A stretch of DNA of 64,000 nt from Rhodomicrobium lacus (GTDB lineage Bacteria; Pseudomonadota; Alphaproteobacteria; Rhizobiales; Rhodomicrobiaceae): contig NZ_RZNF01000002.1 of assembly GCF_003992725.1 (NCBI RefSeq), positions 248,001 to 312,000 on the forward strand, read 5' to 3'. The notes beneath the pieces were generated by a model. That model did no database searches. It was given only the letters and a program-made list of their open reading frames with translations, and had not been told where the DNA came from. Of this stretch, positions 1 through 64,000 are shown one piece after another (the stretch's first letter is position 1; each line of letters opens with the position of its first letter). A program made the translations under genes and the position numbers.

Positions 1-215
1 TCGACGAGATGCGCCGCCTTTACGCACCGAACCGCGACGATTTCTACGACGAGCTTGCCCAGCTTCGCGCGCTGCAGGACGAGGGCCTTTGCGAAATCGA
101 CGGCGGCAAGGTGCGCGTTCCGGATGCGGCGCGGCCCGCGCTCCGCGTCGTGTGCTCCGTGTTCGACGACTACCTTCAGCAGAACCAGGAGCTGCGGCAC
201 GCCGCTGCGGTCTGA
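1..215 (+). CDS. hemN: HemN-type coproporphyrinogen III oxidase, C-terminal end only
   Basis: Only the last 71 or so codons are in the window; the reading frame is open from base 3. The tail (DDFYDELAQLRALQDEGL, then EIDGGKVRVPDAARP and VCSVFDDYL) resembles the C-terminal domain of oxygen-independent coproporphyrinogen III dehydrogenase, a cytoplasmic radical-SAM enzyme of haem and bacteriochlorophyll synthesis. The radical-SAM core lies outside the window, so the assignment rests on the tail alone. A hairpin follows the stop codon. Confidence 0.7.
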   Translation, partial: DEMRRLYAPNRDDFYDELAQLRALQDEGLCEIDGGKVRVPDAARPALRVVCSVFDDYLQQNQELRHAAAV

Positions 216-256
216 CGAATCGGGGGGTCGTTCGGCAATCGCCTTCCAGTCGACCG

Positions 257-280
257 ACCGCTCCCATGGGGAGCGGTTTC
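257..280 (+). terminator. Hairpin after hemN, probable terminator
   Basis: An 8-bp inverted repeat ACCGCTCC/GGAGCGGT around a 5-base loop is followed by a short TTT. It lies 42 bases after the hemN stop and ahead of the convergent GFA gene. The T-run is weak. Confidence 0.5.
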
Positions 281-326
281 GACGCAGACAGCTGATGGAC
301 AATACGAACCTAGCGCCGCGCCCGCT

Positions 327-788
327 TTATCGATGGACGCCGCAGGTTCGGCCAACCATAGCAGCTTCCACTTCTTTTGGCGTTTCCACGTCTTCGTGCC
401 ACTCCTCGTAAGCCGGGATAGCGTTTCCCGGCTCAGCCCACGGCACGGCGTGCGACAGCCACATGTGCTGGCTCGGGCGAGCCTCGGGATCGTCATCGAG
501 CGTCGCCACCCGCAGTGTCACATAGCGCTTGTCGGGATATTCGGCGACAATCTGCGAACCGCAGATCGAGCAAAAGCGTCGGAATTTTCCCGGCGAGGAT
601 TCGTAGCAGGTGAGCTTGTCCTCGCCCGCTATCCAGTGGAAATGCTCGCGCGCCACCTTGGCCGAGACGTTGAACGCCGAGGCGTGCGCTTTCCGGCAGC
701 TCCGGCAGTGACAGACGCGGATCGGTGCGTCGAGGCGTTCGACCTCATAGCGTACGCTCCCGCAAAGACAACTCCCGCTCACGCTCAT
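327..788 (-). CDS. GFA family protein (zinc-binding, glutathione-dependent formaldehyde-activating-like)
   Basis: A 153-aa protein with the cysteine pattern of the GFA/CENP-V fold: CLCGSVRYE near the N-terminus, CHCRSCRKAHASAF about residue 30, and CSICGSQI about residue 75, which together bind zinc. Family members activate small aldehydes with glutathione, but most are uncharacterised and the substrate here is unknown. The start at 788 (MSVSGSCLCG) is chosen because family members begin close to the first Cys motif and an AAGGA/GGAG sequence precedes it. A GTG at 842 in the same frame has a stronger but very close Shine-Dalgarno sequence and would add 18 residues. Confidence 0.8.
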   Translation of the reverse strand: MSVSGSCLCGSVRYEVERLDAPIRVCHCRSCRKAHASAFNVSAKVAREHFHWIAGEDKLTCYESSPGKFRRFCSICGSQIVAEYPDKRYVTLRVATLDDDPEARPSQHMWLSHAVPWAEPGNAIPAYEEWHEDVETPKEVEAAMVGRTCGVHR

Positions 789-831
789 CGCTCCACCATC
801 CTTGAAGCTCTTTCGCAGCTTCATTGCCGCG

Positions 832-1041
832 TCAGGCCTCACTCTCCTCCTTTTTCAAGCGCGACCGCTGCGACACGATCGCCGCGCGAAAAGCCCTTGA
901 TGTTTTTTCAGCAAAGTTCGCGGCGCGCGCCAAGGTTCCATCGTCACCGGGTGATTGTTGAGGCTGGCGGCCATTTTCGATGCTTCGTCCGTCCTCATCG
1001 GTTTGCGGGCCTTGCGGTTCCTTCGGTTCGCCGCGCCCCAT
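832..1041 (-). CDS. Small hypothetical protein, doubtful
   Basis: A 69-codon frame lying between thpR and the GFA gene on the same strand, starting 12 bases after the thpR stop. It is hydrophilic, rich in Gln, Arg and Glu, with no recognisable domain and no convincing ribosome binding site. Its last codons (KKEESEA) happen to create a Shine-Dalgarno-like AAGGAGGAG ahead of the alternative GFA start. It may be non-coding spacer. Confidence 0.25.
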   Translation of the reverse strand: MGRGEPKEPQGPQTDEDGRSIENGRQPQQSPGDDGTLARAANFAEKTSRAFRAAIVSQRSRLKKEESEA

Positions 1042-1053
1042 CCGCCCGGCTTA

Positions 1054-1662
1054 TCAGCGCGATTGCGTAGTCGGGAAGAGGTGGCCGTAAGGATGCGCGA
1101 TCACGTCTTCCTCCTCCGCGAAAAGTGCATCCCAAGCCGAGTAGGCCTCCTCCACGATATACGGGCCGCCGCCCTGATTGGGCCGCGACGAGAACAGCAC
1201 GAACCGGCTCACCGTGAACGGTTCGCAGGTGAAGCCGCCGTGGCGCGCGAGATAGTCGGCGGCGGCGAAGGGGCTCACATTGCGAAGCCGCGCGAGCGTC
1301 ACATGCGGGGTGAAATTGCGGGGCTCCGGCGGCAGGCCCGCCGCGCGCGCCGCCCGCTCGTGCGCCTTTTGCAGCGTCTCCAGCATCGGCGACGCTTTCA
1401 CACCTGCCCAAAGCGAGCGTGGCTTGTTTCCGCCAAAGCTCCCGAGGCCGGAAACCGCGATGTCGAAGCTTTCGAAACGGATGTCCGCCAGCGCGTCCGC
1501 AAAGTCGTTCGCCTGCGCGTCGGTGATGTCGCCCGCGAAACGCAGCGTGATGTGATAATTCTCCGCGTCGATCCAGCTCGCGCCGGATAGCCCAGCCCTG
1601 AGACCGGAAAGGTATCCGACCACATCGTGAGGCAATTCGAGTCCGGTGAAGAGTCTAGGCAT
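1054..1662 (-). CDS. thpR: RNA 2',3'-cyclic phosphodiesterase ThpR (LigT/2H family)
   Basis: 202 aa. The two H-x-T-x motifs of the 2H phosphoesterase superfamily are present: HITL at residues 37-40 and HVTL at 120-123, each in the usual strand context (AENYHITLRF and RNFTPHVTLARL). The family opens 2',3'-cyclic phosphate RNA ends to 2'-phosphates and was first known as the 2'-5' RNA ligase LigT. Length is normal. It stands alone, upstream of the small doubtful frame. Confidence 0.93.
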   Translation of the reverse strand: MPRLFTGLELPHDVVGYLSGLRAGLSGASWIDAENYHITLRFAGDITDAQANDFADALADIRFESFDIAVSGLGSFGGNKPRSLWAGVKASPMLETLQKAHERAARAAGLPPEPRNFTPHVTLARLRNVSPFAAADYLARHGGFTCEPFTVSRFVLFSSRPNQGGGPYIVEEAYSAWDALFAEEEDVIAHPYGHLFPTTQSR

Positions 1663-1813
1663 GCGTGGCCTCCTGTGCGGAAAGGAGCGACGGGCCTTTG
1701 GCCTGTCAGCCTAGCAGGATAGGGTTGTGCCGGTTCGTGTTTTATTCAAGGCGCGCGAGAAGCCGAAACAGGGCTAACGGCTCCTTATGGCCCGCCATCC
1801 GAAAAAGCTCGGC

Positions 1814-2617
1814 TCAAGCGCCGCCGCCGAATTCCCGATCGAGCCAGCCGGCGATCGGCTCCGCCGCATCGCGCCAGTTCGAATCCATCATGATGGCGTG
1901 GCCTCCGCCCTTCACGATCACCGACCGCGCGCCGTAATAGATCGCGGTAAGACGCACATCGGCGGGCGGCACGAACTCGTCCTTTTCGCAGCCGAGCACC
2001 ATCAGCTTCGGCATGCTCCACGGCAGCGGCGCGAAGGATGTGAACCCGTAAAGCTGGCGGCTCGCGGTCTCGGCGATATCGTCCATGCGCTCGAAGAAGA
2101 GGCGGCGGAGCTGGGGCGATGGCGGTTCCGCGAACAGGCCGTCCTCGATGATGTCGAGGTTGGCGTTGCGGATGCCGCGTTCGAGCACGCGCTGCAACTC
2201 ACGAAAGAGCGCCGGATTGCGGATGAAGAGTTCCGCCGACGCGCGCATCAGCCCGTGCGGCGGCGCGGCGCACATCAGCACCACGCCCGCCGCGCGCCCG
2301 CCGCGCCTGATGTAATTCTGCACGACGCCGCCGCCGAGCGAGTGCCCCACGACGACGACCGGGCCGCCGATCTCGTTTACGGCCCACTCAACATCGTTGG
2401 CGAAATCGCCGAGGCTCAGGCTGCGCACGCTCTCGCGACCTTTGCTCTCGCCGTGTCCGCGGAGCGAGAGCGCCGACGCGTCATAGCCGAGGCTTGCGAA
2501 ATAGGGCAGGAAGCTTTGCCGCCATACCCATGCGCCGGTGCAGATGCCGTGGACGAACAGAAGCCGTACCGGCTTTTCGGGCGCGGCAGCGGGCAGGCGA
2601 ACGAGTTCGAGTGTCAT
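1814..2617 (-). CDS. Alpha/beta hydrolase
   Basis: 267 aa with the alpha/beta-hydrolase fold. The oxyanion-hole strand LLFVHGICTGAW is at about 19-30, and the nucleophile elbow GHSLGG puts the catalytic serine at residue 93. An acid candidate lies in CEKDEFVP near 215 and the histidine in GGGHAIMMD near 241. No signal peptide is seen, so it is probably cytoplasmic. The substrate is not predictable. It sits about 90 bases downstream of thiL on the same strand and may be co-transcribed. Confidence 0.85.
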   Translation of the reverse strand: MTLELVRLPAAAPEKPVRLLFVHGICTGAWVWRQSFLPYFASLGYDASALSLRGHGESKGRESVRSLSLGDFANDVEWAVNEIGGPVVVVGHSLGGGVVQNYIRRGGRAAGVVLMCAAPPHGLMRASAELFIRNPALFRELQRVLERGIRNANLDIIEDGLFAEPPSPQLRRLFFERMDDIAETASRQLYGFTSFAPLPWSMPKLMVLGCEKDEFVPPADVRLTAIYYGARSVIVKGGGHAIMMDSNWRDAAEPIAGWLDREFGGGA

Positions 2618-2704
2618 GTGGGGCCGGGGGCGGGTTGAAACGAAGGGCGAGGCGGCTGTGAAGCCGAAGCGGCACTTTGCCGCGAAAGCGCTGCCGAGAA
2701 AAAC

Positions 2705-3727
2705 TCAAAGTGAGAAATGTTCGAAGCCTTTGGCCGAAAGGATGAGCGGCTCGCCGGACTGGCCGAGGAAGGACGGGGCCGCCGCGCCTTCCGCGAGTGC
2801 TCCGATGCGCGAGACGGGGCAGCCACTGGCACGGGCGGCGGCTTCGAAGGTGAGCGAGCGAGCCTCTGGTCCCAAACCAGATGCGCTGCTGTCCGGCGGC
2901 ACGGCGGCAAGGATCTCGTAATCGTCTCCGCCCGTGAGGATCGTTTCGAGGAGGGCAGGGCAGGCGGTGACGGCCGCGCGCGCAGCTCCAGAAAGCGGCA
3001 GCGCAGAGGTGTCGACTGTCGCGGTCACGCCCGAAGCTGCGCAAAGCCGCGTGAGGTCGAGTGCGAGCCCGTCCGATATGTCCATCGATGCCGAAGCGTG
3101 CGCGACAAGCGCGGCGCTCGCCGACAGGCGCGGTTCGGGATAAAGATAGCGGCGCGCCAGATGGTCCGTCTCAGCCGCCGAAAGCACGCCGACGAGGTCG
3201 GCAAGGCCAATCCGCAGTTTCAGGCCGAGCGCCGCGTCGCCGAGCGTGCCGGTGACATAGAGCACATCGCCGGGCTTGCCGCCGCCGCGCAGAAGCGGGC
3301 GCGCGGGCGCCTCGCCAAGTGCCGTCACAGAAAGCCACCACGGGCCCCTGGCTGTTACCGTATCCCCGCCGATAAGGCTTATGCCGAACGCCGACTGCGT
3401 GCGGGCGAGGCCGTCCGCGAAAGCGCGCGCCCAATCTTCGGTCGGCGCGGCTGGAAGGGCAAGGGTCAGGAGATAGGCGAAGGGCTTTGCCGCCTTGGCC
3501 GCGAGGTCCGACACATTCACCGCGACGGCCTTGTAAGCCGCATCGCCCGGATGGTCGTTCTCGAAGAAATGCACGCCTGCGACAAGCGCGTCGGTCGTTA
3601 TCACAAGCCCGCTCGATGGCAGTGCCGACAAATGCGCCGCGTCATCGGACAGGCCGAACGCGCCGGGGTGGGTTGCGAGCGGAGACAGAACCTCAGCAAT
3701 GAGAGCGTTTTCACCGAGTCTGCGCAT
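2705..3727 (-). CDS. thiL: Thiamine-monophosphate kinase ThiL
   Basis: 340 aa. ThiL phosphorylates thiamine monophosphate to thiamine diphosphate with ATP. The PurM-like ATP-binding features are visible: GLSDDAAHL near residue 25 (normally GDDAA), LIGGDTVTARGPWWLSVTALGE near 120, MDISDGLALDL near 215 and the conserved GGDDYE near 268. It is the last gene of the glyA-nrdR-rib-nusB-thiL run, about 200 bases after nusB, the position usual in alphaproteobacteria. Confidence 0.95.
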   Translation of the reverse strand: MRRLGENALIAEVLSPLATHPGAFGLSDDAAHLSALPSSGLVITTDALVAGVHFFENDHPGDAAYKAVAVNVSDLAAKAAKPFAYLLTLALPAAPTEDWARAFADGLARTQSAFGISLIGGDTVTARGPWWLSVTALGEAPARPLLRGGGKPGDVLYVTGTLGDAALGLKLRIGLADLVGVLSAAETDHLARRYLYPEPRLSASAALVAHASASMDISDGLALDLTRLCAASGVTATVDTSALPLSGAARAAVTACPALLETILTGGDDYEILAAVPPDSSASGLGPEARSLTFEAAARASGCPVSRIGALAEGAAAPSFLGQSGEPLILSAKGFEHFSL

Positions 3728-3929
3728 GTCACACCGCTACGGCGTCGTGCGGTAGATCAGATACGGCCCGACGCTGCGGGATTTGGCGTTCGATCGGCTT
3801 ACCTCCCAGCGTCCAATCGGACCCGATTTGACCCGGGCCGACCCGGCAGCGTAAACGCCCCGGCACACGGACGCCCTTTTGCCTCTGATTTTTGCGCCTC
3901 TTGTCTTTGCGGCTCGGGTCTTGCTCGTA

Positions 3930-4454
3930 TCATCTCTTCGCCGGACCGCTCTTGCCGGCCGACTTGCGGCCGAATTCGCCGGGACGCCTTGTCCGCGCCA
4001 CGCGGTCGAGAACGCCGTTCACCACGCCGGGTTCCTCGCCGCCGAAGAAATCCTTGGCGATCTCCACATATTCGTTGATGGCGGCGCGCGCGGGCACGTC
4101 GGCGCGCTCGGTGAGTTCGTAAACGCCAAGCCGCAGGATAGCCCGCAGGATGCTGTCGATGCGCGAGAGTTTCCAGCCCGACGCCAGATGGCCCGCAATC
4201 TCGGGATCGATTTTCGCTTGCCCCCGCGCGACGCCCTCGACCACATCGCGGAAGAATTGGCGATCCGCGCCCGCATAGATCTCCACTGTCTCGAAACGGC
4301 GGCCGAGAAACTCCTGAAGCACGAGGCTAAGGTCGCGCTGCGTCATTTCCATCTGATAGAGCGCCTGCACGGCGGCGAGTCTCGCGCGCGTTCGAGGCTG
4401 TCCTTCGGGCAGGTCCGCTACCGGGCCTGCTTCGTGACCGTCTTCCAAGTCCAT
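3930..4454 (-). CDS. nusB: Transcription antitermination factor NusB
   Basis: 174 aa, an all-helical RNA-binding factor that acts with NusE at boxA to antiterminate rRNA transcription. Recognisable family stretches are RTRARLAAVQALYQMEMT (residues 21-38), KLSRIDSILRAILRLGVYEL about 93-112 and the AINEYVEIAKDF segment about 123-134. A charged N-terminal extension of about 20 residues and a basic tail (GRKSAGKSGPAKR) lie outside the domain. It follows ribH by about 180 bases, the common ribH-nusB linkage. Confidence 0.95.
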   Translation of the reverse strand: MDLEDGHEAGPVADLPEGQPRTRARLAAVQALYQMEMTQRDLSLVLQEFLGRRFETVEIYAGADRQFFRDVVEGVARGQAKIDPEIAGHLASGWKLSRIDSILRAILRLGVYELTERADVPARAAINEYVEIAKDFFGGEEPGVVNGVLDRVARTRRPGEFGRKSAGKSGPAKR

Positions 4455-4636
4455 CGTTCAAGCTTTCGGTTCAAGGCCGCGAGCAGCCCGCGCAACTCGC
4501 GCCGATCATATCACACCGCCATGCGCATGGGCGCGGCGGGAATGCGTTCCAGAATAGAGAGCGCCGGACTTTCAATGCGGCACCCGGATGGGTTCACCCG
4601 ATCAGGTCGAATCCCCCGATCGGCTCTGGCTGAGCG
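4455..4636 (-). other. ribH-nusB spacer with GATCAG/GATCGG palindromic sequence
   Basis: A 182-base non-coding spacer. Around 4597-4622 it contains CCCGATCAGGTCG and CCCGATCGG, related to the GATCAG hairpins at 21353, 27269 and 56853. No convincing terminator T-run is present, so read-through into nusB is likely. Confidence 0.4.
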
Positions 4637-5101
4637 TCACGCCAACTGGCGAAACGACCGCTTGAGGCGGAGCACCTCAAGACACGCCAGAACGGCCTCG
4701 CGGCCCTTGTTCTTGCGGCTGACGTCAGCCCTTGCCAGCGCCTGCGCCTCGTTCTCGACGGTCAGGATCGCGTTGCCGAACGGAATGCCGTGCCGGATCG
4801 AGAGGGATAGAAGCTGGTGAGCCGATTCGTTTGCAACGATGTCGTAATGCGATGTTTCGCCCCGGATCACGCATCCGAGCGCCACATAACCATGAAAAGG
4901 ACGGTCGCCGCCCTCATCGAACAGGTCGGCGTCCTTGGCGAGGGCCAGAACCTGCGGGATTTCGAGCGCGCCGGGAACCGTCTTCAATTCCCAGGTCGCG
5001 CCCGCCTCGTCGAGCGCGCGCGTCGCGCCTTCGAGCAGCGCATCCGCGATATGGTTGTAATAGCGGCCTTCGATGATGAGGATATGAATGGGCTTTGTCA
5101 T
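4637..5101 (-). CDS. ribH: 6,7-dimethyl-8-ribityllumazine synthase
   Basis: 154 aa. RibH condenses 5-amino-6-ribitylamino-uracil with 3,4-dihydroxy-2-butanone 4-phosphate. Family features seen: IEGRYYNHIADALLEGA near residue 10, the VPGALEIP segment near 43, and GYVALGCVIRGETSHYDIVANES near 70-92 with the active-site His. Its ATG overlaps the ribBA stop in an ATGA junction, so the two are translationally coupled. Confidence 0.96.
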   Translation of the reverse strand: MTKPIHILIIEGRYYNHIADALLEGATRALDEAGATWELKTVPGALEIPQVLALAKDADLFDEGGDRPFHGYVALGCVIRGETSHYDIVANESAHQLLSLSIRHGIPFGNAILTVENEAQALARADVSRKNKGREAVLACLEVLRLKRSFRQLA

Positions 5102-6258
5102 TGGTCTTCGATGGGGCGTCGCGCGATGATGTTGAGGCCGTAGCCTTCGAGACCGACGACTTTCGGCGTCGGCGAGTTCGAAAGAAGGACCATGTTCCGG
5201 ACGCCGAGATCAAGCAGGATCTGAGCGCCGATGCCATAATCGACGAGCCGGTTCTCGGGCGCCTTGCCCTCGGCTATGGCGGCGATGCTCGACAGACGCG
5301 AACGGATCGTGCCTTCGCGCACGTCGCGGATGACGACGACCACGCCGCGTTCTTCCTGACCGATGCGGCGCATCGCGCGCTCGACGAGCGAGCGGCGGTT
5401 GTCGTCGCCTCTGCCGATGCCGAACAGATCTTCGAGAATGTTGACCGCGTGCATGCGCACCAGCACCGGCTCGGGTCCGGACACGTCGCCCTTGATGAGC
5501 GCAAGGTGCTCGGTGTTGTCGACCTCGTTCACATAGACGCGGAGCTTGAACGCGCCACCATAGGGGCTCGTGATATTGCGCTCGTCGACGAGCTTCACGA
5601 AGCTCTCGGTGCGGCGGCGATAGGCGATGAGGTCGGCAATGGTCCCGATCTTGAGGCCGTGCCGCTGCGCAAAGGCGAGCAGGTCCGGCATGCGGGCCAT
5701 GGTGCCGTCGTCGTTCATCACCTCGCAGATGACACCCGCCGGGATAAGCCCCGCAAGCCGCGCGAGATCGACGGCGGCTTCTGTGTGGCCCGCGCGGACC
5801 AGCACGCCGCCTTCCTGCGCGATGAGCGGGAAGACGTGGCCCGGACTGACGATGTCCTGAAAATCCTTCTCGGGATTGATGGCGACGGAGACGGTATGAG
5901 CGCGGTCGAAGGCCGAGATGCCGGTGGTGATGCCTTCCTTCGCCTCGATGGAAACGGTGAACGCGGTCCGGTTGCGCGAGCGGTTCGAGCGCGCCATGTG
6001 CTCAAGGTGCAGCACGTCCGCGCGTTCCGGCGTGATCGCGAGGCAGATAAGCCCGCGCCCGAAGCGTGCCATGAAATTGATGGCATCGGGCGTCGCCATC
6101 TGCGCGGGGATGACGAGATCGCCCTCGTTCTCGCGGTCCTCGGCGTCGACGAGGATGAACATGCGCCCCTGCCGCGCATCTTCGAGGATTTCCTCTATCG
6201 AGGCGAGCTGTCCGCGGATGGCGGCGGGATCGAGAACGCGCAACTGGTCGGGTTTCAT
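5098..6258 (-). CDS. ribBA: RibBA-type protein: active-looking DHBP synthase with degenerate GTP cyclohydrolase II domain
   Basis: 386 aa. The N-terminal part (to about residue 205) is 3,4-dihydroxy-2-butanone 4-phosphate synthase, with the acidic metal/substrate loop DAEDRENEGDLVIPAQ near 39-54 and GHTEAAVDLARLAG near 157-170. The C-terminal half aligns to GTP cyclohydrolase II (SPYGGAFKLRVYVNEVDNTE) but contains no cysteine. Where the zinc triad C-x10-C-x-C belongs it reads VNILEDLFGIGRGDDN. The GCHII activity is therefore probably lost (a RibBX-like form) and a separate ribA would be needed elsewhere. It starts 4 bases into the end of ribE (ATGA overlap). Confidence 0.93.
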   Translation of the reverse strand: MKPDQLRVLDPAAIRGQLASIEEILEDARQGRMFILVDAEDRENEGDLVIPAQMATPDAINFMARFGRGLICLAITPERADVLHLEHMARSNRSRNRTAFTVSIEAKEGITTGISAFDRAHTVSVAINPEKDFQDIVSPGHVFPLIAQEGGVLVRAGHTEAAVDLARLAGLIPAGVICEVMNDDGTMARMPDLLAFAQRHGLKIGTIADLIAYRRRTESFVKLVDERNITSPYGGAFKLRVYVNEVDNTEHLALIKGDVSGPEPVLVRMHAVNILEDLFGIGRGDDNRRSLVERAMRRIGQEERGVVVVIRDVREGTIRSRLSSIAAIAEGKAPENRLVDYGIGAQILLDLGVRNMVLLSNSPTPKVVGLEGYGLNIIARRPIEDQ

Positions 6259-6857
6259 GAGTTTTCAGCCTGTTGTCCGAGCAGCCGCCCCACGTAGCGG
6301 GCGATGAGGTCGACTTCCATGTTGATGGCGTCGCCCGGCTGCTTCTCACCGAATACGGTGACTTCGAGTGTGGTTGGAATAAGGTTGATGGTGAAAAGCG
6401 AGCCGCTCACGTCATTGATGGTGAGCGACACGCCGTCGAGAGCGACAGACCCCTTGGGCGCGATGAATTTCGCGAGTTCTTCCGGTGCGCGTATGGCGAA
6501 GATCTTCGAAAAGCCCTCCGGCGTGATGCTCTCGATGCGGGCCACGCCGTCGACATGGCCCGAAACGAGATGGCCGCCCATTTCATCGCCGAAGCGAAGC
6601 GAGCGTTCGAGATTGATCCTGCGCCCCCTGGCCCATCCGCCAAGCGTGGTCTTGGACAACGTCTCGTTCGAGACGTCGATACGAAAGATCGAGCCTCCGC
6701 CGAACGATTCGACGCCGGTTACCGTGAGGCAGCAGCCGTCGCAGGCGATCGAGGCGCCATGCGCGATGCCCGACGCCTCCCACGGACAGGATATGGCGAA
6801 ACGGCCGCTATCGGCCTCAAGGACGGTCCCTTGTGCGGTGATGATCCCGGTAAACAT
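6255..6857 (-). CDS. ribE: Riboflavin synthase alpha subunit
   Basis: 200 aa, two tandem lumazine-binding repeats. The N-terminus MFTGIITAQGTV is the invariant family start, repeat 1 carries CDGCCLTVTG near 39-48, and repeat 2 carries SVALDGVSLTINDV near 137-150. It dismutates two 6,7-dimethyl-8-ribityllumazines into riboflavin and the pyrimidine returned to RibH. It follows ribD by 3 bases. Confidence 0.96.
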   Translation of the reverse strand: MFTGIITAQGTVLEADSGRFAISCPWEASGIAHGASIACDGCCLTVTGVESFGGGSIFRIDVSNETLSKTTLGGWARGRRINLERSLRFGDEMGGHLVSGHVDGVARIESITPEGFSKIFAIRAPEELAKFIAPKGSVALDGVSLTINDVSGSLFTINLIPTTLEVTVFGEKQPGDAINMEVDLIARYVGRLLGQQAENS

Positions 6858-6860
6858 GCG

Positions 6861-8054
6861 TCAATTCTGCCAGTGTGCGGTTGAGCGATAAATGGAAATC
6901 GTGTCCGTGCCCGCTTTTCTTTTGTCGAACAGGGTGAATTGGGGCGAGGCGGCAACGAGATCGAGGCCGCGGTCGCCGAAAGGCGGCATGCCCGCCTGCG
7001 GATCGAGCGTCCGGGCGCCGTGCATGATGATGACTTCGTCGGCAAGCCCGGCGTCGATGAAGCCGCGCGCGGTGGACGGGCCGCCCTCAACGAGAAGGCG
7101 CGTGATGCCTTCGGCGGCGAGCCGCATCATCGCGAGCCGGAGGTTGAGGCGGCCGGCGAGCGACGCGCCTATGTCGAGAACGCGCACGCCGGCGCGCCCG
7201 AAGAAAGCCGCGCCCTCCGATGAGTCGCCGCAGACGATCCACACCGGCGGGCGTTCATTGGCGAAGAGTTTTGCCGCGGGAGGGACATTGCAGCGCGACG
7301 CCAGCACCACGCGAACCGGCGAGCGGTCGTCGAGGCCCGGCAGGCGGCAGGTAAGTTCGGGGTCGTCCGCTTCGACCGTCTTGCGGCCGACGAGGATGGC
7401 GTCTGCGCGGGCGCGAAGGAGATGGGCCGCCGCGCGCGCCACATCGCCGGTTATGAACACGGGCTTGCCGTTCCCGCGGGGAACGAAGCCCTCTGCATCG
7501 ACCGCGAGCTTCACCTGTACGAAAGGGCGCCGTTCGGTGACGCGGAAGGAATGGCCGAGGTTCAGCCAGTCGCAATCGCGCACGAAACCGGCGATGCCGC
7601 GTATCGCGCGAACGCCATGCTGCGCCACGTAGGTCAGCCCCCGGCCCGCGACGCGCATGTCGGGATCGAGCGAGCCGTAGATCAGATGCGAAATGCCCGC
7701 ATCCACGATCGTATGCGCGCAAGGCGGGGTCGCGCCGAAATGGCTGCACGGTTCGAGAGTGGTGACGATCAGCGCGCCTTTCGCCCGCTCGCCCGCTTCG
7801 CGAAGAGCGAGAACCTCGGCATGCGGACGGCCTCCACGCGCGGTTGCCGCGCTGGCGATGACCTCGCCGGTGGCGATGTCGGCCACGACGGCGCCGACGC
7901 TCGGGTTCGGCGAGGTCGCGCCGATATTGGTCCTGGCGACGAAAAGAGCGCGACGACAAAGCGCCTCGATGACGGTCGAGGAAAGAGGGAGAGGCGGGGC
8001 TTCATCCGACGCCGTCACCGACGTTGCGTTGAAAGATGCGGCAGGCTCGTTCAT
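6861..8054 (-). CDS. ribD: Bifunctional pyrimidine deaminase/reductase RibD
   Basis: 397 aa. The N-terminal cytidine-deaminase-like domain has the zinc ligands in RPHAEVLAL (HAE) near 78 and [12 protein letters not shown] near 101-112. The C-terminal reductase domain (about 170-390) includes the [14 protein letters not shown] nucleotide-binding segment near 317. It performs the second and third steps of the pyrimidine branch of riboflavin synthesis. The start overlaps the end of nrdR by 4 bases, and the N-terminus has an extra 25 or so residues ahead of the deaminase. Confidence 0.95.
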
Positions 8055-8530
8055 TTGTCGTCCGCGGTGCGCGCGAATGCTGCGCTGTCAAGCTCGCCAA
8101 GCACGCGGTGGAAGTCTTTCGCCTCGCTGAAGTCGCGATAGACGCTGGCGTAACGGACGTAGGCCACGCCGTCGAGCGCCTTCAGTCCCTCCATGACGTG
8201 GCGGCCCACTGTTTCGGAGGGGATTTCCGACTCATTCGAGATTTCGAGTTTGCGCACGACTTCGCTCACGAACTGTTCGATGCGATCCTCCCCGATGGGA
8301 CGCTTGCGGGTCGCGATCTCGATCGAGCGCCTGAGCTTCTCGCGGTCGAACGGCGCGCGCCGCCCGCTCCGCTTGATGATCGTCAACTCACGAAGCTGGA
8401 CGCGCTCGAACGTGGTGAAGCGCGCCCCGCACTCTGCGCACGAGCGCCGCCGCCGGATCGCCGTGTGGTCCTCTGACGGGCGGCTGTCGCGCACCTGGGT
8501 ATCGAGCGCACCGCAAGTTGGGCACCGCAT
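8051..8530 (-). CDS. nrdR: Transcriptional repressor NrdR
   Basis: 159 aa. The zinc ribbon is at the N-terminus ([13 protein letters not shown] with a second pair in [14 protein letters not shown]), followed by an ATP-cone domain ([20 protein letters not shown] onward). NrdR senses ATP/dATP and represses ribonucleotide reductase genes. The start is placed at MRCPTC because the zinc ribbon always opens the protein. The 26 in-frame codons upstream are unlike the family. Confidence 0.95.
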
Positions 8531-8568
8531 TGGTCTGGCCTGCTCTGGCGGACTCTCCGCCGTTGTCC

Positions 8569-9870
8569 TTACGCCTTGATGCCCGGATAGATCGGGAAGC
8601 GCCCGCACAGCGCCAGCGCCTCGGCCTTGACCTTTTCCTGCGCCTTCGCGGCGGCGTCTCCGCCAGCCTTCAGGCCCTCCAGCACCTCTACGATCAGGCC
8701 ACCGATTTGCGTAAACTCGGCGACGCCGAAGCCGCGCGTGGTGCCCGCAGGCGATCCGACGCGAATGCCCGAGGTAATGGTCGGCTTCTCGGGATCGTAG
8801 GGCACGCCGTTCTTGTTGACCGTGATATGAGCATGACCAAGGGCGGCTTCCACGGCCTTGCCGGTGAGGCCCTTGGGACGCAGGTCGACGAGCAGCAGGT
8901 GATTGTCGGTGCCGCCGGAGACGAGATCGACGCCGCCTTCCTTGAGCGCCACGCCGAGCGCCTTCGCGTTATCCACCACGGCCTTGGCATATTGCTGGAA
9001 TTCGGGCTTCAGGGCTTCGCCGAAAGCCACGGCCTTCGCGGCGATGATATGCATCAGCGGGCCGCCCTGAAGGCCGGGGAAGATCGCCGAATTGACCTTC
9101 TTTGCGAGGTCGCCGTCATTCGTCAGGATGATGGCGCCGCGTGGGCCCCGAAGCGTCTTGTGCGTTGTCGTCGTGGCGAAATGCGCGTGCGGGAACGGGC
9201 TCGGATGCTGGCCGCCCGCGACCAATCCCGCGAAATGCGCCATGTCGACGAGCAGCAGCGCGCCCACTTCGTCCGCGATCTCGCGGAAGCGCTTGAAATC
9301 GAACTGACGTGCATAGGCGGAGCCGCCCGCGATGATCAGCTTCGGCTTGTGCTCCTTCGCAAGCCGCTCGACCTGCTCGTAGTCGATATAACCGTCTTCG
9401 CGGCGGACGCCATAATGAACGGCGTTGAACCATTTGCCCGACTGGTTCGGGGCTGCGCCGTGGGTAAGGTGGCCGCCCATGTCGATGCCCATGCCGAGGA
9501 TGGTGTCGCCGGGTTTCAGGACCGCGAGAAACACACCCTGATTGGCCTGGCTGCCGGAATGCGGCTGCACATTCGCGAAATCGCAGCCGAAAAGCTGCTT
9601 GGCGCGGGCAATGGCCAGTTCCTCGGCGACGTCGACTTCCTGACAGCCGCCATAGTAACGCTTGCCCGGATAGCCTTCCGCATATTTGTTGGTAAGAACC
9701 GAGCCCGCCGCCTCGATCACGGCGCGCGATACATAGTTCTCGGACGCGATCAGCTCGATTTCATCGCGCTGGCGTTCAAGCTCGCGGCCGAGCACTTTAT
9801 AGATGTCGGGATCGGCGTCGGAAAGCGGCGCGGAAAAAAACGATGCGACGGCGGAAGATGCGGTGGACAT
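8569..9870 (-). CDS. glyA: Serine hydroxymethyltransferase
   Basis: 433 aa from the ATG at 9870. A PLP enzyme interconverting serine and glycine with tetrahydrofolate. Seen: [13 protein letters not shown] near 35, [14 protein letters not shown] near 58, and the PLP-lysine segment [15 protein letters not shown] near 230. The in-frame extension to 10023 is rejected because family members begin just before the SDADPDIY segment. Head of the glyA-nrdR-rib cluster; 38 bases separate it from nrdR. Confidence 0.96.
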
Positions 9871-10054
9871 ACGGCCTCTGACTGGCAATGGGGTGCTGCG
9901 CGCCGGCAGTATAGGAACTTCCGGCAAGATTGCAATCAAAGGGGCTGATTTCGTACGGATCGCTCTCCGACCGCGCATTCGGACGCGGAACGCCGCCAGG
10001 CAAACACGGCCGGGCGGCGTCACATTATAGTCTCTCTATGACGGCTTTACGGAC

Positions 10055-11590
10055 TCACTCCGAAACGCGCGAATATTCCCGGTCGTTGCCAATGCCGTTG
10101 GAATAGCCGTTGGAGCGAGGGGAGGGGGGCGACGCCGGGATCTTGAGCTGCGGGCGGGGCTGCTCCGCCTGGGGTTCGACATGCATCGACGCTTCGATGT
10201 CCTGCCAGACCTGCCGCAGGCGCTGAACGTGCAGATCGTCGAGGATCACCCGAACCAGATGCTCGATGACCTCGATGTTGACCCAGGACGACAGCGCCTT
10301 GTCGAAATCGCGATAGGTGGCTTCGAGCGGGCGGATACCGAAGTCGCGCATGACGTTGGTCTTGCCGTCATTTGCGAGCAGGACAGAGCCCACCATGTGC
10401 TTGAGCCCCATCGGGGCAGCCGGATCGAGGACAGCGTGTTCGAGATCGAAAATCGTTCTCAGATTGAGCTTCCTCAAGAGAAGGAAGCGCTGCGGACCGA
10501 CGGCGGCGCAGAGCTGCGCCTGCGCGATCCAGTCCATTATAATGAAGACGCAGAACGGCGTCTCGACATGGAGCATGATGGGGTTGGCGGTCGCGAGGTT
10601 CTGCACATTGGCGATGCGCCGCTCTTCGAGGCGATAGGACGTCATGAAGTCGATGCCGTCGATGACGGTGAGCGGTGTAATTGCGCTGTGTTTCGACCCG
10701 GAATAGCGGTTGTCGAGGGTGAGGCGGGCTCGCCGCGCCGCCCAGGTGAAAGCCGCGTCCGGCACGAATCCGATGGCGAAGGCGAACAGAAGCCAGATTT
10801 TGGGCAGCGGAGCGGGGACGGGTGCCGCAGGCGTTTCCACGGCGGGATGCGCCTTCTGCTCGGCTGCGATCTGCTGCGGCGTCGCGATCAGCGCGGACAC
10901 TGTTTTCGCTTCCGGCGCGACGCGCCAGACGACCACCGCGAGCATGACCGCGAAGAGGATGTGAAAGAAGGCCCGCAGCGGCGTAATCACCGAGAAATCG
11001 AACGAGATCAGCGATTTCATTAAAAGACGGACGCTGTACAGGTAGGCACCGGCAAAGGCGAGCGAGGCGATGGTCACGACGTCTTCGTAATCCTTCGACG
11101 ACGGAGCGCCGAGACCGCCGACACTCAGGACATTCGCGCCAAGAGACCCGCCGAGGATATCCGGGAGCTGGTTGGCAGGCAGAAAGAGAACGAAGAAGCC
11201 GGCAGCCGTGAAGAGCACAAAGGGAATGCAGGCGAGGGAAATCACCCAGTCGTTCAGCGTTGTGAAGGGATGGCGCGCAGGTGTCGGCTGAGGTTTCAGC
11301 AGCGCCTCGTCCTCGCGCGTCAGATATTTGCGTTTCAGAAACTCAAAATAGAGGTCGGTGCGAGGGCCGGGATCCAGCGTTTCGCGAATGAGCGCCGCCG
11401 TGCGGAGCCGGTCGGCGCGCGTCTGATTGCGGACGATCACGAAGACGGCGGGCAGAAGCAGCGCAAAAAACAGGCCGAGGATCAGGGCGAGATTTACGGG
11501 CACGGGGTGTTGCTGGATTACCAGCCACAGGGCGAGAAGCGAGAGCAGCCCGAGGGAAACCGCACTCATGCTCGCGGGTGAGTACTTCAT
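10055..11590 (-). CDS. Hypothetical multi-pass membrane protein
   Basis: 511 aa, no family recognised. Two hydrophobic helices open the protein (about 9-28 and 32-53), followed by a cytoplasmic-looking stretch, then further hydrophobic segments near 113-137, 170-192, 205-226 and 263-283. The C-terminal half (about 284-470) looks soluble and mixed alpha/beta. The last 40 residues are Pro/Ser/Asn-rich and disordered. It stands alone, and the 510-base gap upstream is shared with the divergent rlpA-like gene. Confidence 0.75.
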   Translation of the reverse strand: MKYSPASMSAVSLGLLSLLALWLVIQQHPVPVNLALILGLFFALLLPAVFVIVRNQTRADRLRTAALIRETLDPGPRTDLYFEFLKRKYLTREDEALLKPQPTPARHPFTTLNDWVISLACIPFVLFTAAGFFVLFLPANQLPDILGGSLGANVLSVGGLGAPSSKDYEDVVTIASLAFAGAYLYSVRLLMKSLISFDFSVITPLRAFFHILFAVMLAVVVWRVAPEAKTVSALIATPQQIAAEQKAHPAVETPAAPVPAPLPKIWLLFAFAIGFVPDAAFTWAARRARLTLDNRYSGSKHSAITPLTVIDGIDFMTSYRLEERRIANVQNLATANPIMLHVETPFCVFIIMDWIAQAQLCAAVGPQRFLLLRKLNLRTIFDLEHAVLDPAAPMGLKHMVGSVLLANDGKTNVMRDFGIRPLEATYRDFDKALSSWVNIEVIEHLVRVILDDLHVQRLRQVWQDIEASMHVEPQAEQPRPQLKIPASPPSPRSNGYSNGIGNDREYSRVSE

Positions 11591-12100
11591 ACAAGTTCTC
11601 CCGGCTTTTACTTGACTGAAATTTCAGGGAACCCACTAAAAAGGCGCTATTTCCAATAAGCCGCAAGTCATCGCCGATTTCGGCCCTGATCGCTCGGATA
11701 GCCTTTCACAACCGGACTGTGTGTGTCCCGCAGGTCACTTGCCGGCGCATGCCCGTCGATCATTTTTTATGGGCGCAAATCGAAAATCTCGTCGAAAGCG
11801 CCCTCGAAAATGATGCCGTTTAAGTCTTAAACATTCGTGCGCCGGTTTGACGCACAAACCCTTGCGGCCCTGTCTGTCAAATGGAGAAAACTTTTTACAG
11901 GCTCTGACATAAGCCGTTACATTTAAAAAGATTAACGGGCGTCTTTCTAATTTTAACAGCCTGTTTCCGTTGGCGGATCATGTGCCTTTACCGGAGTGCA
12001 TGCAATTTATGCATGCCAGCCAATCGCCGGGTGCTTCCCAATTTACGCCTTATTTACCCTCTCAATCGCGCCGGTCGGAAGTTGACAAGGAAAGGTTGTG
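11591..12100. other. Divergent intergenic region with a 7-5-7 palindrome
   Basis: 510 bases without a gene between two divergent start codons, AT-richer than its surroundings (T- and A-runs around 11880-11960). It must carry both promoters. The notable element is the inverted repeat GCATGCA-N5-TGCATGC at 11998-12016, listed separately. No RNA gene is recognised. Confidence 0.5.
11998..12016. promoter_or_regulatory. Palindrome upstream of the DPBB protein gene
   Basis: GCATGCAATTTATGCATGC, perfect 7-bp arms around ATTTA, about 85 bases ahead of the start codon at 12101. Size and symmetry suit a dimeric regulator; which one is unknown. Confidence 0.4.
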
Positions 12101-12637
12101 ATGAACAACGTGAAGCGTATCCGTGCGGTTGTCCTGATGGCTGCGATGTCTTTTGCCAGCCAGCAAGCGTTTGCCGAGTGCGGCATTGCCTCCACCTACT
12201 CGGAGGGCTCGCGCACCGCGAACGGGGAAGCCTACAATCACATGGGCATTTCCGCAGCTCACAAGACCCTGCCGTTCGGCTCTCGTGTCGTGGTCCGCAA
12301 TCAGCGGACCGGGCGCAGCATTACCGTCCGGATCAACGACCGCGGTCCATACGTGGGCGGGCGCATCATCGATCTGTCCACCGGCGCGAAGAACGCGCTC
12401 GGCATGGATGGTCTCGCGCCGGTCTGCCTCGAAGTCGTGAGCTATGGCAGCAGCCGCACCGTGAAAAGCGCGGAACTGCGCGAGCCGATCAAAATGGTCC
12501 GGTCGAACGAGACAACCCGCACCGTGCGGGTTCGCAACACCCGTTACGCCAAGGCGGGCGGCAAGGCGCGTTACGCGAAGTCTGGCAAGCGGTCGCGCCA
12601 CGCTGGCAGCAGTCGGCGCAGGTTGGCGTCCCGCTAG
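12101..12637 (+). CDS. Secreted RlpA-like double-psi beta-barrel protein
   Basis: 178 aa. A signal peptide (cleavage after QQAFA, about residue 24) is followed by an RlpA/DPBB domain: ASTYSEGSRTANGEAYNH about 28-45, AAHKTLPFGSRVVVRN about 50-65 and the catalytic-type INDRGPYVGGRIIDLS about 74-89. RlpA proteins act on or bind denuded septal peptidoglycan. Unlike classical RlpA there is no lipobox (the Cys follows Glu) and no SPOR domain. Instead the tail is strongly basic (Lys/Arg/Ser-rich from about 145). An AAGGAAAGG sequence precedes the ATG. The stop codon TAG lies inside the repeat at 12634. Confidence 0.85.
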   Translation: MNNVKRIRAVVLMAAMSFASQQAFAECGIASTYSEGSRTANGEAYNHMGISAAHKTLPFGSRVVVRNQRTGRSITVRINDRGPYVGGRIIDLSTGAKNALGMDGLAPVCLEVVSYGSSRTVKSAELREPIKMVRSNETTRTVRVRNTRYAKAGGKARYAKSGKRSRHAGSSRRRLASR

Positions 12638-12799
12638 GGGTCCGATTCCGACATTTGCATCGTTTGCAGCACGCTTGCGAGCAAATGGCGGATCGAAAGG
12701 ACCACTAGCAACATCATGATTCTAGTGGAGTTTTTGAATTTGACGTTTGAGCGAGAGCGCGCCGCCACCGGGACTCAAATGTCAAATTCGCTCCGCTAG
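12634..12799. repeat. Double-hairpin repeat, copy 1 (166 bp)
   Basis: Begins and ends with CTAG and contains two long imperfect hairpins in series. The first is built on CCGATTCCGACATTTGC and its complement, the second on GAATTTGACGTTTGAG and its complement. The two hairpins meet at GGACCACTAG...CTAGTGG. It is nearly identical to 21177-21344. The first CTAG contains the stop codon of the DPBB gene. Confidence 0.85.
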
Positions 12800-13127
12800 C
12801 AGGCCTCCGGCGAAAGCGGCCGCGCGAACAGTTCCTCGGCAAGCCGCTTTCTCCGCCCTTTTTCGCGGTCAATCCGCTTTTGTGCGCTTTCCCCGAAGGC
12901 GCTCCGCCACCGACGAGCGTGCAGGTTCGGTTCTATCCTCCCATCGTCCTGCCGTAGAACGACGTTCCGGCTCACGCTGGTCGATCTGGAAAAGTTGACA
13001 AGAATTCATTTTGGGAGTCGCGAAATCGCCGCCATTTCTTGGCAAGGATCGGGGCCAACAAGTCACGCAATTTCAGCCTTCGATTTCGCTGCACCCCAAG
13101 AACCATCCCGTTCAGGAGTCCGTTTTC
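12800..13127. other. Intergenic region before a secreted protein gene
   Basis: 328 bases after the repeat. Apart from the presumed promoter of the downstream gene and a CAGGAG ribosome binding site near 13112, nothing recognisable is seen. Confidence 0.4.
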
Positions 13128-13520
13128 ATGAACACGAAACTCGCCGCCGCCATCGCGGTCGTAGCCGCCTTTGCCATCACGCCCGCGTTCGCGCAGCAGA
13201 AGCAGGAGCCCGCGAACGAACCGGCGCAGAAGGAAGAGCCCGCAGCGCCCAAGGCGACCAAGGCCGACATCCAGAAGGTCGTCGACGGCATCAAGGCCGA
13301 CAAGGCGAAGACGACGCAGTTCTGCAAGCTCGTGAAGCTTCAGGACGATTTCACGGCCGCCGCGGAGAAGAAGGACGAGAAGAAGCTGGAAGCGCTCGAC
13401 AAGGAGATGCAGGACGGCGCCAAGAAACTCGGGCCGGACTTCGAGAAATACGTGATGGACTCCGAAATGGATGAGGACGCCTCGACCGTGCTCGACGGGC
13501 TCGCGAAATCCTGCAAATAG
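13128..13520 (+). CDS. Small secreted, highly charged hypothetical protein
   Basis: 130 aa. A clear signal peptide (hydrophobic AAAIAVVAAFAI, cleavage after TPAFA near residue 23) leads into a Lys/Glu/Gln/Pro-rich stretch and then a helical, charged domain with a pair of Cys (in QFCKLVKL and KSCK at the C-terminus) that could form a disulfide. The start is at ATG 13128, preceded by CAGGAG, because only this gives a usable signal peptide. Proteins of this kind are common in Hyphomicrobiales and have no assigned function. Confidence 0.8.
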   Translation: MNTKLAAAIAVVAAFAITPAFAQQKQEPANEPAQKEEPAAPKATKADIQKVVDGIKADKAKTTQFCKLVKLQDDFTAAAEKKDEKKLEALDKEMQDGAKKLGPDFEKYVMDSEMDEDASTVLDGLAKSCK

Positions 13521-13545
13521 CGATCTGGACGCAAATCCCCTCATG

Positions 13546-13574
13546 AAATGGCCGGACTTCCGGCCATTTTTTTT
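13546..13574 (+). terminator. Rho-independent terminator
   Basis: A perfect 10-bp stem AAATGGCCGG/CCGGCCATTT with an ACTT loop, running into an unbroken T-run. It lies 25 bases after the stop of the 130-aa secreted protein. Confidence 0.93.
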
Positions 13575-13682
13575 GCCCGCGAAGGCGCGGGACAAGCTGC
13601 ACTTTATTCGTGCAACCCATAGGGCGTTACCCGCGAATCGCGTACCCCGGAGAAGACTCATGCTCTTATTCCAGGGTTGCCC

Positions 13683-14525
13683 ATGGCTTCGCTTCTCCTC
13701 CGCGCTAACGGGTTGTCGACCCTTCTTTTCGTGTTTCTCGCTTCGGTCCAGATCGGGACGCAGGGGCAGGCGCAGGAACGAGGCTGCGACGCGCAGCTCT
13801 ATCGCGGCGGGTTCCCGGCCATCAAGAGCGAACAGCTCGCGCGGGAAACCTACGGCCTGTGCTTCTCTGAAATCGCGGTGCTCTATTCGGGTGTGTCGCG
13901 AACGCCGCTCTGGGCCGCCGAGATGCTGACGCCCGCCCGCATCACCGCCGCCAAAACGCTCACGCGCATCAGCTCGAACAGCTTCCACGATGAAACGATG
14001 CTGCCGTCGCAGGTTCGTTCCGAGCTGTCGGACTACAAGCGCAGCGGCTACGACCGTGGCCACATGGCCCCCAACGGCGATATGTCGACGCGCAAGGCGC
14101 AGGAAGAGTCGTTTTCGCTCGCGAACATGATCCCGCAGCATCCTTGCAACAACGAAGTTCTATGGGAGGGCATCGAGTCCGCTGTGCGGGCCATCGCCGA
14201 GAGCGAGATCGTGTATGTCGTCACTGGCCCGGCGTTTCTCGGCGCGGAACTCGAAAGCCTGAAGGGCAGGGTATTGGTCCCCACCCATATCTTCAAGGCC
14301 GTCTATGTCCCGTCGCGCAACGCGGCAGCCGCCTACTTCGCGCCGAACGATGACAGCCAGGCGTGGGAGGCGCTCTCGATCGACGAGCTTGAGTCCAAGG
14401 TTGGTGTCGATGTGTTCCCGCAACTTGACGGCGCAGCGCGTCGGCGTGCTATGATCCTTCCGAGACCCAAGCCGCATTTCGGGTGCCGGCTCCAGACCTC
14501 CGAGGCGGCCGGCCGGAGACAATGA
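13683..14525 (+). CDS. Secreted DNA/RNA non-specific endonuclease (NUC1/beta-beta-alpha-Me family)
   Basis: 280 aa. An N-terminal hydrophobic signal (about 10-28) precedes the nuclease. The metal-finger motif DRGHMAPNGD gives the catalytic His at 127, and the metal-binding Asn lies in SLANMIPQ at 148, as in Serratia nuclease and NUC1. The in-frame TTG at 13677 precedes the ATG; ATG 13683 is preferred, with AGGG seven bases upstream. Probably periplasmic or exported, degrading nucleic acid. It overlaps the next gene by 4 bases. Confidence 0.9.
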   Translation: MASLLLRANGLSTLLFVFLASVQIGTQGQAQERGCDAQLYRGGFPAIKSEQLARETYGLCFSEIAVLYSGVSRTPLWAAEMLTPARITAAKTLTRISSNSFHDETMLPSQVRSELSDYKRSGYDRGHMAPNGDMSTRKAQEESFSLANMIPQHPCNNEVLWEGIESAVRAIAESEIVYVVTGPAFLGAELESLKGRVLVPTHIFKAVYVPSRNAAAAYFAPNDDSQAWEALSIDELESKVGVDVFPQLDGAARRRAMILPRPKPHFGCRLQTSEAAGRRQ

Positions 14526-14776
14526 TGAACTTTTCGCCTTTCAGGAACGAAACGGACGCGATCACGCTCGGAGGGCTCACCATCGAGAATCGTGAGGATC
14601 GCGTTGCAGTGTATGGCACGCTGGCGATCACGCGCGACCGTGCCGGGCTTCAGGCTGCAAAGGTTCTGAAGGAGACGGTGGACCGGATCGTGAAAGAGCT
14701 TGAGACCGGCGGCGATCTGCCCGTCGTGGTCGCGTCAGCCGAGCCTCCCGCGAAAGTGAAGAACCCTTTCGCGTAA
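14522..14776 (+). CDS. Conserved-looking small hypothetical protein
   Basis: 84 aa, starting at ATG 14522 in an ATGA overlap with the nuclease stop, so translation is probably coupled. The protein begins MMNFSPFRNETDAITLGGLTIEN, has a central helix (GLQAAKVLKETVDRIVKELE) and no Cys. No family recognised. Tight coupling to a secreted nuclease raises the question of an accessory or immunity role, but the sequence does not show one. Confidence 0.75.
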   Translation: MMNFSPFRNETDAITLGGLTIENREDRVAVYGTLAITRDRAGLQAAKVLKETVDRIVKELETGGDLPVVVASAEPPAKVKNPFA

Positions 14777-14907
14777 CCGCAAGCTGTTCCCAAAGGGGCG
14801 TCAAGCCGGTAACTCGATCTCTATCTGGAATGGTCGCCGACACGTTCAGACCGAAGGCTCCCGTCTTCGTCGGCGCACCGGCCCGCCTGTCGGCGCTCCG
14901 CCGTTCG

Positions 14908-16200
14908 TCACCGCGAGAACGGATTGATGAACGAGAGCGGCGATTGCTCGGCCGTGCTGCTCTGCGCGTGTCCGCCTTGCGCGAGACGTCGCTGAATGCG
15001 GTCGAAGATAGCCGCGAATTTCTGCGCGCCGGGCTTCTGGATGTTGCGATCCATGATCTCATCGAGCTTCGCCAGCAATTCCGCGCCTGTCCTGTCGTGC
15101 ACGACAGGGTTCCTCTCGTAGCCGCCGCGCTCGAAGAAGTTTGACGTCGGCATGTCGCGGCCGGGCGGCACCAGCATTTCGAAGCCGCTCCCGGGTCCAG
15201 CGAGGTTCATGAGTTCGAGTTGCGCGCCCGTGAGCCTGCCGAGGCCCTTCTTTCGCGCATATTCGACGACGCTGCGAAGTTTCACCACCTGCATCCACGG
15301 CCCGATATCGCCATCGAGGTTGAGGGCGTGCATGGCGAGCCCCCTCGGCGTCTTGGCGTATTCCACATGCGCGGCCCAGCCGTCCCGCACGCGGCGGGCG
15401 TCGGCGTTCATGCGGCGCACCAGCGCCGCCTTGTAAAGCAGCGACTGCGCCTTTGCGCGTGGCATGCCGGGTTCCTGCGCCAGCCTTTCGAGCCGGGAGG
15501 CGAACTCATCGCCCTCCTTGCGGACCTGTTCAATGGAATTGGCCGCAAGAAGCTGCGCATAGCCGAGCGCCGTCGAGGCGGCCCGGCCGGTTCTCGGATT
15601 ATAGCCGGACTGGAGATCGTGCGTACCCATGCCGCCGGTCTCCAGCGCGTAGACGCGCACCACCTGATCGCGGCTCAGGCCGAGTTTAACCGCCTCCAGA
15701 GCATAGGCGATCATGAAATCGTCTTCGGGCACGCGATCCGGGCGAAAACCGTATGTCGCCTCTGCCTCGCGCAGGAAATCCGAGACGACCGGAATCGGCG
15801 TGGGCGCTTCGGTGACCGGAGGCTTCGGCGGCTTCGGAAGCATCGCCATGATCTCGGCCGGGCGCTTCGGGCCGTTATAGACGGGTGGCTGCTCGGCCAC
15901 GTAATCGTCGAGCGTCAGGGGCAGGGAGCGCGCAATTTTCGCCTTGCGGCGCTTGCGCTTCAGCTCCACGCGCTTCCAGTAGGCGTCAACCGATTTTGCG
16001 TAGGCGATGCGCGCGGATTCGTAGGCGCGAAGGATCCCCTGCTGCTGCGGAGAAAGGCGCGCTATCGCCTCCTGCAGCGGCGTTTGGGCATAAGTCGTTG
16101 CGACAAAGGTCAATGAGAGAGCCAGCGCGAGCGCGCAGACGCATGCGCGGGGAAACCCTCGCCAACGCGAAAGATCCAACCATGAGAACGGCTTAGTCAT
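14908..16200 (-). CDS. Exported transglycosylase-like protein
   Basis: 430 aa. An N-terminal membrane/signal segment (CVCALALALSLTFVATTYAQ) is followed by a basic KRKRRKAK helix, a proline-rich linker (PKPPKPPVTEAPTPIPV) and a helical domain. That domain has YALETGGMGTHDLQSG and STALGYAQLLAANS, resembling the Glu-centred catalytic helix and the GYAQ region of lytic transglycosylase folds. The Glu in YALETGG is the candidate acid. The start at 16200 (MTKPFSW) is chosen for the signal peptide; upstream in-frame codons to 16329 look unlike protein. Confidence 0.65.
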   Translation of the reverse strand: MTKPFSWLDLSRWRGFPRACVCALALALSLTFVATTYAQTPLQEAIARLSPQQQGILRAYESARIAYAKSVDAYWKRVELKRKRRKAKIARSLPLTLDDYVAEQPPVYNGPKRPAEIMAMLPKPPKPPVTEAPTPIPVVSDFLREAEATYGFRPDRVPEDDFMIAYALEAVKLGLSRDQVVRVYALETGGMGTHDLQSGYNPRTGRAASTALGYAQLLAANSIEQVRKEGDEFASRLERLAQEPGMPRAKAQSLLYKAALVRRMNADARRVRDGWAAHVEYAKTPRGLAMHALNLDGDIGPWMQVVKLRSVVEYARKKGLGRLTGAQLELMNLAGPGSGFEMLVPPGRDMPTSNFFERGGYERNPVVHDRTGAELLAKLDEIMDRNIQKPGAQKFAAIFDRIQRRLAQGGHAQSSTAEQSPLSFINPFSR

Positions 16201-16443
16201 CGGCCCCACTATACCCGAAAGGGCGATCCGAGACATCCGAAAACACCCGCCCTTCCTATAAGCCCCGAGCCATGCCCCGCGCTGACCGAATTTGTGCGAC
16301 GCCACATTTTGGACGTGTCCGTGATGCACCTCCCTAGGCTGACGATTTCGTTTCCGTCGCGCAAACGGCGCGGGGTCCGGGAACGGTGAAGCCGGTCGGC
16401 GAGACCGGCCAATGCCTTTGAGAGGCGCAAGAGGGTAGCGATT

Positions 16444-17907
16444 TTGCCGCCGTTTTTTGCCATTCGTGCCGGAGTTTCCGCGCGGGTTCGTGTGTTTGCC
16501 GCCGCCGCTGCGTGTCTCGGAGCCGCTGTCGCGCTTTCCGGCTGCGCGGGGCTCAGCATCCGCAACGCTCCGATCAACTCGGCGCTGACCGACAGCGCGG
16601 AGGCCGCCGAGGCGGGCAATTATGTTCAGACCGCAAGCCCCACCGTTGCCAGCGGGGAGTCGGACACCGTGATCGGCCTCAGCTTCTCGGGCGGCGGCAC
16701 GCGCGCCAGCGCCTTCGCGTTCGGCGTGCTACAGGAACTCGCCCGCACGGAAGCCCGCGGGAAGGCCGGTCCGCAGCCGCTCATCGATCAGGTTTCGCTC
16801 GTTTCGGGCGTGTCGGGCGGCTCGGTCACGGCGGCGTATTTCGCGCTGAAGGGCCGCGACACCTTCGCAGACTTCCGCAGGCGTTTTCTCGTGCAGGATG
16901 TCGAGGCGTCGCTTTCGACCTCGGTCAACCTGCCGAACCTGATGCTGCTCGCCAAGGGCGGCGTGAACGACCGCTCGGGCCTGCCGACATGGCTTGAAAA
17001 GAACCTGTTTCGAGGCGCGACCTTCGCGGATGTGCTGAAGCCGGGACGCCCGCAGCTCTGGATCAACGCGTCCGACATCTACAACCGGACGACCTTCATC
17101 TACAATCAGACGAATTTCGGCGCGCTCTGCTCCGATCTGCGCCGCTATCCGCTTTCCGAAGCCGTCGCCGCGTCGGCGGCGGTGCCTTTCGTGTTCGCGC
17201 CGATCGTGATCGAGAATTATGCCGACCGCTGCCGCTTCGACATGCCGGACTGGACCTATTCGGCCGATCGGGCTGGCGCGCCTGCGATCCTTCGCGCGTC
17301 GGCGGGGGCGCTGAAGCGCTACCGCGAGAAAAGCGACGTGCAGTTCGTGAAGCTCCTCGACGGCGGCATGACCGACAATCTCGGCCTCTCCGGCTTCGTG
17401 CTCGAACTCGCGGCGGCTACCAAACCCTATGAGCCGCTGACGCCGAAGCAGGTGGTGAACCTCAAGCGCTTCCTCTTCGTGGTCGTGGACGCCGGGCGCC
17501 CGCCCGGAGGCGATCTCGCGAAAAGCGCCGAGTCGCCGGAGCTGATGGACCTCATTCAGGCCGTCTCGGATACGGCTGTCGATGCGAATGTGCGCGCGGC
17601 CTACGATGCCTTTGTCGCGCAGATGGAAAGCTGGCGCGACCGCATGATCGAATATCGCTGCGGGCTGACGCCGCCGGAAGTGGTTTCGTATCGCGGTACG
17701 ACCGAGGGCTGGGATTGCCGCGATCTCACGCTCACCGTGTCGAAGGTGAGCTTCGACCAGATGCGCGAGGCGTCCGTGCGCGCGCGCCTCGAAAAGATCC
17801 CGACGCGCTTCAAGCTGCCGAAGGACGATGTCGATCTGCTCATCTCGTCGGCAGGAAGCCTCCTCCGGCAGAACCCCGGCTACCGCGAGTTCATGGCGAC
17901 TTTCTAG
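16444..17907 (+). CDS. Patatin-like phospholipase, lipoprotein
   Basis: 487 aa. The lipobox LSGC puts the lipidated Cys at residue 34, predicting membrane anchoring. The patatin fold is clear: oxyanion hole SGGGTRAS at 82-89, nucleophile GVSGGS with Ser124, and the catalytic-dyad Asp in LLDGGMTDNLG near 303. Such proteins hydrolyse acyl esters of lipids. The start is a TTG at 16444 with AAGAGGG upstream; a GTG 16 codons later would also keep the signal peptide. Confidence 0.88.
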   Translation: MPPFFAIRAGVSARVRVFAAAAACLGAAVALSGCAGLSIRNAPINSALTDSAEAAEAGNYVQTASPTVASGESDTVIGLSFSGGGTRASAFAFGVLQELARTEARGKAGPQPLIDQVSLVSGVSGGSVTAAYFALKGRDTFADFRRRFLVQDVEASLSTSVNLPNLMLLAKGGVNDRSGLPTWLEKNLFRGATFADVLKPGRPQLWINASDIYNRTTFIYNQTNFGALCSDLRRYPLSEAVAASAAVPFVFAPIVIENYADRCRFDMPDWTYSADRAGAPAILRASAGALKRYREKSDVQFVKLLDGGMTDNLGLSGFVLELAAATKPYEPLTPKQVVNLKRFLFVVVDAGRPPGGDLAKSAESPELMDLIQAVSDTAVDANVRAAYDAFVAQMESWRDRMIEYRCGLTPPEVVSYRGTTEGWDCRDLTLTVSKVSFDQMREASVRARLEKIPTRFKLPKDDVDLLISSAGSLLRQNPGYREFMATF

Positions 17908-18243
17908 CCTCTCAAGCGCGCCCTATCTCCGATAGACGCGCATCTTGTTGGGAAACCGCTTCTCGCTTTCCGGTCGCGCTCCAGGAAGCGGCCAAAAGCA
18001 AAGCCATGGGCGCCGCGACTTCATCAACCGCTATGGGCGGGGAAGAGCCCGGTGCGGGGTTTGGCCGGGCCCTTCCCGGAGGTATCTCATCGAGCCTCCA
18101 AGATCACAGCATCGCGCTGTCTCATGACAGGTGTGTGGCAACGGCGCACCAAACTGCACCGTGTGCCCGAAGCGGGTGCTGTGGGAGAGGGGCTACGCCT
18201 TTGCCGGTCGGCGCAAAAGGATCGCGCGCGGGACGCGGGCGCG
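17908..18243. other. Intergenic region between convergent genes, nothing recognised
   Basis: 336 bases between the patatin stop and the lutC stop. Open frames here lack ribosome binding sites and similarity. No clear terminator with a T-run is visible. Confidence 0.5.
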
Positions 18244-18954
18244 CTACTCGCGCGCCGAGCCGACGATGAACACCACGAGATTTTTCGGGCCGTGAGCGCC
18301 CTTCACGATGGTCTGCTCGATGTCGGCGGTGCGCGACGCGCCGCTGATGAGGTTGACCGTGCGGGGCATGACGCCTGCACCATAGACGCCGCGCAACTTC
18401 GTCCAGCATTCCTCATAGGAGCCGAAGACGTCGCCCGCGTCGATCAGCACGAAATGGTGCTCGGGCAGGAAGTTGAGTGTCGAAGGGTTGTCCGGCCCGG
18501 ACGCAAGGAACAGCGTTCCTGTTTCCGCAGCGCCTGCGAAGGCATGGCTCAAGCCGATCGGGTCGGTCGCCTCCGCCGCGCCGCCGAGGATTTCGAGCAG
18601 ACCGGGCTCGGCCTCGAACGTCCTGAAGAACGGATCGCTGCCAAGGCGCACGCGGCTTGGCAGATTGCGTTCGCGAAGCGCCGCCGCGACCGCTTCGGGC
18701 ACGCCCTTGTAGGTGCGGACGCGGACGACGCCGGTGCCGCCGTTTTCGAGCGTGGTCTGGAATTGCTTCACGAGTTCCGGCTTCGTGCCTCTGGCTCGCT
18801 CCGGAATGAGGTTGGCGGCGGGATTGCGAAGCCTCGTCTGCACCACGCCGCGCCGCCCCGGCTCGTCGCCGCGCACGCCAAGCCCCTTGCGGACGCGCGC
18901 CATGATCGCGTCGCGCGCGCTCCCCGTCTCCCCAGCCGAGATTTTTTCAGCCAT
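18244..18954 (-). CDS. lutC: Lactate utilisation protein C (LUD domain)
   Basis: 236 aa with a LUD domain. The C-terminal half has the family pattern GTLFLASGPDNPSTLNFLPEHHFVLIDAGDVFGSYEE and ISGASRTADIEQTIVKGAHGP. LutC works with LutA and LutB in L-lactate oxidation to pyruvate. It overlaps the end of lutB by 8 bases. No lutA follows: downstream lies 336 bases of spacer and a convergent gene. Confidence 0.9.
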   Translation of the reverse strand: MAEKISAGETGSARDAIMARVRKGLGVRGDEPGRRGVVQTRLRNPAANLIPERARGTKPELVKQFQTTLENGGTGVVRVRTYKGVPEAVAAALRERNLPSRVRLGSDPFFRTFEAEPGLLEILGGAAEATDPIGLSHAFAGAAETGTLFLASGPDNPSTLNFLPEHHFVLIDAGDVFGSYEECWTKLRGVYGAGVMPRTVNLISGASRTADIEQTIVKGAHGPKNLVVFIVGSARE

Positions 18955-20389
18955 GATGCAGCCTTTCGAGACGCTGCTTTTCCTGTTCCCGCGCTTGCCA
19001 CTGCACGAGGAAGGGGCGCGAGGCGGGTTTCGGCATCGCGCGGAAAGCGGTCCAGCCCTTCGTCAACGGCAATTTCGTCAGCATCGAGCGAGGAATGAGC
19101 GAGAACAGACGCCCCTGCGCCGCTGTTGCGAGCCGATAGAAACCCGCCCGCTTCGCGAGGAAGGCCCAGGCCCTGAGCGCGAGCTTCGGCGCGGCGAGCG
19201 CGGACTGCTGGGCGAAATCGCGTTCGCGCCAGTGACGCATCATCTTCGGCAAGGGGATATGCATCGGACAGACAGCCTGACAGCGCCCGCAAAAAGTGGA
19301 GGCGTTCGGCAGATGTGCTGCGTCATGGATGCCTGCAAGATGCGGCGTCAACACCGCGCCCATCGGGCCGGGATAGACGGAACCATAGGCATGGCCGCCG
19401 ACCGCACCATATACCGGGCAGTGGTTGAGGCAGGCTCCGCAGCGGATGCAGCGCAGCATGTCCTGAAAATCGGTGCCGAGCATCTCCGAGCGGCCATTGT
19501 CGAGCAGCACGACGTGATAGGCGTCGGGGCCGTCCGGATCCTGGTCGCGGCGCGGCCCGGTGGAAAACGTGGTGTAGCTCGTCATTTCCTGCCCCGTGGC
19601 GGAGCGGGCGAGCACGCGCAGGATGGTGGATGCGTCTTCGAGCGTCGGCACGAGCTTCTCGATGCTCGCGACCACGATATGCGTGCGCGGCAGAAGCTGG
19701 GTCAGGTCGCCGTTGCCTTCGTTCGTCACGATGACGGAACTGCCCGTTTCCGCGATGAGGAAATTCGCGCCCGTGATCCCGACGTCGGCGGCGAGAAACT
19801 TCTGGCGGAGCACCGTTCGCGCCTCGCCTACAAGGTCCACGATCTCCGACAGATCCCGCTCTGGCGGCAGGTCTGAATGCGCGGAGCGGAAGTCGCCCTC
19901 GATCTGGTCGCGGTTCAGATGCACGGCCGGCGCGATGATATGGCTCGGCGTTTCGCCCCTCAGCTGGATGATGTATTCGCCGAGGTCGGTTTCCACGGGC
20001 CGAATGTTCGCCGCTTCGAGCGCGGGGTTCAGGCCGATCTCCTCCGACACCATGGACTTGCCCTTGGTGACGGTCTTCGCGCCCGCTTCGCGGCAGATGG
20101 CGAGCACGATGTCGCGGGCCTCGGCGGCATCCCGCGCCCAATGGACGTGGCCGCCCGAGGCCAGCACGCGGCGCTCGTATTCTTCCAGATAAATATCGAG
20201 GTGGCCGATGACGTGCGTCTTGATGGCCGTTGCTTCGTCGCGCAGCGCGTCGAACTCTGGTAACGCCGCGCGAGCGGCTGCGCGCTTCAGGATGAAGCCC
20301 GTTTTGACGTTGCCCAGCGCGCGTTGAAGGCGGGAATCGGTGAGCGCGCGCGCCGCGTTCTCCCTGAAATGCAGGCTCGTTTGTTCCAT
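18947..20389 (-). CDS. lutB: Iron-sulfur lactate oxidation protein B (LutB/LldF family)
   Basis: 480 aa. An N-terminal LUD-type domain contains EVGLNPALEAANIRPVETDLGEY-like sequence near 100. The two [4Fe-4S] ferredoxin motifs are CIRCGACLNHCPVYG near 312 and CGRCQAVCPMHIP near 362, followed by a DUF3390-like tail. LutB carries electrons in lactate oxidation. The start is placed at MEQTSLHF; 18 further in-frame codons upstream are possible. It forms an operon with lutC. Confidence 0.92.
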   Translation of the reverse strand: MEQTSLHFRENAARALTDSRLQRALGNVKTGFILKRAAARAALPEFDALRDEATAIKTHVIGHLDIYLEEYERRVLASGGHVHWARDAAEARDIVLAICREAGAKTVTKGKSMVSEEIGLNPALEAANIRPVETDLGEYIIQLRGETPSHIIAPAVHLNRDQIEGDFRSAHSDLPPERDLSEIVDLVGEARTVLRQKFLAADVGITGANFLIAETGSSVIVTNEGNGDLTQLLPRTHIVVASIEKLVPTLEDASTILRVLARSATGQEMTSYTTFSTGPRRDQDPDGPDAYHVVLLDNGRSEMLGTDFQDMLRCIRCGACLNHCPVYGAVGGHAYGSVYPGPMGAVLTPHLAGIHDAAHLPNASTFCGRCQAVCPMHIPLPKMMRHWRERDFAQQSALAAPKLALRAWAFLAKRAGFYRLATAAQGRLFSLIPRSMLTKLPLTKGWTAFRAMPKPASRPFLVQWQAREQEKQRLERLHHG

Positions 20390-20589
20390 GACGACCGTGG
20401 ATATGCGCCCATAACGACGAAACGCGCAAGCGCGGCAAGACATATCTGTCTAAGGCTCGATCAATTTTCCTTATCCATGCGGGCACGGCATTGCCGCCAG
20501 TCGGGCGAGCTTTGTGGTCATGCCGGAACATTTCAACCTTTGCGAGCTTCTCCCGGGGAACTTACCGAACGAACGAGGCAATATCCGCC

Positions 20590-21180
20590 ATGAGCGACAA
20601 ATACGCAGCAAAGCACGTCGTCCGCGCCCCCGAAGCGCAACCGCATCTCGATCTGGACAAGGGGCAGGAGACACAACCCTGGGGCACGCTGACGGACCTT
20701 CCCATCGCGCTCGGGGAGAATGTGCGCGCGCAGAGCATCGAGACCTTGAATCAGGTGCTGGCCGACACGATCACGCTGCGCGACATGTACAAGAAGCATC
20801 ATTGGCAGGTGAGCGGCCCCACCTTCTACCAGCTCCATCTGCTTTTCGATAAGCACTATGGCGAGCAGAACGAGCTTGTCGACACCATCGCAGAGCGCAT
20901 CAGCGGGCTTGGGGGCGTGCAGGTGGCGATGGCGCCCGACGTGGCCGAAATGACGATGATCCGCCGTCCGCCCAAGGGGCGCGAGAACCCCGCGAAACAG
21001 ATATCGCGTTTGCTGGAAGCGCACCGGCACATTCTTGCGGAAGCTCGCGAGGGGGCGAAAATTGCCGCCGAATCGGGTGACGACGGCACGAACGACCTGC
21101 TCGTCAGCGACCTGATACGCCTGCATGAACAGCAGGTGTGGTTCCTGTCCGAGCATCTCGTGGCGGCACGCCTCGACTAG
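20590..21180 (+). CDS. dps: Dps family DNA-binding ferritin-like protein
   Basis: 196 aa. The four-helix Dps core carries the inter-subunit ferroxidase signature KKHHWQVSGPTFYQLHLLFDKHYGEQNELVDTIAERI (helices A/B) from about residue 70. Dps oxidises ferrous iron with peroxide, stores it and protects DNA. A long N-terminal tail (about 45 residues, His/Lys-containing) could bind DNA. The start at ATG 20590 was chosen on similarity. The TAG stop is part of the repeat that follows immediately. Confidence 0.93.
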   Translation: MSDKYAAKHVVRAPEAQPHLDLDKGQETQPWGTLTDLPIALGENVRAQSIETLNQVLADTITLRDMYKKHHWQVSGPTFYQLHLLFDKHYGEQNELVDTIAERISGLGGVQVAMAPDVAEMTMIRRPPKGRENPAKQISRLLEAHRHILAEAREGAKIAAESGDDGTNDLLVSDLIRLHEQQVWFLSEHLVAARLD

Positions 21181-21344
21181 TGGTCCGATTCCGACATTTG
21201 CATCCGTTTGCAGCATGCTTGCGAGCAAATGTCGGAATCGAAAAGACCACTAGCAACATCATGATTCTAGTGGAGCTTTTGAATTTGACATTTGAGCGAG
21301 AGCGCGCAGCCACCGGGACTCAAATGTCAAATTCGCTCCACTAG
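21177..21344. repeat. Double-hairpin repeat, copy 2 (168 bp)
   Basis: Same family as 12634-12799. It is CTAG-bounded with two hairpins. Arms of the first: TGGTCCGATTCCGACATTTGC against GCAAATGTCGGAATCG...GACCA. Arms of the second: CTAGTGGAG...GAATTTGACATTTGAG against CTCAAATGTCAAATTCG...CTCCACTAG. The opening CTAG contains the Dps stop codon. Better preserved than copy 1. Confidence 0.88.
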
Positions 21345-21352
21345 AGTCGCAT

Positions 21353-21379
21353 CCGATCAGGTCGATCAAGTCTGATCGG
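21353..21379 (-). repeat. GATCAG hairpin directly after mog
   Basis: 8-bp arms CCGATCAG/CTGATCGG with an 11-base loop, one base beyond the mog stop codon. It has no T-run, so it is either a weak 3' stabilising hairpin or a member of the GATCAG palindrome family. Confidence 0.5.
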
Positions 21380-21380
21380 T

Positions 21381-21902
21381 TCAGCGCGGGCGAAAGGCGG
21401 CACATACGTCGGCGTTCGTTTCGAGGCGACCGCCGCCGATGAGATCGATGCAATACGGGATCGCCGGCATGACAGCGCGAAGACAGACGTCGATGGCGGC
21501 GGGCTTGCCGGGCAGATTTACGATCAGCGTTCGCCCGCGAATCCCGGCGGTCTGCCGCGAAAGGATCGCCGTCGGCACCGCGTTCAGGCTCTCGCGGCGC
21601 ATCAGTTCGCTGAATCCCGGAAGCATTCTCTCGCACACGGCGGCTGTCGCTTCCGGCGTGACGTCGCGCGGAGCGGGGCCGGTGCCGCCCGTGGTGACGA
21701 CGAGCGCGCACCCGTCGTCGTCGGCAAGCGCCCGCAGCACCGCCTCGATGTGCGGTTGCTCGTCGGCAACGAGACGCCTTTCGGGCCGCCATGGCGAGAC
21801 GAGCGCGCGCGACATCCAAGCCTCGATTGCCGGACCGCCTTCGTCGCGATAGACGCCTTGTGATGCCCTGTCAGAAACGGTGACGATGCCGATAGGAATC
21901 AT
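21381..21902 (-). CDS. mog: Molybdopterin adenylyltransferase (MogA/MoaB fold)
   Basis: 173 aa. A MoaB/Mog-type domain: IGIVTVSDRASQGVYRDEGGPAI at the N-terminus, LVVTTGGTGPAPRDVTPEAT near 72-91, and LPGKPAAIDVCLRAVMPAIPY near 138. It activates molybdopterin by adenylation before Mo insertion. The start is at MIPIGIVTV with GGGGAG seven bases upstream. It is divergent from moaE across a 94-base gap. Confidence 0.9.
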   Translation of the reverse strand: MIPIGIVTVSDRASQGVYRDEGGPAIEAWMSRALVSPWRPERRLVADEQPHIEAVLRALADDDGCALVVTTGGTGPAPRDVTPEATAAVCERMLPGFSELMRRESLNAVPTAILSRQTAGIRGRTLIVNLPGKPAAIDVCLRAVMPAIPYCIDLIGGGRLETNADVCAAFRPR

Positions 21903-21996
21903 AGGCTGTCTCCCCGGTAGTGGCCGATTGCCGATCCTATATAAGGCTTCCAGGAGCCGTCCGCACCTGCGCGCGGTTCCTTGGTCAGGAGGCCAG

Positions 21997-22434
21997 ATGA
22001 TCCGGGTACAGAGCGACGCGTTCGATCCGGGCGAGGAAATCTCCCACCTCGCCCGCGCCGGTGGTACGGGTGCCATCGCAACCTTCGTCGGTCTCGTTCG
22101 CGACGAAGGCGGCACGCTTTTCGCACTGACGCTCGAACACTATCCGGGGATGACGGAGCGCGCGCTTTCTTTACTCGAAGCGGAGGCGAGGGGGCGCTGG
22201 TCGCTTTCCGATGTTCGCATCGTGCATCGCGTGGGCCGCATGATGCCCGGCGAAATCATCGTCTTTGTGGGGGTGGCGGCACGGCATCGCGCGGAAGCGT
22301 TCGCGGCCTGCGAATTCCTGATCGACAGGCTTAAGACCGACGCGCCGTTCTGGAAATTCGAGGAAGGAAACGAGGGCGGGCGCTGGGTGGATGCGCACCA
22401 GACCGACGATGCCCGCGCCGACCGTTGGCGATGA
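21997..22434 (+). CDS. moaE: Molybdopterin synthase catalytic subunit MoaE
   Basis: 145 aa. Family stretches: TGAIATFVGLVRDEGG near 30, LEHYPGMTERAL near 48-60, the HRVGRMMPGEIIVFVGVAARHRAEAF core near 81-105 and the Lys-containing FWKFEEG near 125. It transfers sulfur from MoaD thiocarboxylate to precursor Z. An AGGAGG is seen before the ATG. MoaD is not in the window. Confidence 0.94.
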   Translation: MIRVQSDAFDPGEEISHLARAGGTGAIATFVGLVRDEGGTLFALTLEHYPGMTERALSLLEAEARGRWSLSDVRIVHRVGRMMPGEIIVFVGVAARHRAEAFAACEFLIDRLKTDAPFWKFEEGNEGGRWVDAHQTDDARADRWR

Positions 22435-22491
22435 CACATGGAGCCGGCCTTATCGAAGCCACGTCCTGAAACATCAGAAGAAACAGGAGAG

Positions 22492-22567
22492 TGGCTCCCC
22501 GGGCCGGACTCGAACCAGCGACCCAGCGGTTAACAGCCGCTTGCTCTACCGACTGAGCTACCGGGGA
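22492..22567 (-). tRNA. tRNA-Asn (GTT)
   Basis: 76 nt with CCA encoded. The acceptor stem is TCCCCGG/CCGGGGA with discriminator G. The anticodon stem AGCGG/CCGCT encloses the loop CTGTTAA, giving anticodon GTT. The T-arm GGTTCGAGTCC is standard. It is antisense to its neighbours, between moaE and the GT61 gene. Confidence 0.97.
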
Positions 22568-22810
22568 ATAGCGAACAGCGCGAGTGGCGTCCGCATTTCG
22601 TTTACATAACACATGATGCCGGTCGCACAAGCACATTTTCCGGTTTTGGGGCGGGAATTTCCAGCCATCGCCAGAAGGGTGTCGGATAAGGCGGGGGCGG
22701 CGGGAGCCTGGACGGTGCCTGCGTGTCTTCAAAGGCGCGGGGTTCCCCGGAAATCGCTTGCGCGCCAGTGGCCTTATGCTTATGCACGCGAAAAATGCGG
22801 AGCCCGAACG

Positions 22811-24025
22811 ATGGTATCCCTTCAATATAAGGGCCGGATACACCGTGGAAAATTCACGGCGCGAAGCCTGCGTTACATCCTGTCCGATCAGGCCGCGCGG
22901 CTTTTCCCGGCGCTCCAGCGTCGCTGGCTGCTTCCTGTCGAGCCGGTACCCATCGGGGATGTGGCGTCCGGCGATATCGCTCTGCCGTCGGTCCGCGTCG
23001 AGGCCCCGCTGCCGGATGTGCACCGGACGCTTGGCCTCGTTCCACCGTCACCGCTGCAACTGACCGACCACATTTATACGCTCGATGATGTCATCGTGAC
23101 CGGCTGGGCGGGCGCGATGATCAAGGATGGCCTGCTGCTCACCGTTCGGCCGCGGCACAATTGGGTAAGCGGCCTTCGCGCGCGTCCGCACCGCATGCGC
23201 GCCCTGTCGGCCGAGCGCCCGTGGTTCAACCTGATGACGCCCGTGCCGGCGCGCGGCCACATCTTCCACTGGCTTTGCAATTACATCCTGCCGTTGCTCG
23301 CCTACCTCGAAAGCGGAAGGGCAGCGGAGAAGCCGGGACTTCTCGTCAACGCGACTCCGAGCCCGTTTCAGGACCGCACCTTGGCATATCTGAAGGAGCG
23401 TTACGGCATCGGCGTTGTCGAGGCTCTCGGCCCCGCCGACGCGGCGACCGTGCCGCGCCTTCTGGCGGACGTGCCTGTGCCCCATAATCCGCGCGGATTA
23501 CAGTCGCCATTGGCACTTGCGCTGCTTGACGATCTCGGACGTTTCGTGGCTGGCGGCTCGCAGCGGCCGGACGATCCGAAGCGCCTTTATATCAGCCGCA
23601 ACGATGCGCGTCTGCGGCGCGTGCTCAACGAGGAGCAACTGTTGCCGATTCTGCAAGCCTTCGGTTTCGAGCGTTTGGTGCTCGGCAAGCTCCCCATCGA
23701 GCGCCAGGTGGCGCTGTTCCGCAATGCAGAGGCGATCGTCGCGCCGCACGGCGCGGGGCTCGCGCATATCGCCTGGGCGAAGCCGGGAACGAAGGTTCGG
23801 GAGTTTTTTCCCGATCTCGATGCGCACGGGCGGCGCGTCAAGAACGCGAGCTACGATTTCTGGCTCATGTCGCAGCTCGTCGGGCACGACTACGCGGTCT
23901 GTCTCGCCGGGCCTGTCGAGAACAGAAGGGACGGTTTCCGGATCAGGGAGACGCTTCTGTCCGACATTCTTGCAAGCGCCGCGGCAGAACCTTTCAGCGA
24001 AGCCGTCGAAGCAGCGCCGTCCTGA
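22811..24025 (+). CDS. Glycosyltransferase family 61 protein
   Basis: 404 aa from ATG 22811 (CGGAG eight bases upstream; an in-frame extension to 22613 is less likely). The C-terminal half shows GT61 features: FHWLCNYILPLL near 157, the KRLYISRNDARLRRVLNEEQLLPIL segment near 260-284 and the strongly conserved IVAPHGAGLAHIAWAKPGTKVREFFP near 310-335. The family transfers sugars in extracellular polysaccharide or glycan synthesis. The stop overlaps the next start by one base (TGATG). Confidence 0.85.
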   Translation: MVSLQYKGRIHRGKFTARSLRYILSDQAARLFPALQRRWLLPVEPVPIGDVASGDIALPSVRVEAPLPDVHRTLGLVPPSPLQLTDHIYTLDDVIVTGWAGAMIKDGLLLTVRPRHNWVSGLRARPHRMRALSAERPWFNLMTPVPARGHIFHWLCNYILPLLAYLESGRAAEKPGLLVNATPSPFQDRTLAYLKERYGIGVVEALGPADAATVPRLLADVPVPHNPRGLQSPLALALLDDLGRFVAGGSQRPDDPKRLYISRNDARLRRVLNEEQLLPILQAFGFERLVLGKLPIERQVALFRNAEAIVAPHGAGLAHIAWAKPGTKVREFFPDLDAHGRRVKNASYDFWLMSQLVGHDYAVCLAGPVENRRDGFRIRETLLSDILASAAAEPFSEAVEAAPS

Positions 24026-24669
24026 TGCATTTCATCCGCTCCGACGAGGATCTCGCAGGGCACATCGAAGAGCTTGTGCGTGCGCACCCTGTCTTCGCGC
24101 CGCTCCGGGAATCGGCGGGCGTCGTCCCCGTGCGCTGGCTGGACCGGGGCTTCAGGGGCCTCGTCTTCGTCATCACCGGGCAGCAGATTTCGGTGGCGGC
24201 GGGCAGGGCGATCTACGGCAGGCTTGAGGGCGCGCTGGGCGATATCACCGCCGAGACGCTCGCCGCGGCGGACGACACGATCTTGCGCGAAGCGGGGTAT
24301 TCGAGGCCCAAGATGCGCACGTTGCGCGCGCTTCAGGAGGCGGCGCTTTCCGGTGGCCTCGACCTTGCCGCCATCGAAGCCATGGACGCCGGGCGCGCCA
24401 TCGTCGAGCTTTCGGCGATCAAGGGCATCGGGCCCTGGACGGCCGAAGTCTATCTGCTGTTCGCGGCAGGACACCCCGATATTTTCCCGGCGGCCGATGT
24501 TGCGCTGCAGGAATCGATGCGGCTCGCGTTCGACCTCCCCGCGCGGCCTTCGACACGGGCGCTGCGCGAGATTTCGGATGCGTGGACGCCGTGGCGCAGC
24601 GCCGCCGCCCGGCTTCTATGGGCGTATTACAAGGTCCGCAAGGGCGGGAAGCTCGTCACGCCGGTTTAG
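24025..24669 (+). CDS. DNA-3-methyladenine glycosylase II (AlkA/HhH-GPD)
   Basis: 214 aa. The helix-hairpin-helix motif LSAIKGIGPWTAEVYLLF is at 129-146, and the catalytic Asp of the GPD segment lies at 158 (FPAADVAL). The enzyme excises alkylated bases. It lacks the N-terminal TATA-like domain of E. coli AlkA, as many short homologues do. Translationally coupled to the GT61 gene. Confidence 0.9.
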   Translation: MHFIRSDEDLAGHIEELVRAHPVFAPLRESAGVVPVRWLDRGFRGLVFVITGQQISVAAGRAIYGRLEGALGDITAETLAAADDTILREAGYSRPKMRTLRALQEAALSGGLDLAAIEAMDAGRAIVELSAIKGIGPWTAEVYLLFAAGHPDIFPAADVALQESMRLAFDLPARPSTRALREISDAWTPWRSAAARLLWAYYKVRKGGKLVTPV

Positions 24670-24721
24670 CGCGTCGTTTGGCCAGGACGGAGCGGCTTTC
24701 ATGAGAATCGAGCACGCAGCA

Positions 24722-24747
24722 AAAAGGCCGGGTTTCCCCGGCCTTTT
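24722..24747. terminator. Bidirectional rho-independent terminator
   Basis: 11-bp stem AAAAGGCCGGG/CCCGGCCTTTT with a TTTC loop, A-rich on one side and T-rich on the other. It lies between the convergent AlkA and porin-like genes and can serve both. Confidence 0.9.
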
Positions 24748-24776
24748 CGGAAGTTCGGAAGGGGTCGCGGAAGCGA

Positions 24777-25601
24777 CTAGTACGTAACCTTCGCGGTTGC
24801 GACAAAAGCCGAACCGGCCTGGGCATAAGACGTGTCTGCACCGCCCGGGGCCTCACCCTTATCGAGGGTTGTGTTCCAGTAGCGGAAGTCGACCGAGAAC
24901 GCCTTGTAAGCGGCCGTCAAACCGACGTTGCCATAGGTGTAGTCATTGAGACCGTACTTAGTTTCTTCGTCGAAGAACTGATGGCCAACGGTGCCGCTCA
25001 GCGTGAAATCGACGTCGGCATACTTGTAGACCGGCTTCGACAGCGTGCCTTCAACGGCCCACGCGCCACCGACCTCGCCCGTGTAGTCCGGCGAATAGTA
25101 AGCCGTGACACCGGCCGTCAGATCGCTCCAGATGGTCTTGCTGGCGCCAGCCTTGATCTCAACGAAGTTGAGGTCGGCGGTACCCTTCAACTGGTTCGGG
25201 TAGTTGTACGTGATGACGCCGAAGTCGAAGGTGATGCCGTTCCACACCGGCTTGACGCCCGCGTAAAAGTCGACTTCGAGGTTCGAGTCGACCTGCAAAT
25301 TGTTATTATACCTGGAATCGAAGTTCACGCCGGAAAGTGCCGTGCCGGCATAGAAGATGCCATAGGACACGTCAGCGCCGCCCTGGAACGTCGCATCGCG
25401 ACGGTTCTGCGAGATGCCGCGGAACTGGTAGTCGGTCGTGACGCCGGCCCAGACCGACCACGTGAACGGGTTGACCGCAACCGGGCCATCCTTCAGGCCG
25501 CCGCTGTACAGGTCGGCCGACATCGCCGTCGTTGTAGTAAGAGCAAGCGCCGCGCCAGCCAGCAAGCCCGCCCCAATTTTCGAAACACCCCCAAGTGCCA
25601 C
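24777..25601 (-). CDS. TorF/Gcw_chp family outer membrane protein
   Basis: 274 aa. A signal peptide (cleavage after TTTTAMSA near 28) precedes a beta-rich, aromatic-ending protein. The family pattern FTWSVWAGVTTDYQFRGISQNRRDATFQGGADVSYG lies near 46-80, there are many alternating strands, and the C-terminal residue is Tyr (ATAKVTY), typical of outer-membrane beta-barrels. Family members (TIGR02001) are putative porins of unknown cargo. The start is GTG at 25601, with GGAG ten bases upstream. Confidence 0.88.
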   Translation of the reverse strand: MALGGVSKIGAGLLAGAALALTTTTAMSADLYSGGLKDGPVAVNPFTWSVWAGVTTDYQFRGISQNRRDATFQGGADVSYGIFYAGTALSGVNFDSRYNNNLQVDSNLEVDFYAGVKPVWNGITFDFGVITYNYPNQLKGTADLNFVEIKAGASKTIWSDLTAGVTAYYSPDYTGEVGGAWAVEGTLSKPVYKYADVDFTLSGTVGHQFFDEETKYGLNDYTYGNVGLTAAYKAFSVDFRYWNTTLDKGEAPGGADTSYAQAGSAFVATAKVTY

Positions 25602-25893
25602 TTTATATACACTCCGTCTCTAATTGCCCATATGCACCCAGCTGAACTATTGCGCGGCTATAGGGCGGTCGCAACGACGAGATAACGACTCCTTGTTCGA
25701 AGCTCTCCGAGAGTTGCAATTGTGTGACGATGCCTATATTTTCACCAGCTTCACCGGAGCAGTGAGGGCTCGTGCCTAGAATTTACGCACCGAGGTTTGA
25801 TCTAAACCGGCGCAAGGCAACGGAAATTTCTATTTAATGACGCTGATTGCGGGTCAGCGGCATGCTTGTCCTGCCGGAGAAAGACGAATCTCG

Positions 25894-26571
25894 ATGAGCG
25901 ACTGGATCGGCCGATTCCCGGCCCTCGAAGAAGTTCCTGCGACCCTTCGCGCGCGGCTCCTGAATGAGAGTCGGCTTGTGGCCCTGCCTGAAGGCACGCG
26001 CATTTTCGGCCCGGGTCAGGCGCCGTCCAGCTTTCTGATCCTGTTGAGCGGCAGCGTCCGCGTTCAGCAGGTTTCGGAAAACGGGCGCGAAATCGTGCTC
26101 TATCGCATCTCGGCGGGCGAAAGCTGCGCGCTGACGACGGCCTGCATTCTCGGTTATGAGGATTACCGCGCCGAGGCTGTCGCCGAGACCGACGTGGAAG
26201 CCGTCGCCACGCCGCGCGCGACGTTCGAGGATCTCATCGCCCTGTCGGCTCCGTTCCGACGCTTCGTCTTCAAGACCTTCAGCGACCGCATCACCGACCT
26301 GTTCCGTATCATCGACGAGATTGCCTTCTCGCGGGTCGACATCAGGCTCGCGCAGAAGCTTGCACAGCTTCGCAATGCGAATGGCGACGTCGAGGCGACG
26401 CATCAGCAACTCGCGACCGAACTCGGCACGGCGCGCGAGGTGGTCAGCCGACAATTGCAGGAATTCCAGCGCCGGGGCTGGCTCAAGATCGGGCGGGGGC
26501 TTGTTTCCGTTCCGGCTGACAGCGCACTTTTCGACTTCGCGCGCTCAAGCGATCACGGTTCTGTGACTTAG
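25894..26571 (+). CDS. Crp/Fnr family transcriptional regulator
   Basis: 225 aa. A cyclic-nucleotide-binding-like beta-roll (about 20-130) is followed by a dimerisation helix and a Crp-type winged helix (HQQLATELGTAREVVSRQLQEFQRRGWL, about 171-198). The N-terminal Cys cluster of Fnr is absent, so it does not look like an iron-sulfur oxygen sensor. Two cysteines in ESCALTTACIL (about 83-93, C-x5-C) could be redox-active. The start is uncertain: ATG 25837 is in frame with a weak GGAAA. The stop codon lies inside a 19-bp palindrome that precedes the Rieske gene. Confidence 0.88.
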   Translation: MSDWIGRFPALEEVPATLRARLLNESRLVALPEGTRIFGPGQAPSSFLILLSGSVRVQQVSENGREIVLYRISAGESCALTTACILGYEDYRAEAVAETDVEAVATPRATFEDLIALSAPFRRFVFKTFSDRITDLFRIIDEIAFSRVDIRLAQKLAQLRNANGDVEATHQQLATELGTAREVVSRQLQEFQRRGWLKIGRGLVSVPADSALFDFARSSDHGSVT

Positions 26572-26578
26572 TCACAGA
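26560..26578. promoter_or_regulatory. Palindromic operator 1 (Crp/Fnr-type)
   Basis: TCTGTGACTTAGTCACAGA is a perfect 9-1-9 palindrome. It overlaps the regulator stop codon and ends 62 bases before the Rieske start. The core GTGACTTAGTCAC recurs in reverse-complement form at 27381. TGTGA/TCACA half-sites are of Crp type but with a 5-base spacer. Confidence 0.75.
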
Positions 26579-26640
26579 CGGCAGCTCCGCACGCGCCCAC
26601 CCTTCTTTATCGGTTTCATTCGAGAAGGAGGGTCGCTCTG

Positions 26641-27225
26641 ATGAACGCGACTGTTGAAGATATCGGAGGCGACGTATCGCGCCGCGATTTTCTCTATCTC
26701 GCCACCGGCGCGTTTGCCGCGATCGGTGCAGCGGGAGCGCTCTGGCCGTTGGTCGACCAGATGAACCCCGATGCGTCCGCCTTGTCTCTGGCGACAATCG
26801 AAGTCGATCTCGCTCCGATCCAGAACGGCCAGGCCATCACCATTTTGTGGCGCGGCATGCCCGTTTTTGTGCGGAACCGGACGCCCGAAGAAATCGAGAA
26901 GGCGAAGAACGTGGCCGTCAGCGATCTGAAAGATCCCGTGGCGCGCATCCTTGGCAGCACCGCGGAGATCCCCGCGACCGACGGCAACATCACGAAGCCC
27001 GGCAAGGAAAACTGGCTTGTGGCCATCGGCATATGCACGCATCTCGGCTGTGTGCCGAAGGGTCAGAACCCCGGCGACCCGCGCGGGCCTTATGGCGGCT
27101 GGTTCTGCGTTTGTCACGGCTCGATCTACGACACGGCCGGCCGCGTCCGTGGAGGCCCCGCGCCGCGCAACCTCGATATTCCGCCCTATGACTTCATCGG
27201 CGACACGAAGATCAAGCTCGGCTGA
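26641..27225 (+). CDS. petA: Rieske iron-sulfur protein (ubiquinol-cytochrome c reductase type)
   Basis: 194 aa. A twin-arginine signal anchor (SRRDFLYLATGAFAAIGAAGALW, about 13-35) leads to the Rieske domain, with cluster ligands CTHLGC at 132-137 and CVCHGSIYD at 156-164 (Cys132, His134, Cys156 or 158, His159). It would carry electrons in the cytochrome bc1 complex on the periplasmic side of the inner membrane. No cytochrome b or c1 gene follows. GAGAAGGAGGG is the ribosome binding site. Preceded by operator 1. Confidence 0.92.
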   Translation: MNATVEDIGGDVSRRDFLYLATGAFAAIGAAGALWPLVDQMNPDASALSLATIEVDLAPIQNGQAITILWRGMPVFVRNRTPEEIEKAKNVAVSDLKDPVARILGSTAEIPATDGNITKPGKENWLVAIGICTHLGCVPKGQNPGDPRGPYGGWFCVCHGSIYDTAGRVRGGPAPRNLDIPPYDFIGDTKIKLG

Positions 27226-27268
27226 CACGTGAGCGGTATCGCTCCGAGCATGCGTTCGCAAGGTTGGA

Positions 27269-27310
27269 GACCGGTTGGATCAGGCTGCGCGTCATCTGAT
27301 CGAACCGGTC
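27269..27310. repeat. GATCAG hairpin, 15-bp arms
   Basis: GACCGGTTGGATCAG pairs with CTGATCGAACCGGTC at 14 of 15 positions around a 12-base loop. It lies after the Rieske gene. There is no T-run; it belongs with the GATCAG palindromes at 21353 and 56853. Confidence 0.65.
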
Positions 27311-27380
27311 TTGATTTCGGGCGGGAATTTGATCCGCAAAAATGGGCGCAATCGCAAGAAGAGCGATAAATTTCGCTCCC

Positions 27381-27393
27381 GTGACTAAGTCAC
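27381..27393. promoter_or_regulatory. Palindromic operator 2 (Crp/Fnr-type)
   Basis: GTGACTAAGTCAC is the reverse complement of the core of operator 1. It ends 68 bases before the start of the DUF2892 gene, almost the same distance as operator 1 to the Rieske gene. Confidence 0.72.
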
Positions 27394-27461
27394 AGACCCG
27401 CAGCAAGGGAACGCCTAGCCTCCCCCCATCAGACAGCATCAAGAAATGTGGAGGATTTTAC

Positions 27462-27638
27462 ATGACAAGCAATGTCGGCGGACTTGACCGCATCCTGCGG
27501 ATCGTCGTGGGCCTTGGTCTCATCGCGCTCGTCTACGTCGGACCGCAGACGCCCTGGGGCTGGCTCGGTGTCGTTCCGCTCGCAACCGCCTTTATCGGTT
27601 TCTGCCCCGCCTACCGCCTGCTCGGGATCAGAACCTGA
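27462..27638 (+). CDS. DUF2892 family inner membrane protein (YgaP-like)
   Basis: 58 aa. The family signature is complete: NVGGLDRILRIVVGLGLIAL near the N-terminus, a second hydrophobic segment (WGWLGVVPLATAFIGF) and the terminal FCPAYRLLGI motif with its Cys. Members occur alone or fused to rhodaneses and are tied to sulfur or redox stress handling, without a settled function. ATG 27462 has GGAGG seven bases upstream. Its own operator precedes it. Confidence 0.9.
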   Translation: MTSNVGGLDRILRIVVGLGLIALVYVGPQTPWGWLGVVPLATAFIGFCPAYRLLGIRT

Positions 27639-28015
27639 CGCGACGGCGGAAAGGCTCCGCAAGGGTCCTCTGATTTCCGTCACGCCCAGGGCGTCGCGCC
27701 GAAACCGGCTCGGCGCCCTTTTGCATCGGTAACATTCTGATTCAACGACGAGGTTGCCTGACGAGACGCAGGATCTTCGATTGGCCGCTCACGGCCGTTT
27801 CCCGAAAGAGCTGTTGAAAGGATGCGCAAAACAGCTTCGCGCCTTCCTCGCACAAGCCCCCCGCAAGCCGATCCTCCTAGCCATGAAGAATGGCAACAGC
27901 AAACAGAGTCATGCTGTTAAGGCGTGAGAACTTCACCGCCCAGCTTTCTTGAGAGTGCGTGCGACAGCGATTTTTTGCCTCGGCCGCCGATGCTGCCGGC
28001 GGCGGGAGAGAAGGC
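27639..28015. other. Intergenic region with a terminator at its start
   Basis: 377 bases. Besides the terminator at 27688-27722 and presumed promoter sequence for the chorismatase-like gene, nothing is recognised. Confidence 0.45.
27688..27722 (+). terminator. Terminator after the DUF2892 gene
   Basis: Interrupted stem: GGGCG pairs with CGCCC, inner GCCG with CGGC, loop AAAC, followed by TTTT. Confidence 0.7.
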
Positions 28016-29185
28016 ATGTTGAAGGTTATTGCGAGGGACGGCGTCAGCTTCAAGCGGTTTTGCGGCGATGATGGCGACGAGGAATACCAGATCGTCATCG
28101 TGCCGCCGGGTCATCTCGCTTTCGAAGCCCAGTTGCGGCACATGCAAGCCGCTTATGAGGACGTTCAGAAGTCGCTCGGCCTCGACGCGGGCAGCGCCGT
28201 GTTCCGGCGTCTCTTTCTGAGTGACGCGCTGAATCAGACCGCTCTCGTCAAGGACAGCGATCTGGCAGCGGATCGGTGCGGCAATCCCGTCGCCACCTCC
28301 ATCGTGCAGCAACCTCCATTGCCCGGCGGGAAGATCGCGCTCCTCGCCTATCACATCAACAGCAAGGCGCCGATGACGAAGACGCGGCTGGCAGCGCGGC
28401 ACGTGCTCGTCACGAGAAACGGCCGCCGCCACTTCTGGAGCGCGGGGCTCGGCTCGCTTCCGTCCAACCCTGAGCCAGACGCGGCGGAACAGACGAATGC
28501 CATTTTCGCGACGCTCGCCGACGCGTTGCACGGCCTCGGCGGCTCTCTCGCGGCGAACTGCGTGCGCACATGGATCTATCTGCGCAACGCGGACGTGTTC
28601 TACCAGGGAATGGTGACGGCGCGGCGGGAGTTGTTCGAGCGCGCCGGTCTCACCGCCGAGACGCATTATATCGCGAGCACCGGGATCGAAGGCGGTTCGC
28701 CCAACCGCCATGAGGTGGTTTCGATGGACGCTCTGTCGCTCCTCGACCTCGAACCGGGGCAGGTCTCCTATCTCAACGACTTCGACATGCTGTGCGCGAC
28801 GAAAGACTACGGTGTCACCTTCGAACGCGGCACGAGAATCGCCTTCGCCGACCGCGCTCATCTCTATATTTCCGGAACCGCCAGCATCGACCGAAGGGGA
28901 CGCGTGCTGCATCCCGGCGACGTATGCCGTCAACTCGACCGCGCCATCGCGAACGTCGACGCGCTCCTTCGCTCGGGGGGCGCCTCCCGTGACGACATGC
29001 AGCATCTGATTGTCTATTTGCGCGACGCGTCGGACTACCCGCGCATAAGCGGCATGCTGCGCGAAAGCTTCCCCGATGTGCCCGCCGTCGTCGTCCACGG
29101 GCCGGTTTGCCGCCCGGAGTGGCTTGTCGAAATCGAGGGGATTGCCGCAGTCAGCGAAAACAATCGCTCGCTGCCGGCATTCTGA
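28016..29185 (+). CDS. Chorismatase-like protein (FkbO/Hyg5/XanB2 superfamily, Rid-like fold)
   Basis: 389 aa. The C-terminal half has the RidA-like chorismatase pattern: LYISGTASIDRRGRVLHPGDVCRQLDRAIANVDALL near 284-319, then DDMQHLIVYLRDASDY near 328, ending with VCRPEWLVEIEGIA near 364-377, where chorismatases carry their conserved Cys-Arg-Pro and catalytic Glu. The family hydrolyses chorismate to pyruvate plus dihydroxybenzoate-like products or hydroxybenzoates. The exact product cannot be read from sequence. ATG 28016 has GGGAG/AAGG upstream. A 2OG oxygenase gene follows after 53 bases. Confidence 0.75.
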   Translation: MLKVIARDGVSFKRFCGDDGDEEYQIVIVPPGHLAFEAQLRHMQAAYEDVQKSLGLDAGSAVFRRLFLSDALNQTALVKDSDLAADRCGNPVATSIVQQPPLPGGKIALLAYHINSKAPMTKTRLAARHVLVTRNGRRHFWSAGLGSLPSNPEPDAAEQTNAIFATLADALHGLGGSLAANCVRTWIYLRNADVFYQGMVTARRELFERAGLTAETHYIASTGIEGGSPNRHEVVSMDALSLLDLEPGQVSYLNDFDMLCATKDYGVTFERGTRIAFADRAHLYISGTASIDRRGRVLHPGDVCRQLDRAIANVDALLRSGGASRDDMQHLIVYLRDASDYPRISGMLRESFPDVPAVVVHGPVCRPEWLVEIEGIAAVSENNRSLPAF

Positions 29186-29238
29186 ACAATCGGAGAAGGC
29201 AAAAGCAAAAGTAACGCATGCAAAGGGAGAACGTGCCG

Positions 29239-29919
29239 ATGACCTATCCCCTCCTTCCAGAACCGTCCGAGGTGGCGGAGCATTTTGCCCTCGCGCTTTC
29301 GCGGCCCGACATAATCGAAGAACCCTATCGCCGCTGGCGCGTCCTCGATTGTCTGCCGGAAGCCATGTGCACGGGGATACTCACGCTTCCGATCGCGCCA
29401 CCGGTCGTCACCATCGACACCAAGGGCGCACGCGACACCTTCAACAATCAGCGCATCTTCTTCACGCCGAAGATGCGCGAACTTTTCCCCGCCATGTCGG
29501 TGCTGAGCGACGCGATGCAGTCTCGCCTCGTCGCGCGCCAGTTCGCGGAGACCTGCCACGTGAACGTCGAAGGCGCTTATCTGCGTATGGAATACATCCA
29601 GGATCTCGACGGCATGTGGCTGGAGCCGCACCGCGATATCAAGGAAAAGCTGTTCTCGATGGTGATCTACCTTTGCACCGGTCCCTTCGCGAAGGATTGG
29701 GGCACGGATATCTACGATCACGACAAGCAGTGGTGCGGGCGCGGGACGGCGGAATTCAACTCGGCGGTCATTTTCATTTCTGGCCCGCATAGCTGGCACG
29801 GTTTCGAACCGCGCCCGATCTACGGCGTCCGCCGTCTGATGGAAATCAACTATGTCAGCCCGACATGGCGCGACAGGGATCAACTCGCCTTTCCGGACCA
29901 GCCGATCACGCTCGGGTAA
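29239..29919 (+). CDS. 2-oxoglutarate/Fe(II)-dependent oxygenase-like protein
   Basis: 226 aa. A double-stranded beta-helix oxygenase pattern: the HxD facial pair in WLEPHRDIKEKLFSMVIYL near 131-149, and the distal His in SGPHSWHGFEPRPIYGVRRLMEINY near 181-205, with the Arg that binds 2-oxoglutarate. The family hydroxylates small molecules, sugars or proteins; the substrate is unknown. ATG 29239 (GGGAG upstream) is preferred to ATG 29218. Likely co-transcribed with the chorismatase-like gene. Confidence 0.75.
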   Translation: MTYPLLPEPSEVAEHFALALSRPDIIEEPYRRWRVLDCLPEAMCTGILTLPIAPPVVTIDTKGARDTFNNQRIFFTPKMRELFPAMSVLSDAMQSRLVARQFAETCHVNVEGAYLRMEYIQDLDGMWLEPHRDIKEKLFSMVIYLCTGPFAKDWGTDIYDHDKQWCGRGTAEFNSAVIFISGPHSWHGFEPRPIYGVRRLMEINYVSPTWRDRDQLAFPDQPITLG

Positions 29920-29993
29920 TCCGGCCTTCGAGGGTGCGATATCGAAGTGTCGGACCGCACAACCCCCTCGGCAAGGCCAATCCCCCATATCCA

Positions 29994-30023
29994 AAGCGCG
30001 CTTTCCATGAAGAAAGCGCGCTT
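29994..30023. terminator. Perfect 12-bp hairpin between convergent genes
   Basis: AAGCGCGCTTTC and GAAAGCGCGCTT around a CATGAA loop, between the oxygenase and the YciF-like gene. A strong stem without a T-run. Confidence 0.5.
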
Positions 30024-30064
30024 CAGGCTCTATCCGGGCAAACCGGACAGGAAGCGGCAGCGTG

Positions 30065-30583
30065 CTAAAGCCCGGCCTTCTCGTTCGCCGCGTAGCGGTG
30101 AAGGTAGGTCGATGTCACCTGCGGAAGGTGCTGATCGAGCCACAGAGCCATCTGCTCTTCCTCACGCAGCGATTGTTCAAGCGGCTGCTTCGCTTCTGCC
30201 TGCCCGGTGAGGTCGGCAAGCTCCAGCAGCGACTTGTAGGACGCGATTTCGAAATTCTCGAACGCGAAGTTCGCAATCGAGTTCTTGATGATCTCGTCCT
30301 GCGTGAAAGCGTGCGTTATCGCGGCCATGTTGCCGGTGATTGAGAGAAGATTATCCTTCAAAACCGATCTGCTCTGCCCGCGCTGTTCGAGGATCTTTTC
30401 CAGCCGCTCGATTTGCCCGTGCGTCTCGTCGATATGCTGTTGCAGCTTAGCCTTGATGTCCGGATAGTTCTCGATGCGCTCGACCTGCCTGTTCATCAGT
30501 TCCAGAGCCTGATTTTCGAGCGCGTGTGCATTTTGAAGGCCGGTAATGAAAACGTCTTTTGCGCGTTCTGCGTCTTCTGCCAT
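30065..30583 (-). CDS. Ferritin-like DUF892 (YciE/YciF family) protein
   Basis: 172 aa, all helical. Features are DVFITGLQNAHALENQALELM near 9, HIDETHGQIERLEKILEQRG near 47 and a third/fourth helix with FAFENFEIASYKSLLELA near 106 and LREEEQMALWLDQHLP near 140, the Glu/His-rich pattern of the YciF ferritin-like fold, associated with stress. The start at 30583 is fixed by GGAGG seven bases upstream; the longer frame to 30793 overlaps the methyltransferase gene. Confidence 0.85.
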   Translation of the reverse strand: MAEDAERAKDVFITGLQNAHALENQALELMNRQVERIENYPDIKAKLQQHIDETHGQIERLEKILEQRGQSRSVLKDNLLSITGNMAAITHAFTQDEIIKNSIANFAFENFEIASYKSLLELADLTGQAEAKQPLEQSLREEEQMALWLDQHLPQVTSTYLHRYAANEKAGL

Positions 30584-30672
30584 GGTAATACCTCCATTCT
30601 GTCTTTCCATGACAATGACACCGGCGAGCGCATGTTCCCTTATGCGAATACGGACGAAAATAAAATTGGCCT

Positions 30673-31731
30673 TCAGCTTGCGCTCTTCTTCTTGCAGACG
30701 ACAACCTTCGACAAAAAGGCCGGGAAGGCGTCCCAAATCTCGAAACCCGCATCGGCGAATACTCCGCCGGCGCCGGTGAGATCGTCGGCGCAATAGTCGA
30801 GGAAGTAGGGTTCGTGGAAGCGCTGCGGGAAGGCTTCCAGCAGGCCGTCATAGCCGTCCACATCCCCCCACTGGATCGAGTCGACGAACACGAACAGGCC
30901 TCCGGGCTTCAGGATGCGGGCGATCTCCCCCGTCACGCGGCGGCGTACGTCACGCGGCAATTCATGAAAGAGGTAGATGCACGTTGCGATGTCGAAACTG
31001 GCGGTCTCGAATGGCAGGGTTTCCGCGTTCGCCTGACGGAATACGATATTTCGTCTATCGCTGAGGAAGCGCGCGGCCTCATCGAGATAGGCCTGACTCA
31101 GGTCGGTGCCGGTCATCGGCAGCGCGGGAAACGCCTGCGCGAGCTGCCCAAGAAAGCGGCCGCTTCCACAAGCGACATCCACGAGTCGAAGCTGCCGCTG
31201 GTCGCGGCCCTTCACGAACTCGGCGATGGGAGGAATAGCCTGCCGACGCATCGCGCCCGCTGCCCCCATGAACAGCGTCTCCACCTGAATGTCGTAGAGC
31301 CTCGCAGAATCGTCCGTGAGCCAGCCCCCGGACTGGTAATGGAAGTTTTGCGTGTAATAACCGGGCAGCCCCTCTGCCTCCGGCAGCGCCGCCGCCTCGT
31401 CGAACCGCTTCTCCGCGCGCCGCTCCGCCGATTTCGGCAAATCGTCGAGCATGCGGCGCACCGCCTCGATCCGCTCGGCGAACGAGCCGCTTTCTTCCAG
31501 CGGGATGGGATAAAGCCCGTTCGCGACCGCCTTGGCGTCCTTGGCCTGAAGCTTCAGCACGTCCTGCACCAGCGGAAAAAGGCCAGGCGCCGGTCTCGTA
31601 AGCTGCACCTTGTCGACGTCCGCGCCCAGCGCAAGCGAACGCCGCGTCGTGTACCGGTAGAGCGCGGCATAGCTCACCGTCCGAAGCGTCTGCCCCGCAA
31701 GATGCGCGACCCCTTCAAGCCGATTTGACAT
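30673..31731 (-). CDS. Class I SAM-dependent methyltransferase
   Basis: 352 aa. A helical N-terminal region of about 150 residues precedes a Rossmann methyltransferase domain: motif I LVDVACGSGRFLGQLA near 180, motif II acid in MTGTDLSQAYLDEAARFL near 202, the NAETLPFETASFDIATCIYLFHELP block near 231-255 and RILKPGGLFVFVDSIQ near 270. The substrate is unknown; the N-terminal part resembles proteins placed near quinone or lipid methylation but is not decisive. ATG 31731 with GGAG. Divergent from the sirtuin gene. Confidence 0.85.
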   Translation of the reverse strand: MSNRLEGVAHLAGQTLRTVSYAALYRYTTRRSLALGADVDKVQLTRPAPGLFPLVQDVLKLQAKDAKAVANGLYPIPLEESGSFAERIEAVRRMLDDLPKSAERRAEKRFDEAAALPEAEGLPGYYTQNFHYQSGGWLTDDSARLYDIQVETLFMGAAGAMRRQAIPPIAEFVKGRDQRQLRLVDVACGSGRFLGQLAQAFPALPMTGTDLSQAYLDEAARFLSDRRNIVFRQANAETLPFETASFDIATCIYLFHELPRDVRRRVTGEIARILKPGGLFVFVDSIQWGDVDGYDGLLEAFPQRFHEPYFLDYCADDLTGAGGVFADAGFEIWDAFPAFLSKVVVCKKKSAS

Positions 31732-31794
31732 GTCATCTCCTGCGGAAAATCGGTTAGTCTTGTACACCGCTGTGATGATTGAGGTGGGTTGGGC

Positions 31795-32544
31795 ATGCCG
31801 CACAAGTCAAGGGGAGGCGCTTCAACGCGAACCCGCTATAACAACATCGTCATCCTGACAGGCGCGGGGCTTTCGGCGGAATCGGGTCTCCATACCTTTC
31901 GCGACAAGGACGGCATCTGGGCACAATACGATTACCGCGAGGTCGCGACGCCCGAGGGCTACAAACGCAACCCGAAGCTCGTGCTGCAATTCTATAACGA
32001 GCGGCGCAGGCAGAACGCAGACGTTCAGCCCAACGCGGCGCATCGGGCCCTCGCACGCCTCGAAGCGGAGTATCCCGGCGACGTGCTGATCGTGACACAG
32101 AACATCGATCCGCTGCACGAGATGGCCGGTTCGAAAAAGCTCGTGCACATGCACGGGGAACTCATGAAGGCGCTGTGTTCGGCCTGCGCGTCGCGCCACG
32201 CGATCCATCATGACATCACGCTGAAAAGCGTCTGCCCGTCCTGCGGGCGAACCGGGGTGTTGCGTCCCGATGTCGTCTGGTTCGGCGAACTGCCCTACCA
32301 GATGGAGCGCATCTATCGGGCGATTCTCGGTTGCGAGCTGTTCATTTCCATCGGCACCAGCGGGACGGTGTATCCCGCCGCCGGTTTCGTGGAGGAGGCG
32401 CTTCGCGTCGGCGCGCATACGCTGGAACTCAATCTCGAGCCCTCGCACGGCATCAGCCGCTTCATTGACGCGATCCACGGCCCGGCTACCGAGGTCGTAC
32501 CCGCCTATGTTGAGCGCCTGCTTGCCGCTGCGCGGTCGGCGTGA
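31795..32544 (+). CDS. cobB: NAD-dependent protein deacylase, sirtuin (CobB)
   Basis: 249 aa. NAD-binding GAGLSAESGLHTFRDKDGIW at 24-43, TQNID at 101-105, catalytic His120 in HMHGE, and zinc ligands Cys128/131 and Cys147/150. Tyr67 and Arg70 (FYNERRR) match the class III signature for succinyl/malyl-type acyl groups besides acetyl. The usual Gly or Asp after QNID is Pro here (QNIDPLHE). ATG 31795 follows GAGGTGGG; a TTG two codons earlier is possible. Confidence 0.93.
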   Translation: MPHKSRGGASTRTRYNNIVILTGAGLSAESGLHTFRDKDGIWAQYDYREVATPEGYKRNPKLVLQFYNERRRQNADVQPNAAHRALARLEAEYPGDVLIVTQNIDPLHEMAGSKKLVHMHGELMKALCSACASRHAIHHDITLKSVCPSCGRTGVLRPDVVWFGELPYQMERIYRAILGCELFISIGTSGTVYPAAGFVEEALRVGAHTLELNLEPSHGISRFIDAIHGPATEVVPAYVERLLAAARSA

Positions 32545-32548
32545 CCGG

Positions 32549-33133
32549 CTAAACGCCTGGCACAAATGCGCCAGCCGCCGCCGCAATCGAAAATCCGCCA
32601 AGGATGACGGACGTCGCTTTGTATGCGTGCCGCCGAAGCCCGAACGGAACGAGGGAGCCCGCGAGCATCCACACATAGCCGGCCAGCGTTGAGAGAGAGA
32701 CAAACGTGGCAATCCACAGACTCGTCATTGCGGCGTCGGCAGGGATGAGAACGGTTCCGACGAGCATGGCCTTTGGATTGAGCAGCGTCGTCACGAATAC
32801 ACGGGCGAAGGCTTCGCGCGGCCGCGTCGTAGCGCTTGCGAAGGGCGTCCTCCACAAATGGAGCGCCGTGTGGAGCAGCCAGACCGCGGCGACAAGCCTG
32901 AGGGCGGTCATAGCCGCAGCGTCGTTCTTCGCGATCGAGGCAAAAAGGGCAAAAATCGAGATGGCGACCGCATAGCCCATCGCTTCGGCCACGGGCAGGA
33001 GCGCGGCCTTGCGCCATCCAAGCGTCGCGCCGGACGCCGCCAACATCGTGTTGGTCGGTCCCGGCATAAGAAGGACCATGGCCGATGTCGCCACGAAGGC
33101 CGCTGTGACCATTCCTCCCCCGATTGAAGGCAT
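32549..33133 (-). CDS. LysE/RhtB family amino acid exporter
   Basis: About 194 aa with five to six membrane segments. The family hallmark MVLLMPGPTNTMLAASGATLGWRKA is near the N-terminus and LLNPKAMLVGTVLIP is central. It exports amino acids or related metabolites. The start is uncertain: 33133 (MPSIGGGM) fits the family length, ATG 33112 has a GGGGAGG only one base away, and a long in-frame extension to 33244 runs into island-boundary debris. It converges with cobB (4 bases apart). Confidence 0.82.
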   Translation of the reverse strand: MPSIGGGMVTAAFVATSAMVLLMPGPTNTMLAASGATLGWRKAALLPVAEAMGYAVAISIFALFASIAKNDAAAMTALRLVAAVWLLHTALHLWRTPFASATTRPREAFARVFVTTLLNPKAMLVGTVLIPADAAMTSLWIATFVSLSTLAGYVWMLAGSLVPFGLRRHAYKATSVILGGFSIAAAAGAFVPGV

Positions 33134-33299
33134 ACTTGGCGATGAGGGCGGGTTCGAAACCGTGCCCAGGCGTGGATAGAACCGCAGGTTGGGGGTGATG
33201 ACAACACACGTCTTCGCGAACGCCGCGCCGATGAAATATACCATACGGGGGTATGTCCGGCACCGCCAGAAACGGAAGCCTTATCGGCTGACGCACGGC

Positions 33300-33353
33300 G
33301 AGCGTCACCGTGTCATGGCAATTCGTGTCGAACCACTTCGTGATTTCCTGCGC
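33300..33353 (-). pseudogene. Possible MetE fragment
   Basis: An 18-codon stretch reading AQEITKWFDTNCHDTVT closely recalls the EMTKWFDTNYHY motif of cobalamin-independent methionine synthase. Nothing before or after it continues the gene. It abuts the integrase remnant at the left edge of the accessory region. The match is short and may be chance. Confidence 0.3.
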
Positions 33354-33371
33354 GGGCGCGCTGTGGTTCGC

Positions 33372-33510
33372 GTGCGGGCAACCGAAAGCTTCGTATAGGA
33401 GCCCCGAGAGTGTGACGCATTGCTTCCTGGTGAGTGGCTGCGGGCCGGACACGCTTACGGAACTGGATGAGAGAAGAGCCAACTCGCTGCATCGGACGGT
33501 TCACAAATAG
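33372..33510 (-). pseudogene. Integrase remnant (element 0, 5' part)
   Basis: Two pieces of the intact integrase at 46785-48431 are recognisable. VNRPMQRVGSSLIQFRKRV matches its residues 4-22. After a deletion and a frame change, GPQPLTRKQCVTLSGLLYEAF matches residues 92-112. The start codon has become ACG. Its upstream region runs into the first attachment-site copy exactly as in the intact element. Confidence 0.85.
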
Positions 33511-33544
33511 CGTCGTGTGTCACAGTGGGGCGACCAGAACCTTC

Positions 33545-33613
33545 ACGATGCCAATTCTTTGAGTATTTTTAGTGACTTGAAGTCACGCTGGTGCCCAGAA
33601 AGGATTTGCTGGG
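33545..33613. repeat. Attachment-site copy A
   Basis: ACGATGCCAATTCTTTGAGT, a T-run, then GACTTGAAGTCACGC and TGGTGCCCAGAA, the last being the 3' end of the tRNA-Leu gene. It matches copy B at 34773 and copy C at 48476. It is the most diverged of the three: only about 12 bases of tRNA end remain identical. Confidence 0.8.
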
Positions 33614-33730
33614 TTCAATATTAATTTATTGAATTTACTGCATAAAAGTCGGCCGAGCTGAATTTCTGAGTGCCACAAATCGGTGCCATGGCAAGGCCGA
33701 AGATCGCCTGATTTTGGGAACCCGAAGGTG
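33614..33730. other. Left-end spacer of element 1
   Basis: 117 bases between att copy A and the HepT gene, homologous to 34841-34962. Both contain TGCCACAAATCGGTGCCAT and GCAAGGCCGAAGATCGCC. Confidence 0.6.
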
Positions 33731-34087
33731 TTATCCAAACCCCTTCAGAGCTTTCAACGCTGCCGTTTTGAGGGAGGGTAGATCCTCCTTTACGATCGCC
33801 CAGATCTGGACACCGTCTATGGCGTCATATTCGTGACGCAGGCGGTTGCCGAGGCCCTGAATTCCTGTCCATGGCAAGCCGGGGATGATGTTTTCATCGC
33901 CGCGCTTGCGGATCCTATCAAGGGCTTCGATGAGCCGTTGCAGACAGCGCTCGACGGCATCTCTCGTTTTTGCGTCGGCTAGGAAGGCGCTCTCTTCGAG
34001 ACCTGCGACATAGGCCTCAATGACGTCGATGTTCTCGACGACCTGAGCGAGGTTGCGTGCGGTGTTAGAATGCGACGACGCGGTCAC
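33731..34087 (-). CDS. hepT: HepT-like (DUF86) toxin, copy 1
   Basis: 118 aa, helical HEPN-superfamily protein. The conserved end reads GIQGLGNRLRHEYDAIDGVQIWAIVKEDLPSL. HepT toxins carry R-x4-H-x-Y; here His85 and Tyr87 are present but the Arg position (80) is Gly, the GNxLRHxY variant seen in part of DUF86. Its partner MntA AMPylates HepT in the characterised system. The GTG start at 34087 mirrors copy 2 and overlaps the mntA end by 23 bases. Confidence 0.85.
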   Translation of the reverse strand: MTASSHSNTARNLAQVVENIDVIEAYVAGLEESAFLADAKTRDAVERCLQRLIEALDRIRKRGDENIIPGLPWTGIQGLGNRLRHEYDAIDGVQIWAIVKEDLPSLKTAALKALKGFG

Positions 34088-34373
34088 GGTCGATCTCGTT
34101 CTGAAGAGAGGGTTTCGCCGTAGGTTCGGGCACGAGATCGACATCGCGCCCCAAAGTCTCCGCAAGCCGCCCCTGCAAGCGCTCCAGAAGTCCGAAATAG
34201 GCAAGGCCGCGTGGCGTTTGCCCGGGGTCGAATGTCACAGCAAGGTCGATGTCGGACACGTCACTCTCATCGCCCCGCGCCACCGATCCGAACACAGACA
34301 GGCTCCTAACGCCGAACTGGCGCAGTTCGGCCTCCTGATCGCGCAGCCTCTTAAGGACAAGACCTCTCATCAT
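34065..34373 (-). CDS. mntA: MntA-like nucleotidyltransferase antitoxin, copy 1
   Basis: 102 aa. A minimal nucleotidyltransferase with the G-S-x10-D-x-D motif intact: SVFGSVARGDESDVSDIDLAV, Gly29, Ser30, Asp41, Asp43. MntA neutralises HepT by adding AMP to its Tyr. The start is at the double ATG 34373. There is no Shine-Dalgarno; a TATATT box lies a few bases upstream, so the mRNA may be leaderless. First gene of the pair. Confidence 0.85.
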   Translation of the reverse strand: MMRGLVLKRLRDQEAELRQFGVRSLSVFGSVARGDESDVSDIDLAVTFDPGQTPRGLAYFGLLERLQGRLAETLGRDVDLVPEPTAKPSLQNEIDRDRVVAF

Positions 34374-34498
34374 GCGCGCAATATAGCGCACGGAGGATTT
34401 GTAGAAAAGGAGCACGACGAGGGCATTGACTGAGAATGAGTAGTTCTCGCCTACCTGTGAGGTCGCGGCGACCTAAATGCCCGATGCTTGCACAAGGT

Positions 34499-34560
34499 CC
34501 GGATGTTTTGCTGAACTCTTGGAAGATGGGGTCGGACTCTCCGGCAGTGCGAAAATCCTC
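34499..34560. repeat. Sequence repeated downstream of both mntA genes
   Basis: GGATGTTTTG...GGGGTCGGACT...GAAAATCC resembles 35697-35755 (GGATGTTTTG...GGGGTTGGACT...GAAATCC). It extends the homology of elements 1 and 2 beyond the toxin-antitoxin genes. Confidence 0.6.
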
Positions 34561-34645
34561 CAGTAAGGCATCCGTGCGACCAGGACCCGCCCCGCACGCA
34601 ACCGCCAGCGACGCCGCTAATCGGACAATTATGGCCCCATTAGTT

Positions 34646-34772
34646 GAAGTCCGTGGGGTTGGGCGCGACCGAGATCGCGAAACAACTCCGGGACAGGTCG
34701 TGCAAGCGTCTGGCCCCTGTGAGCTTCTGAAGTTCGCTGACTACGTGCCTTCGCGCACCGTGGTGGAGACCA
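34646..34772 (+). pseudogene. Fused scraps of the resolvase and the zinc-motif gene
   Basis: 34646-34707 matches the 3' part of the resolvase gene (about 36808-36868: GGGTTGGGCGCGACCGAGAT and CAGGTCGTGCAAG-like). It is joined directly to 34708-34772, which matches the interior of the gene at about 37333-37399 (GTGAGCTTCTGAAG, CGTGGTGGAGAC). It then joins att copy B. This is what remains of element 1 after internal deletions. Confidence 0.75.
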
Positions 34773-34840
34773 ACGATGCCAATTTCTTGAGTGTTTTTAA
34801 GGACTTGAAGTCACGATGGTGCCCAGAAGAGGACTTGCTG
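34773..34840. repeat. Attachment-site copy B
   Basis: ACGATGCCAATTTCTTGAGT, GTTTTTAAGGACTTGAAGTCA, then TGGTGCCCAGAAGAGGACT, the last 19 bases of tRNA-Leu. Very close to copy C. It is followed by the left end of element 2. Confidence 0.85.
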
Positions 34841-34962
34841 GGTGCGACTTCAACTCATTGAATTAGCACCATAAAATTCGGCCAAGGTGAATTTTTGTGT
34901 GCCACAAATCGGTGCCATTAGCAAGGCCGAAGATCGCCGCTTCGGGGAGCCCAAAGGTGCTA

Positions 34963-35316
34963 TCAAAGTCCCTCCAGAGTTTTCAGCGCTGACGTTTTGA
35001 GGGAGGGTAAATCCTCCTTTACGATCGCCCAGATTTGCGCGCCGTCTATGGCGTCGTATTCATGCCGAAGGCGGTTGCCGAGGCCCTGAATGCCCGCCCA
35101 TGGCAAGCCGGGAATAACGCCTTCATCGCCGCGCTTGCGGATACGATCGAGGGCCTCGATGAGCCTTTGAAGACAGCGCTCGACGGCATCTCGCGTCCTT
35201 GCATCGGTCAGGAAACTGCCCTCATCGAGACCTGCGACATAGGTCTCGATGGCGTCGATGTTCTCGACGACCTGAGCGAGGTTTCGTGCGGTCTTAGAAC
35301 GCGACGACGCGGTCAC
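34963..35316 (-). CDS. hepT: HepT-like (DUF86) toxin, copy 2
   Basis: 117 aa, about 85-90% identical by eye to copy 1. It has the same GLGNRLRHEYDAIDG C-terminal motif with Gly in place of the usual Arg. It has a GTG start overlapping mntA by 23 bases. It lies directly inside the left end of element 2. Confidence 0.85.
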   Translation of the reverse strand: MTASSRSKTARNLAQVVENIDAIETYVAGLDEGSFLTDARTRDAVERCLQRLIEALDRIRKRGDEGVIPGLPWAGIQGLGNRLRHEYDAIDGAQIWAIVKEDLPSLKTSALKTLEGL

Positions 35317-35602
35317 GGTCTATCTCGTTCTGGAGAGATGATTTGGCCGTAGGTTCAGGCACGAGATCGACATCGCGCCCCAATGTCTCCGCAAGCCGCC
35401 CCTGCAAGCGCTCCAGAAGCCCGAAATAGGCAAGGCCGCGTGGCGTTTGCGAGGGGTCGAAGATCACAGCAAGGTCGATATCGGACTCGTCGCTCTCATC
35501 GCCGCGTGCCACCGATCCAAACACAGACAGGCTCTTCACGCCGAACTCGCGCAGCTCGGCCTCCTGATCGCGCAGTCTTTGAAGGACAAGGCCTTTCTCC
35601 AT
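35294..35602 (-). CDS. mntA: MntA-like nucleotidyltransferase antitoxin, copy 2
   Basis: 102 aa with SVFGSVARGDESDESDIDLAV carrying the intact Gly-Ser and Asp-x-Asp catalytic residues. Nearly identical to copy 1 except at the N-terminus (MEKGLVLQRLR). A TATATT box again lies just upstream (GCGCTATATTGC) with no Shine-Dalgarno. Confidence 0.85.
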   Translation of the reverse strand: MEKGLVLQRLRDQEAELREFGVKSLSVFGSVARGDESDESDIDLAVIFDPSQTPRGLAYFGLLERLQGRLAETLGRDVDLVPEPTAKSSLQNEIDRDRVVAF

Positions 35603-36001
35603 GGACAGCAATATAGCGCACCACAGGTTTACAGGAAAGGTCCGCAGCAGGCTGGCAGCCCATGTGCCCTGTCAGCGCCAAGCTTGGAGAAGGGACCGGA
35701 TGTTTTGGCGCACCCGTCGAAACCGGGGTTGGACTTTCGACCGGCGCAGAAATCCCCCCCGTGGGGGGCCTCGAGGCGATGCTTCATGCCTGACGACCAC
35801 AGCGTTGCCCAGAGAACTAAGGCTCACCCTCGAGGTCAGCATGGCCAGCTCTTGCCGTCTCCAGAAGAATGCTCAAGTATAAGCTTCCGGCCGACCCACA
35901 GCCCCAACGCCCGCGCTTTCCCTGTCGTGCCCTCCCCATGGAGCGCGGCCGGAGGATCGTGCGGACTGCGGTGGAGTCGAAGCGATACGAAGGAGGCGCA
36001 A
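35603..36001. other. Intergenic region of element 2
   Basis: 399 bases. Contains the stretch 35697-35755 shared with element 1, and the promoter and strong ribosome binding site (AAGGAGG, about 35990) of the next small gene. No other feature recognised. Confidence 0.5.
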
Positions 36002-36202
36002 ATGGCTACTGATGATGCATTTTTCGAGGATTGGGTCTCACAAGGGGTTGCCGTCGTCGACGAGAAGACAGGCCGTAAGGGATGCGTCATTGGCGGAGCG
36101 CGAGCGAGCGGCAAGCGAAAAGCCCGATTGCTGATCCTGTGGGAGGACGGAACGGACGAGACCCGGATCTCTCCCTTTGGCGTAAGGGTGGACACGCACT
36201 GA
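36002..36202 (+). CDS. Small hypothetical protein of the element
   Basis: 66 aa, MATDDAFFEDWVSQGVAVVDE at the start, then a basic GGARASGKRKARLL and WEDGTDETRISPFGVRV. It looks like a small beta-barrel (Tudor/SH3-like) but no family is recognised. AAGGAGG five bases before the ATG is the best ribosome binding site in this part of the window. It lies just upstream of the res region and resolvase. Confidence 0.75.
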   Translation: MATDDAFFEDWVSQGVAVVDEKTGRKGCVIGGARASGKRKARLLILWEDGTDETRISPFGVRVDTH

Positions 36203-36249
36203 GCGGGAATCGCCGTATCGGTTGGGTATACCTCGGCGATACGCTGCCA

Positions 36250-36336
36250 TGAGACAGTTTTTAAGTCTCATTTGAGTCGATGTTTGATTTTCGAGACACC
36301 TTTATGCTAAGGTCTAGACTCAATCGAGACATTCCG
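36250..36336. promoter_or_regulatory. Probable res site/operator of the resolvase
   Basis: Clustered inverted repeats directly ahead of the resolvase: TGAGAC-N9-GTCTCA (36250-36270), TTGAGTC (36272) against GACTCAA (36317), CGAGAC (36292) and a second CGAGAC near 36325. Several dimeric sites in about 90 bases is the usual make-up of a res locus that also represses the gene. Confidence 0.6.
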
Positions 36337-36345
36337 GAGGACATT

Positions 36346-36900
36346 ATGGGCGCACTTTATGGGTATGCACGCGTCTCGAGCATCGACCAGGACCTGAGCA
36401 TTCAAGAGACGGCCCTGAAGGCGGCCGGATGCACGGTCGTTCGCGCCGAGAAGGCGTCAGGCAAAAGCCTGAACGGCCGCTCTGAACTGTCGACCATCAT
36501 GGATTTCCTGCGCCCCGGCGACACTCTCGTCGTGACACGCATCGACCGCCTTGCCCGCAGTCTAAGAGATCTTCAAAACCTCGTTCACGACCTGACGGTC
36601 AGAGGAGCGCACCTCAAGGCCACCGAACAACCAATCGATACCTCGACGGCGGCCGGCAAGGCATTTCTCGATATGCTGGGCGTGTTTGCCGAGTTCGAGA
36701 CGAACCTGCGCCGTGAGCGGCAAATGGAAGGGATAACAGCCGCGAGGGAACGGGGCGTCTACAAGGGCCGAAAGCCAGACATCGATGCAGACAAGGTGCG
36801 GGCGTTGAAGTCGGAGGGGTTGGGCGCGACCGAGATCGCGAAGCAACTCGGGATCGGTCGTGCAAGTGTCTACAGGGTAGTAAAGGATAACACGAATTGA
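36346..36900 (+). CDS. Serine recombinase (resolvase/invertase family)
   Basis: 184 aa, the usual resolvase length. N-terminal YGYARVSSIDQDLSIQ holds the catalytic serine (Ser11 or 12). TRIDRLARSLRDLQNLV near 66 gives the conserved Arg/Asp cluster, and EFETNLRRERQMEGITAARERG the long E helix. A C-terminal helix-turn-helix (GLGATEIAKQLGIGRASVYRVVK) binds DNA. It probably resolves dimers or cointegrates of the element. GGAGG six bases upstream of ATG. Confidence 0.93.
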   Translation: MGALYGYARVSSIDQDLSIQETALKAAGCTVVRAEKASGKSLNGRSELSTIMDFLRPGDTLVVTRIDRLARSLRDLQNLVHDLTVRGAHLKATEQPIDTSTAAGKAFLDMLGVFAEFETNLRRERQMEGITAARERGVYKGRKPDIDADKVRALKSEGLGATEIAKQLGIGRASVYRVVKDNTN

Positions 36901-37042
36901 AAAACGGCCCATTGAGGCTGCGGGCATTCGCTAACGGAGATTGAACGAAGATATAGAGGTAGGGGGCAGGGCCTTGCCCCTTCACGCCGGGAATCTTTCC
37001 GCGCCCGTCCTCTCACTCACGGTCACAACTAAAGAGGTATCA

Positions 37043-37711
37043 TTGCACCACACATGCATCGTGCGGGGCTGCGGCCGCCCTGCCGCGTCCCGGTTCTCGC
37101 GGTATTGCTATCAACATAAGGCGCGAGCACGCCGTCATGGCGCGGCGACACAGCCTGCCATCACCAAGACAAGGCTTAAGCCCTTTCTCGACAGGGTCCG
37201 GAAACGGATCGCCAGAAACCCCCATAGCGACGCCTGGGCGATCCTCGACGCGCGCTGGCTGGCCCTCAGGGACACTTCAGAGGCCATGACGGCGCGCTAT
37301 CGTGCGGGCACGCCAATCTCAAAGGTCGAGCGTCTGGCCGCCTGTGAGCTTCTGAAGCTTGCTGAAGACGTGCCTGCTCGTACCGTGGTGGAGACAACGC
37401 TTGCCATGGTCGTGCTTTGGGAGCTCGAACCTCATGCCTTCGTCTCCGATGAGGCGTTCTGGGTCCAGCTAGCCAGGCGCGTCAGGGCGCTCACAGACAT
37501 GAACTACGGGGAGCGCTACGTGCACACGACGGGGCGCGTGAAGCGGACCTATCGTGACCTGTCGCTGCGCGCTTCGATTTTGATGGGGCGCTGGCTCGCC
37601 GAGACGCTCGGCATAGGCGGGCTGCACATCGCGAGACTCGAGAAGGAGGAGGCCGACCGTCAGTCTTCCGAACGGCAGAAGCTGCACGTGGCACTTCAGG
37701 AGCTTGTTTGA
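37043..37711 (+). CDS. Hypothetical protein with an N-terminal Cys/His cluster
   Basis: About 222 aa, family not recognised. The start reads HHTCIVRGCGRPA then RYCYQHKARARRHG, a C-x4-C...C-x2-H arrangement suited to zinc binding. The rest is helical and Arg-rich. The start is uncertain: TTG 37043 has GAGG five bases upstream, while TTG 36941 abuts its GGAGA. It ends two bases before the polymerase-like gene and is probably its partner. An internal piece of it survives in the element 1 relic. Confidence 0.7.
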   Translation: MHHTCIVRGCGRPAASRFSRYCYQHKARARRHGAATQPAITKTRLKPFLDRVRKRIARNPHSDAWAILDARWLALRDTSEAMTARYRAGTPISKVERLAACELLKLAEDVPARTVVETTLAMVVLWELEPHAFVSDEAFWVQLARRVRALTDMNYGERYVHTTGRVKRTYRDLSLRASILMGRWLAETLGIGGLHIARLEKEEADRQSSERQKLHVALQELV

Positions 37712-37712
37712 G

Positions 37713-39107
37713 ATGATGGAAGAGGTGCAATCGAACGCTACGGCCCATTCTCCACGTCGAAAACCCAAACCCCCGCAGCCTCAGCGCCACCGCTGGTTTG
37801 ACGCCTGGCTGAGGGCCGACGGCGACGGGCTGAAGGCTCTTGTGGATCGAACACTCAGCTTCATCGACTTCCATGAAAATCACACGGGTATGAGGGTGAG
37901 GTCGAGGCGGCCGCTCGATCTTGCCCACCATAAGGCCCGTGTCGAAGCCATCGTGTGCAATCTCGCTTATGCGGTTCTGCTCCCGCCGCCTTCGGGCCGT
38001 ATCGCGGTCAAGCTCGGCAATGGACGAAAGGGACGAACACGATACGACAGCCCGGTGATGGGAAAGACGCTCTCACCGCTGATCAACGCCTTCGATGCGA
38101 TCGATATGCTGTATGTCCATGCGCCCACCGTACGGCGCGGGGAGGCCTCCTCCATCGAGCCGACGGCCTGGTTCGCGCGGAAGGTTGAGGAGTTCGGTGT
38201 AACCCTCGGGGACTTCGGGCGCGACGTTGCGGAGGAACTCGTCCACCTCACGCGGAACACCCGGACGAGTTCTGAAAGCAAGATCAGGGAGCCGATTGAG
38301 TACGAGGACGACGCGCTTACGACGCTGCATCGGGAAAATCTCCTGAGTCTGAACCTCTTCCTCAAAAAGGCGGACATCGACTTCCTCGACGATGGAGGTG
38401 AGCCACGGGTCGATCCCTTCGACAGGACGTTGCGTCGACGTTTTGTCATTCTGAAGGACCAGGAGCCTCGCTTCGACCAGGGAGGGCGCCTATATGGCGG
38501 CTTCTGGCAAAACCTCAAGTCCGCCCGGAGGCGACAAGTCCGCATTGATGGCGAGCCGGTGGCGGTGCTCGACTACAGATCCATGTTCACACGCCTTGCC
38601 TATTGCGAGCTCGGCGCGACACCGCCTGACGGCGATCTATATGCCATCCCCGGCGCGGAGGGATACCGCAGCGGCATCAAACTCGCCATGAATTGCTTTC
38701 TCTTCGACGGTGGTCCCCGTCTGTCGTGGCCCGCAGAACTCGGAGTTGGTGTCGGCAGCGATCAGGAGGCCATCGACGATCCCGAGGGGAGGGCGGCTGG
38801 CTTTGAGGCAAGGCTTCCGGCAGGCTGGACGGTCGGGCGAACGAAGCAGGCTATACTGACGGTCCACCCCGTTCTGAAGGCTGCATGGGGGAAAAAGCTC
38901 GGCTACAGGCTCATGTTCATCGAAAGCGAGATCATGATTGCCATCCTCCAGGCGCTCGTTCAAGAGAATATCCCGGCTCTTGGGCTTCACGACGGTCTAT
39001 TAGTGGCGATGTCTCGGCAAGACCGGGCTCAGGAAGTAATGCGTGAACAGGCTCGAAGGATCGCAGGGGCTTCTTTGCCTGTGTCGGTAAAGACCGTGAG
39101 TGTATGA
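37713..39107 (+). CDS. Putative family-A DNA polymerase-like palm/fingers protein
   Basis: 464 aa. Three blocks match family-A polymerase motifs in order and spacing. Motif A: AVLDYRSMFTRLAY with Asp287, Tyr288 and Arg294 (the DYSQIELR pattern, Arg at +7). Motif B: YRSGIKLAMNCFLFDG with Arg319 and Lys323, Arg at -4 and an aromatic at +8. Motif C: ALGLHDGLLVA with His426-Asp427. GGRLYGGFWQNLKSARRRQ ahead of motif A resembles the template/primer-binding region. No 3'-5' exonuclease or 5' nuclease motifs are seen and about 250 N-terminal residues are unassigned. Could prime or replicate the element; activity is inferred. Confidence 0.65.
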   Translation: MMEEVQSNATAHSPRRKPKPPQPQRHRWFDAWLRADGDGLKALVDRTLSFIDFHENHTGMRVRSRRPLDLAHHKARVEAIVCNLAYAVLLPPPSGRIAVKLGNGRKGRTRYDSPVMGKTLSPLINAFDAIDMLYVHAPTVRRGEASSIEPTAWFARKVEEFGVTLGDFGRDVAEELVHLTRNTRTSSESKIREPIEYEDDALTTLHRENLLSLNLFLKKADIDFLDDGGEPRVDPFDRTLRRRFVILKDQEPRFDQGGRLYGGFWQNLKSARRRQVRIDGEPVAVLDYRSMFTRLAYCELGATPPDGDLYAIPGAEGYRSGIKLAMNCFLFDGGPRLSWPAELGVGVGSDQEAIDDPEGRAAGFEARLPAGWTVGRTKQAILTVHPVLKAAWGKKLGYRLMFIESEIMIAILQALVQENIPALGLHDGLLVAMSRQDRAQEVMREQARRIAGASLPVSVKTVSV

Positions 39108-39389
39108 TGGCTATTTCATGCTGCCATCTATATTGATGTTCCTCCGGGGGGATCCTCTACACCACACCCTCAATCAACATTCACATCCTCCCCCTCCATC
39201 AATAAGACCCGTAAGAGACGCCATTCGTTTCCTCTCTCGAACCCGAACGCCAAGAATCAGGACTGGTGTGATCACCTTGGCCGCAAGTGGGCCGCCAAGA
39301 CATCCCTGAGGAGTGGTTGAAGGAGCGCTCTATCCGGGCTATCGAGGCCATTACCGGCGAAGCCTTCGCAGACTTATGGAGCCACTGAC
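39108..39389. other. Decayed sequence between polymerase-like gene and BRO remnant
   Basis: 282 bases with no intact gene. One frame ending near 39387 reads IPEEWLKERSIRAIEAITGEAFADLW before its stop, which looks like the C-terminus of a lost phage-type gene. Confidence 0.4.
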
Positions 39390-39680
39390 ATGGATGACAA
39401 CCTGCCGAAAATGTTCCACTTCGATCATCATCCGGTGCCATAATCGACCGCGAGGAGGAGCCTTGGTTCGTCTTGTCGGACGTTGCGAGGTGCTAGAGCT
39501 TCGATCCGACAATGCGAGCCGGAGCCTGGACCCCGAAGGAAAGAATACCCACTACATTGTAGGGAGAAATAGGGAAACCGAACCACACCATCATCAACGA
39601 GTGCGGCCTTTACAGTCTCATCCTCACCTCTCGCAAGCCGTAAGCCAAGCGCTTAGAGAAGTGGGTGACCGCTTCCCGTT
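39390..39680 (+). pseudogene. BRO-N family antirepressor, pseudogene
   Basis: Starts MDDNLPKMFHFDHHPVP, then shifts frame and reads IIDREEEPWFVLSDVARC, GEIGKPNHTIINECGLYSLI, and LTSRKP/AKRLEKWVT, the successive blocks of the BRO N-terminal domain. Three in-frame stop codons and a frameshift break it. BRO proteins are phage and plasmid antirepressors, so this marks phage-like ancestry of the element. Confidence 0.8.
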
Positions 39681-39770
39681 GTCAGGGGCCGGCCATGGCC
39701 GATGACAAAGCCCATGCGATGCATTAACGATTCATCTCATTTCGAATGAGTCGTATTGCAGGGCAGGTCC

Positions 39771-42590
39771 ATGAACGCTGTCGAGATTGAACAGGCTATT
39801 TCCGCGCTCGCCGACCAGCCGTTCGACCCGGCAGAGTTTCCGTTCGCCTTCCTGCAAGCCTTCGGTAACAAGGAAACTACGCTCAAGCGGCTCCGCAAGG
39901 GGGAGACGAACAAGTCCGACCTAGGGGGCGTGCTCCAGACAAACAACATTCACATCGCTGTGGCTGCGCCGGGCGAAGTTACGAAGACGCTCGCCGCGCT
40001 CAAGGCGAGCCCTGCTACGGCGAAGGCCAAGGCGAAGTTCGTGCTCGCAACAGACGGCGATACCTTCGAAGCGGAGGATTTGGTTTCAGGCGAAACCGTC
40101 GCTTGCGCCTATGCCGACTTCCCGAACCATTTCGGCTTCTTCCTCGAACTGGCGGGCATCACCACCGTCAAGCAAATCCGCGACAACGCCTTCGACATCC
40201 GCGCCACCAACCGCCTGAACAACCTTTACGTCGAGCTTCTGAAAATCAATCCCGACTGGGGAAGCGCCGATCGCCGCCACGACATGAACCACTTCATGGC
40301 GCGGCTCATCTTCTGCTTCTTCGCCGAAGACACCGACATCTTCAACGGCTCGGGCCTCTTCACCGCCACCATCGAGCAGATGTGCGCGCGCGACGGCTCC
40401 GACACGCATTTCGTGATCGGTGAAGTCTTCCGCGCGATGAACACAAAGATGCAGGATCGCGGCGCGGCTAATCTCCGCCCGTGGGCCGATGTCTTCCCTT
40501 ATGTGAATGGCGGGTTGTTTTCCGGAAGCACCGATGTGCCGCGCTTCAGCAAGATCGCGCGCTCCTACCTGATCCATATCGGCCATCTCGACTGGACGAA
40601 AATCAACCCGGACATCTTCGGCTCGATGATCCAGGCCGTCGCGGAGGACGAGGAACGCGGCGCGCTCGGCATGCACTACACGAGCGTTCCGAACATCCTG
40701 AAGGTGCTCAACCCGCTCTTCCTCGACGATCTGCGCGAGAAGCTTGCCGAGGCCGGAACGAACAAACGCAAGCTCCAGAATTTGCGAAACCGCCTCGCGC
40801 GTATCCGCGTGTTCGATCCGGCTTGCGGCTCCGGCAACTTCCTCGTCATCGCCTACAAGCAGTTGCGCGAGATCGAACGCCGTATCGTGGTGGCGCTTCA
40901 GGGCGGCGCGGCGACGGACGAGGCGTTACTCGACACGGTGAATTTTCCCGGCGAGAAGACGGTGATCCCTCTCACCAACTTTCGCGGCATCGAGATCAGA
41001 GACTTCCCCGCCGAGATCGCGCGGCTCGCGCTCGTTATCGCCGAATATCAGTGCGACGTGCTCTATCGCGGTCAGAAGGAAGCGTTGCAGGATTTCCTGC
41101 CGCTCGACACTGAGAACTGGATTGTCCGTGAAAATGCTCTCCGGCTCGACTGGCTAAGCATTTGTCCGCCTACGGGAACAGGCGTGAAATTTCACGCGGA
41201 CGATCTTTTGCACACGCCGCTCGATCAGTCGCAGATCGACTTCGAGAACGAGGGCGGGGAGACGTACATTTGTGGAAACCCGCCTTATCGAGGGAGCCAA
41301 TGGCAGACGAATGAGCAGAAGTCCGATCTGAAAGCCATTTTCGAGGGACGCACAACCAACTGGAAGTCTCTCGATTATGTGGCTGGCTGGTTCATGAAGG
41401 CGGCGGACTACGGAACTAAAACCAACGCTGTCGCATCTTTCGTGTCCACCAATTCCATCTGCCAGGGCCGACAGGTCGAAACTCTATGGTCTCTTATTTT
41501 CGAGACTGGGCATGAGATTGCCTTTGCCCATACCTCGTTCAAATGGGCCAATCTCGCCAGCCACAGCGCCGGTGTTACCGTTGTCATCGTTGGCATTTCC
41601 AATCACACTGGCCGAACGCGGCTCCTGTTCTCCGATACCGGCGATAACGGGACGACCGTCAAAGATGTTGAGAACATCAACGCCTATTTGGTGCCAGGTC
41701 CGAATGTCATCGTTGGTCCGCTTTCACGGCCGATCAACGGCCTAAGTGACATGAGTTTCGGCAACATGCCTAACGATGGCGGGCATTTGTTGCTCGATGC
41801 TGACGAAGCGGCAACCGCTATCAAGAATCATGCCGTCCCCCCAAAATACGTTCGCCCCTTTATCGGCTCACAGGAGTTCGTCCGAGGGATCGAGCGACGA
41901 TGCATTTGGGTGGCTGACAACGAATATGAGGCCGCCAGTGGAAATGCTTGGCTGAAAGAGCGGTTTGAAGGTGTTTGTGCGCAACGAAGCGGATCGGGTC
42001 GCGCAACGACCAATGCACTTGCTGTAACACCCTACCGTTTTGGCGAAGTCAGACAGAAGGGCGACGAGGCCGTTATCGCCGTCGCTGCAATCAGTTCAGA
42101 GAACCGCGATTATCTGCCATGCGGGTTGCTTCCTCCCGGAACCATAATCTCAAACAAATGCTACGCCCTCTACGACGCGCCCCTCTGGAACATGGCGTTG
42201 ATCGCCTCACGCCTGCATTGGGTTTGGATTGGCACGGTTTGTGTGCGCTTGGAGATGCGTTTCTCTTACTCAAACACCCTCGGCTGGAACACCTTCCCGG
42301 TCCCAACACTCACTGAAAAGAACAAAGCCGACCTTACCCGCTGCGCCGAAGACATCCTTCTGGCGCGCGAGGCGCATTTCCCCGCCACCATCGCCGATCT
42401 TTACGATCCCGAAAACATGCCCGCGAACCTGCGCGAGGCGCATGAGCGCAACGACGAGGTGCTTGAGCGCATCTATATCGGCCGCCGCTTCCGCAACGAC
42501 ACCGAGCGGCTGGAAAAGCTGTTCGAGATGTATACAAAAATGACCTCCTCACTTGGTACGGCAAAGAAAAGAAAGGTGGGTGCACCATGA
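39771..42590 (+). CDS. MmeI/YeeA-like N6-adenine DNA methyltransferase
   Basis: 939 aa. SAM motif I FDPACGSGNFLVIAYKQLR at 348-366 and catalytic motif IV GNPPYRGSQWQ at 502-512 define a gamma-class adenine methylase. A helical N-terminal region (1-340) and a C-terminal target-recognition region (about 610-900) give the architecture of the MmeI group. I do not see a D-x-ExK nuclease motif in the N-terminal region, so cleavage is more likely supplied in trans. ATG 39771 is preferred over TTG 39756. First gene of a four-gene run; it overlaps the next by ATGA. Confidence 0.9.
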   Translation: MNAVEIEQAISALADQPFDPAEFPFAFLQAFGNKETTLKRLRKGETNKSDLGGVLQTNNIHIAVAAPGEVTKTLAALKASPATAKAKAKFVLATDGDTFEAEDLVSGETVACAYADFPNHFGFFLELAGITTVKQIRDNAFDIRATNRLNNLYVELLKINPDWGSADRRHDMNHFMARLIFCFFAEDTDIFNGSGLFTATIEQMCARDGSDTHFVIGEVFRAMNTKMQDRGAANLRPWADVFPYVNGGLFSGSTDVPRFSKIARSYLIHIGHLDWTKINPDIFGSMIQAVAEDEERGALGMHYTSVPNILKVLNPLFLDDLREKLAEAGTNKRKLQNLRNRLARIRVFDPACGSGNFLVIAYKQLREIERRIVVALQGGAATDEALLDTVNFPGEKTVIPLTNFRGIEIRDFPAEIARLALVIAEYQCDVLYRGQKEALQDFLPLDTENWIVRENALRLDWLSICPPTGTGVKFHADDLLHTPLDQSQIDFENEGGETYICGNPPYRGSQWQTNEQKSDLKAIFEGRTTNWKSLDYVAGWFMKAADYGTKTNAVASFVSTNSICQGRQVETLWSLIFETGHEIAFAHTSFKWANLASHSAGVTVVIVGISNHTGRTRLLFSDTGDNGTTVKDVENINAYLVPGPNVIVGPLSRPINGLSDMSFGNMPNDGGHLLLDADEAATAIKNHAVPPKYVRPFIGSQEFVRGIERRCIWVADNEYEAASGNAWLKERFEGVCAQRSGSGRATTNALAVTPYRFGEVRQKGDEAVIAVAAISSENRDYLPCGLLPPGTIISNKCYALYDAPLWNMALIASRLHWVWIGTVCVRLEMRFSYSNTLGWNTFPVPTLTEKNKADLTRCAEDILLAREAHFPATIADLYDPENMPANLREAHERNDEVLERIYIGRRFRNDTERLEKLFEMYTKMTSSLGTAKKRKVGAP

Positions 42591-43420
42591 GTAGCCTCAC
42601 CGACATCGAAAAACGCTATTTCGAAAAGTTGCTCGGAATGCAGAGCGGCTACGTTCTGGATTACACTGATGCGACCTTTAGTGAGTTCTTCAGTCGCCAC
42701 AAGATCAACATTCACGGCCAGAAGTATCAGACCTACGGAACCTCCAAGGCCAAGAAAATTCGGGCGTTCTGGGAGCAAGAGCCGGATGCAATCGTCGGAA
42801 AAGTGCTAGACGAGCTGTTGGACGCTTATGAGGCTGATTGCACTCTGAATAACCGTGACGCGGAGGTGTCTGTTCTCGAAAAGGCACGCGGGATTATCGC
42901 TCGGCTGTGCGGTGTACCTGCGGCCTCAAAGCCAACGCAGACTGTCGACGATTTTCTGCATAGCGAATTTTCGATTCCCAACATCCAAAAGTTGCCGATT
43001 GAGGCAATGGTTGTGCCCATCATCGAAAGCCGCTTAAAAGAAGCGCGCGCGGCGATGGGAGCGGGCGCATACCTCTCGACCATCTTCCTTTGCGGTAGCG
43101 TATTAGAAGCCGTCCTTCTCGGGGCGGCACAGAAGGAGCCTGCGCGCTTCAACCGGGCTTCGGCCAGTCCAAAGGCCGTGGACGGCAGCGTGAAGCGTTT
43201 TCCTGAATGGAGCCTTGCGCAGTTCATAGATGTCGCTTGCGAGGCTGGGTTGCTGAAACCGGACGTGAAGAAATTCAGTCACGGACTTCGAGATTTTCGC
43301 AATTACATCCATCCATACGAACAAATGGTATCCGGCTTCACGCCTGATGAGCATACGGCGAAAGTATGCTTTCAGGTGCTTAAGGCGGCGCTTGCCAGCG
43401 TTGCGGGGGAAAGAAAATGA
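42587..43420 (+). CDS. AbiJ-NTD4/HEPN-type abortive infection protein
   Basis: 277 aa. Residues 9-80 (YFEKLLGMQSGYVLDYTDAT, FSEFFSRHKINIHGQKY, GTSKAKKIRAFWEQEPD) match the AbiJ N-terminal domain 4. The C-terminal half is helical and ends in HGLRDFRNYIHPYEQ, where Arg235-x6-His242 is a HEPN-type R-x4-6-H ribonuclease motif with Asp after the Arg. Such HEPN domains cleave RNA. The gene is ATGA-coupled on both sides, to the methylase and the helicase, so it is a built-in part of the operon rather than a bystander. Confidence 0.75.
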   Translation: MSSLTDIEKRYFEKLLGMQSGYVLDYTDATFSEFFSRHKINIHGQKYQTYGTSKAKKIRAFWEQEPDAIVGKVLDELLDAYEADCTLNNRDAEVSVLEKARGIIARLCGVPAASKPTQTVDDFLHSEFSIPNIQKLPIEAMVVPIIESRLKEARAAMGAGAYLSTIFLCGSVLEAVLLGAAQKEPARFNRASASPKAVDGSVKRFPEWSLAQFIDVACEAGLLKPDVKKFSHGLRDFRNYIHPYEQMVSGFTPDEHTAKVCFQVLKAALASVAGERK

Positions 43421-45477
43421 ATTCGGGTGTCCAATCAGTCCCCTCAGTCTCTGTCCGCTACGCTCGCAACGGTAGTTCGACCAAGGCCAATGAGCTTGGC
43501 ATGCGACCGATGCAGGAGCGTGCCTACGAGAAGCGCGGCGAACAGTATCTCCTGATTAAGTCGCCGCCTGCATCAGGCAAGAGCCGCGCGCTGATGTTCA
43601 TCGCACTCGACAAGCTCGCCAATCAGGGGCTTAAACAGGCGATCATCGTGGTGCCGGAACGGTCGATCGGCGCGAGCTTCAACGACGAGCCTTTATCCAA
43701 GTTCGGCTTCTGGTCGGACTGGACGGTTGCTCCGAAATGCAACCTTTGCAACGCGCCCGGCGGGGATAATGGCGGCAAGGTGAATTCGGTTGGGGCCTTC
43801 CTTGAGGGCGATGACAAGGTGCTGGTGTGCACCCACGCAACATTCCGCTTCGCCGTCGACAAGTTTGGCGTGGAGGCGTTTGACGATCGGCTGATCGCCG
43901 TTGACGAGTTTCACCACGTCTCCGCCAACCCCGACAACAAGCTCGGCTTGCACCTTGGCGACTTCATTGCCCGCGATCGCGTGCATATCGTGGCGATGAC
44001 CGGCTCCTATTTCCGGGGTGACGCGGAAGCCGTGCTGTCGCCACAGGACGAGGAGAAGTTCGACACCGTCACCTACACCTATTATGAGCAGCTCAACGGC
44101 TACGAGTATCTGAAGCAGCTCGACATCGGCTATTTCTTCTATTCCGGCTCCTACACCGACGACATCCTGAAGGTGCTCGATCCAGCCGAGAAGACGATTG
44201 TGCATATCCCGAACGTCAACTCGCGCGAGAGCACGAAGGACAAGATCAGGGAAGTCGAGCACATCATCGAGGAGTTGGGAGAATGGCAGGGAACAGACGC
44301 TGCGACTGGCTTCCAACTCGTCAAGACTAAGGAGGGCCGCATCCTGCGCATAGCGGACCTGGTCGACGATGATCCGGCCAAGCGTGACAGGGTTTCCGCT
44401 GCGCTTAAAGACCCAGCGCACAAGAACAACCGCGATCATGTCGACATCATCATCGCTCTCGGCATGGCCAAGGAAGGCTTCGACTGGATTTGGTGCGAGC
44501 ATGCGTTGACGGTCGGCTATCGGTCGAGCCTCACCGAAATCGTGCAAATCATCGGCCGCGCGACACGCGATGCACCGGGAAAGTATCGCGCCCGCTTTTC
44601 CAACCTGATCGCTGCGGTCGATGCGTCCGATGAAGCCGTAACCGAGGCCGTCAACGACACACTAAAAGCCATCGCGGCGAGCCTTCTCATGGAGCAAGTG
44701 CTAGCGCCTCGCTTTGAGTTCAGGCCGAAGAACCCGCAGAGTGGCCCGACGCCCGGCTTTGACTACGGCGAAGGCGGTTACGACGCGAACAAGTGCAATG
44801 TTGGCTTCAATGAGGAAAGCGGGCAATTCGAAATCGAAATCAAGGGGCTCGTTGAGCCGAAGAGCGAAGAAGCGCAACGCATCTGCCAGCAGGACTTAAA
44901 CGAGGTCGTCGCGGCTTTCGTGCAGGATAAGCGATCGCTCGAACGCGGGCTTTTCGACAAGGAACTGATGCCCGAGGAACTGACCGTCGCGCGAATGGGC
45001 AAGATCATCAAGGACAAGTATCCCGGTCTCGACGCCGAAGATCAGGAGGCTGTCCGCCAGCATGCGATAGCCGCACTGAACCTCACACAAAAGGCCAAGG
45101 AAGCCACCACTCGCGGAAACGGCGAAGGCGAGAGCGCTCCCAACACCGCCTTCGTGGACAGTGTGCGGAGATATGCCATGGATGTTCGAGAGCTTGATAT
45201 TGATCTGATCGATCGCATCAACCCATTCAGCGGAGCCTATGCAATCCTGGCGAAGACGATGAGTGAGGAGAGCCTGAAGCAGGTCGAAGCCGTTATCGCA
45301 GGCAAACGTGTGAGCCTTACTGTCGAGGAAGCTCGGATGCTCGCCAAGCGGGCCTTGCAGTTCAAACAGGAGCGCGGTCGTCTGCCTTCGATCACGTCGC
45401 CAGATGCTTGGGAAAAACGGATGGCCGAAGGCGTCGCCTTTCTTCAGCGCATGAAAGCCGAGGCGGCGCGTGGCTAA
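43417..45477 (+). CDS. SF2 DEAD/DEAH-box helicase of the defence operon
   Basis: 686 aa. Walker A SPPASGKS at 49-56, Walker B AVDEFHH at 161-167, motif III MTGS at 194-197 and motif VI QIIGRATRD at 377-385 give a complete superfamily 2 helicase/translocase. A Cys pair (CNLCN, 108-112) sits in an insertion. A 250-residue C-terminal extension is helical and unassigned. No nuclease motif is seen in it. The start overlaps the HEPN gene by ATGA and the end overlaps the nuclease gene by 8 bases. Confidence 0.9.
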   Translation: MNSGVQSVPSVSVRYARNGSSTKANELGMRPMQERAYEKRGEQYLLIKSPPASGKSRALMFIALDKLANQGLKQAIIVVPERSIGASFNDEPLSKFGFWSDWTVAPKCNLCNAPGGDNGGKVNSVGAFLEGDDKVLVCTHATFRFAVDKFGVEAFDDRLIAVDEFHHVSANPDNKLGLHLGDFIARDRVHIVAMTGSYFRGDAEAVLSPQDEEKFDTVTYTYYEQLNGYEYLKQLDIGYFFYSGSYTDDILKVLDPAEKTIVHIPNVNSRESTKDKIREVEHIIEELGEWQGTDAATGFQLVKTKEGRILRIADLVDDDPAKRDRVSAALKDPAHKNNRDHVDIIIALGMAKEGFDWIWCEHALTVGYRSSLTEIVQIIGRATRDAPGKYRARFSNLIAAVDASDEAVTEAVNDTLKAIAASLLMEQVLAPRFEFRPKNPQSGPTPGFDYGEGGYDANKCNVGFNEESGQFEIEIKGLVEPKSEEAQRICQQDLNEVVAAFVQDKRSLERGLFDKELMPEELTVARMGKIIKDKYPGLDAEDQEAVRQHAIAALNLTQKAKEATTRGNGEGESAPNTAFVDSVRRYAMDVRELDIDLIDRINPFSGAYAILAKTMSEESLKQVEAVIAGKRVSLTVEEARMLAKRALQFKQERGRLPSITSPDAWEKRMAEGVAFLQRMKAEAARG

Positions 45478-46660
45478 AGATTTTACCGACGAAGACGACG
45501 CGATTCTAACCGCGCTTGGCGCCGAGGCTGAAGGGAGCAAAGCGTCGAGCCGGACACCTCGCGAAGAGCGCATCATCGCTGGCTTCGAGGAAATCCAGCG
45601 CTTCGTTGAACAGCATGGCCGCGCGCCACAGCACGGCGAGGATCGTGATATTTTTGAGCGCCTTTATGCTGTCCGCCTCGATCAAATCCGCGCGAAGGCC
45701 GATTGCCGCGTCGTCATAGAGCCCCTCGACCATCAAGGTCTTCTAGCAGGTGAGTCGCCTACTCCCGTCAGCGTCCCCGACGAACTCGACGATGACGAAC
45801 TACTGGCTCAGCTTGGAGTGCAGAGCGAGACGGGCGGCCTCACGGAACTCCGCCACGTTCGCTCGGCTGAAGAAAAGCGTGCGGCTGAAGAAATCGCGAA
45901 TCGAGAACAATGCGAGGATTTCAACCGCTTCAAACCGCTATTCGAGGAGGTGCAGCGCCAAATCGAAAATGGTGAACGGCAGCTCCGCCCTTTCGAGCTG
46001 AAAGCGGAAATTCGCCCTGGGACATGGTTTATCGTCGGGGGGCTGAAAGCATATGTGGCCGAATCGGGCGAAGTTTTTACAAATGCCCAAGGGCGCACAG
46101 ATGCTCGATTGCGCGTTATTTTCGACAATGGCACACAGAGCAACATGCTCATGCGATCGCTTCAGCGCGCGCTGAACAAGGACGAGGCTGGCCGCCGGAT
46201 TACCGATCCTGTCGCCGGGCCGCTGTTTTCCAGCATGCGGTCGGAAGGTGACGAAGCGAGCGGCACAATTTACGTTCTGCGGAGCAAGTCCGATCATCCC
46301 ATGGTTAGCGCAAATCGTGAGCTCGTGCACAAGATCGGTGTTACCAACATGGCCGTCGAGCAGCGTATAGCAGGAGCGCGCCTTCAACCGACCTTTCTCA
46401 TGGCTGATGTGGAAGTCGTCGCCACCTATGAGCTGTTCAACATCAACCGGGCGAGGCTTGAGCACCTGATTCATCGCATATTCGGCCCAGCCCGTCTCGA
46501 AATCGAGATCAAGGATCGCTTCGGACAGCCGGTGATCCCCCGAGAATGGTTTCTCGTTCCGCTCTTCGTTATCGACGAGGCAGTCGAAAAGATAAGAGAT
46601 GGATCGATTTTCAATTATATTTATGATCCCAAAGCAGCATCCCTGGTAGAGGGTATGTAA
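45470..46660 (+). CDS. GIY-YIG (T5orf172/MUG113-like) nuclease of the defence operon
   Basis: 396 aa. Residues 1-260 are charged and helical, without an assigned domain. The C-terminal domain has a variant GIY-YIG pair (GTIYVL at 265-270 and HKIGVT at 287-292), a following Arg299 (EQRI) and Glu331 in RLEHLIHRIFG, the expected metal ligand. GTG start at 45470 overlapping the helicase. The likely DNA-cutting subunit of the system. Confidence 0.85.
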   Translation: MAKDFTDEDDAILTALGAEAEGSKASSRTPREERIIAGFEEIQRFVEQHGRAPQHGEDRDIFERLYAVRLDQIRAKADCRVVIEPLDHQGLLAGESPTPVSVPDELDDDELLAQLGVQSETGGLTELRHVRSAEEKRAAEEIANREQCEDFNRFKPLFEEVQRQIENGERQLRPFELKAEIRPGTWFIVGGLKAYVAESGEVFTNAQGRTDARLRVIFDNGTQSNMLMRSLQRALNKDEAGRRITDPVAGPLFSSMRSEGDEASGTIYVLRSKSDHPMVSANRELVHKIGVTNMAVEQRIAGARLQPTFLMADVEVVATYELFNINRARLEHLIHRIFGPARLEIEIKDRFGQPVIPREWFLVPLFVIDEAVEKIRDGSIFNYIYDPKAASLVEGM

Positions 46661-46784
46661 TTGTTCGCTGTATGTGTCAATCTATATTATGTATAGATGG
46701 ATTTTCGAATCTCATCAACGAGGCCACAATCACTGTCGTAACTTGGATGCTCAGGACGATTTGTTGTTGGGCCCTATCACCTAA
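46661..46784. other. AT-rich spacer between nuclease and integrase
   Basis: 124 bases, clearly AT-richer than the surroundings, between convergent genes. No strong hairpin found. Confidence 0.4.
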
Positions 46785-48431
46785 TTAGCTGGCGGGCTGT
46801 CGTGGCACCTTGATCTTCAATATTGCCTCCCGCAGCGTGGCCAGATCGAAATGCCGGTAGGTGTCTGCTTCTCCGCGCTTTCCGACATGGCCCTGGATGG
46901 CGTCTGCAACGCTCTCGAGGATGCCGGCCTTCACGCAAGCTGACTTGAACCAGTGTCTAAAAGCGTGGTTAGGCGCCTTTCGAGGATCGTTGAAGCCTTT
47001 GCCCCTGATCCACTCACGGACACGATTGGCAGTCCCCTTCGAGGCATGAGCTGCCGTTTCGTTTTTCCTCGGACGGGCTCTTCCGAGCTTTCCGCCGTAG
47101 AAAAGCGGCCCGCTGCCACGCGATTTTACAAAGTCCAAAAAGCCGCGTTCGATGAGCGCTGGATGGATCGGAACATCGCGTTCAGACGCTGCTGTCTTCA
47201 CGGTCCCGCCATCTTCGGTAAGCGTGAGAGTCAATACGGCAACGCCGTCGATCTGCTTGATGTGCTCGCCCCAAAGTTGGGCGATTTCGCCGACACGGGC
47301 GCCGGTCAGAGCGAGAATCCAAGGAACCCAGTGCAACGCTGAAGCGGTCTCCTTGTCCGCGAAAGCCAGGATTTGCGAGACTTCCTCATCGCTGTAGGGC
47401 TTCATTGCAGTCCCCGCCTTCTTCTTCATGCGCACCTTTGTGCCATCGACGGGGTCGAAGTCGATCAAGTCCTCCCTCTTGGCGAGGCGATAAAGAGCCT
47501 GAATGTGTGCAAGATAAGTCCCGTTGATCGTCTTCGCAGATAGCCCTTTCTCGAGAAGGGTGTCGCGCCAAGCTCTCACATCGTCCTTGGTTACGCGCGC
47601 CGGTTCAGCATGGCCCAAATGGCTCGAGAATGCTTTCACGACGGATCGAAAGGCCTGTTTCGTACTTGGAGACTTGTCGCCCTCACGCTCCCACACTGAC
47701 AGTAATTTTTCGAATGTAAGGGACGATGGACGCGAAGAGGAGGACAGTGGCGCGGCTCTTTGTGGTTGAGCTCCTTCCCATGCCGGAAATCTGGCAGCTA
47801 CGGGGTCCGGCGAATAGTCGCCTTCTGCGTTCCTTTGAAGCTTTCTCGCCGCCTCGTTGATTGCGTGCCCGGCCTCCTCAAGGAGAAACCTCCGGCTCAA
47901 GACATCGGTAACGATCCCTTCACGTCGCAGTATGGCATCCACGAGGGCGCCGAAACGCTCATCAAGCAACCGCAAACGCCCCTCACCGGGGAAGGTATCG
48001 ATCGTCAGTAGTTTTCCCTTCAGCGCGTATTCGTTGGCCTCCTGCACGCGTTTCCAGATTTCGGGGTCGCCGGGGTCGTCTTCGAGATTGTCCGCGAAAG
48101 CTTTGTATAGGAGCCCCGAGAGCGCGATGCGTTGTTTCTTGGTGAGTGGCTGCGCGCCCCGCAGGAATGCGTTGAATGCGCGGCCCAACTGTTCCGTGGC
48201 GGCTGCATTCCTGATCTTCGCGAGAGCTGGATCGCGTGTGCGCAGGGAGAATCGGATGTCGGGGCCAATCGTGACATTCACGAGGATAGGATCGCCGTCT
48301 GTGTCTTCGGGTGGAAGCGATATCGTGACAAGTTTTCCCTTGGCGACCTTCAGAACGTCGTCGGGAACGCGCTTGCGGAACTGGATGAGAGAAGAGCCGA
48401 CTCGCTGCATCGGACGGTTCACAAATAGCAT
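46785..48431 (-). CDS. int: Tyrosine recombinase (integrase) of the tRNA-Leu element
   Basis: 548 aa. The N-terminal region begins VNRPMQRVGSSLIQFRKRVP as in DUF6538-type integrases. A SAM-like core-binding domain lies at about 237-325. The catalytic domain has Arg379 (TGARVGEIAQLW), His489-x-x-Arg492 (HAFRHWF), His515 (QGHVGKRG) and nucleophile Tyr525 (DTYRHF), all intact. It starts 88 bases from the tRNA 3' end and is transcribed away from it, the standard arrangement for tRNA-integrated islands. Confidence 0.95.
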   Translation of the reverse strand: MLFVNRPMQRVGSSLIQFRKRVPDDVLKVAKGKLVTISLPPEDTDGDPILVNVTIGPDIRFSLRTRDPALAKIRNAAATEQLGRAFNAFLRGAQPLTKKQRIALSGLLYKAFADNLEDDPGDPEIWKRVQEANEYALKGKLLTIDTFPGEGRLRLLDERFGALVDAILRREGIVTDVLSRRFLLEEAGHAINEAARKLQRNAEGDYSPDPVAARFPAWEGAQPQRAAPLSSSSRPSSLTFEKLLSVWEREGDKSPSTKQAFRSVVKAFSSHLGHAEPARVTKDDVRAWRDTLLEKGLSAKTINGTYLAHIQALYRLAKREDLIDFDPVDGTKVRMKKKAGTAMKPYSDEEVSQILAFADKETASALHWVPWILALTGARVGEIAQLWGEHIKQIDGVAVLTLTLTEDGGTVKTAASERDVPIHPALIERGFLDFVKSRGSGPLFYGGKLGRARPRKNETAAHASKGTANRVREWIRGKGFNDPRKAPNHAFRHWFKSACVKAGILESVADAIQGHVGKRGEADTYRHFDLATLREAILKIKVPRQPAS

Positions 48432-48475
48432 CGTGTGTCACACCCGTGTGTCACAGTGGGGCGACCAGAACCTTA

Positions 48476-48519
48476 ACGATGCCAATTCCTTGAGTGTTTT
48501 TAAGGACTTGAAGTCATGA

Positions 48520-48540
<21 letters not shown>
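48476..48540. repeat. Attachment-site copy C (tRNA-proximal)
   Basis: ACGATGCCAATTCCTTGAGT, GTTTTTAAGGACTTGAAGTCA, then TGGTGCCCAGAAGAGGACT, overlapping the 3' end of the intact tRNA-Leu gene. Copies A and B repeat this unit. Confidence 0.88.
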
Positions 48541-48604
<64 letters not shown>

Positions 48605-48758
48605 TGTGGGGGTAGTACGTAGATGGCGTTGCGCCCTTTGTCAATCGCGTCGGAACGCTCTTTTGACCATCGCAGCTTTTCATTCGGGCGAAGCCGCGAT
48701 ATGCGTTATGCTTAATTCCCTTTCCCTCACGCGCGCTTCGATCTCCACAGGGTTTCGC

Positions 48759-49742
48759 ATGGCATATGCAAATGGAAATTCGACCGTGATCACCGTTTTC
48801 GGCGGCTCCGGGTTCCTGGGCCGATATGTGGTGCAGGCGTTGGCCAAGGCCGGGTTCCGCATCAAGGTTGCGGTGCGCCGTCCCGAGCTGGCGCTGTATC
48901 TCCAGCCGCTCGGCTCGGTCGGCCAGATCGCGATTGTAAGCGCCAATGTCCGCGACGAGAAATCCGTCGCGGAGGCGGTCAGAGGCGCCGACGCCGTTGT
49001 CAATCTCGTCGGCATCCTCGCACCGTCCGGGCGACAGCGTTTCAAGGCGGTGCATGCGGATGCGCCGGAAACCATCGCGAAGGCGGCGCGAGCGGCGGGC
49101 GTAAAGCGTTTCGTCCATATCTCGGCCATCGGTGCCGACCGGCTTTCGCGCTCGGCCTATGCGCGCACGAAAGGGGAGGGCGAGGCACGCGCTCTCGCCG
49201 CGTTCCCGCAAACGGTGATTCTGCGTCCGTCGCTGGTTTTCGGGCCGGAGGACGAGTTCTTCAATCGCTTCGCGAGGCTGGCGGTCCTGTCGCCGGTGCT
49301 GCCGCTCATCGGCGGCAACACGCGCTTCCAGCCGGTCTATGTCGGCGATGTCGCGCGCGCCGTGACGGCGGCGGTGGAGGGACGAGCGACCGAGGGCGCC
49401 GTCTACGAGCTTGGCGGGCCGAGCGTCTACAGTTTCCGCGAAATTCTCAAGAAAGTCTGCGAGTGGACGCAGCGGCCCCGCGTCCTGCTGCCGGTGCCGT
49501 TCTGGGCGGCGAAGTTACAGGCGTTTTTCGTTCAGGCGCTTCCGGGCGCGCCGATAACGCTCGATCAGGTGCGCCTCTTGCAGCACGACAATGTCGTCAG
49601 CGCCGAGGCAGTCCGCGATCAGCGCACGCTTGAGGGACTAGGCGTCACGGAGCCGAAAAGCATCGAGGTGATCGTGCCGCCCTATCTCAGTCGCTACCGG
49701 CCGAGGGGCGAGTTCTCCACCGGCCGCGCCGCGGCGTTTTAG
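48759..49742 (+). CDS. Complex I NDUFA9-like NAD(P)-binding protein
   Basis: 327 aa, extended SDR fold. TVFGGSGFLGRYVVQALAKAGF near the N-terminus binds the dinucleotide, and VKRFVHISAIGADRLSRSAYARTKGEGE near 112-139 matches the NDUFA9-like group with a Ser and Tyr-x3-Lys. Members associate with respiratory complex I or act on quinone or lipid intermediates; the function here is not proven. The start ATG 48759 has AGGG upstream. First core-chromosome gene beyond the island. Confidence 0.85.
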   Translation: MAYANGNSTVITVFGGSGFLGRYVVQALAKAGFRIKVAVRRPELALYLQPLGSVGQIAIVSANVRDEKSVAEAVRGADAVVNLVGILAPSGRQRFKAVHADAPETIAKAARAAGVKRFVHISAIGADRLSRSAYARTKGEGEARALAAFPQTVILRPSLVFGPEDEFFNRFARLAVLSPVLPLIGGNTRFQPVYVGDVARAVTAAVEGRATEGAVYELGGPSVYSFREILKKVCEWTQRPRVLLPVPFWAAKLQAFFVQALPGAPITLDQVRLLQHDNVVSAEAVRDQRTLEGLGVTEPKSIEVIVPPYLSRYRPRGEFSTGRAAAF

Positions 49743-49774
49743 CTCCGCGCGCCGCCTAGCGAGCAACAAGGCCG

Positions 49775-50467
49775 ATGCCGACGACGCTGCTGCATTTTCC
49801 GCTCTGCCCAGCCTCCCGCGCGACGCGGGTGGCACTGTTCGAGTGCGGCGTGGAGGCGGATCTGTCGGAGGTGAAGCCCTGGGCGCTCGGGCGCGACTTC
49901 CTGAATATCAACCCTGCCGGCACGCTGCCCGTTCTCATGCTCGACGCGAGGGCGATATGCGGGGTGTATCCGGTCATCGAATACCTCGCGGAGACGACCC
50001 CGCGCGAGACAGGCGCGGCGGCACGGGCGCAGATCTGGCCCGGACTGCCCGCCGAGCGGGCCGAGGCGCGGCGTGTGGCGGACTGGTTTCTCACAAAATT
50101 CGACGGCGAGGTGAGCCAGACCCTGCTCGACGAAAAGCTCTTCAAGCCTATGGCGCGCGGGCGACTCGCGCCGGATCTTCCGGCTATCCGCGCTTGCCGC
50201 TCGAATTTGCGCTATCATCTCTCCTATGTCAGCTTTTTGAGCGATCAGCGGAAATGGCTCGGCGGCGATCATATCAGCTTCGCCGATGTGGCGGCGGCGG
50301 CGCAGCTTTCGGTGATGGATTATCTGTCCGAAGTGCCCTGGACGGAGTTTCCCGAGGCGAAGGCATGGTATCAGCGCCTGAAATCGCGGCCATCGTTCAG
50401 ATCCATCCTCGCCGATCGCATACCGGGCTTCAGCCCTCCGGAGACTTATGCGGATCTTGACTTCTGA
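49775..50467 (+). CDS. Glutathione S-transferase family protein
   Basis: 230 aa. An N-terminal thioredoxin-like domain (LLHFPLCPASRATRVALFECG, then NPAGTLPVLMLDARAICGVYPVIEYLAE with the cis-Pro and glutathione gamma-Glu contact) is followed by a helical C-terminal domain (DRQ...GGDHISFADVAAAAQLSVMDYL). It overlaps the start of queG by 20 bases. Confidence 0.88.
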   Translation: MPTTLLHFPLCPASRATRVALFECGVEADLSEVKPWALGRDFLNINPAGTLPVLMLDARAICGVYPVIEYLAETTPRETGAAARAQIWPGLPAERAEARRVADWFLTKFDGEVSQTLLDEKLFKPMARGRLAPDLPAIRACRSNLRYHLSYVSFLSDQRKWLGGDHISFADVAAAAQLSVMDYLSEVPWTEFPEAKAWYQRLKSRPSFRSILADRIPGFSPPETYADLDF

Positions 50468-51605
50468 GCCCGTGCGAACGGCGGCGGCCGGAGATAATCT
50501 TTCCGGCGTCGTGAAGGCGCGCGTGCTGGCTGAAGGGTTCGACACGGTCGGCATCGCGGACCCGGCGGCCATTGGCGGGGCGGGCGAGGGGCTTATGGGT
50601 TTTCTCGCGGCCGGCTTTCATGGGGACATGGGTTGGCTCGAAGCGAACGCGGACAAGCGCGCCGATCCGCGTGTGCTGTGGCCGGAGGTGCGCTCCGTGA
50701 TCCTCGTCACGCTGAATTATGGCCCGGACGCCGATCCGCGCACCGCGCGCGCGGATGCTTCGCGAGGGGCCGTCTCCGTCTACGCGAAGGGCGCCGATTA
50801 TCACGATATCATCAAGGCGAAGCTCAAGGCGGTAGCGCGGGATTTCGCCGCTATGGCGGGCGAAGATGTAAAGGTCTTCGTCGACACCGCGCCGGTGATG
50901 GAAAAGCCGCTCGCGCAGGCGGCGGGCCTCGGCTGGCAGGGCAAGCACACGAATCTCGTCTCGCGCGATCTCGGTTCGTGGTTCTTCCTCGGTGCGATCT
51001 TCACCACAGCCAGACTTGCGCCGGACACGCCCGAGCGCGACCGCTGCGGCACCTGCCGCGCCTGCCTCGACGCGTGCCCCACAAGGGCCTTTCCCGAGCC
51101 GCATCGCATCGACGCGCGCCGCTGCATCTCGTACCTCACCATCGAGCACAAGGGGCAGATCGGGCCCGAATTTCGTGAAGCCATCGGCAATCGCATCTAT
51201 GGCTGCGACGAGTGCCTCGCGGCGTGCCCGTGGAACAAGTTCGCGCAGGAAGCGAGCGAGGTTCGCTTCCATGCGCGCGAGGCGGCCGACAATCCACCAC
51301 TTCACGAGCTTCTGCGCCTCGACGACGCCGCCTTTCGCGCGCGCTTCGCGGGCTCGCCTGTCAAGCGCATCAAGCGCGACCGATTTGTGAGGAACGCGCT
51401 CGTCGCGGCGGGCAACTCAGGCGATCCGGCGCTTCTCGACGACGCGTTGCGGCTCATCTGCGACGACTCGCCGCTCGTGCGGGGCATGGCAGTCTGGGCG
51501 GTGTCACGATTAGGCGGGCTTGAGCTTAAATCGAAACTGAAAGAAAGATATAGTTCAGAAGAAAAAGACGCCACCGTGCGCGAGGAATGGGAGCGGATGC
51601 CATGA
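50448..51605 (+). CDS. queG: Epoxyqueuosine reductase QueG
   Basis: 385 aa. A cobalamin and iron-sulfur enzyme doing the last step of queuosine synthesis in tRNA. The two [4Fe-4S] motifs are CGTCRACLDACPTRAF near 199-214 and YGCDECLAACPWNKF near 248-262. The conserved VDTAPVMEKPLAQAAGLGWQGKHTNL lies near 145-170. A HEAT-like tail follows. The gene overlaps GST and the SDR gene, so the three are probably one operon. Confidence 0.95.
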   Translation: MRILTSEPVRTAAAGDNLSGVVKARVLAEGFDTVGIADPAAIGGAGEGLMGFLAAGFHGDMGWLEANADKRADPRVLWPEVRSVILVTLNYGPDADPRTARADASRGAVSVYAKGADYHDIIKAKLKAVARDFAAMAGEDVKVFVDTAPVMEKPLAQAAGLGWQGKHTNLVSRDLGSWFFLGAIFTTARLAPDTPERDRCGTCRACLDACPTRAFPEPHRIDARRCISYLTIEHKGQIGPEFREAIGNRIYGCDECLAACPWNKFAQEASEVRFHAREAADNPPLHELLRLDDAAFRARFAGSPVKRIKRDRFVRNALVAAGNSGDPALLDDALRLICDDSPLVRGMAVWAVSRLGGLELKSKLKERYSSEEKDATVREEWERMP

Positions 51606-52465
51606 GCAGCCTTTTCGTTTTCGGACTTGGATATTCCGCGCTTGCGACCGCCGCGCATCTCGCCGAGGGCGGATGGCCGGTGACGGGCACGGTGCGTTCG
51701 CGCGAGAAGCTGGAAAATGTCGCGCGAGACGGGATCACGCCGATCCTGTTCAGCGACGCCGAAGCCGTGGAGGCCGCGCTTCAAACGGCCTCCCACTGCC
51801 TCGTATCGGTGCCGCCGGAAGCCGAGGGCGATCCTGCGCTCCTCGCCTACCGCGACGCGCTGCTGGAGGCGCCGGAGCTTCACTGGATCGGCTATCTGTC
51901 CACGATCGGCGTTTACGGCGACCATGGCGGCGGGTGGGTCGATGAAGAAACGCCCGTGACCGCCACCGTTGGACGGCGGTCGGCGCGCGCCGAGGTTGAG
52001 ATCGAATGGACGGCGCTCGCGAAAGAGAAGGGCATCGCGCTCGACATCTTCCGGCTGGCGGGCATCTACGGCCCCGGCCGCAGCCCGATCGACCGCATCA
52101 GGTCGGGCGAGGCGCGCTGGATTCACAAGGCGGGGCAGGTGTTCAACCGCATCCACGTCGATGATATCGCGCAGACCGTCATCGCCGCGATTCGCCGCGA
52201 CCGGCTCGGCGGTGTCCATATCTTCAACGTGACGGACGACGAACCGGCCCCGAACCCGGACGTTCTGGCCTATGCGGCCGATCTGATCGGCGTGCCGAAG
52301 CCGCCGCTCATTCCCTACGAGGAAGCCGAACTGTCGCCGATGGCGCGCAGCTTCTACGAAGGCAACAAGCGCGTGCACAACGCCAAGATCAAGCGCGAGC
52401 TTGGCGTGCTGTTGCGCTACCCCACCTATCGCGAAGGCCTGCGCGCGCTCGCAAGGGAGAATTGA
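51602..52465 (+). CDS. SDR family NAD(P)-binding protein (YeeZ-like)
   Basis: 287 aa. FVFGLGYSALATAAHLAEGGWPVTGTVRS at the N-terminus is the dinucleotide-binding turn, HWIGYLSTIGVYGDHGGGWVDEETP near 98-122 and FNRIHVDDIAQTVIAAI near 179 are typical of the YeeZ/extended SDR group. ATG 51602 overlaps the queG stop (ATGA). Substrate unknown. It converges with the hydrolase gene, 7 bases apart. Confidence 0.85.
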   Translation: MSSLFVFGLGYSALATAAHLAEGGWPVTGTVRSREKLENVARDGITPILFSDAEAVEAALQTASHCLVSVPPEAEGDPALLAYRDALLEAPELHWIGYLSTIGVYGDHGGGWVDEETPVTATVGRRSARAEVEIEWTALAKEKGIALDIFRLAGIYGPGRSPIDRIRSGEARWIHKAGQVFNRIHVDDIAQTVIAAIRRDRLGGVHIFNVTDDEPAPNPDVLAYAADLIGVPKPPLIPYEEAELSPMARSFYEGNKRVHNAKIKRELGVLLRYPTYREGLRALAREN

Positions 52466-52472
52466 CGCGCGG

Positions 52473-53249
52473 TTACAGAAATTCGGCAAGCGTCGCGAAC
52501 AAGAGCGCGAGATCCTGCTGGCGCGACAGACGATGCCCGGCGTCCTTGACGAGCGTCAGGCGGACATCGGGCGCGGCAAGGCGCTCGATCAAATCCAGCG
52601 AATGCCGCCACGGCACGTCCGCGTCCTGCTGCCCGTGGATGATGCGCACGGGAGTGCGGACCGGGATTGTTTCGCCGAACAGATGGCGTTCGCCGTCATC
52701 GACGAGGGTCTTCGTGATCGGATAAGGCTCCGCGCCGTAAGCGGAGGGGCGAAGGAAAACGCCGTCGCGGGCGAGCGCGGCCTTCGCTTCCGCCGGGAAG
52801 CGGTCGAGCATCAGGCGCGTCATGTTCCAGGCGGGCGCGATCAGCACCAGCGCGGCGGGCGGAGCGCGGTTTTCGTCAGCCAGCCGTCGAGCAAGCAGGA
52901 GCGAGATCCAGCCGCCCATGCTCGAACCGACATACACCGAGGGAGCGGAAATCGCCGCCGCCCCGAGAATCGCGTTCGCCTCGCCGAGCCAGCGGCTGAT
53001 CGTGCCGTCTTCGAAGGCTCCGCCGGAACGGCCATGGCCTGAATAATCGAAACGCAGGCATCCCGCGCCATTCGCGGCAGCCCACGCGTCCAGCGCCGTC
53101 GCCTTCTCGCCGTCCATCTGCGATCTGAAACCCGAGAACCAGACGAATGTCGTCCTATTTTCTTCAGCTTTCCGAAATTGCCACGCGATAGAGCTAGTAC
53201 TGCCGTCCGCTGCCGGAACGGGGAGCAATTGCAGTTTTTCGCTGTTCAT
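52473..53249 (-). CDS. Alpha/beta hydrolase (serine aminopeptidase S33-like)
   Basis: 258 aa. The oxyanion region is FVWFSGFRSQMDGEKATAL near 35, then FDYSGHGRSGG near 67, nucleophile GSSMGG near 108-113, an Asp in GQQDADVPW near 206-214 and a His in DAGHRLSR near 239-246. Cytosolic. The family includes palmitoyl-thioesterases and peptidases; the substrate is not assignable. Confidence 0.85.
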   Translation of the reverse strand: MNSEKLQLLPVPAADGSTSSIAWQFRKAEENRTTFVWFSGFRSQMDGEKATALDAWAAANGAGCLRFDYSGHGRSGGAFEDGTISRWLGEANAILGAAAISAPSVYVGSSMGGWISLLLARRLADENRAPPAALVLIAPAWNMTRLMLDRFPAEAKAALARDGVFLRPSAYGAEPYPITKTLVDDGERHLFGETIPVRTPVRIIHGQQDADVPWRHSLDLIERLAAPDVRLTLVKDAGHRLSRQQDLALLFATLAEFL

Positions 53250-53341
53250 CTTATGCTTCTCCCATGAGACCGAGCAGAACAGTGAGGTCCGTTCGCCCTT
53301 TGTCGCGACCCCTCGCCGTACAGTTGTGAAATTTGGGGGCG

Positions 53342-54592
53342 ATGATGCTCAAACGAAGCCCTTGGCCACTCATTCTTCAGGTTGTCCCCGAGCTTTCCAC
53401 GGGCGGCGCGGAGCGGACGGCTATCGAGATCGCCGAAGCCGTGACGCTCGGCGGCGGCAAGGCCCTCGTGATATCCGAGGGCGGGCGCCTCGAAGACGAG
53501 CTTGCTGCCGTTGGCGGCGAACTCATCCGCATGTCGGCGGCGACGAAGAACCCGGCGCTCGTGCTCGCCAACGCGATGCGGATTGCGCGGGTCATCCGCG
53601 AGCGCGGCGTCAGTCTCGTGCATGCCAGAAGCCGCGCTCCCGCCTGGAGCGCATGGATCGCGTCGCGGCGTCTGAAGCGCACCTTCGTAACCACCTATCA
53701 CGGCATCTATAACCAGAAAGGCCGTGTCAAGGCGTTCTATAACGGCGTCATGGCCAGAGGCGACGCCGTGATCTGCAATTCCGAATACACAGCGCGGGTG
53801 GTTCGCGAGCGTCACCCGAAGGCGACGAACCGCGTCGGCGTGATCTATCGCGGGCTCGATGTCGAGCGGTTCGACCCGGCGCTCGTATCGACCGAGCGTG
53901 TCCGCGCCCTTCGCGAGGCGTGGGGCGTGCCGTCCGGCAAACGCATCGTTCTCATGCCCGCGCGCCTGACCCGCTGGAAAGGTCAGCGCGTGCTGGTCGA
54001 GGCCGCCGCGCTCCTGAGCGCGCGCGCTGGCGACCTGGTTTTCGTGCTCGTCGGCGACGATCAGGGCCGTACGCCGTACCGCGAGGAACTGGCCGCCCTT
54101 GTTGAAGCGCGCGGCCTTGCCGACCGCGTGATCATCGCGGGCCATTGCGACGACATGCCCGCAGCCTTCAAGGCTTCGTGGCTGACGGTCGTTGCGTCGG
54201 TCGAGGCCGAAGCGTTTGGCCGCGTCTCGATCGAGTCGCAGGCGATGGGTTGCCCTGTGATTGCGTCGAACATCGGCGCGCTTCCCGAGACGATCGCGCC
54301 GGAACCGGGCATTCTCGCAAGCGCGGGAGCAGGCCCGTTTAACGAGGCGGTGCCCCCGGCCGGGCAGAGACCGTGGCTTTTCGAGCCGGGTAATCCCCAA
54401 GCTTTATGCGATTCCCTTTCAGCCGCCCTTGCGCTTGAGCCGGCCGCGCTCGATGCGTTCCGCCAGCATGCCATGGATCGTGCGCGCACGTCGTTTTCAA
54501 AACGTGCCCTTCAGCATCAGACGCTTGCGGTTTACGATCGCCTCATCGGAACGCAGCTTGCGGTGAATTTCGCCAATGCCGTTTCACGCTGA
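53342..54592 (+). CDS. Glycosyltransferase family 4 protein
   Basis: 416 aa, GT-B fold. N-terminal LQVVPELSTGGAERTAIEIAEA binds the acceptor side, and the C-terminal Rossmann domain has MPARLTRWKGQRVLVEAAALL near 202-222 and the EX7E-type segment VASVEAEAFGRVSIESQAMGCPVIASNIGALPETI near 283-317. Such enzymes build lipopolysaccharide or exopolysaccharide. Double ATG at 53342/53345 with GGGGG upstream; a TTG at 53333 is also in frame. Confidence 0.9.
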   Translation: MMLKRSPWPLILQVVPELSTGGAERTAIEIAEAVTLGGGKALVISEGGRLEDELAAVGGELIRMSAATKNPALVLANAMRIARVIRERGVSLVHARSRAPAWSAWIASRRLKRTFVTTYHGIYNQKGRVKAFYNGVMARGDAVICNSEYTARVVRERHPKATNRVGVIYRGLDVERFDPALVSTERVRALREAWGVPSGKRIVLMPARLTRWKGQRVLVEAAALLSARAGDLVFVLVGDDQGRTPYREELAALVEARGLADRVIIAGHCDDMPAAFKASWLTVVASVEAEAFGRVSIESQAMGCPVIASNIGALPETIAPEPGILASAGAGPFNEAVPPAGQRPWLFEPGNPQALCDSLSAALALEPAALDAFRQHAMDRARTSFSKRALQHQTLAVYDRLIGTQLAVNFANAVSR

Positions 54593-54650
54593 GTCCGCCG
54601 CGCGATGTCCTTAAAACGCGGCGCCAAATTCTTATGCATCAATATGGCGC

Positions 54651-54678
54651 TTGACTTGTCTAGGCGGATTTTTATCCT
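54651..54678 (+). promoter_or_regulatory. Candidate sigma-70 promoter of infC
   Basis: TTGACT (54651-54656), 16-base spacer, TATCCT (54673-54678). Followed by a leader hairpin at 54692 and the infC Shine-Dalgarno at 54741. Confidence 0.55.
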
Positions 54679-54691
54679 CATTTTATGGGCG

Positions 54692-54710
54692 CGTGCTCGG
54701 GTCGAGCACG
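54692..54710 (+). promoter_or_regulatory. Hairpin in the infC leader
   Basis: 8-bp stem CGTGCTCG/CGAGCACG with a GGT loop, about 40 bases before the infC start codon. No T-run follows, so it is a structural leader element rather than a clear terminator. Confidence 0.6.
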
Positions 54711-54750
54711 GCCGAATTGCTGCTTCCATAAACAACGACAGGAGAGTCCG

Positions 54751-55284
54751 ATACGCCGTCCCATGAGAGGCGCCCCCGTTAAAGAAGGGCCGCGCATTAA
54801 CGAAGCCATCATTGCTCGCGATGTCCAATTGATCGACGAAGCTGGCGAAAATCACGGAACAGTTTCGAAGCGCGACGCGCTTGCGAAAGCCCAGGAAGCC
54901 GGTCTTGACCTCGTTGAGATCGCAGTGAACGGGGAAATTCCCGTCACAAAGATCATGGATTTCGGCAAGTACAAGTTTCAGGCGCAGAAGAAAGCGGCAG
55001 AAGCGCGCAAGAAACAGAAAACAGTCGAGGTCAAGGAAATCAAGCTTCGTCCGAACATCGACACGAACGACTACAACGTGAAGATGCGGTCGATCAAGAA
55101 GTTCTTCGAAGAAGGCGACAAGGTCAAGGTCACTCTTCGTTTTCGAGGCCGCGAGATGGCTCACCAGGACATCGGCATGCAGCTTCTGCAGCAGGTAAAA
55201 GAGGAAACGACAGCCATCGCCAAGGTTGAGCTGGAGCCGCGCCTCGAGGGGCGTCAGATGATCATGGTGCTCGCACCGCGATAA
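54751..55284 (+). CDS. infC: Translation initiation factor IF-3, apparent AUA start
   Basis: 177 aa. Both IF-3 domains are present: [24 protein letters not shown] (N-domain) and [28 protein letters not shown] (C-domain). The frame begins at ATACGCCGTCCCATG with AGGAG six bases before the ATA. The family's RRP motif directly follows, so ATA fits as the start codon; IF-3 genes are known to use non-AUG starts for autoregulation. ATG 54763 would drop the first four residues and lie 18 bases from the Shine-Dalgarno. Confidence 0.93.
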
Positions 55285-55328
55285 CGCCAGATGCAGCACG
55301 GCTGAGAATGCGCCGCGCGGCGCGGATG

Positions 55329-55356
55329 CCGGGTCTGTCAACCCGGTTGATTCTTT
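55329..55356 (+). terminator. Weak terminator after infC
   Basis: CCGGGT/ACCCGG stem with a CTGTCA loop, followed by TTGATTCTTT, 45 bases after the infC stop. Confidence 0.4.
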
Positions 55357-55405
55357 GCGCAAACGCGCGCATGTTCTCCTCGTGTTGAAATAACTTTATT
55401 ACCTG

Positions 55406-55433
55406 TTGCCCAATATTCGCCCGATCCTATATT
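55406..55433 (+). promoter_or_regulatory. Candidate sigma-70 promoter of hpf
   Basis: TTGCCC (55406-55411), 16-base spacer, TATATT (55428-55433), about 58 bases ahead of the hpf ATG. Confidence 0.5.
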
Positions 55434-55490
55434 ATGATGGGCGGGTGAGCGGCGGCTAAATCCAGAACGGTGCAACACAAAAATACTGAA

Positions 55491-56090
55491 ATGACAATCA
55501 AAGTAACCGGCAAAAATATCGATCTCGGAGAAAGTCTCCGCGAATACGCTCTCAATCGGGTCGAGTCTGCGCTTGATAAATACTCAGGTCGCACCGTCTC
55601 GGGGCAAATCAGCGTCGAGAAAAACACCGATGGTTTCTTCTCGCATTGCGCGATTCATCTCGAAAGCGGCCTCGACCTCCAGTCGACAGGCACGGGTGTT
55701 GATGGATACGCCAGTGTGGATTCCGCTTTGGAGCGCCTGGAAAAACGGTTGCGCCGTTACAAGCGCCGGATTAATGACCATGGCAAGGGCGACGCGGCCG
55801 CGCAGCAGTTCGAGAGCGCGGGTGTCGACTACGTTATCGATGTGGAGCGCGATGAGCATGCCGATGACGCGCACGATGGCGAGGGCGCTCCGGCGGTAAT
55901 CGCAGAAAACCCGGTGCAGGTCAGGGCTTTGTCGGTCAGCGACGCGGTCATGCAGCTGGATCTTTCCGACAGATCTTTCCTCGTTTTTCGCAACGCTGCG
56001 CATGGCGGGATCAACGTCGTGTATCGGCGTGCTGACGGCAATATCGGATGGATCGACACCGGCGGCGTTGTCACAAGCGCGAAATCGTAA
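55491..56090 (+). CDS. hpf: Ribosome hibernation-promoting factor, long form
   Basis: 199 aa. The N-terminal S30AE domain (TIKVTGKNIDLGESLREYALNRVESALDKY) dimerises ribosomes through the second, C-terminal domain (VRALSVSDAVMQLDLSDRSFLVFRNAAHGGINVVYRRADGNIGWID). The two are joined by an acidic, His-rich linker (about 105-140). Long HPF forms 100S ribosomes in stationary cells. ATG 55491 is taken; GTG 55470 is in frame. rpoN, its usual upstream neighbour, is absent; infC is upstream instead. Confidence 0.92.
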   Translation: MTIKVTGKNIDLGESLREYALNRVESALDKYSGRTVSGQISVEKNTDGFFSHCAIHLESGLDLQSTGTGVDGYASVDSALERLEKRLRRYKRRINDHGKGDAAAQQFESAGVDYVIDVERDEHADDAHDGEGAPAVIAENPVQVRALSVSDAVMQLDLSDRSFLVFRNAAHGGINVVYRRADGNIGWIDTGGVVTSAKS

Positions 56091-56139
56091 TGGTGCTTTG
56101 ATGCGGGCAGCATATGGAGGATTACGCGTGGGAGACGAT

Positions 56140-56604
56140 ATGGATTTGAGCGACCTGATAACGCCCTACGGGGTGATTCCCTCTCTTAAGGCCGCAAACA
56201 AGAAGCAGGCGCTCAAAATCCTGTCCGACCGCGCGGCCGATCTGACAGGGCTGAACAGCGTCGAGATCTTCAACACCCTCATCCAGCGCGAACGGCTGGG
56301 GTCGACCGGGGTCGGCTCCGGCATCGCGATCCCGCACGGGAAGCTCACCAACATCAAGGCAAGTGTCGGCGTTTTCGCACGCCTTGAAGAGCCGCTGGAC
56401 TTCGAATCGATCGACGAAGAACCCGTCGACATCATCATGCTGCTGCTCGCGCCGGAAAGCGCGGGCGCGGATCACCTCAAGGCGCTCGCGCGCGTGTCGC
56501 GCCTGCTGCGCGATCAGAAATCCGTCGAGAAACTGCGCGCGTGCCGCGACCGCGCTGCGATCTATGCGGTGCTCACCGAGAAGGCGGCCTCTCACGCCGC
56601 CTAG
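56140..56604 (+). CDS. ptsN: PTS IIA-like nitrogen regulatory protein PtsN
   Basis: 154 aa. EIIA-Ntr domain with the phosphorylatable His66 in GSGIAIPHGKL and the conserved VDIIMLLLAPESAGADHLKALARVSRLL. It ends the phosphorelay EI-Ntr/NPr/EIIA-Ntr that controls potassium uptake and nitrogen/carbon balance. ATG 56140 has GGGAG five bases upstream; GTG 56128 with GGAGG is a credible alternative adding four residues. The hpf-ptsN pairing is common in proteobacteria. Confidence 0.93.
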   Translation: MDLSDLITPYGVIPSLKAANKKQALKILSDRAADLTGLNSVEIFNTLIQRERLGSTGVGSGIAIPHGKLTNIKASVGVFARLEEPLDFESIDEEPVDIIMLLLAPESAGADHLKALARVSRLLRDQKSVEKLRACRDRAAIYAVLTEKAASHAA

Positions 56605-56891
56605 GCGTCCGTCAGCGCCTCCCGGTCTTTTCGATTAAAAAGTCTCCTGCGGCCGCGCTTTTCGGCCGTTATTTTTTTGAGTCCGAAGCAACGCGCTCAA
56701 CCCGACGGCAGTGTCATGCCGCAAATCGGGCACGGCACTACGAGGTATGTCGCGGTTATCGATCAGCTACTCTGCGTCAAACATTTTGGCTGGCTGATCT
56801 TGAGCCGAATCCGATCAGGTTCGGCCTCCTGACCTTTCAGGAAGTGACCGTTTTCCGGTCTGATTGCGATCCGATCAGACCGGAAGGGCTT
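56605..56891. other. Intergenic region dense in GATCAG palindromes
   Basis: 287 bases between convergent genes, with several TCGATCAG/CTGATC sequences (near 56757, 56794 and 56810) and the strong hairpin at 56853-56885. Confidence 0.5.
56853..56885. repeat. GATCAG hairpin, perfect 12-bp arms
   Basis: TTCCGGTCTGAT and ATCAGACCGGAA around a 9-base loop, just beyond the stop of the phosphodiester glycosidase gene. Confidence 0.75.
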
Positions 56892-57656
56892 CTAGCGCCG
56901 CTCCTTTTCATAAACCGCGATCATCGGTCCCAGCCCGAACAGCACATTGCCGCTGCGGGCGCCCGGCACGAACAGGGCGGGCGCGGTGCCTCCGTCGAGA
57001 AACAGCGCATTCCTGCATTTCAGGCCGTCGCGAAACAACCGCATGAACGTATCGAACGGCACGCCGCCGTCCGAGATCGCGAAGACGACGGTCTTGTCGC
57101 CGCGAACGCAGACGCCGTCACGCGGCTTCGCCGAGACGTTGGCCTTGGCGATGCGCGGATGCAACTGGCCGTCTATCACCAGCATCGGTCCCGATTGCGT
57201 CGCGTAGCTCGCCTTCGGCTTCTTCTTGAGAAAGGCGCCTGTCTCCATCACACCCGCTTCCGCCTCCCCGACATAAAAGACGCCGTTCGGCCTGAGGTGA
57301 AAATTGCCGGGGCCCGGCCGCGTGTTGGCGCGCACGAGTTCGCGGCCGTTTTCCACATGCAGCCCCACGGGCTTGTAGTCCGGGTGGAACATGCCGCCGT
57401 TCAGTGCAAACGCGAGCCGTCCGCCGCGCTCGTCCGTCTTCGGCACGGCGCTCAGATAGGTGTACGGGGTGCCGTCCGGCTTCTGCCAGAAAAGCCTGAT
57501 CGCGAAGCGGTCGAGCGAGGCCTCGCACAGCGTATAGCCGTTGCCCTCGAACGCGTAGGGCTTGCAGGGTTGCGCGGCTGCGTCACTCGGGCCACAGAAC
57601 GCGGCCATCGCAAGGAAAGCAGTGGCGCGGATCAGGATCTTTCTCACTCTGTTCAC
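56892..57656 (-). CDS. Phosphodiester glycosidase family protein (NAGPA/DUF2233), secreted
   Basis: 254 aa. A signal peptide (cleavage after CGPSDAAA near 28) precedes an NAGPA-like domain: LAFALNGGMFHPDYKPVGLHVENG near 81-104, SGPMLVIDGQLHP near 155-167, the Arg-containing DGVCVRGDKTVVFAISDGGVPF near 180-201 and NALFLDGGTAPALF near 216-229. It probably cleaves sugar phosphodiesters in the periplasm; the natural substrate is unknown. Divergent from brkB. Confidence 0.85.
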   Translation of the reverse strand: MNRVRKILIRATAFLAMAAFCGPSDAAAQPCKPYAFEGNGYTLCEASLDRFAIRLFWQKPDGTPYTYLSAVPKTDERGGRLAFALNGGMFHPDYKPVGLHVENGRELVRANTRPGPGNFHLRPNGVFYVGEAEAGVMETGAFLKKKPKASYATQSGPMLVIDGQLHPRIAKANVSAKPRDGVCVRGDKTVVFAISDGGVPFDTFMRLFRDGLKCRNALFLDGGTAPALFVPGARSGNVLFGLGPMIAVYEKERR

Positions 57657-57822
57657 CAGAAAGCGAAAATTGATTCGATGCGGAGCTTACGGGGCTTCGG
57701 GTCGATTTTTGCGGCGGGCGAGCCACGGGCACGGAAACCCGCAGCTTGTCCAGCCTCGATTCGTTTCGGGCATCGCGCGCAAGCGGCAACGGGATGCGCA
57801 TTCGGCAGGCGGAGGCGGGACT

Positions 57823-58857
57823 ATGCCGGACTATGGGAACAGCCAGGCGAAGGGTCAAGTCCGCGCTCGCGCGCGCAAGCTTCCGATTGCGAGACGGCGC
57901 GCATTGGGCCAATCATCGTTTCGTAAACGCTCGAATGCGAAGTTCAGCGACTCCCTGAGGAATGCCGCCTTGTCGTTCAATATCCGGGCCAGAGCTGCCA
58001 AACTGGCATTCGCCAGGCAACGGAGACGGCACACGCCGCTTCATGTTCTGGTGTGCGTGTGGAAATCGATCGCGGCGGACAATGTGAGCCTCCTCGCAGC
58101 GGGCGTCGCGTTCTATGCATTGCTGGCGATCTTCCCCGGCCTCGTGTTCTTCGTCGCGGTTTTCGGTCTCCTCGCCGAGACGGGGCAGGTGCAGAATTTT
58201 CTCGTCACGCTGAAGGACTTGCTGCCAACGGAGGCGTGGGAGGCGATCAACGCGCAGGTCGCGGTGCTCGTCCGCCAGAACACGACGTCGCTTTCGCTCG
58301 CAACGATCATCTCTCTCGGACTCGCATTCATCAACGCAAGGCTTGGCGCCTACGCGCTCATGAGCGCGCTCAACATCGTCTACAGACGCACCGAGACGCG
58401 GAGTTTTGCGCACACCAACAGCCTTGCGATCCTGTTCACGCTCGGCGCGCTGGCCGTGCTTGCCTTCAATATCATCGTGGTCGCGGCAGTACCGGGCATC
58501 TTCCGCCTGTTCGGGATCTCGGAGTTCACCAACGCGGTGCTGCATTATGCGCGATGGCCCGCGCTCGCCATTATCGTGGCTTTCAGCCTTGCGGTGGTGT
58601 ATCGCTATGGACCGGATCGGAAAGACGCGCATTGGCGATGGGTTTCGCTCGGCTCGCTTGCGGCAACAGCGCTCTGGCTTGCGGCATCAACGGGCTTTTC
58701 ATGGTACGTGTCTGCGTTTAATTCCTACGACCGGATCTACGGCTCGTTCGGGGCCGTCGTAATTCTGCTCTACTGGCTCTGGCTGACAGCTTTTGCCGCA
58801 CTCATGGGAGCAGAACTGGACATGCAAATTCAGACCGCGCTAGAAGAACGCCAATGA
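57823..58857 (+). CDS. YihY/BrkB family membrane protein
   Basis: 344 aa with a basic N-terminal tail of about 65 residues, then six membrane segments. Family features are SIAADNVSLLAAGVAFYALLAIFPGLVFFVAVFGL near 78-112 and YGSFGAVVILLYWLWLTAFAALMGAELD near 305-333. Despite an old annotation as RNase BN these are membrane proteins of unknown transport role. GGAGG seven bases before ATG 57823. The ATGA overlap couples it to bchI, so it may be the first gene of a bacteriochlorophyll operon. Confidence 0.88.
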   Translation: MPDYGNSQAKGQVRARARKLPIARRRALGQSSFRKRSNAKFSDSLRNAALSFNIRARAAKLAFARQRRRHTPLHVLVCVWKSIAADNVSLLAAGVAFYALLAIFPGLVFFVAVFGLLAETGQVQNFLVTLKDLLPTEAWEAINAQVAVLVRQNTTSLSLATIISLGLAFINARLGAYALMSALNIVYRRTETRSFAHTNSLAILFTLGALAVLAFNIIVVAAVPGIFRLFGISEFTNAVLHYARWPALAIIVAFSLAVVYRYGPDRKDAHWRWVSLGSLAATALWLAASTGFSWYVSAFNSYDRIYGSFGAVVILLYWLWLTAFAALMGAELDMQIQTALEERQ

Positions 58858-59882
58858 CCCGCCCCATTTATCCTTTCTCCGCCATCGTTGGACAAGACGA
58901 GCTGAAGCTTGCCTTGATCATATCCGCCATCGATCCTTCGATTGGCGGCGTGCTTGCTTTCGGCGATCGCGGAACCGGCAAGTCGACCACGGTTCGTGCG
59001 CTTGCCGCATTGCTTCCTCCGGTTCGCGCCGTGCGCGCCTGCCGCTTCAACTGCGATCCGGACGGCTCCAATTTGTGCGAGGAGTGCCGCGAGAAGCTGC
59101 GCGAAGGCGAGAAACTCGTCGCGCGCTTCATCCGCGTGCCGGTGGTCGACCTGCCGCTCGGCGCGACGGAAGATCGCGTCGTTGGCGCGCTCGACCTCGA
59201 AAAGGCTTTGACGCGCGGCGAAAAGGCTTTCGAGACGGGGCTGCTCGCCCGCGCCAATCGCGGCTTTCTCTACATCGACGAAGTGAACCTTCTGGAAGAC
59301 TTCCTCGTGGACCTGCTGCTCGACGTGGCCGCCTCCGGCGAGAACGTCGTCGAGCGCGAGGGCATGAGCTTGCGCCATCCCGCGCGCTTCGTGCTCATCG
59401 GTTCGGGCAACCCGGAAGAAGGCGAGCTTCGTCCGCAGCTTCTCGACCGTTTCGGCCTTTCCGTCGAGGTTCGCACGCCCCAGGATCTGCCCTCGCGCAT
59501 CGAGGTGGTCCGCCGCCGCGACGCGTTCGAGCGCGACCCGCATGGTTTCGCTGCCGCTTGGCGCGGCGAAAACCGCAAGCTCCGCAGGAAGGTTGCGACC
59601 GCGCGCGCGCGCGTCAACCTCATCGCCGTGCCGGATTCGATCCTTGAAGATGCCGCGAAGCTCTGCCTTGCGCTCGGCACCGATGGCCTTCGCGGCGAAC
59701 TCACGCTGATGCGCGCGGCCCGCGCGCTTGCCGCCTATGAGGGCGCGGAAACCGTGACGCAGAAGCATCTGAAATCCATCGCGCCGTCCGCGCTCCGCCA
59801 CCGTCTGCGCCGCGATCCGCTCGACGAGGCGGGCTCTTCGGTGCGCGTCGACATGGCGCTTGAGAAAGCGTTCAGCGCATGA
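58854..59882 (+). CDS. bchI: Magnesium chelatase ATPase subunit I
   Basis: 342 aa, AAA+ ATPase. Walker A GDRGTGKST at 37-45, the subfamily insertion with RACRFNCDPDGSNLCEECRE (61-80), Walker B FLYIDEVNLL at 138-147 and sensor GSGNPEEGELRPQLLDRFGL. With BchD and BchH it inserts Mg into protoporphyrin IX, the first committed step to bacteriochlorophyll. Overlaps brkB and bchD. Confidence 0.97.
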   Translation: MTRPIYPFSAIVGQDELKLALIISAIDPSIGGVLAFGDRGTGKSTTVRALAALLPPVRAVRACRFNCDPDGSNLCEECREKLREGEKLVARFIRVPVVDLPLGATEDRVVGALDLEKALTRGEKAFETGLLARANRGFLYIDEVNLLEDFLVDLLLDVAASGENVVEREGMSLRHPARFVLIGSGNPEEGELRPQLLDRFGLSVEVRTPQDLPSRIEVVRRRDAFERDPHGFAAAWRGENRKLRRKVATARARVNLIAVPDSILEDAAKLCLALGTDGLRGELTLMRAARALAAYEGAETVTQKHLKSIAPSALRHRLRRDPLDEAGSSVRVDMALEKAFSA

Positions 59883-61696
59883 TGAACGGCGGCGGCGAGG
59901 CGGAGGAACGCTCGCTGTGGGAAGAGGCCGTCATGGCGGCTTCCCTGTTCGCCGTGGACCCGGTGGGGCTTGGCGGTATCGCCGTCGCCTCGAAATACGG
60001 GCCGGTGCGCGACAGCTGGATGGACTTCCTAAGAAGTATCGTGCCCGGCTGGGCGCCCTTCCGCAAACTGCCGCTTTATGCGGCGGACGAGCGGTTGTTT
60101 GGCGGCCTCGACCTCGCGGCGACGCTCGCGCATGGCAAGCCCGTCGCCGAGCGCGGTCTTCTGGCAGAGATGGACCGTGGTTTTCTCGTGATCCCGTCTG
60201 CCGAGCGCATGGAGGCGGGACTTGCCTCTAGGCTCGGCCTCGTGATCGACGCGGGCGCGGTGCATGTGGAGCGCGAGGCGGCCTCGCTGCTGCATCCGGC
60301 GCGCTTCGGCGTGATCGCTCTCGACGAGAGCGAGGCGGGCGACGACGAAACGCCGCCTGCCGCGCTTCTGGAACGCCTCGGCCTTCGCATCGACCTGACC
60401 GACGTGACCTGGCGCGATGTCGGCCTGTCCGACACGACGCTCGAAGAGATCGAGGCGGCTCAGGCGCGACTGCCGAACGTCGTAGTGCCGGACAGCATCA
60501 TCGCTGGCCTTGTCTCAGCCGCCGTGTCGTTCGGCGTCCAGACGATGCGCGCGCCGGTGTTCGCCGTGCGCGCCGCCCGAGCGTCCGCAGCGCTCGCGGG
60601 CCGCGACGAGGCCAACGAGGAAGACGCGGGGCTTGCCGCGATGTTTGTGCTGGCGCCTCGCGCGACGCGCATGCCGGAGCCGATGGAAGATCAGGCTCCG
60701 CCGGAGCCGCCCCCGCCCGAGCCGCAGGACGACAAGGAAGAAGACGGCAAGGGCGGCGGCGAGAGCGGGGAAAACGAGACCGCGCCCGACGACGACAAGG
60801 CGCTTACCGATATGATCATCGCGGCCGCCGCTGCCGCCATGCCGAAGGAAATGCTCGTGAAGGCCGCCGCGAAGCCGTTTCGCGTGCCGCCATCCGCGCC
60901 CATGGGCAAGGCGGGTGCCGAGCGCACCAACGCCGCGCGCGGGCGTCCGGCGGGCGTGCGGCGTGGCGAGCCGAAGCCCGGATCGCCGCTGAGCCTGCTC
61001 GAAACGCTGCGGGCTGCGGCACCCTGGCAGAAGATCCGCAAGACGATGCTCGAAAGGGCGGCGGCAAACACCGGCGGCATCGGCAAGATCGAGGTCAGAA
61101 GCGACGACTTTCGCATCAAGCGGCTCAAGGCGCGCTCGCAGACCGCAACCATTTTCGCCGTGGATGCGTCCGGCTCGGCTGCCATGCAGCGCCTCGCGGA
61201 AACGAAGGGCGCCGTCGAGCTTCTGCTCGCGGAGTGCTACATTCGCCGCGATCAGGTGGCGCTCGTGGCCTTTCGCGGCACGCGGGCGGAAATCCTCCTG
61301 CCGCCGACGCGGTCACTCACCCGCGCCAAGAAAAGCCTCGCGGCGCTCGCCGGCGGCGGCGGAACGCCTCTCGCCTCCGGCATCGATGCGGCGGGGGCGC
61401 TCGCGCTCAACATCCGGCGCCGGGGCGTCGCTCCGCTCGTGGTGTTCTTAACGGACGGGAAAGCCAATATCGCGGCAGACGGGAAGCCGGGCCGCGAGCG
61501 CGCTCAAAATGACGCGAACACAGCCGGTCGGCGCTTGCGCGCGGAAGGTATCGCCACAATCTTGGTAGATACCTCTCCGAGGCCGCAGGCGCAGGCTGAG
61601 AAGCTCGCGCAGGAAATGGCAGCGCGCTATGTGCCAATGCCTTACGCCAACGCGGCCGCTATATCGAAGGCTGCGAAAATGGCTGCGAAGGGATGA
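59879..61696 (+). CDS. bchD: Magnesium chelatase subunit D
   Basis: 605 aa. An N-terminal AAA+-like domain without a proper Walker A (1-250), a Pro-rich then acidic linker (PPEPPPPEPQDDKEEDGKG, near 277-295), and a C-terminal integrin-I/VWA domain with the MIDAS motif DASGSAAM near residue 427 and TDGKAN near 530. BchD forms the two-tier ring with BchI. ATGATG overlap with bchI and ATGA-type overlap with bchO. Confidence 0.96.
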   Translation: MMNGGGEAEERSLWEEAVMAASLFAVDPVGLGGIAVASKYGPVRDSWMDFLRSIVPGWAPFRKLPLYAADERLFGGLDLAATLAHGKPVAERGLLAEMDRGFLVIPSAERMEAGLASRLGLVIDAGAVHVEREAASLLHPARFGVIALDESEAGDDETPPAALLERLGLRIDLTDVTWRDVGLSDTTLEEIEAAQARLPNVVVPDSIIAGLVSAAVSFGVQTMRAPVFAVRAARASAALAGRDEANEEDAGLAAMFVLAPRATRMPEPMEDQAPPEPPPPEPQDDKEEDGKGGGESGENETAPDDDKALTDMIIAAAAAAMPKEMLVKAAAKPFRVPPSAPMGKAGAERTNAARGRPAGVRRGEPKPGSPLSLLETLRAAAPWQKIRKTMLERAAANTGGIGKIEVRSDDFRIKRLKARSQTATIFAVDASGSAAMQRLAETKGAVELLLAECYIRRDQVALVAFRGTRAEILLPPTRSLTRAKKSLAALAGGGGTPLASGIDAAGALALNIRRRGVAPLVVFLTDGKANIAADGKPGRERAQNDANTAGRRLRAEGIATILVDTSPRPQAQAEKLAQEMAARYVPMPYANAAAISKAAKMAAKG

Positions 61697-62616
61697 CAGC
61701 GTTGAAATGGGAGCGGGACGGCCTCGATTGGCCGAACCGTGCCGCGAGTCGATTTGTGTCTGCCGGCGGACTGCGCTGGCATGTGCAGGAGATGGGCAGC
61801 GGGCCGACCGTGCTGCTCGTGCACGGTACCGGCGCTTCCACTCACTCCTGGCGGCATTTCGCGCCTATTCTCGCGAAGCGCTTCCGCGTGATAGCGCCCG
61901 ACCTTCCCGGCCATGGTTTCACCGAAGCGCCGCGTACATCGACGCTGCTCACGCTGCCGCATATGGCACGGTCGATCGCGACGCTGCTTGACACCCTTCA
62001 GGTCAAGCCCGTGCTCGCCGTCGGCCATTCCGCAGGCTCGGCGATACTCTGCCGCATGGCGCTCGATGGCAAGCTCGGCGCGCAGGCGATCGTCAGCCTG
62101 AACGGCGCATTCCTTCCGTTTCCGGGCATCGCCTCGCAACTCTTCCCCATGATCGCGCGCGCGCTGTTTCTGAACCCCTTCGTGCCCGGCTATTTCGCGT
62201 GGAAGGCGCGCGACCGGATAACGGTCCGCCGGCTGATTGAAGGGACGGGCTCCCGGATCGATGCGGAGGGCCTTGCCCAATATGGGCTCCTTCTGGGAAA
62301 TTCGACGCACATCGCATCCGCGCTCGGCATGATGGCGAACTGGGATCTGCATTCTCTTTCGAGCGACCTGCCGAACCTCAAGACGAAGCTCACGCTCATC
62401 GCTTGTACCGAGGACAAGGCCGTGCCGAGTCATGTGGCCTTCAAGGTCTACAACATGGTTCCCGACTCGAAAGTCATCCTCTTGCGACACATGGGCCATC
62501 TCGCCCACGAGGAAAAACCGCAGGAAACCGCAGACATCGTCTTTGCCGAAGCGGAAAGGTACGGGATACTCGCGCATGGCGAGCACGAAGCCGTGGCGCA
62601 ACCGGCGGCCGAATAG
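61693..62616 (+). CDS. bchO: Alpha/beta hydrolase BchO
   Basis: 307 aa. GPTVLLVHGTGASTHSWRHF near 37-56, GHSAGS nucleophile elbow near 114-119, and a late His in LLRHMGHLAHEEKPQ near 272-286. Its position directly after bchID and its similarity to the magnesium-chelatase-linked hydrolases identify BchO, whose role in bacteriochlorophyll synthesis is accessory and not settled. ATGA overlap with bchD. Confidence 0.93.
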   Translation: MTALKWERDGLDWPNRAASRFVSAGGLRWHVQEMGSGPTVLLVHGTGASTHSWRHFAPILAKRFRVIAPDLPGHGFTEAPRTSTLLTLPHMARSIATLLDTLQVKPVLAVGHSAGSAILCRMALDGKLGAQAIVSLNGAFLPFPGIASQLFPMIARALFLNPFVPGYFAWKARDRITVRRLIEGTGSRIDAEGLAQYGLLLGNSTHIASALGMMANWDLHSLSSDLPNLKTKLTLIACTEDKAVPSHVAFKVYNMVPDSKVILLRHMGHLAHEEKPQETADIVFAEAERYGILAHGEHEAVAQPAAE

Positions 62617-62673
62617 CGAAAGGGCGCCAAAATGCGCTTCGTATAGGGTGCGCGCGTCGAAGGAAGATGACAC

Positions 62674-62799
62674 ATGGGAGTGGAAGCTGAGCTTCTTTTG
62701 GTCCTCGGAGTTCTCGCCTTCGCGATCTACGAACTCATCAAGACGCGGCGGGATCTGCGAAAATCGCGCGAGGAAAAGCCGCCGTCAAAACGGGAATAG
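62674..62799 (+). CDS. 41-aa single-pass membrane protein
   Basis: MGVEAELLLVLGVLAFAIYE then LIKTRRDLRKSREEK, an N-out/C-in membrane helix followed by a basic tail. AAGGA (AGGAAG) lies nine bases upstream. It is 57 bases after bchO on the same strand and is below the usual annotation size limit. Function unknown. Confidence 0.65.
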   Translation: MGVEAELLLVLGVLAFAIYELIKTRRDLRKSREEKPPSKRE

Positions 62800-63014
62800 C
62801 GCCGCGAATTGCGCAGGTGCCGTTATTCCGTCTCATTATAAACCGAATTTGTGCCTCAAGCGCGAACCTCTCCTCGCCAGTGACGCGTCGAGGGGGTAGC
62901 GTTTCGACTCGTATCGAAAAGAACTGTCCCTAAGTCGGCCTTCCCAGGGCATTGCCGATCCGACGAAGCCGTTCATCGCCAAAACACCAGGACACGACAT
63001 TGCAGGCATCTGAC

Positions 63015-64000
63015 ATGCTGACATCGGATTTCGTTCGCCGGATCTCGCCACGCGGTGCTTTGGGTGCGCTGCTGGGTGTCTGCCTTGCCGCTCTGGCGGC
63101 GTATCCGGGAGATGCGCACGCGGCGGCGCCGAACAAGGCGAAGGCCACCACCGGGTCTGTGAGCTATGGCAGCAATTCGCTTCTCGGGAGCTATCTGGCG
63201 GGGCATGTGGCGCGCTCGGCCCGCGACAGCGAGAACGCGGCGCTTTACTATCGGCGCGCCCTCCAGAAAGATCCGTCGAATTCCGATATTCTCGACGATG
63301 CCTTCCAGCTGGATCTGGCGTCGGGCGAGTTCGAATCTGCGAAAACCCTCGCGCTGCGGCTGATCAAGCGGCCCGGCGAAGCCGCGATCGCATATGATTT
63401 TCTGGGCCTCGATGCGTTCAAGCGCAAGGATTACGCGAAGGCGGACGAGTATTTCCGTCTGGCGGCGAAAGGCACGTCGCCCGAAGAGCCGACGATGAAG
63501 CTCGCCCGCGCCTGGGTTGCGGTTGCGCAGGGCCAGGCCGACCGGGCCATCGCCATTCTGTCCCAGCCGAGCAAGGCGGCGTGGGCCACGCATTTTGAAA
63601 CCGTCCAGCGCGCCTTCGTCGCGGATGTCGCGAAAAAGAAGGCGGCAGCGGCCGAAGCCTACAAGACCGTCTACGAGAAAAAGCCCACGAACATGCGCAT
63701 CGCCGAGGGCTACGCCCGTCACCTCGCCGTTTGGGGCGACAGGCAGCAGGCGCTCGACGTGTTGAAGGAAAGCGGAGCCGAAGAGACGCCGCTCGGATCT
63801 GCGCTGGCGGCGGATCTGAAGGCAGGCAGGACGCCGAAACTCATGGTTTCGACCGTGGATGAGGGGCTTGCCGAGACGTTCCTCGGGATCGGGCAGGTGC
63901 TCGCCTCGAACAATGGCGTCGACGCCGCGCAGATTTATCTGCGCCTCGCGCTGTATCTCAACCCGGCATCCGAGATCGCGAAGCTCGAACTCGCCGAAAT
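63015..64000 (+). CDS. Exported tetratricopeptide-repeat protein, 3' end outside the window
   Basis: The frame is open to the window end (328 codons seen). A signal peptide (GALLGVCLAALAAYPGDAHA, cleavage near 37) is followed by TPR units: NAALYYRRALQKDPSNSDILDDAF, AAIAYDFLGLDAFKRKDYAKADEYFRLAA and AAQIYLRLALYLNPASEIAKLELAE. It resembles large periplasmic TPR proteins of Rhizobiales used as assembly scaffolds. Start at ATG 63015 with AGG nine bases upstream. Confidence 0.85.
   Translation, partial: MLTSDFVRRISPRGALGALLGVCLAALAAYPGDAHAAAPNKAKATTGSVSYGSNSLLGSYLAGHVARSARDSENAALYYRRALQKDPSNSDILDDAFQLDLASGEFESAKTLALRLIKRPGEAAIAYDFLGLDAFKRKDYAKADEYFRLAAKGTSPEEPTMKLARAWVAVAQGQADRAIAILSQPSKAAWATHFETVQRAFVADVAKKKAAAAEAYKTVYEKKPTNMRIAEGYARHLAVWGDRQQALDVLKESGAEETPLGSALAADLKAGRTPKLMVSTVDEGLAETFLGIGQVLASNNGVDAAQIYLRLALYLNPASEIAKLELAE

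What the first reader, a model, noticed from the sequence alone, without database searches (positions are those of the whole stretch)
39771..46660. Four-gene methylase / AbiJ-HEPN / helicase / GIY-YIG operon, candidate defence system
Seen: four genes in tight overlap (ATGA, ATGA, 8 bases) inside an integrated element. They encode an MmeI-like adenine methylase without a visible nuclease motif, a HEPN protein with an AbiJ-type N-terminal domain, a complete SF2 helicase, and a variant GIY-YIG nuclease. Known: methylases, SF2 helicases and nucleases combine in anti-phage systems such as DISARM and type III or ISP restriction. Inference: the methylase marks self DNA, helicase plus GIY-YIG nuclease attack unmarked DNA, and the HEPN RNase gives an abortive back-up. 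I know no named system with exactly these four parts.
Basis: partly seen in the sequence, partly recalled or inferred. Interest (0 to 1): 0.82.

Follow-up and report, generated by a model that had tools for sequence, protein, structure and literature searches.

The report
Restriction module with swappable HEPN cargo
Three of the four genes are a known but little-understood bacterial DNA-restriction module (DnmA-YeeB-YeeC), and the fourth, a likely RNA-cutting suicide gene, sits in a slot of that module where relatives carry many unrelated defence or toxin genes.

Summary
The four overlapping genes are real and lie on a 13.7-kb island at a tRNA-Leu gene. Three form a published cluster, DnmA-YeeB-YeeC: an MmeI-like methylase without a conserved nuclease motif, an SF2 helicase and a T5orf172/GIY-YIG nuclease. 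That order recurs in 36 of 36 helicase loci from two genome samples. The HEPN gene is not core. It occupies a slot between methylase and helicase: of 132 loci, 64 carry cargo there and 68 none; HEPN is in 10. Cargo falls into 40 sequence clusters (RhuM, Schlafen-ATPase, YhcG, GmrSD-like, BrnT and others). The first cargo gene overlaps the methylase by exactly 4 nt in 45 of 64. The helicase/nuclease junction has an insert over 100 nt in 1 of 144. A 78% identical HEPN sits between hsdS and hsdR of a type I system with the same 4-nt overlap. The methylase's target-recognition domain averages 44% identity even where helicases are 90-95% identical, suggesting specificity exchange. Most likely reading: ATP-dependent restriction with a swappable back-up effector, as PrrC is to EcoprrI. 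Core and principle are published; the slot, its turnover and the effector shared with type I I did not find in print. Function is inferred; B. subtilis deletions showed no phage defence.

The parts
39771..42590 (+). MmeI-like adenine methylase (DnmA/YeeA type), 939 aa, without a conserved PD-ExK motif; target-recognition domain about residues 643-847
   Evidence: Pfam MmeI_N, MmeI_hel, MmeI_Mtase, MmeI_TRD, MmeI_C; MmeI 5hr4 at E 2.8e-136; PADLOC PDLC03598 type IIG, 939 bits
42587..43420 (+). HEPN protein, 277 aa: variable cargo in the slot, not part of the core
   Evidence: RDFRNYIH, conservation, weak structural hits, 10 of 132 slots, type I loci L159 and L180
43417..45477 (+). SF2 helicase (YeeB type), 686 aa
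   Evidence: Pfam DEAD and ResIII just above their cut-offs; motifs; 69.8% identical to an Acetobacter protein annotated 'restriction/modification system component YeeB'
45470..46660 (+). T5orf172/MUG113 GIY-YIG nuclease (YeeC type), 396 aa
   Evidence: Pfam; catalytic positions conserved
46785..48431 (-). tyrosine integrase of the island
   Evidence: Phage_int_SAM_1 above cut-off; Phage_integrase below its cut-off
48520..48604 (-). tRNA-Leu (CAG), integration site
48489..48538 (.). att-like repeat, tRNA end of the island
   Evidence: 50 bp, one mismatch to 34786-34835
34786..34835 (.). att-like repeat, far end of the island

Best explanation
The locus is a mobile restriction-modification-like module of the DnmA-YeeB-YeeC kind carrying an embedded, exchangeable HEPN effector. 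Shown here: a conserved three-gene core, a cargo slot at one junction only, turnover of cargo, a hypervariable target-recognition domain, and the same HEPN family inside type I restriction loci. Inferred: (1) the methylase marks one strand of an asymmetric site, as published for DnmA and MmeI; (2) on unmarked DNA the methylase, docking through its dead nuclease domain, recruits or activates the helicase, which translocates and brings in the GIY-YIG nuclease to cut; (3) the HEPN protein is held inactive by the intact complex and degrades RNA, stopping growth, when a phage blocks or overwhelms restriction, as PrrC does in the type I system EcoprrI.
For: Core order 36 of 36 in the two samples; over all 145 helicase loci of at least 550 aa the nuclease is downstream in 144 (one locus ends at the contig edge) and the methylase upstream in 133 (12 end at a contig edge; one search listed L085 as lacking it, one search found it). 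Slot at methylase/helicase 64 of 132 against 1 of 144 at helicase/nuclease. First cargo start overlaps the methylase stop by 4 nt in 45 of 64. HEPN between hsdS and hsdR in L159 and L180, full HsdM, HsdS and HsdR domains, 4-nt overlap with hsdS in both. Target-recognition domain identity 0.41-0.44 for helicase identity 0.60-0.95. Identity of the methylase N-terminal domain tracks that of the helicase (r 0.63, 0 of 500 permutations) although it is encoded furthest from it. Literature, passages only: DnmA makes m6A at GACGAG; V. crassostreae homologues reported to protect against some phages (PMC9973331); PrrC and RM-linked HEPN model (PMC12707154, PMC3710099).
Against: In B. subtilis deletion of yeeB or yeeC changed neither killing nor plaquing by three phages, deletion of dnmA did not change transformation, and the motif is not depleted in phage genomes; the authors call the cluster a relic (PMC9973331, PMC7261158). 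No experiment exists for the window's proteins. The HEPN model has low confidence and no significant fold match. HEPN relatives also stand without either system (L160), so coupling is not required everywhere. The tracking of N-terminal domain and helicase could reflect shared descent alone; the C-terminal domain is so conserved that its low correlation says little.
Confidence: 0.6

Rival explanations
1. The cargo genes are independent passengers. The slot is only a safe, expressed landing place (or the toxins act as addiction genes that keep the module), and HEPN has no functional contact with the restriction core.
For: Cargo is very diverse, including ordinary toxin-antitoxin genes (RelE/ParE pair in L005, PIN pair in L059, BrnT in L077 and L138); HEPN relatives stand alone in L160; 68 of 132 cores have no cargo.
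Against: Position and 4-nt overlaps point to translational coupling; the same HEPN sits at the equivalent place, between modification/specificity and helicase genes, of type I systems.
Confidence: 0.22
2. A relic: the methylase is a working orphan enzyme for gene regulation, and helicase, nuclease and cargo are decaying or inactive.
For: The conclusion drawn for B. subtilis (PMC9973331, PMC7261158).
Against: Helicase and nuclease are open and strongly conserved, catalytic positions included, across 102 loci; the target-recognition domain varies as expected for a specificity under turnover; V. crassostreae deletions are reported to raise sensitivity to some phages. The B. subtilis proteins are said to lack C-terminal stretches.
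Confidence: 0.12
3. A dedicated four-part system in which HEPN is an obligatory component.
For: Tight four-gene overlap in the window and several relatives.
Against: HEPN in 10 of 132 slots only; on the helicase tree these 10 need 9 changes of state, about as many as shuffled labels (mean 9.7).
Confidence: 0.04

Closest known systems
DnmA-YeeB-YeeC cluster (B. subtilis; homologues in V. crassostreae)
   Same: MmeI-like methylase without nuclease motif, SF2 helicase, T5orf172/GIY-YIG protein, same order, on mobile elements
   Different: An extra HEPN gene sits between methylase and helicase; the near clade to which the window belongs has cargo in 14 of 26 sampled loci against 1 of 10 in a far clade. 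Which clade holds B. subtilis YeeB was not tested.
PrrC in the type I system EcoprrI; DarTG2 and other genes embedded between hsdS and hsdR
   Same: An effector gene embedded between specificity/modification genes and the helicase gene of an ATP-dependent restriction system (passages of PMC12707154, PMC3710099, PMC12255303); our HEPN itself occurs there
   Different: The window's host system is MmeI-like with a separate GIY-YIG nuclease, not HsdMSR; the HEPN has no ABC-ATPase domain
MmeI and type IIL/IIG enzymes
   Same: Domain order and fold of the methylase
   Different: No conserved nuclease motif; helicase and nuclease are separate genes
Embedded defence genes found by guilt-by-embedding (PDC and HEC candidates, Payne 2024 preprint, known to me here only through citing papers)
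   Same: Principle of defence genes nested in other defence systems; cargo representatives match PADLOC PDC-S02, PDC-S05 and PDC-S67
   Different: The window HEPN matches no PADLOC model; I could not read the preprint, so whether it treats this host system is unknown

Membership tests
DnmA-YeeB-YeeC | MmeI-like methylase without nuclease motif | tested here: met
DnmA-YeeB-YeeC | SF2 helicase and T5orf172/GIY-YIG gene downstream, same order | tested here: met
   36 of 36 sampled loci
DnmA-YeeB-YeeC | direct homology to the B. subtilis proteins | tested here: inconclusive
   MmeI_N model also rings in B. subtilis among 14 control genomes; an Acetobacter homologue is annotated YeeB; no direct alignment to YeeB or YeeC was made
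DnmA-YeeB-YeeC | m6A at a non-palindromic site | not testable with these tools
   needs methylation mapping
Type IIL/IIG (MmeI) | PD-ExK nuclease fused in the N-terminal domain | tested here: not met
   no conserved D..[DE]xK in 102 homologues; the position of the MmeI motif itself is recalled, its N-terminus was not aligned
Type I restriction | HsdM, HsdS and HsdR subunits | tested here: not met
   Pfam of the four proteins shows none of HsdM_N, Methylase_S, HSDR_N
DISARM | DrmA, DrmB, DrmC beside the methylase | tested here: not met
   PADLOC: methylase matches DrmMI at 91.7 bits at best, the other three proteins match no Drm model
BREX | PglZ and BrxC | tested here: not met
   absent from the four proteins and from eight further island proteins by Pfam; the rest of the window was not scanned
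AbiJ | AbiJ N-terminal domain fused to HEPN | tested here: inconclusive
   no Pfam or NCBIfam match at E 0.1; partial similarity to annotated abortive infection proteins
HEPN RNase | Rx4-6H motif in a helical bundle | tested here: met
   RDFRNYIH (Rx6H) in the window protein, R and H invariant in 9; all-helical model, low confidence

The most novel reading that the evidence does not exclude
DnmA-YeeB-YeeC is a live, modular class of ATP-dependent restriction with two exchangeable cassettes, the target-recognition domain and an effector slot, and its effectors plug equally into type I systems because they read a state common to all translocating restriction complexes; the B. subtilis 'relic' would then be an exception.
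Probability: 0.3. Interest if true: 0.7.

Novelty: new variant of a known kind. Interest (0 to 1): 0.46.

Why it matters
The cluster's function is disputed: a relic in B. subtilis, protective in V. crassostreae as cited. A hypervariable recognition domain and a slot with fast-changing defence genes argue for continuing conflict with phages and make the question testable. The slot is also a discovery tool: a number of its occupants match no Pfam or PADLOC model, and genes found there are candidate anti-phage effectors. An effector shared between two structurally different restriction systems would let one ask what common signal releases it.

Tried and rejected
Four-part obligate system: rejected, HEPN in 10 of 132 slots. 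DISARM, BREX, type I, type IIG membership: rejected, see membership test. Phage-borne system: 3 of 50,697 phage records match the helicase, none over 80% of its length; plasmids 264 of 72,556, 152 of them over 80%.

Cargo moving with one core gene: label changes were compared on trees of parts of the core for 102 loci (100 shuffles each). All fit only weakly; the best fit is the last 90 residues of the methylase (the script's label says 80): 23 changes against a shuffled mean of 34.1 for occupancy, 42 against 49.9 for type. Nucleotide comparison of 11 pairs of relatives with different slots: the helicase side is mostly well conserved up to the start, the methylase side was compared without gaps and is mostly out of register, so no clean insertion footprint was obtained.

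Turnover is not random: occupied/empty needs 31 changes on the tree of 120 helicases, fewer than any of 200 shuffles (mean 40.3, minimum 33); first-cargo type 55 against a mean of 60.4, range 56-62. So there is some inheritance.

Helicase fold: model confidence low (65.6); Foldseek gives generic SF2 helicases, with HsdR, RadD, MrfA and HamB among the hits; not used as evidence. Hel-profile search of PDB sequences: no hit.

Rows dropped before counts: window duplicates L089 and L151; L008 (helicase fragment); L115 (duplicate of L105); L109, L111, L114, L116 (helicase under 550 aa); short genome-search loci replaced by longer stretches of the same places; loci fetched for HEPN only. Slots counted as empty include six with a gap over 150 nt but no + strand ORF of 75 aa by the script (L023, L032, L102, L106, L143, L185; an 83-aa ORF in L185 seen was displaced by a minus-strand ORF). 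Split methylase ORFs (L014, L017, L064, L146, L147, L198) were counted as methylase present and not mended. Some of the 40 cargo clusters may be spurious small ORFs, and L179 and L188 carry about 7 kb each. The 80 loci are the nearest of at least 553 relatives, hence a biased sample; the 36 loci are the fairer one. The two genome samples (385 and 398) overlap in part.
Full report
WHAT IS THERE. The four genes are as described: 39771-42590, 42587-43420, 43417-45477, 45470-46660, overlapping by 4, 4 and 8 nt. They lie on a 13.7-kb island between a 50-bp repeat at 34786-34835 and its copy (one mismatch) at 48489-48538 in the tRNA-Leu end, with an integrase beside the tRNA. The genome holds one copy of the helicase.

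THE CORE IS KNOWN. The methylase has all five MmeI domains and matches MmeI (5hr4) at E 2.8e-136; PADLOC would file it as a type IIG enzyme (939 bits), yet no D..[DE]xK is conserved in the N-terminal 139 residues of 102 homologues. The helicase has the SF2 motifs and the last gene a T5orf172/MUG113 domain with conserved GIY-YIG positions. Passages of two papers describe the same trio as dnmA-yeeB-yeeC in B. subtilis, an MmeI homologue without endonuclease motif followed by helicase and T5orf172 genes, and report conservation of the neighbourhood. They also report no effect of deletions on three phages or on transformation and call it a relic, while citing protection in V. crassostreae. I saw passages only; the primary V. 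crassostreae and MmeI-family papers are not held.

CONSERVATION. In 385 genomes of the class 17 have the helicase (18 loci); in 398 of the phylum 22; the samples share some genomes, and the distinct loci are 36. Methylase upstream and nuclease downstream: 36 of 36. Over all 145 loci with a helicase of at least 550 aa, nuclease 144 (one locus ends at the contig edge), methylase 133 (12 end at the edge).

THE SLOT. Of 132 loci scored for it, 64 have a + strand ORF of at least 75 aa between methylase and helicase, 68 do not. In the 36 sampled loci: near clade (helicase above 1000 bits) 14 of 26, far clade 1 of 10 (Fisher p 0.024). Cargo ORFs form 40 clusters at blastp E 1e-5. Of 20 cargo proteins scanned with Pfam 13 have a match at E 0.01, 12 above the curated cut-off: RhuM, two Schlafen AlbA_2 with HATPase, YhcG/DUF1016, HEPN, YobI-ATPase, DUF2281, PIN, GmrSD_N, DUF559, BrnT, Gp49-like. 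One frequent unmatched cluster looks like a phospholipase-D nuclease by eye only. Of 26 representatives scanned against PADLOC, matches include PDC-S02, PDC-S05, PDC-S67 and Tmn; the window HEPN matches nothing. The slot is specific: at the helicase/nuclease junction 1 of 144 loci has more than 100 nt (161 nt in L138), Fisher p 3e-24, with the caveat that related loci are not independent. The first cargo gene overlaps the methylase by 4 nt in 45 of 64; where the slot is empty, methylase and helicase overlap by 4 nt in 45 of 68.

TURNOVER. On a FastTree tree of 120 near-clade helicases, occupied/empty needs at least 31 changes (200 shuffles: mean 40.3, minimum 33) and the first-cargo type 55 (mean 60.4); HEPN, in 10 loci, needs 9 (mean 9.7). 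So cargo is gained, lost and exchanged often, with some inheritance. Exchange of the core genes themselves adds to these numbers.

THE SAME HEPN IN TYPE I SYSTEMS. In the class sample 11 of 385 genomes have a relative of the HEPN (E 1e-5), but only the window's genome has it beside the helicase. In the phylum sample 5 of 398 do (E 1e-20); one further genome, G394, has it in the slot. L159 and L180 carry it between hsdS and hsdR (in L159 with an ImmA-like gene, Peptidase_M78, in between); Pfam confirms HsdM, HsdS and HsdR, and HEPN overlaps hsdS by 4 nt in both. The L159 protein is 78% identical to the window's and 82% to that of L033, a DnmA-type slot. L163 has a truncated copy beside an ImmA homologue; L181 and L182 have a more distant copy abutting an hsdS fragment (33 bits); L160 stands alone; L161 is degenerate and L162 ends at a contig edge. 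The HEPN tree is too poorly resolved to give direction.

SPECIFICITY TURNOVER. In 5151 pairs of 102 loci the target-recognition domain averages 0.41-0.44 identity in every bin of helicase identity from 0.60 to 0.95 (0.545 above 0.95), while the C-terminal domain is 0.83-0.92 and the N-terminal domain rises from 0.67 to 0.95. Identity of the N-terminal (ex-nuclease) domain correlates with that of helicase residues 1-430 at 0.63 and the recognition domain at 0.10 (Mantel: 0 and 31 of 500 permutations). This suggests that recognition domains are swapped while the dead nuclease domain stays with the helicase, perhaps as its dock; shared descent could also give it.

MECHANISM. I read it as restriction in which the methylase supplies recognition and self-marking, helicase and GIY-YIG nuclease the attack, and HEPN a back-up that is released when restriction fails. 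The 2013 HEPN survey proposed this for RM-linked HEPN genes in general and noted AbiJ genes in operons with RM systems (PMC3710099, passages); PrrC in EcoprrI is the precedent. None of it is tested for these proteins.

NOVELTY. The core, RM-linked HEPN effectors and embedding of defence genes are all published. I found no paper on a cargo slot in DnmA-YeeB-YeeC, on its turnover, or on effectors shared with type I systems in the ten searches made; PMC9973331 only remarks that an uncharacterized family could be another member in some bacteria, and the Payne 2024 preprint, the most likely place, was not readable here.

Noticed in passing
window 33731-34415 and 34963-35611, - strand: Two similar HepT-like/nucleotidyltransferase pairs (HepT-MntA type by recall) about 1.2 kb apart, one on each side of the island's far repeat.
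   Followed up: partly
window 33383-33600: A third att-like copy preceded by stretches 88-95% alike to parts of the integrase gene near 48095-48442: probably the remnant of an older island at the same tRNA.
   Followed up: partly
window 36280-36900, 36941-37711, 37704-39107: Serine resolvase followed by two overlapping ORFs of 256 and 467 aa without any Pfam match.
   Followed up: no
window 12634-12799 and 21177-21344: A repeat of about 165 nt, 94-96% alike, 8.5 kb apart; no Rfam match.
   Followed up: no
L001 3331-4005, L006 3352-4025, L007 994-1668, L008 1979-2653: On four plasmids an annotated 'plasmid stabilization protein' and VapC toxin lie directly before the methylase gene.
   Followed up: no
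L179 4696-9722 and L188 4508-8873: Two genomes share several genes inside an insert of about 7 kb between methylase and helicase; in L179 one ORF carries a YMDD-like motif by eye.
   Followed up: no
L045 8826-10004 and L148 8293-9276: Cargo protein with a weak second T5orf172 domain (17.8 bits, under the cut-off) in the slot of a module that already has a T5orf172 nuclease.
   Followed up: no
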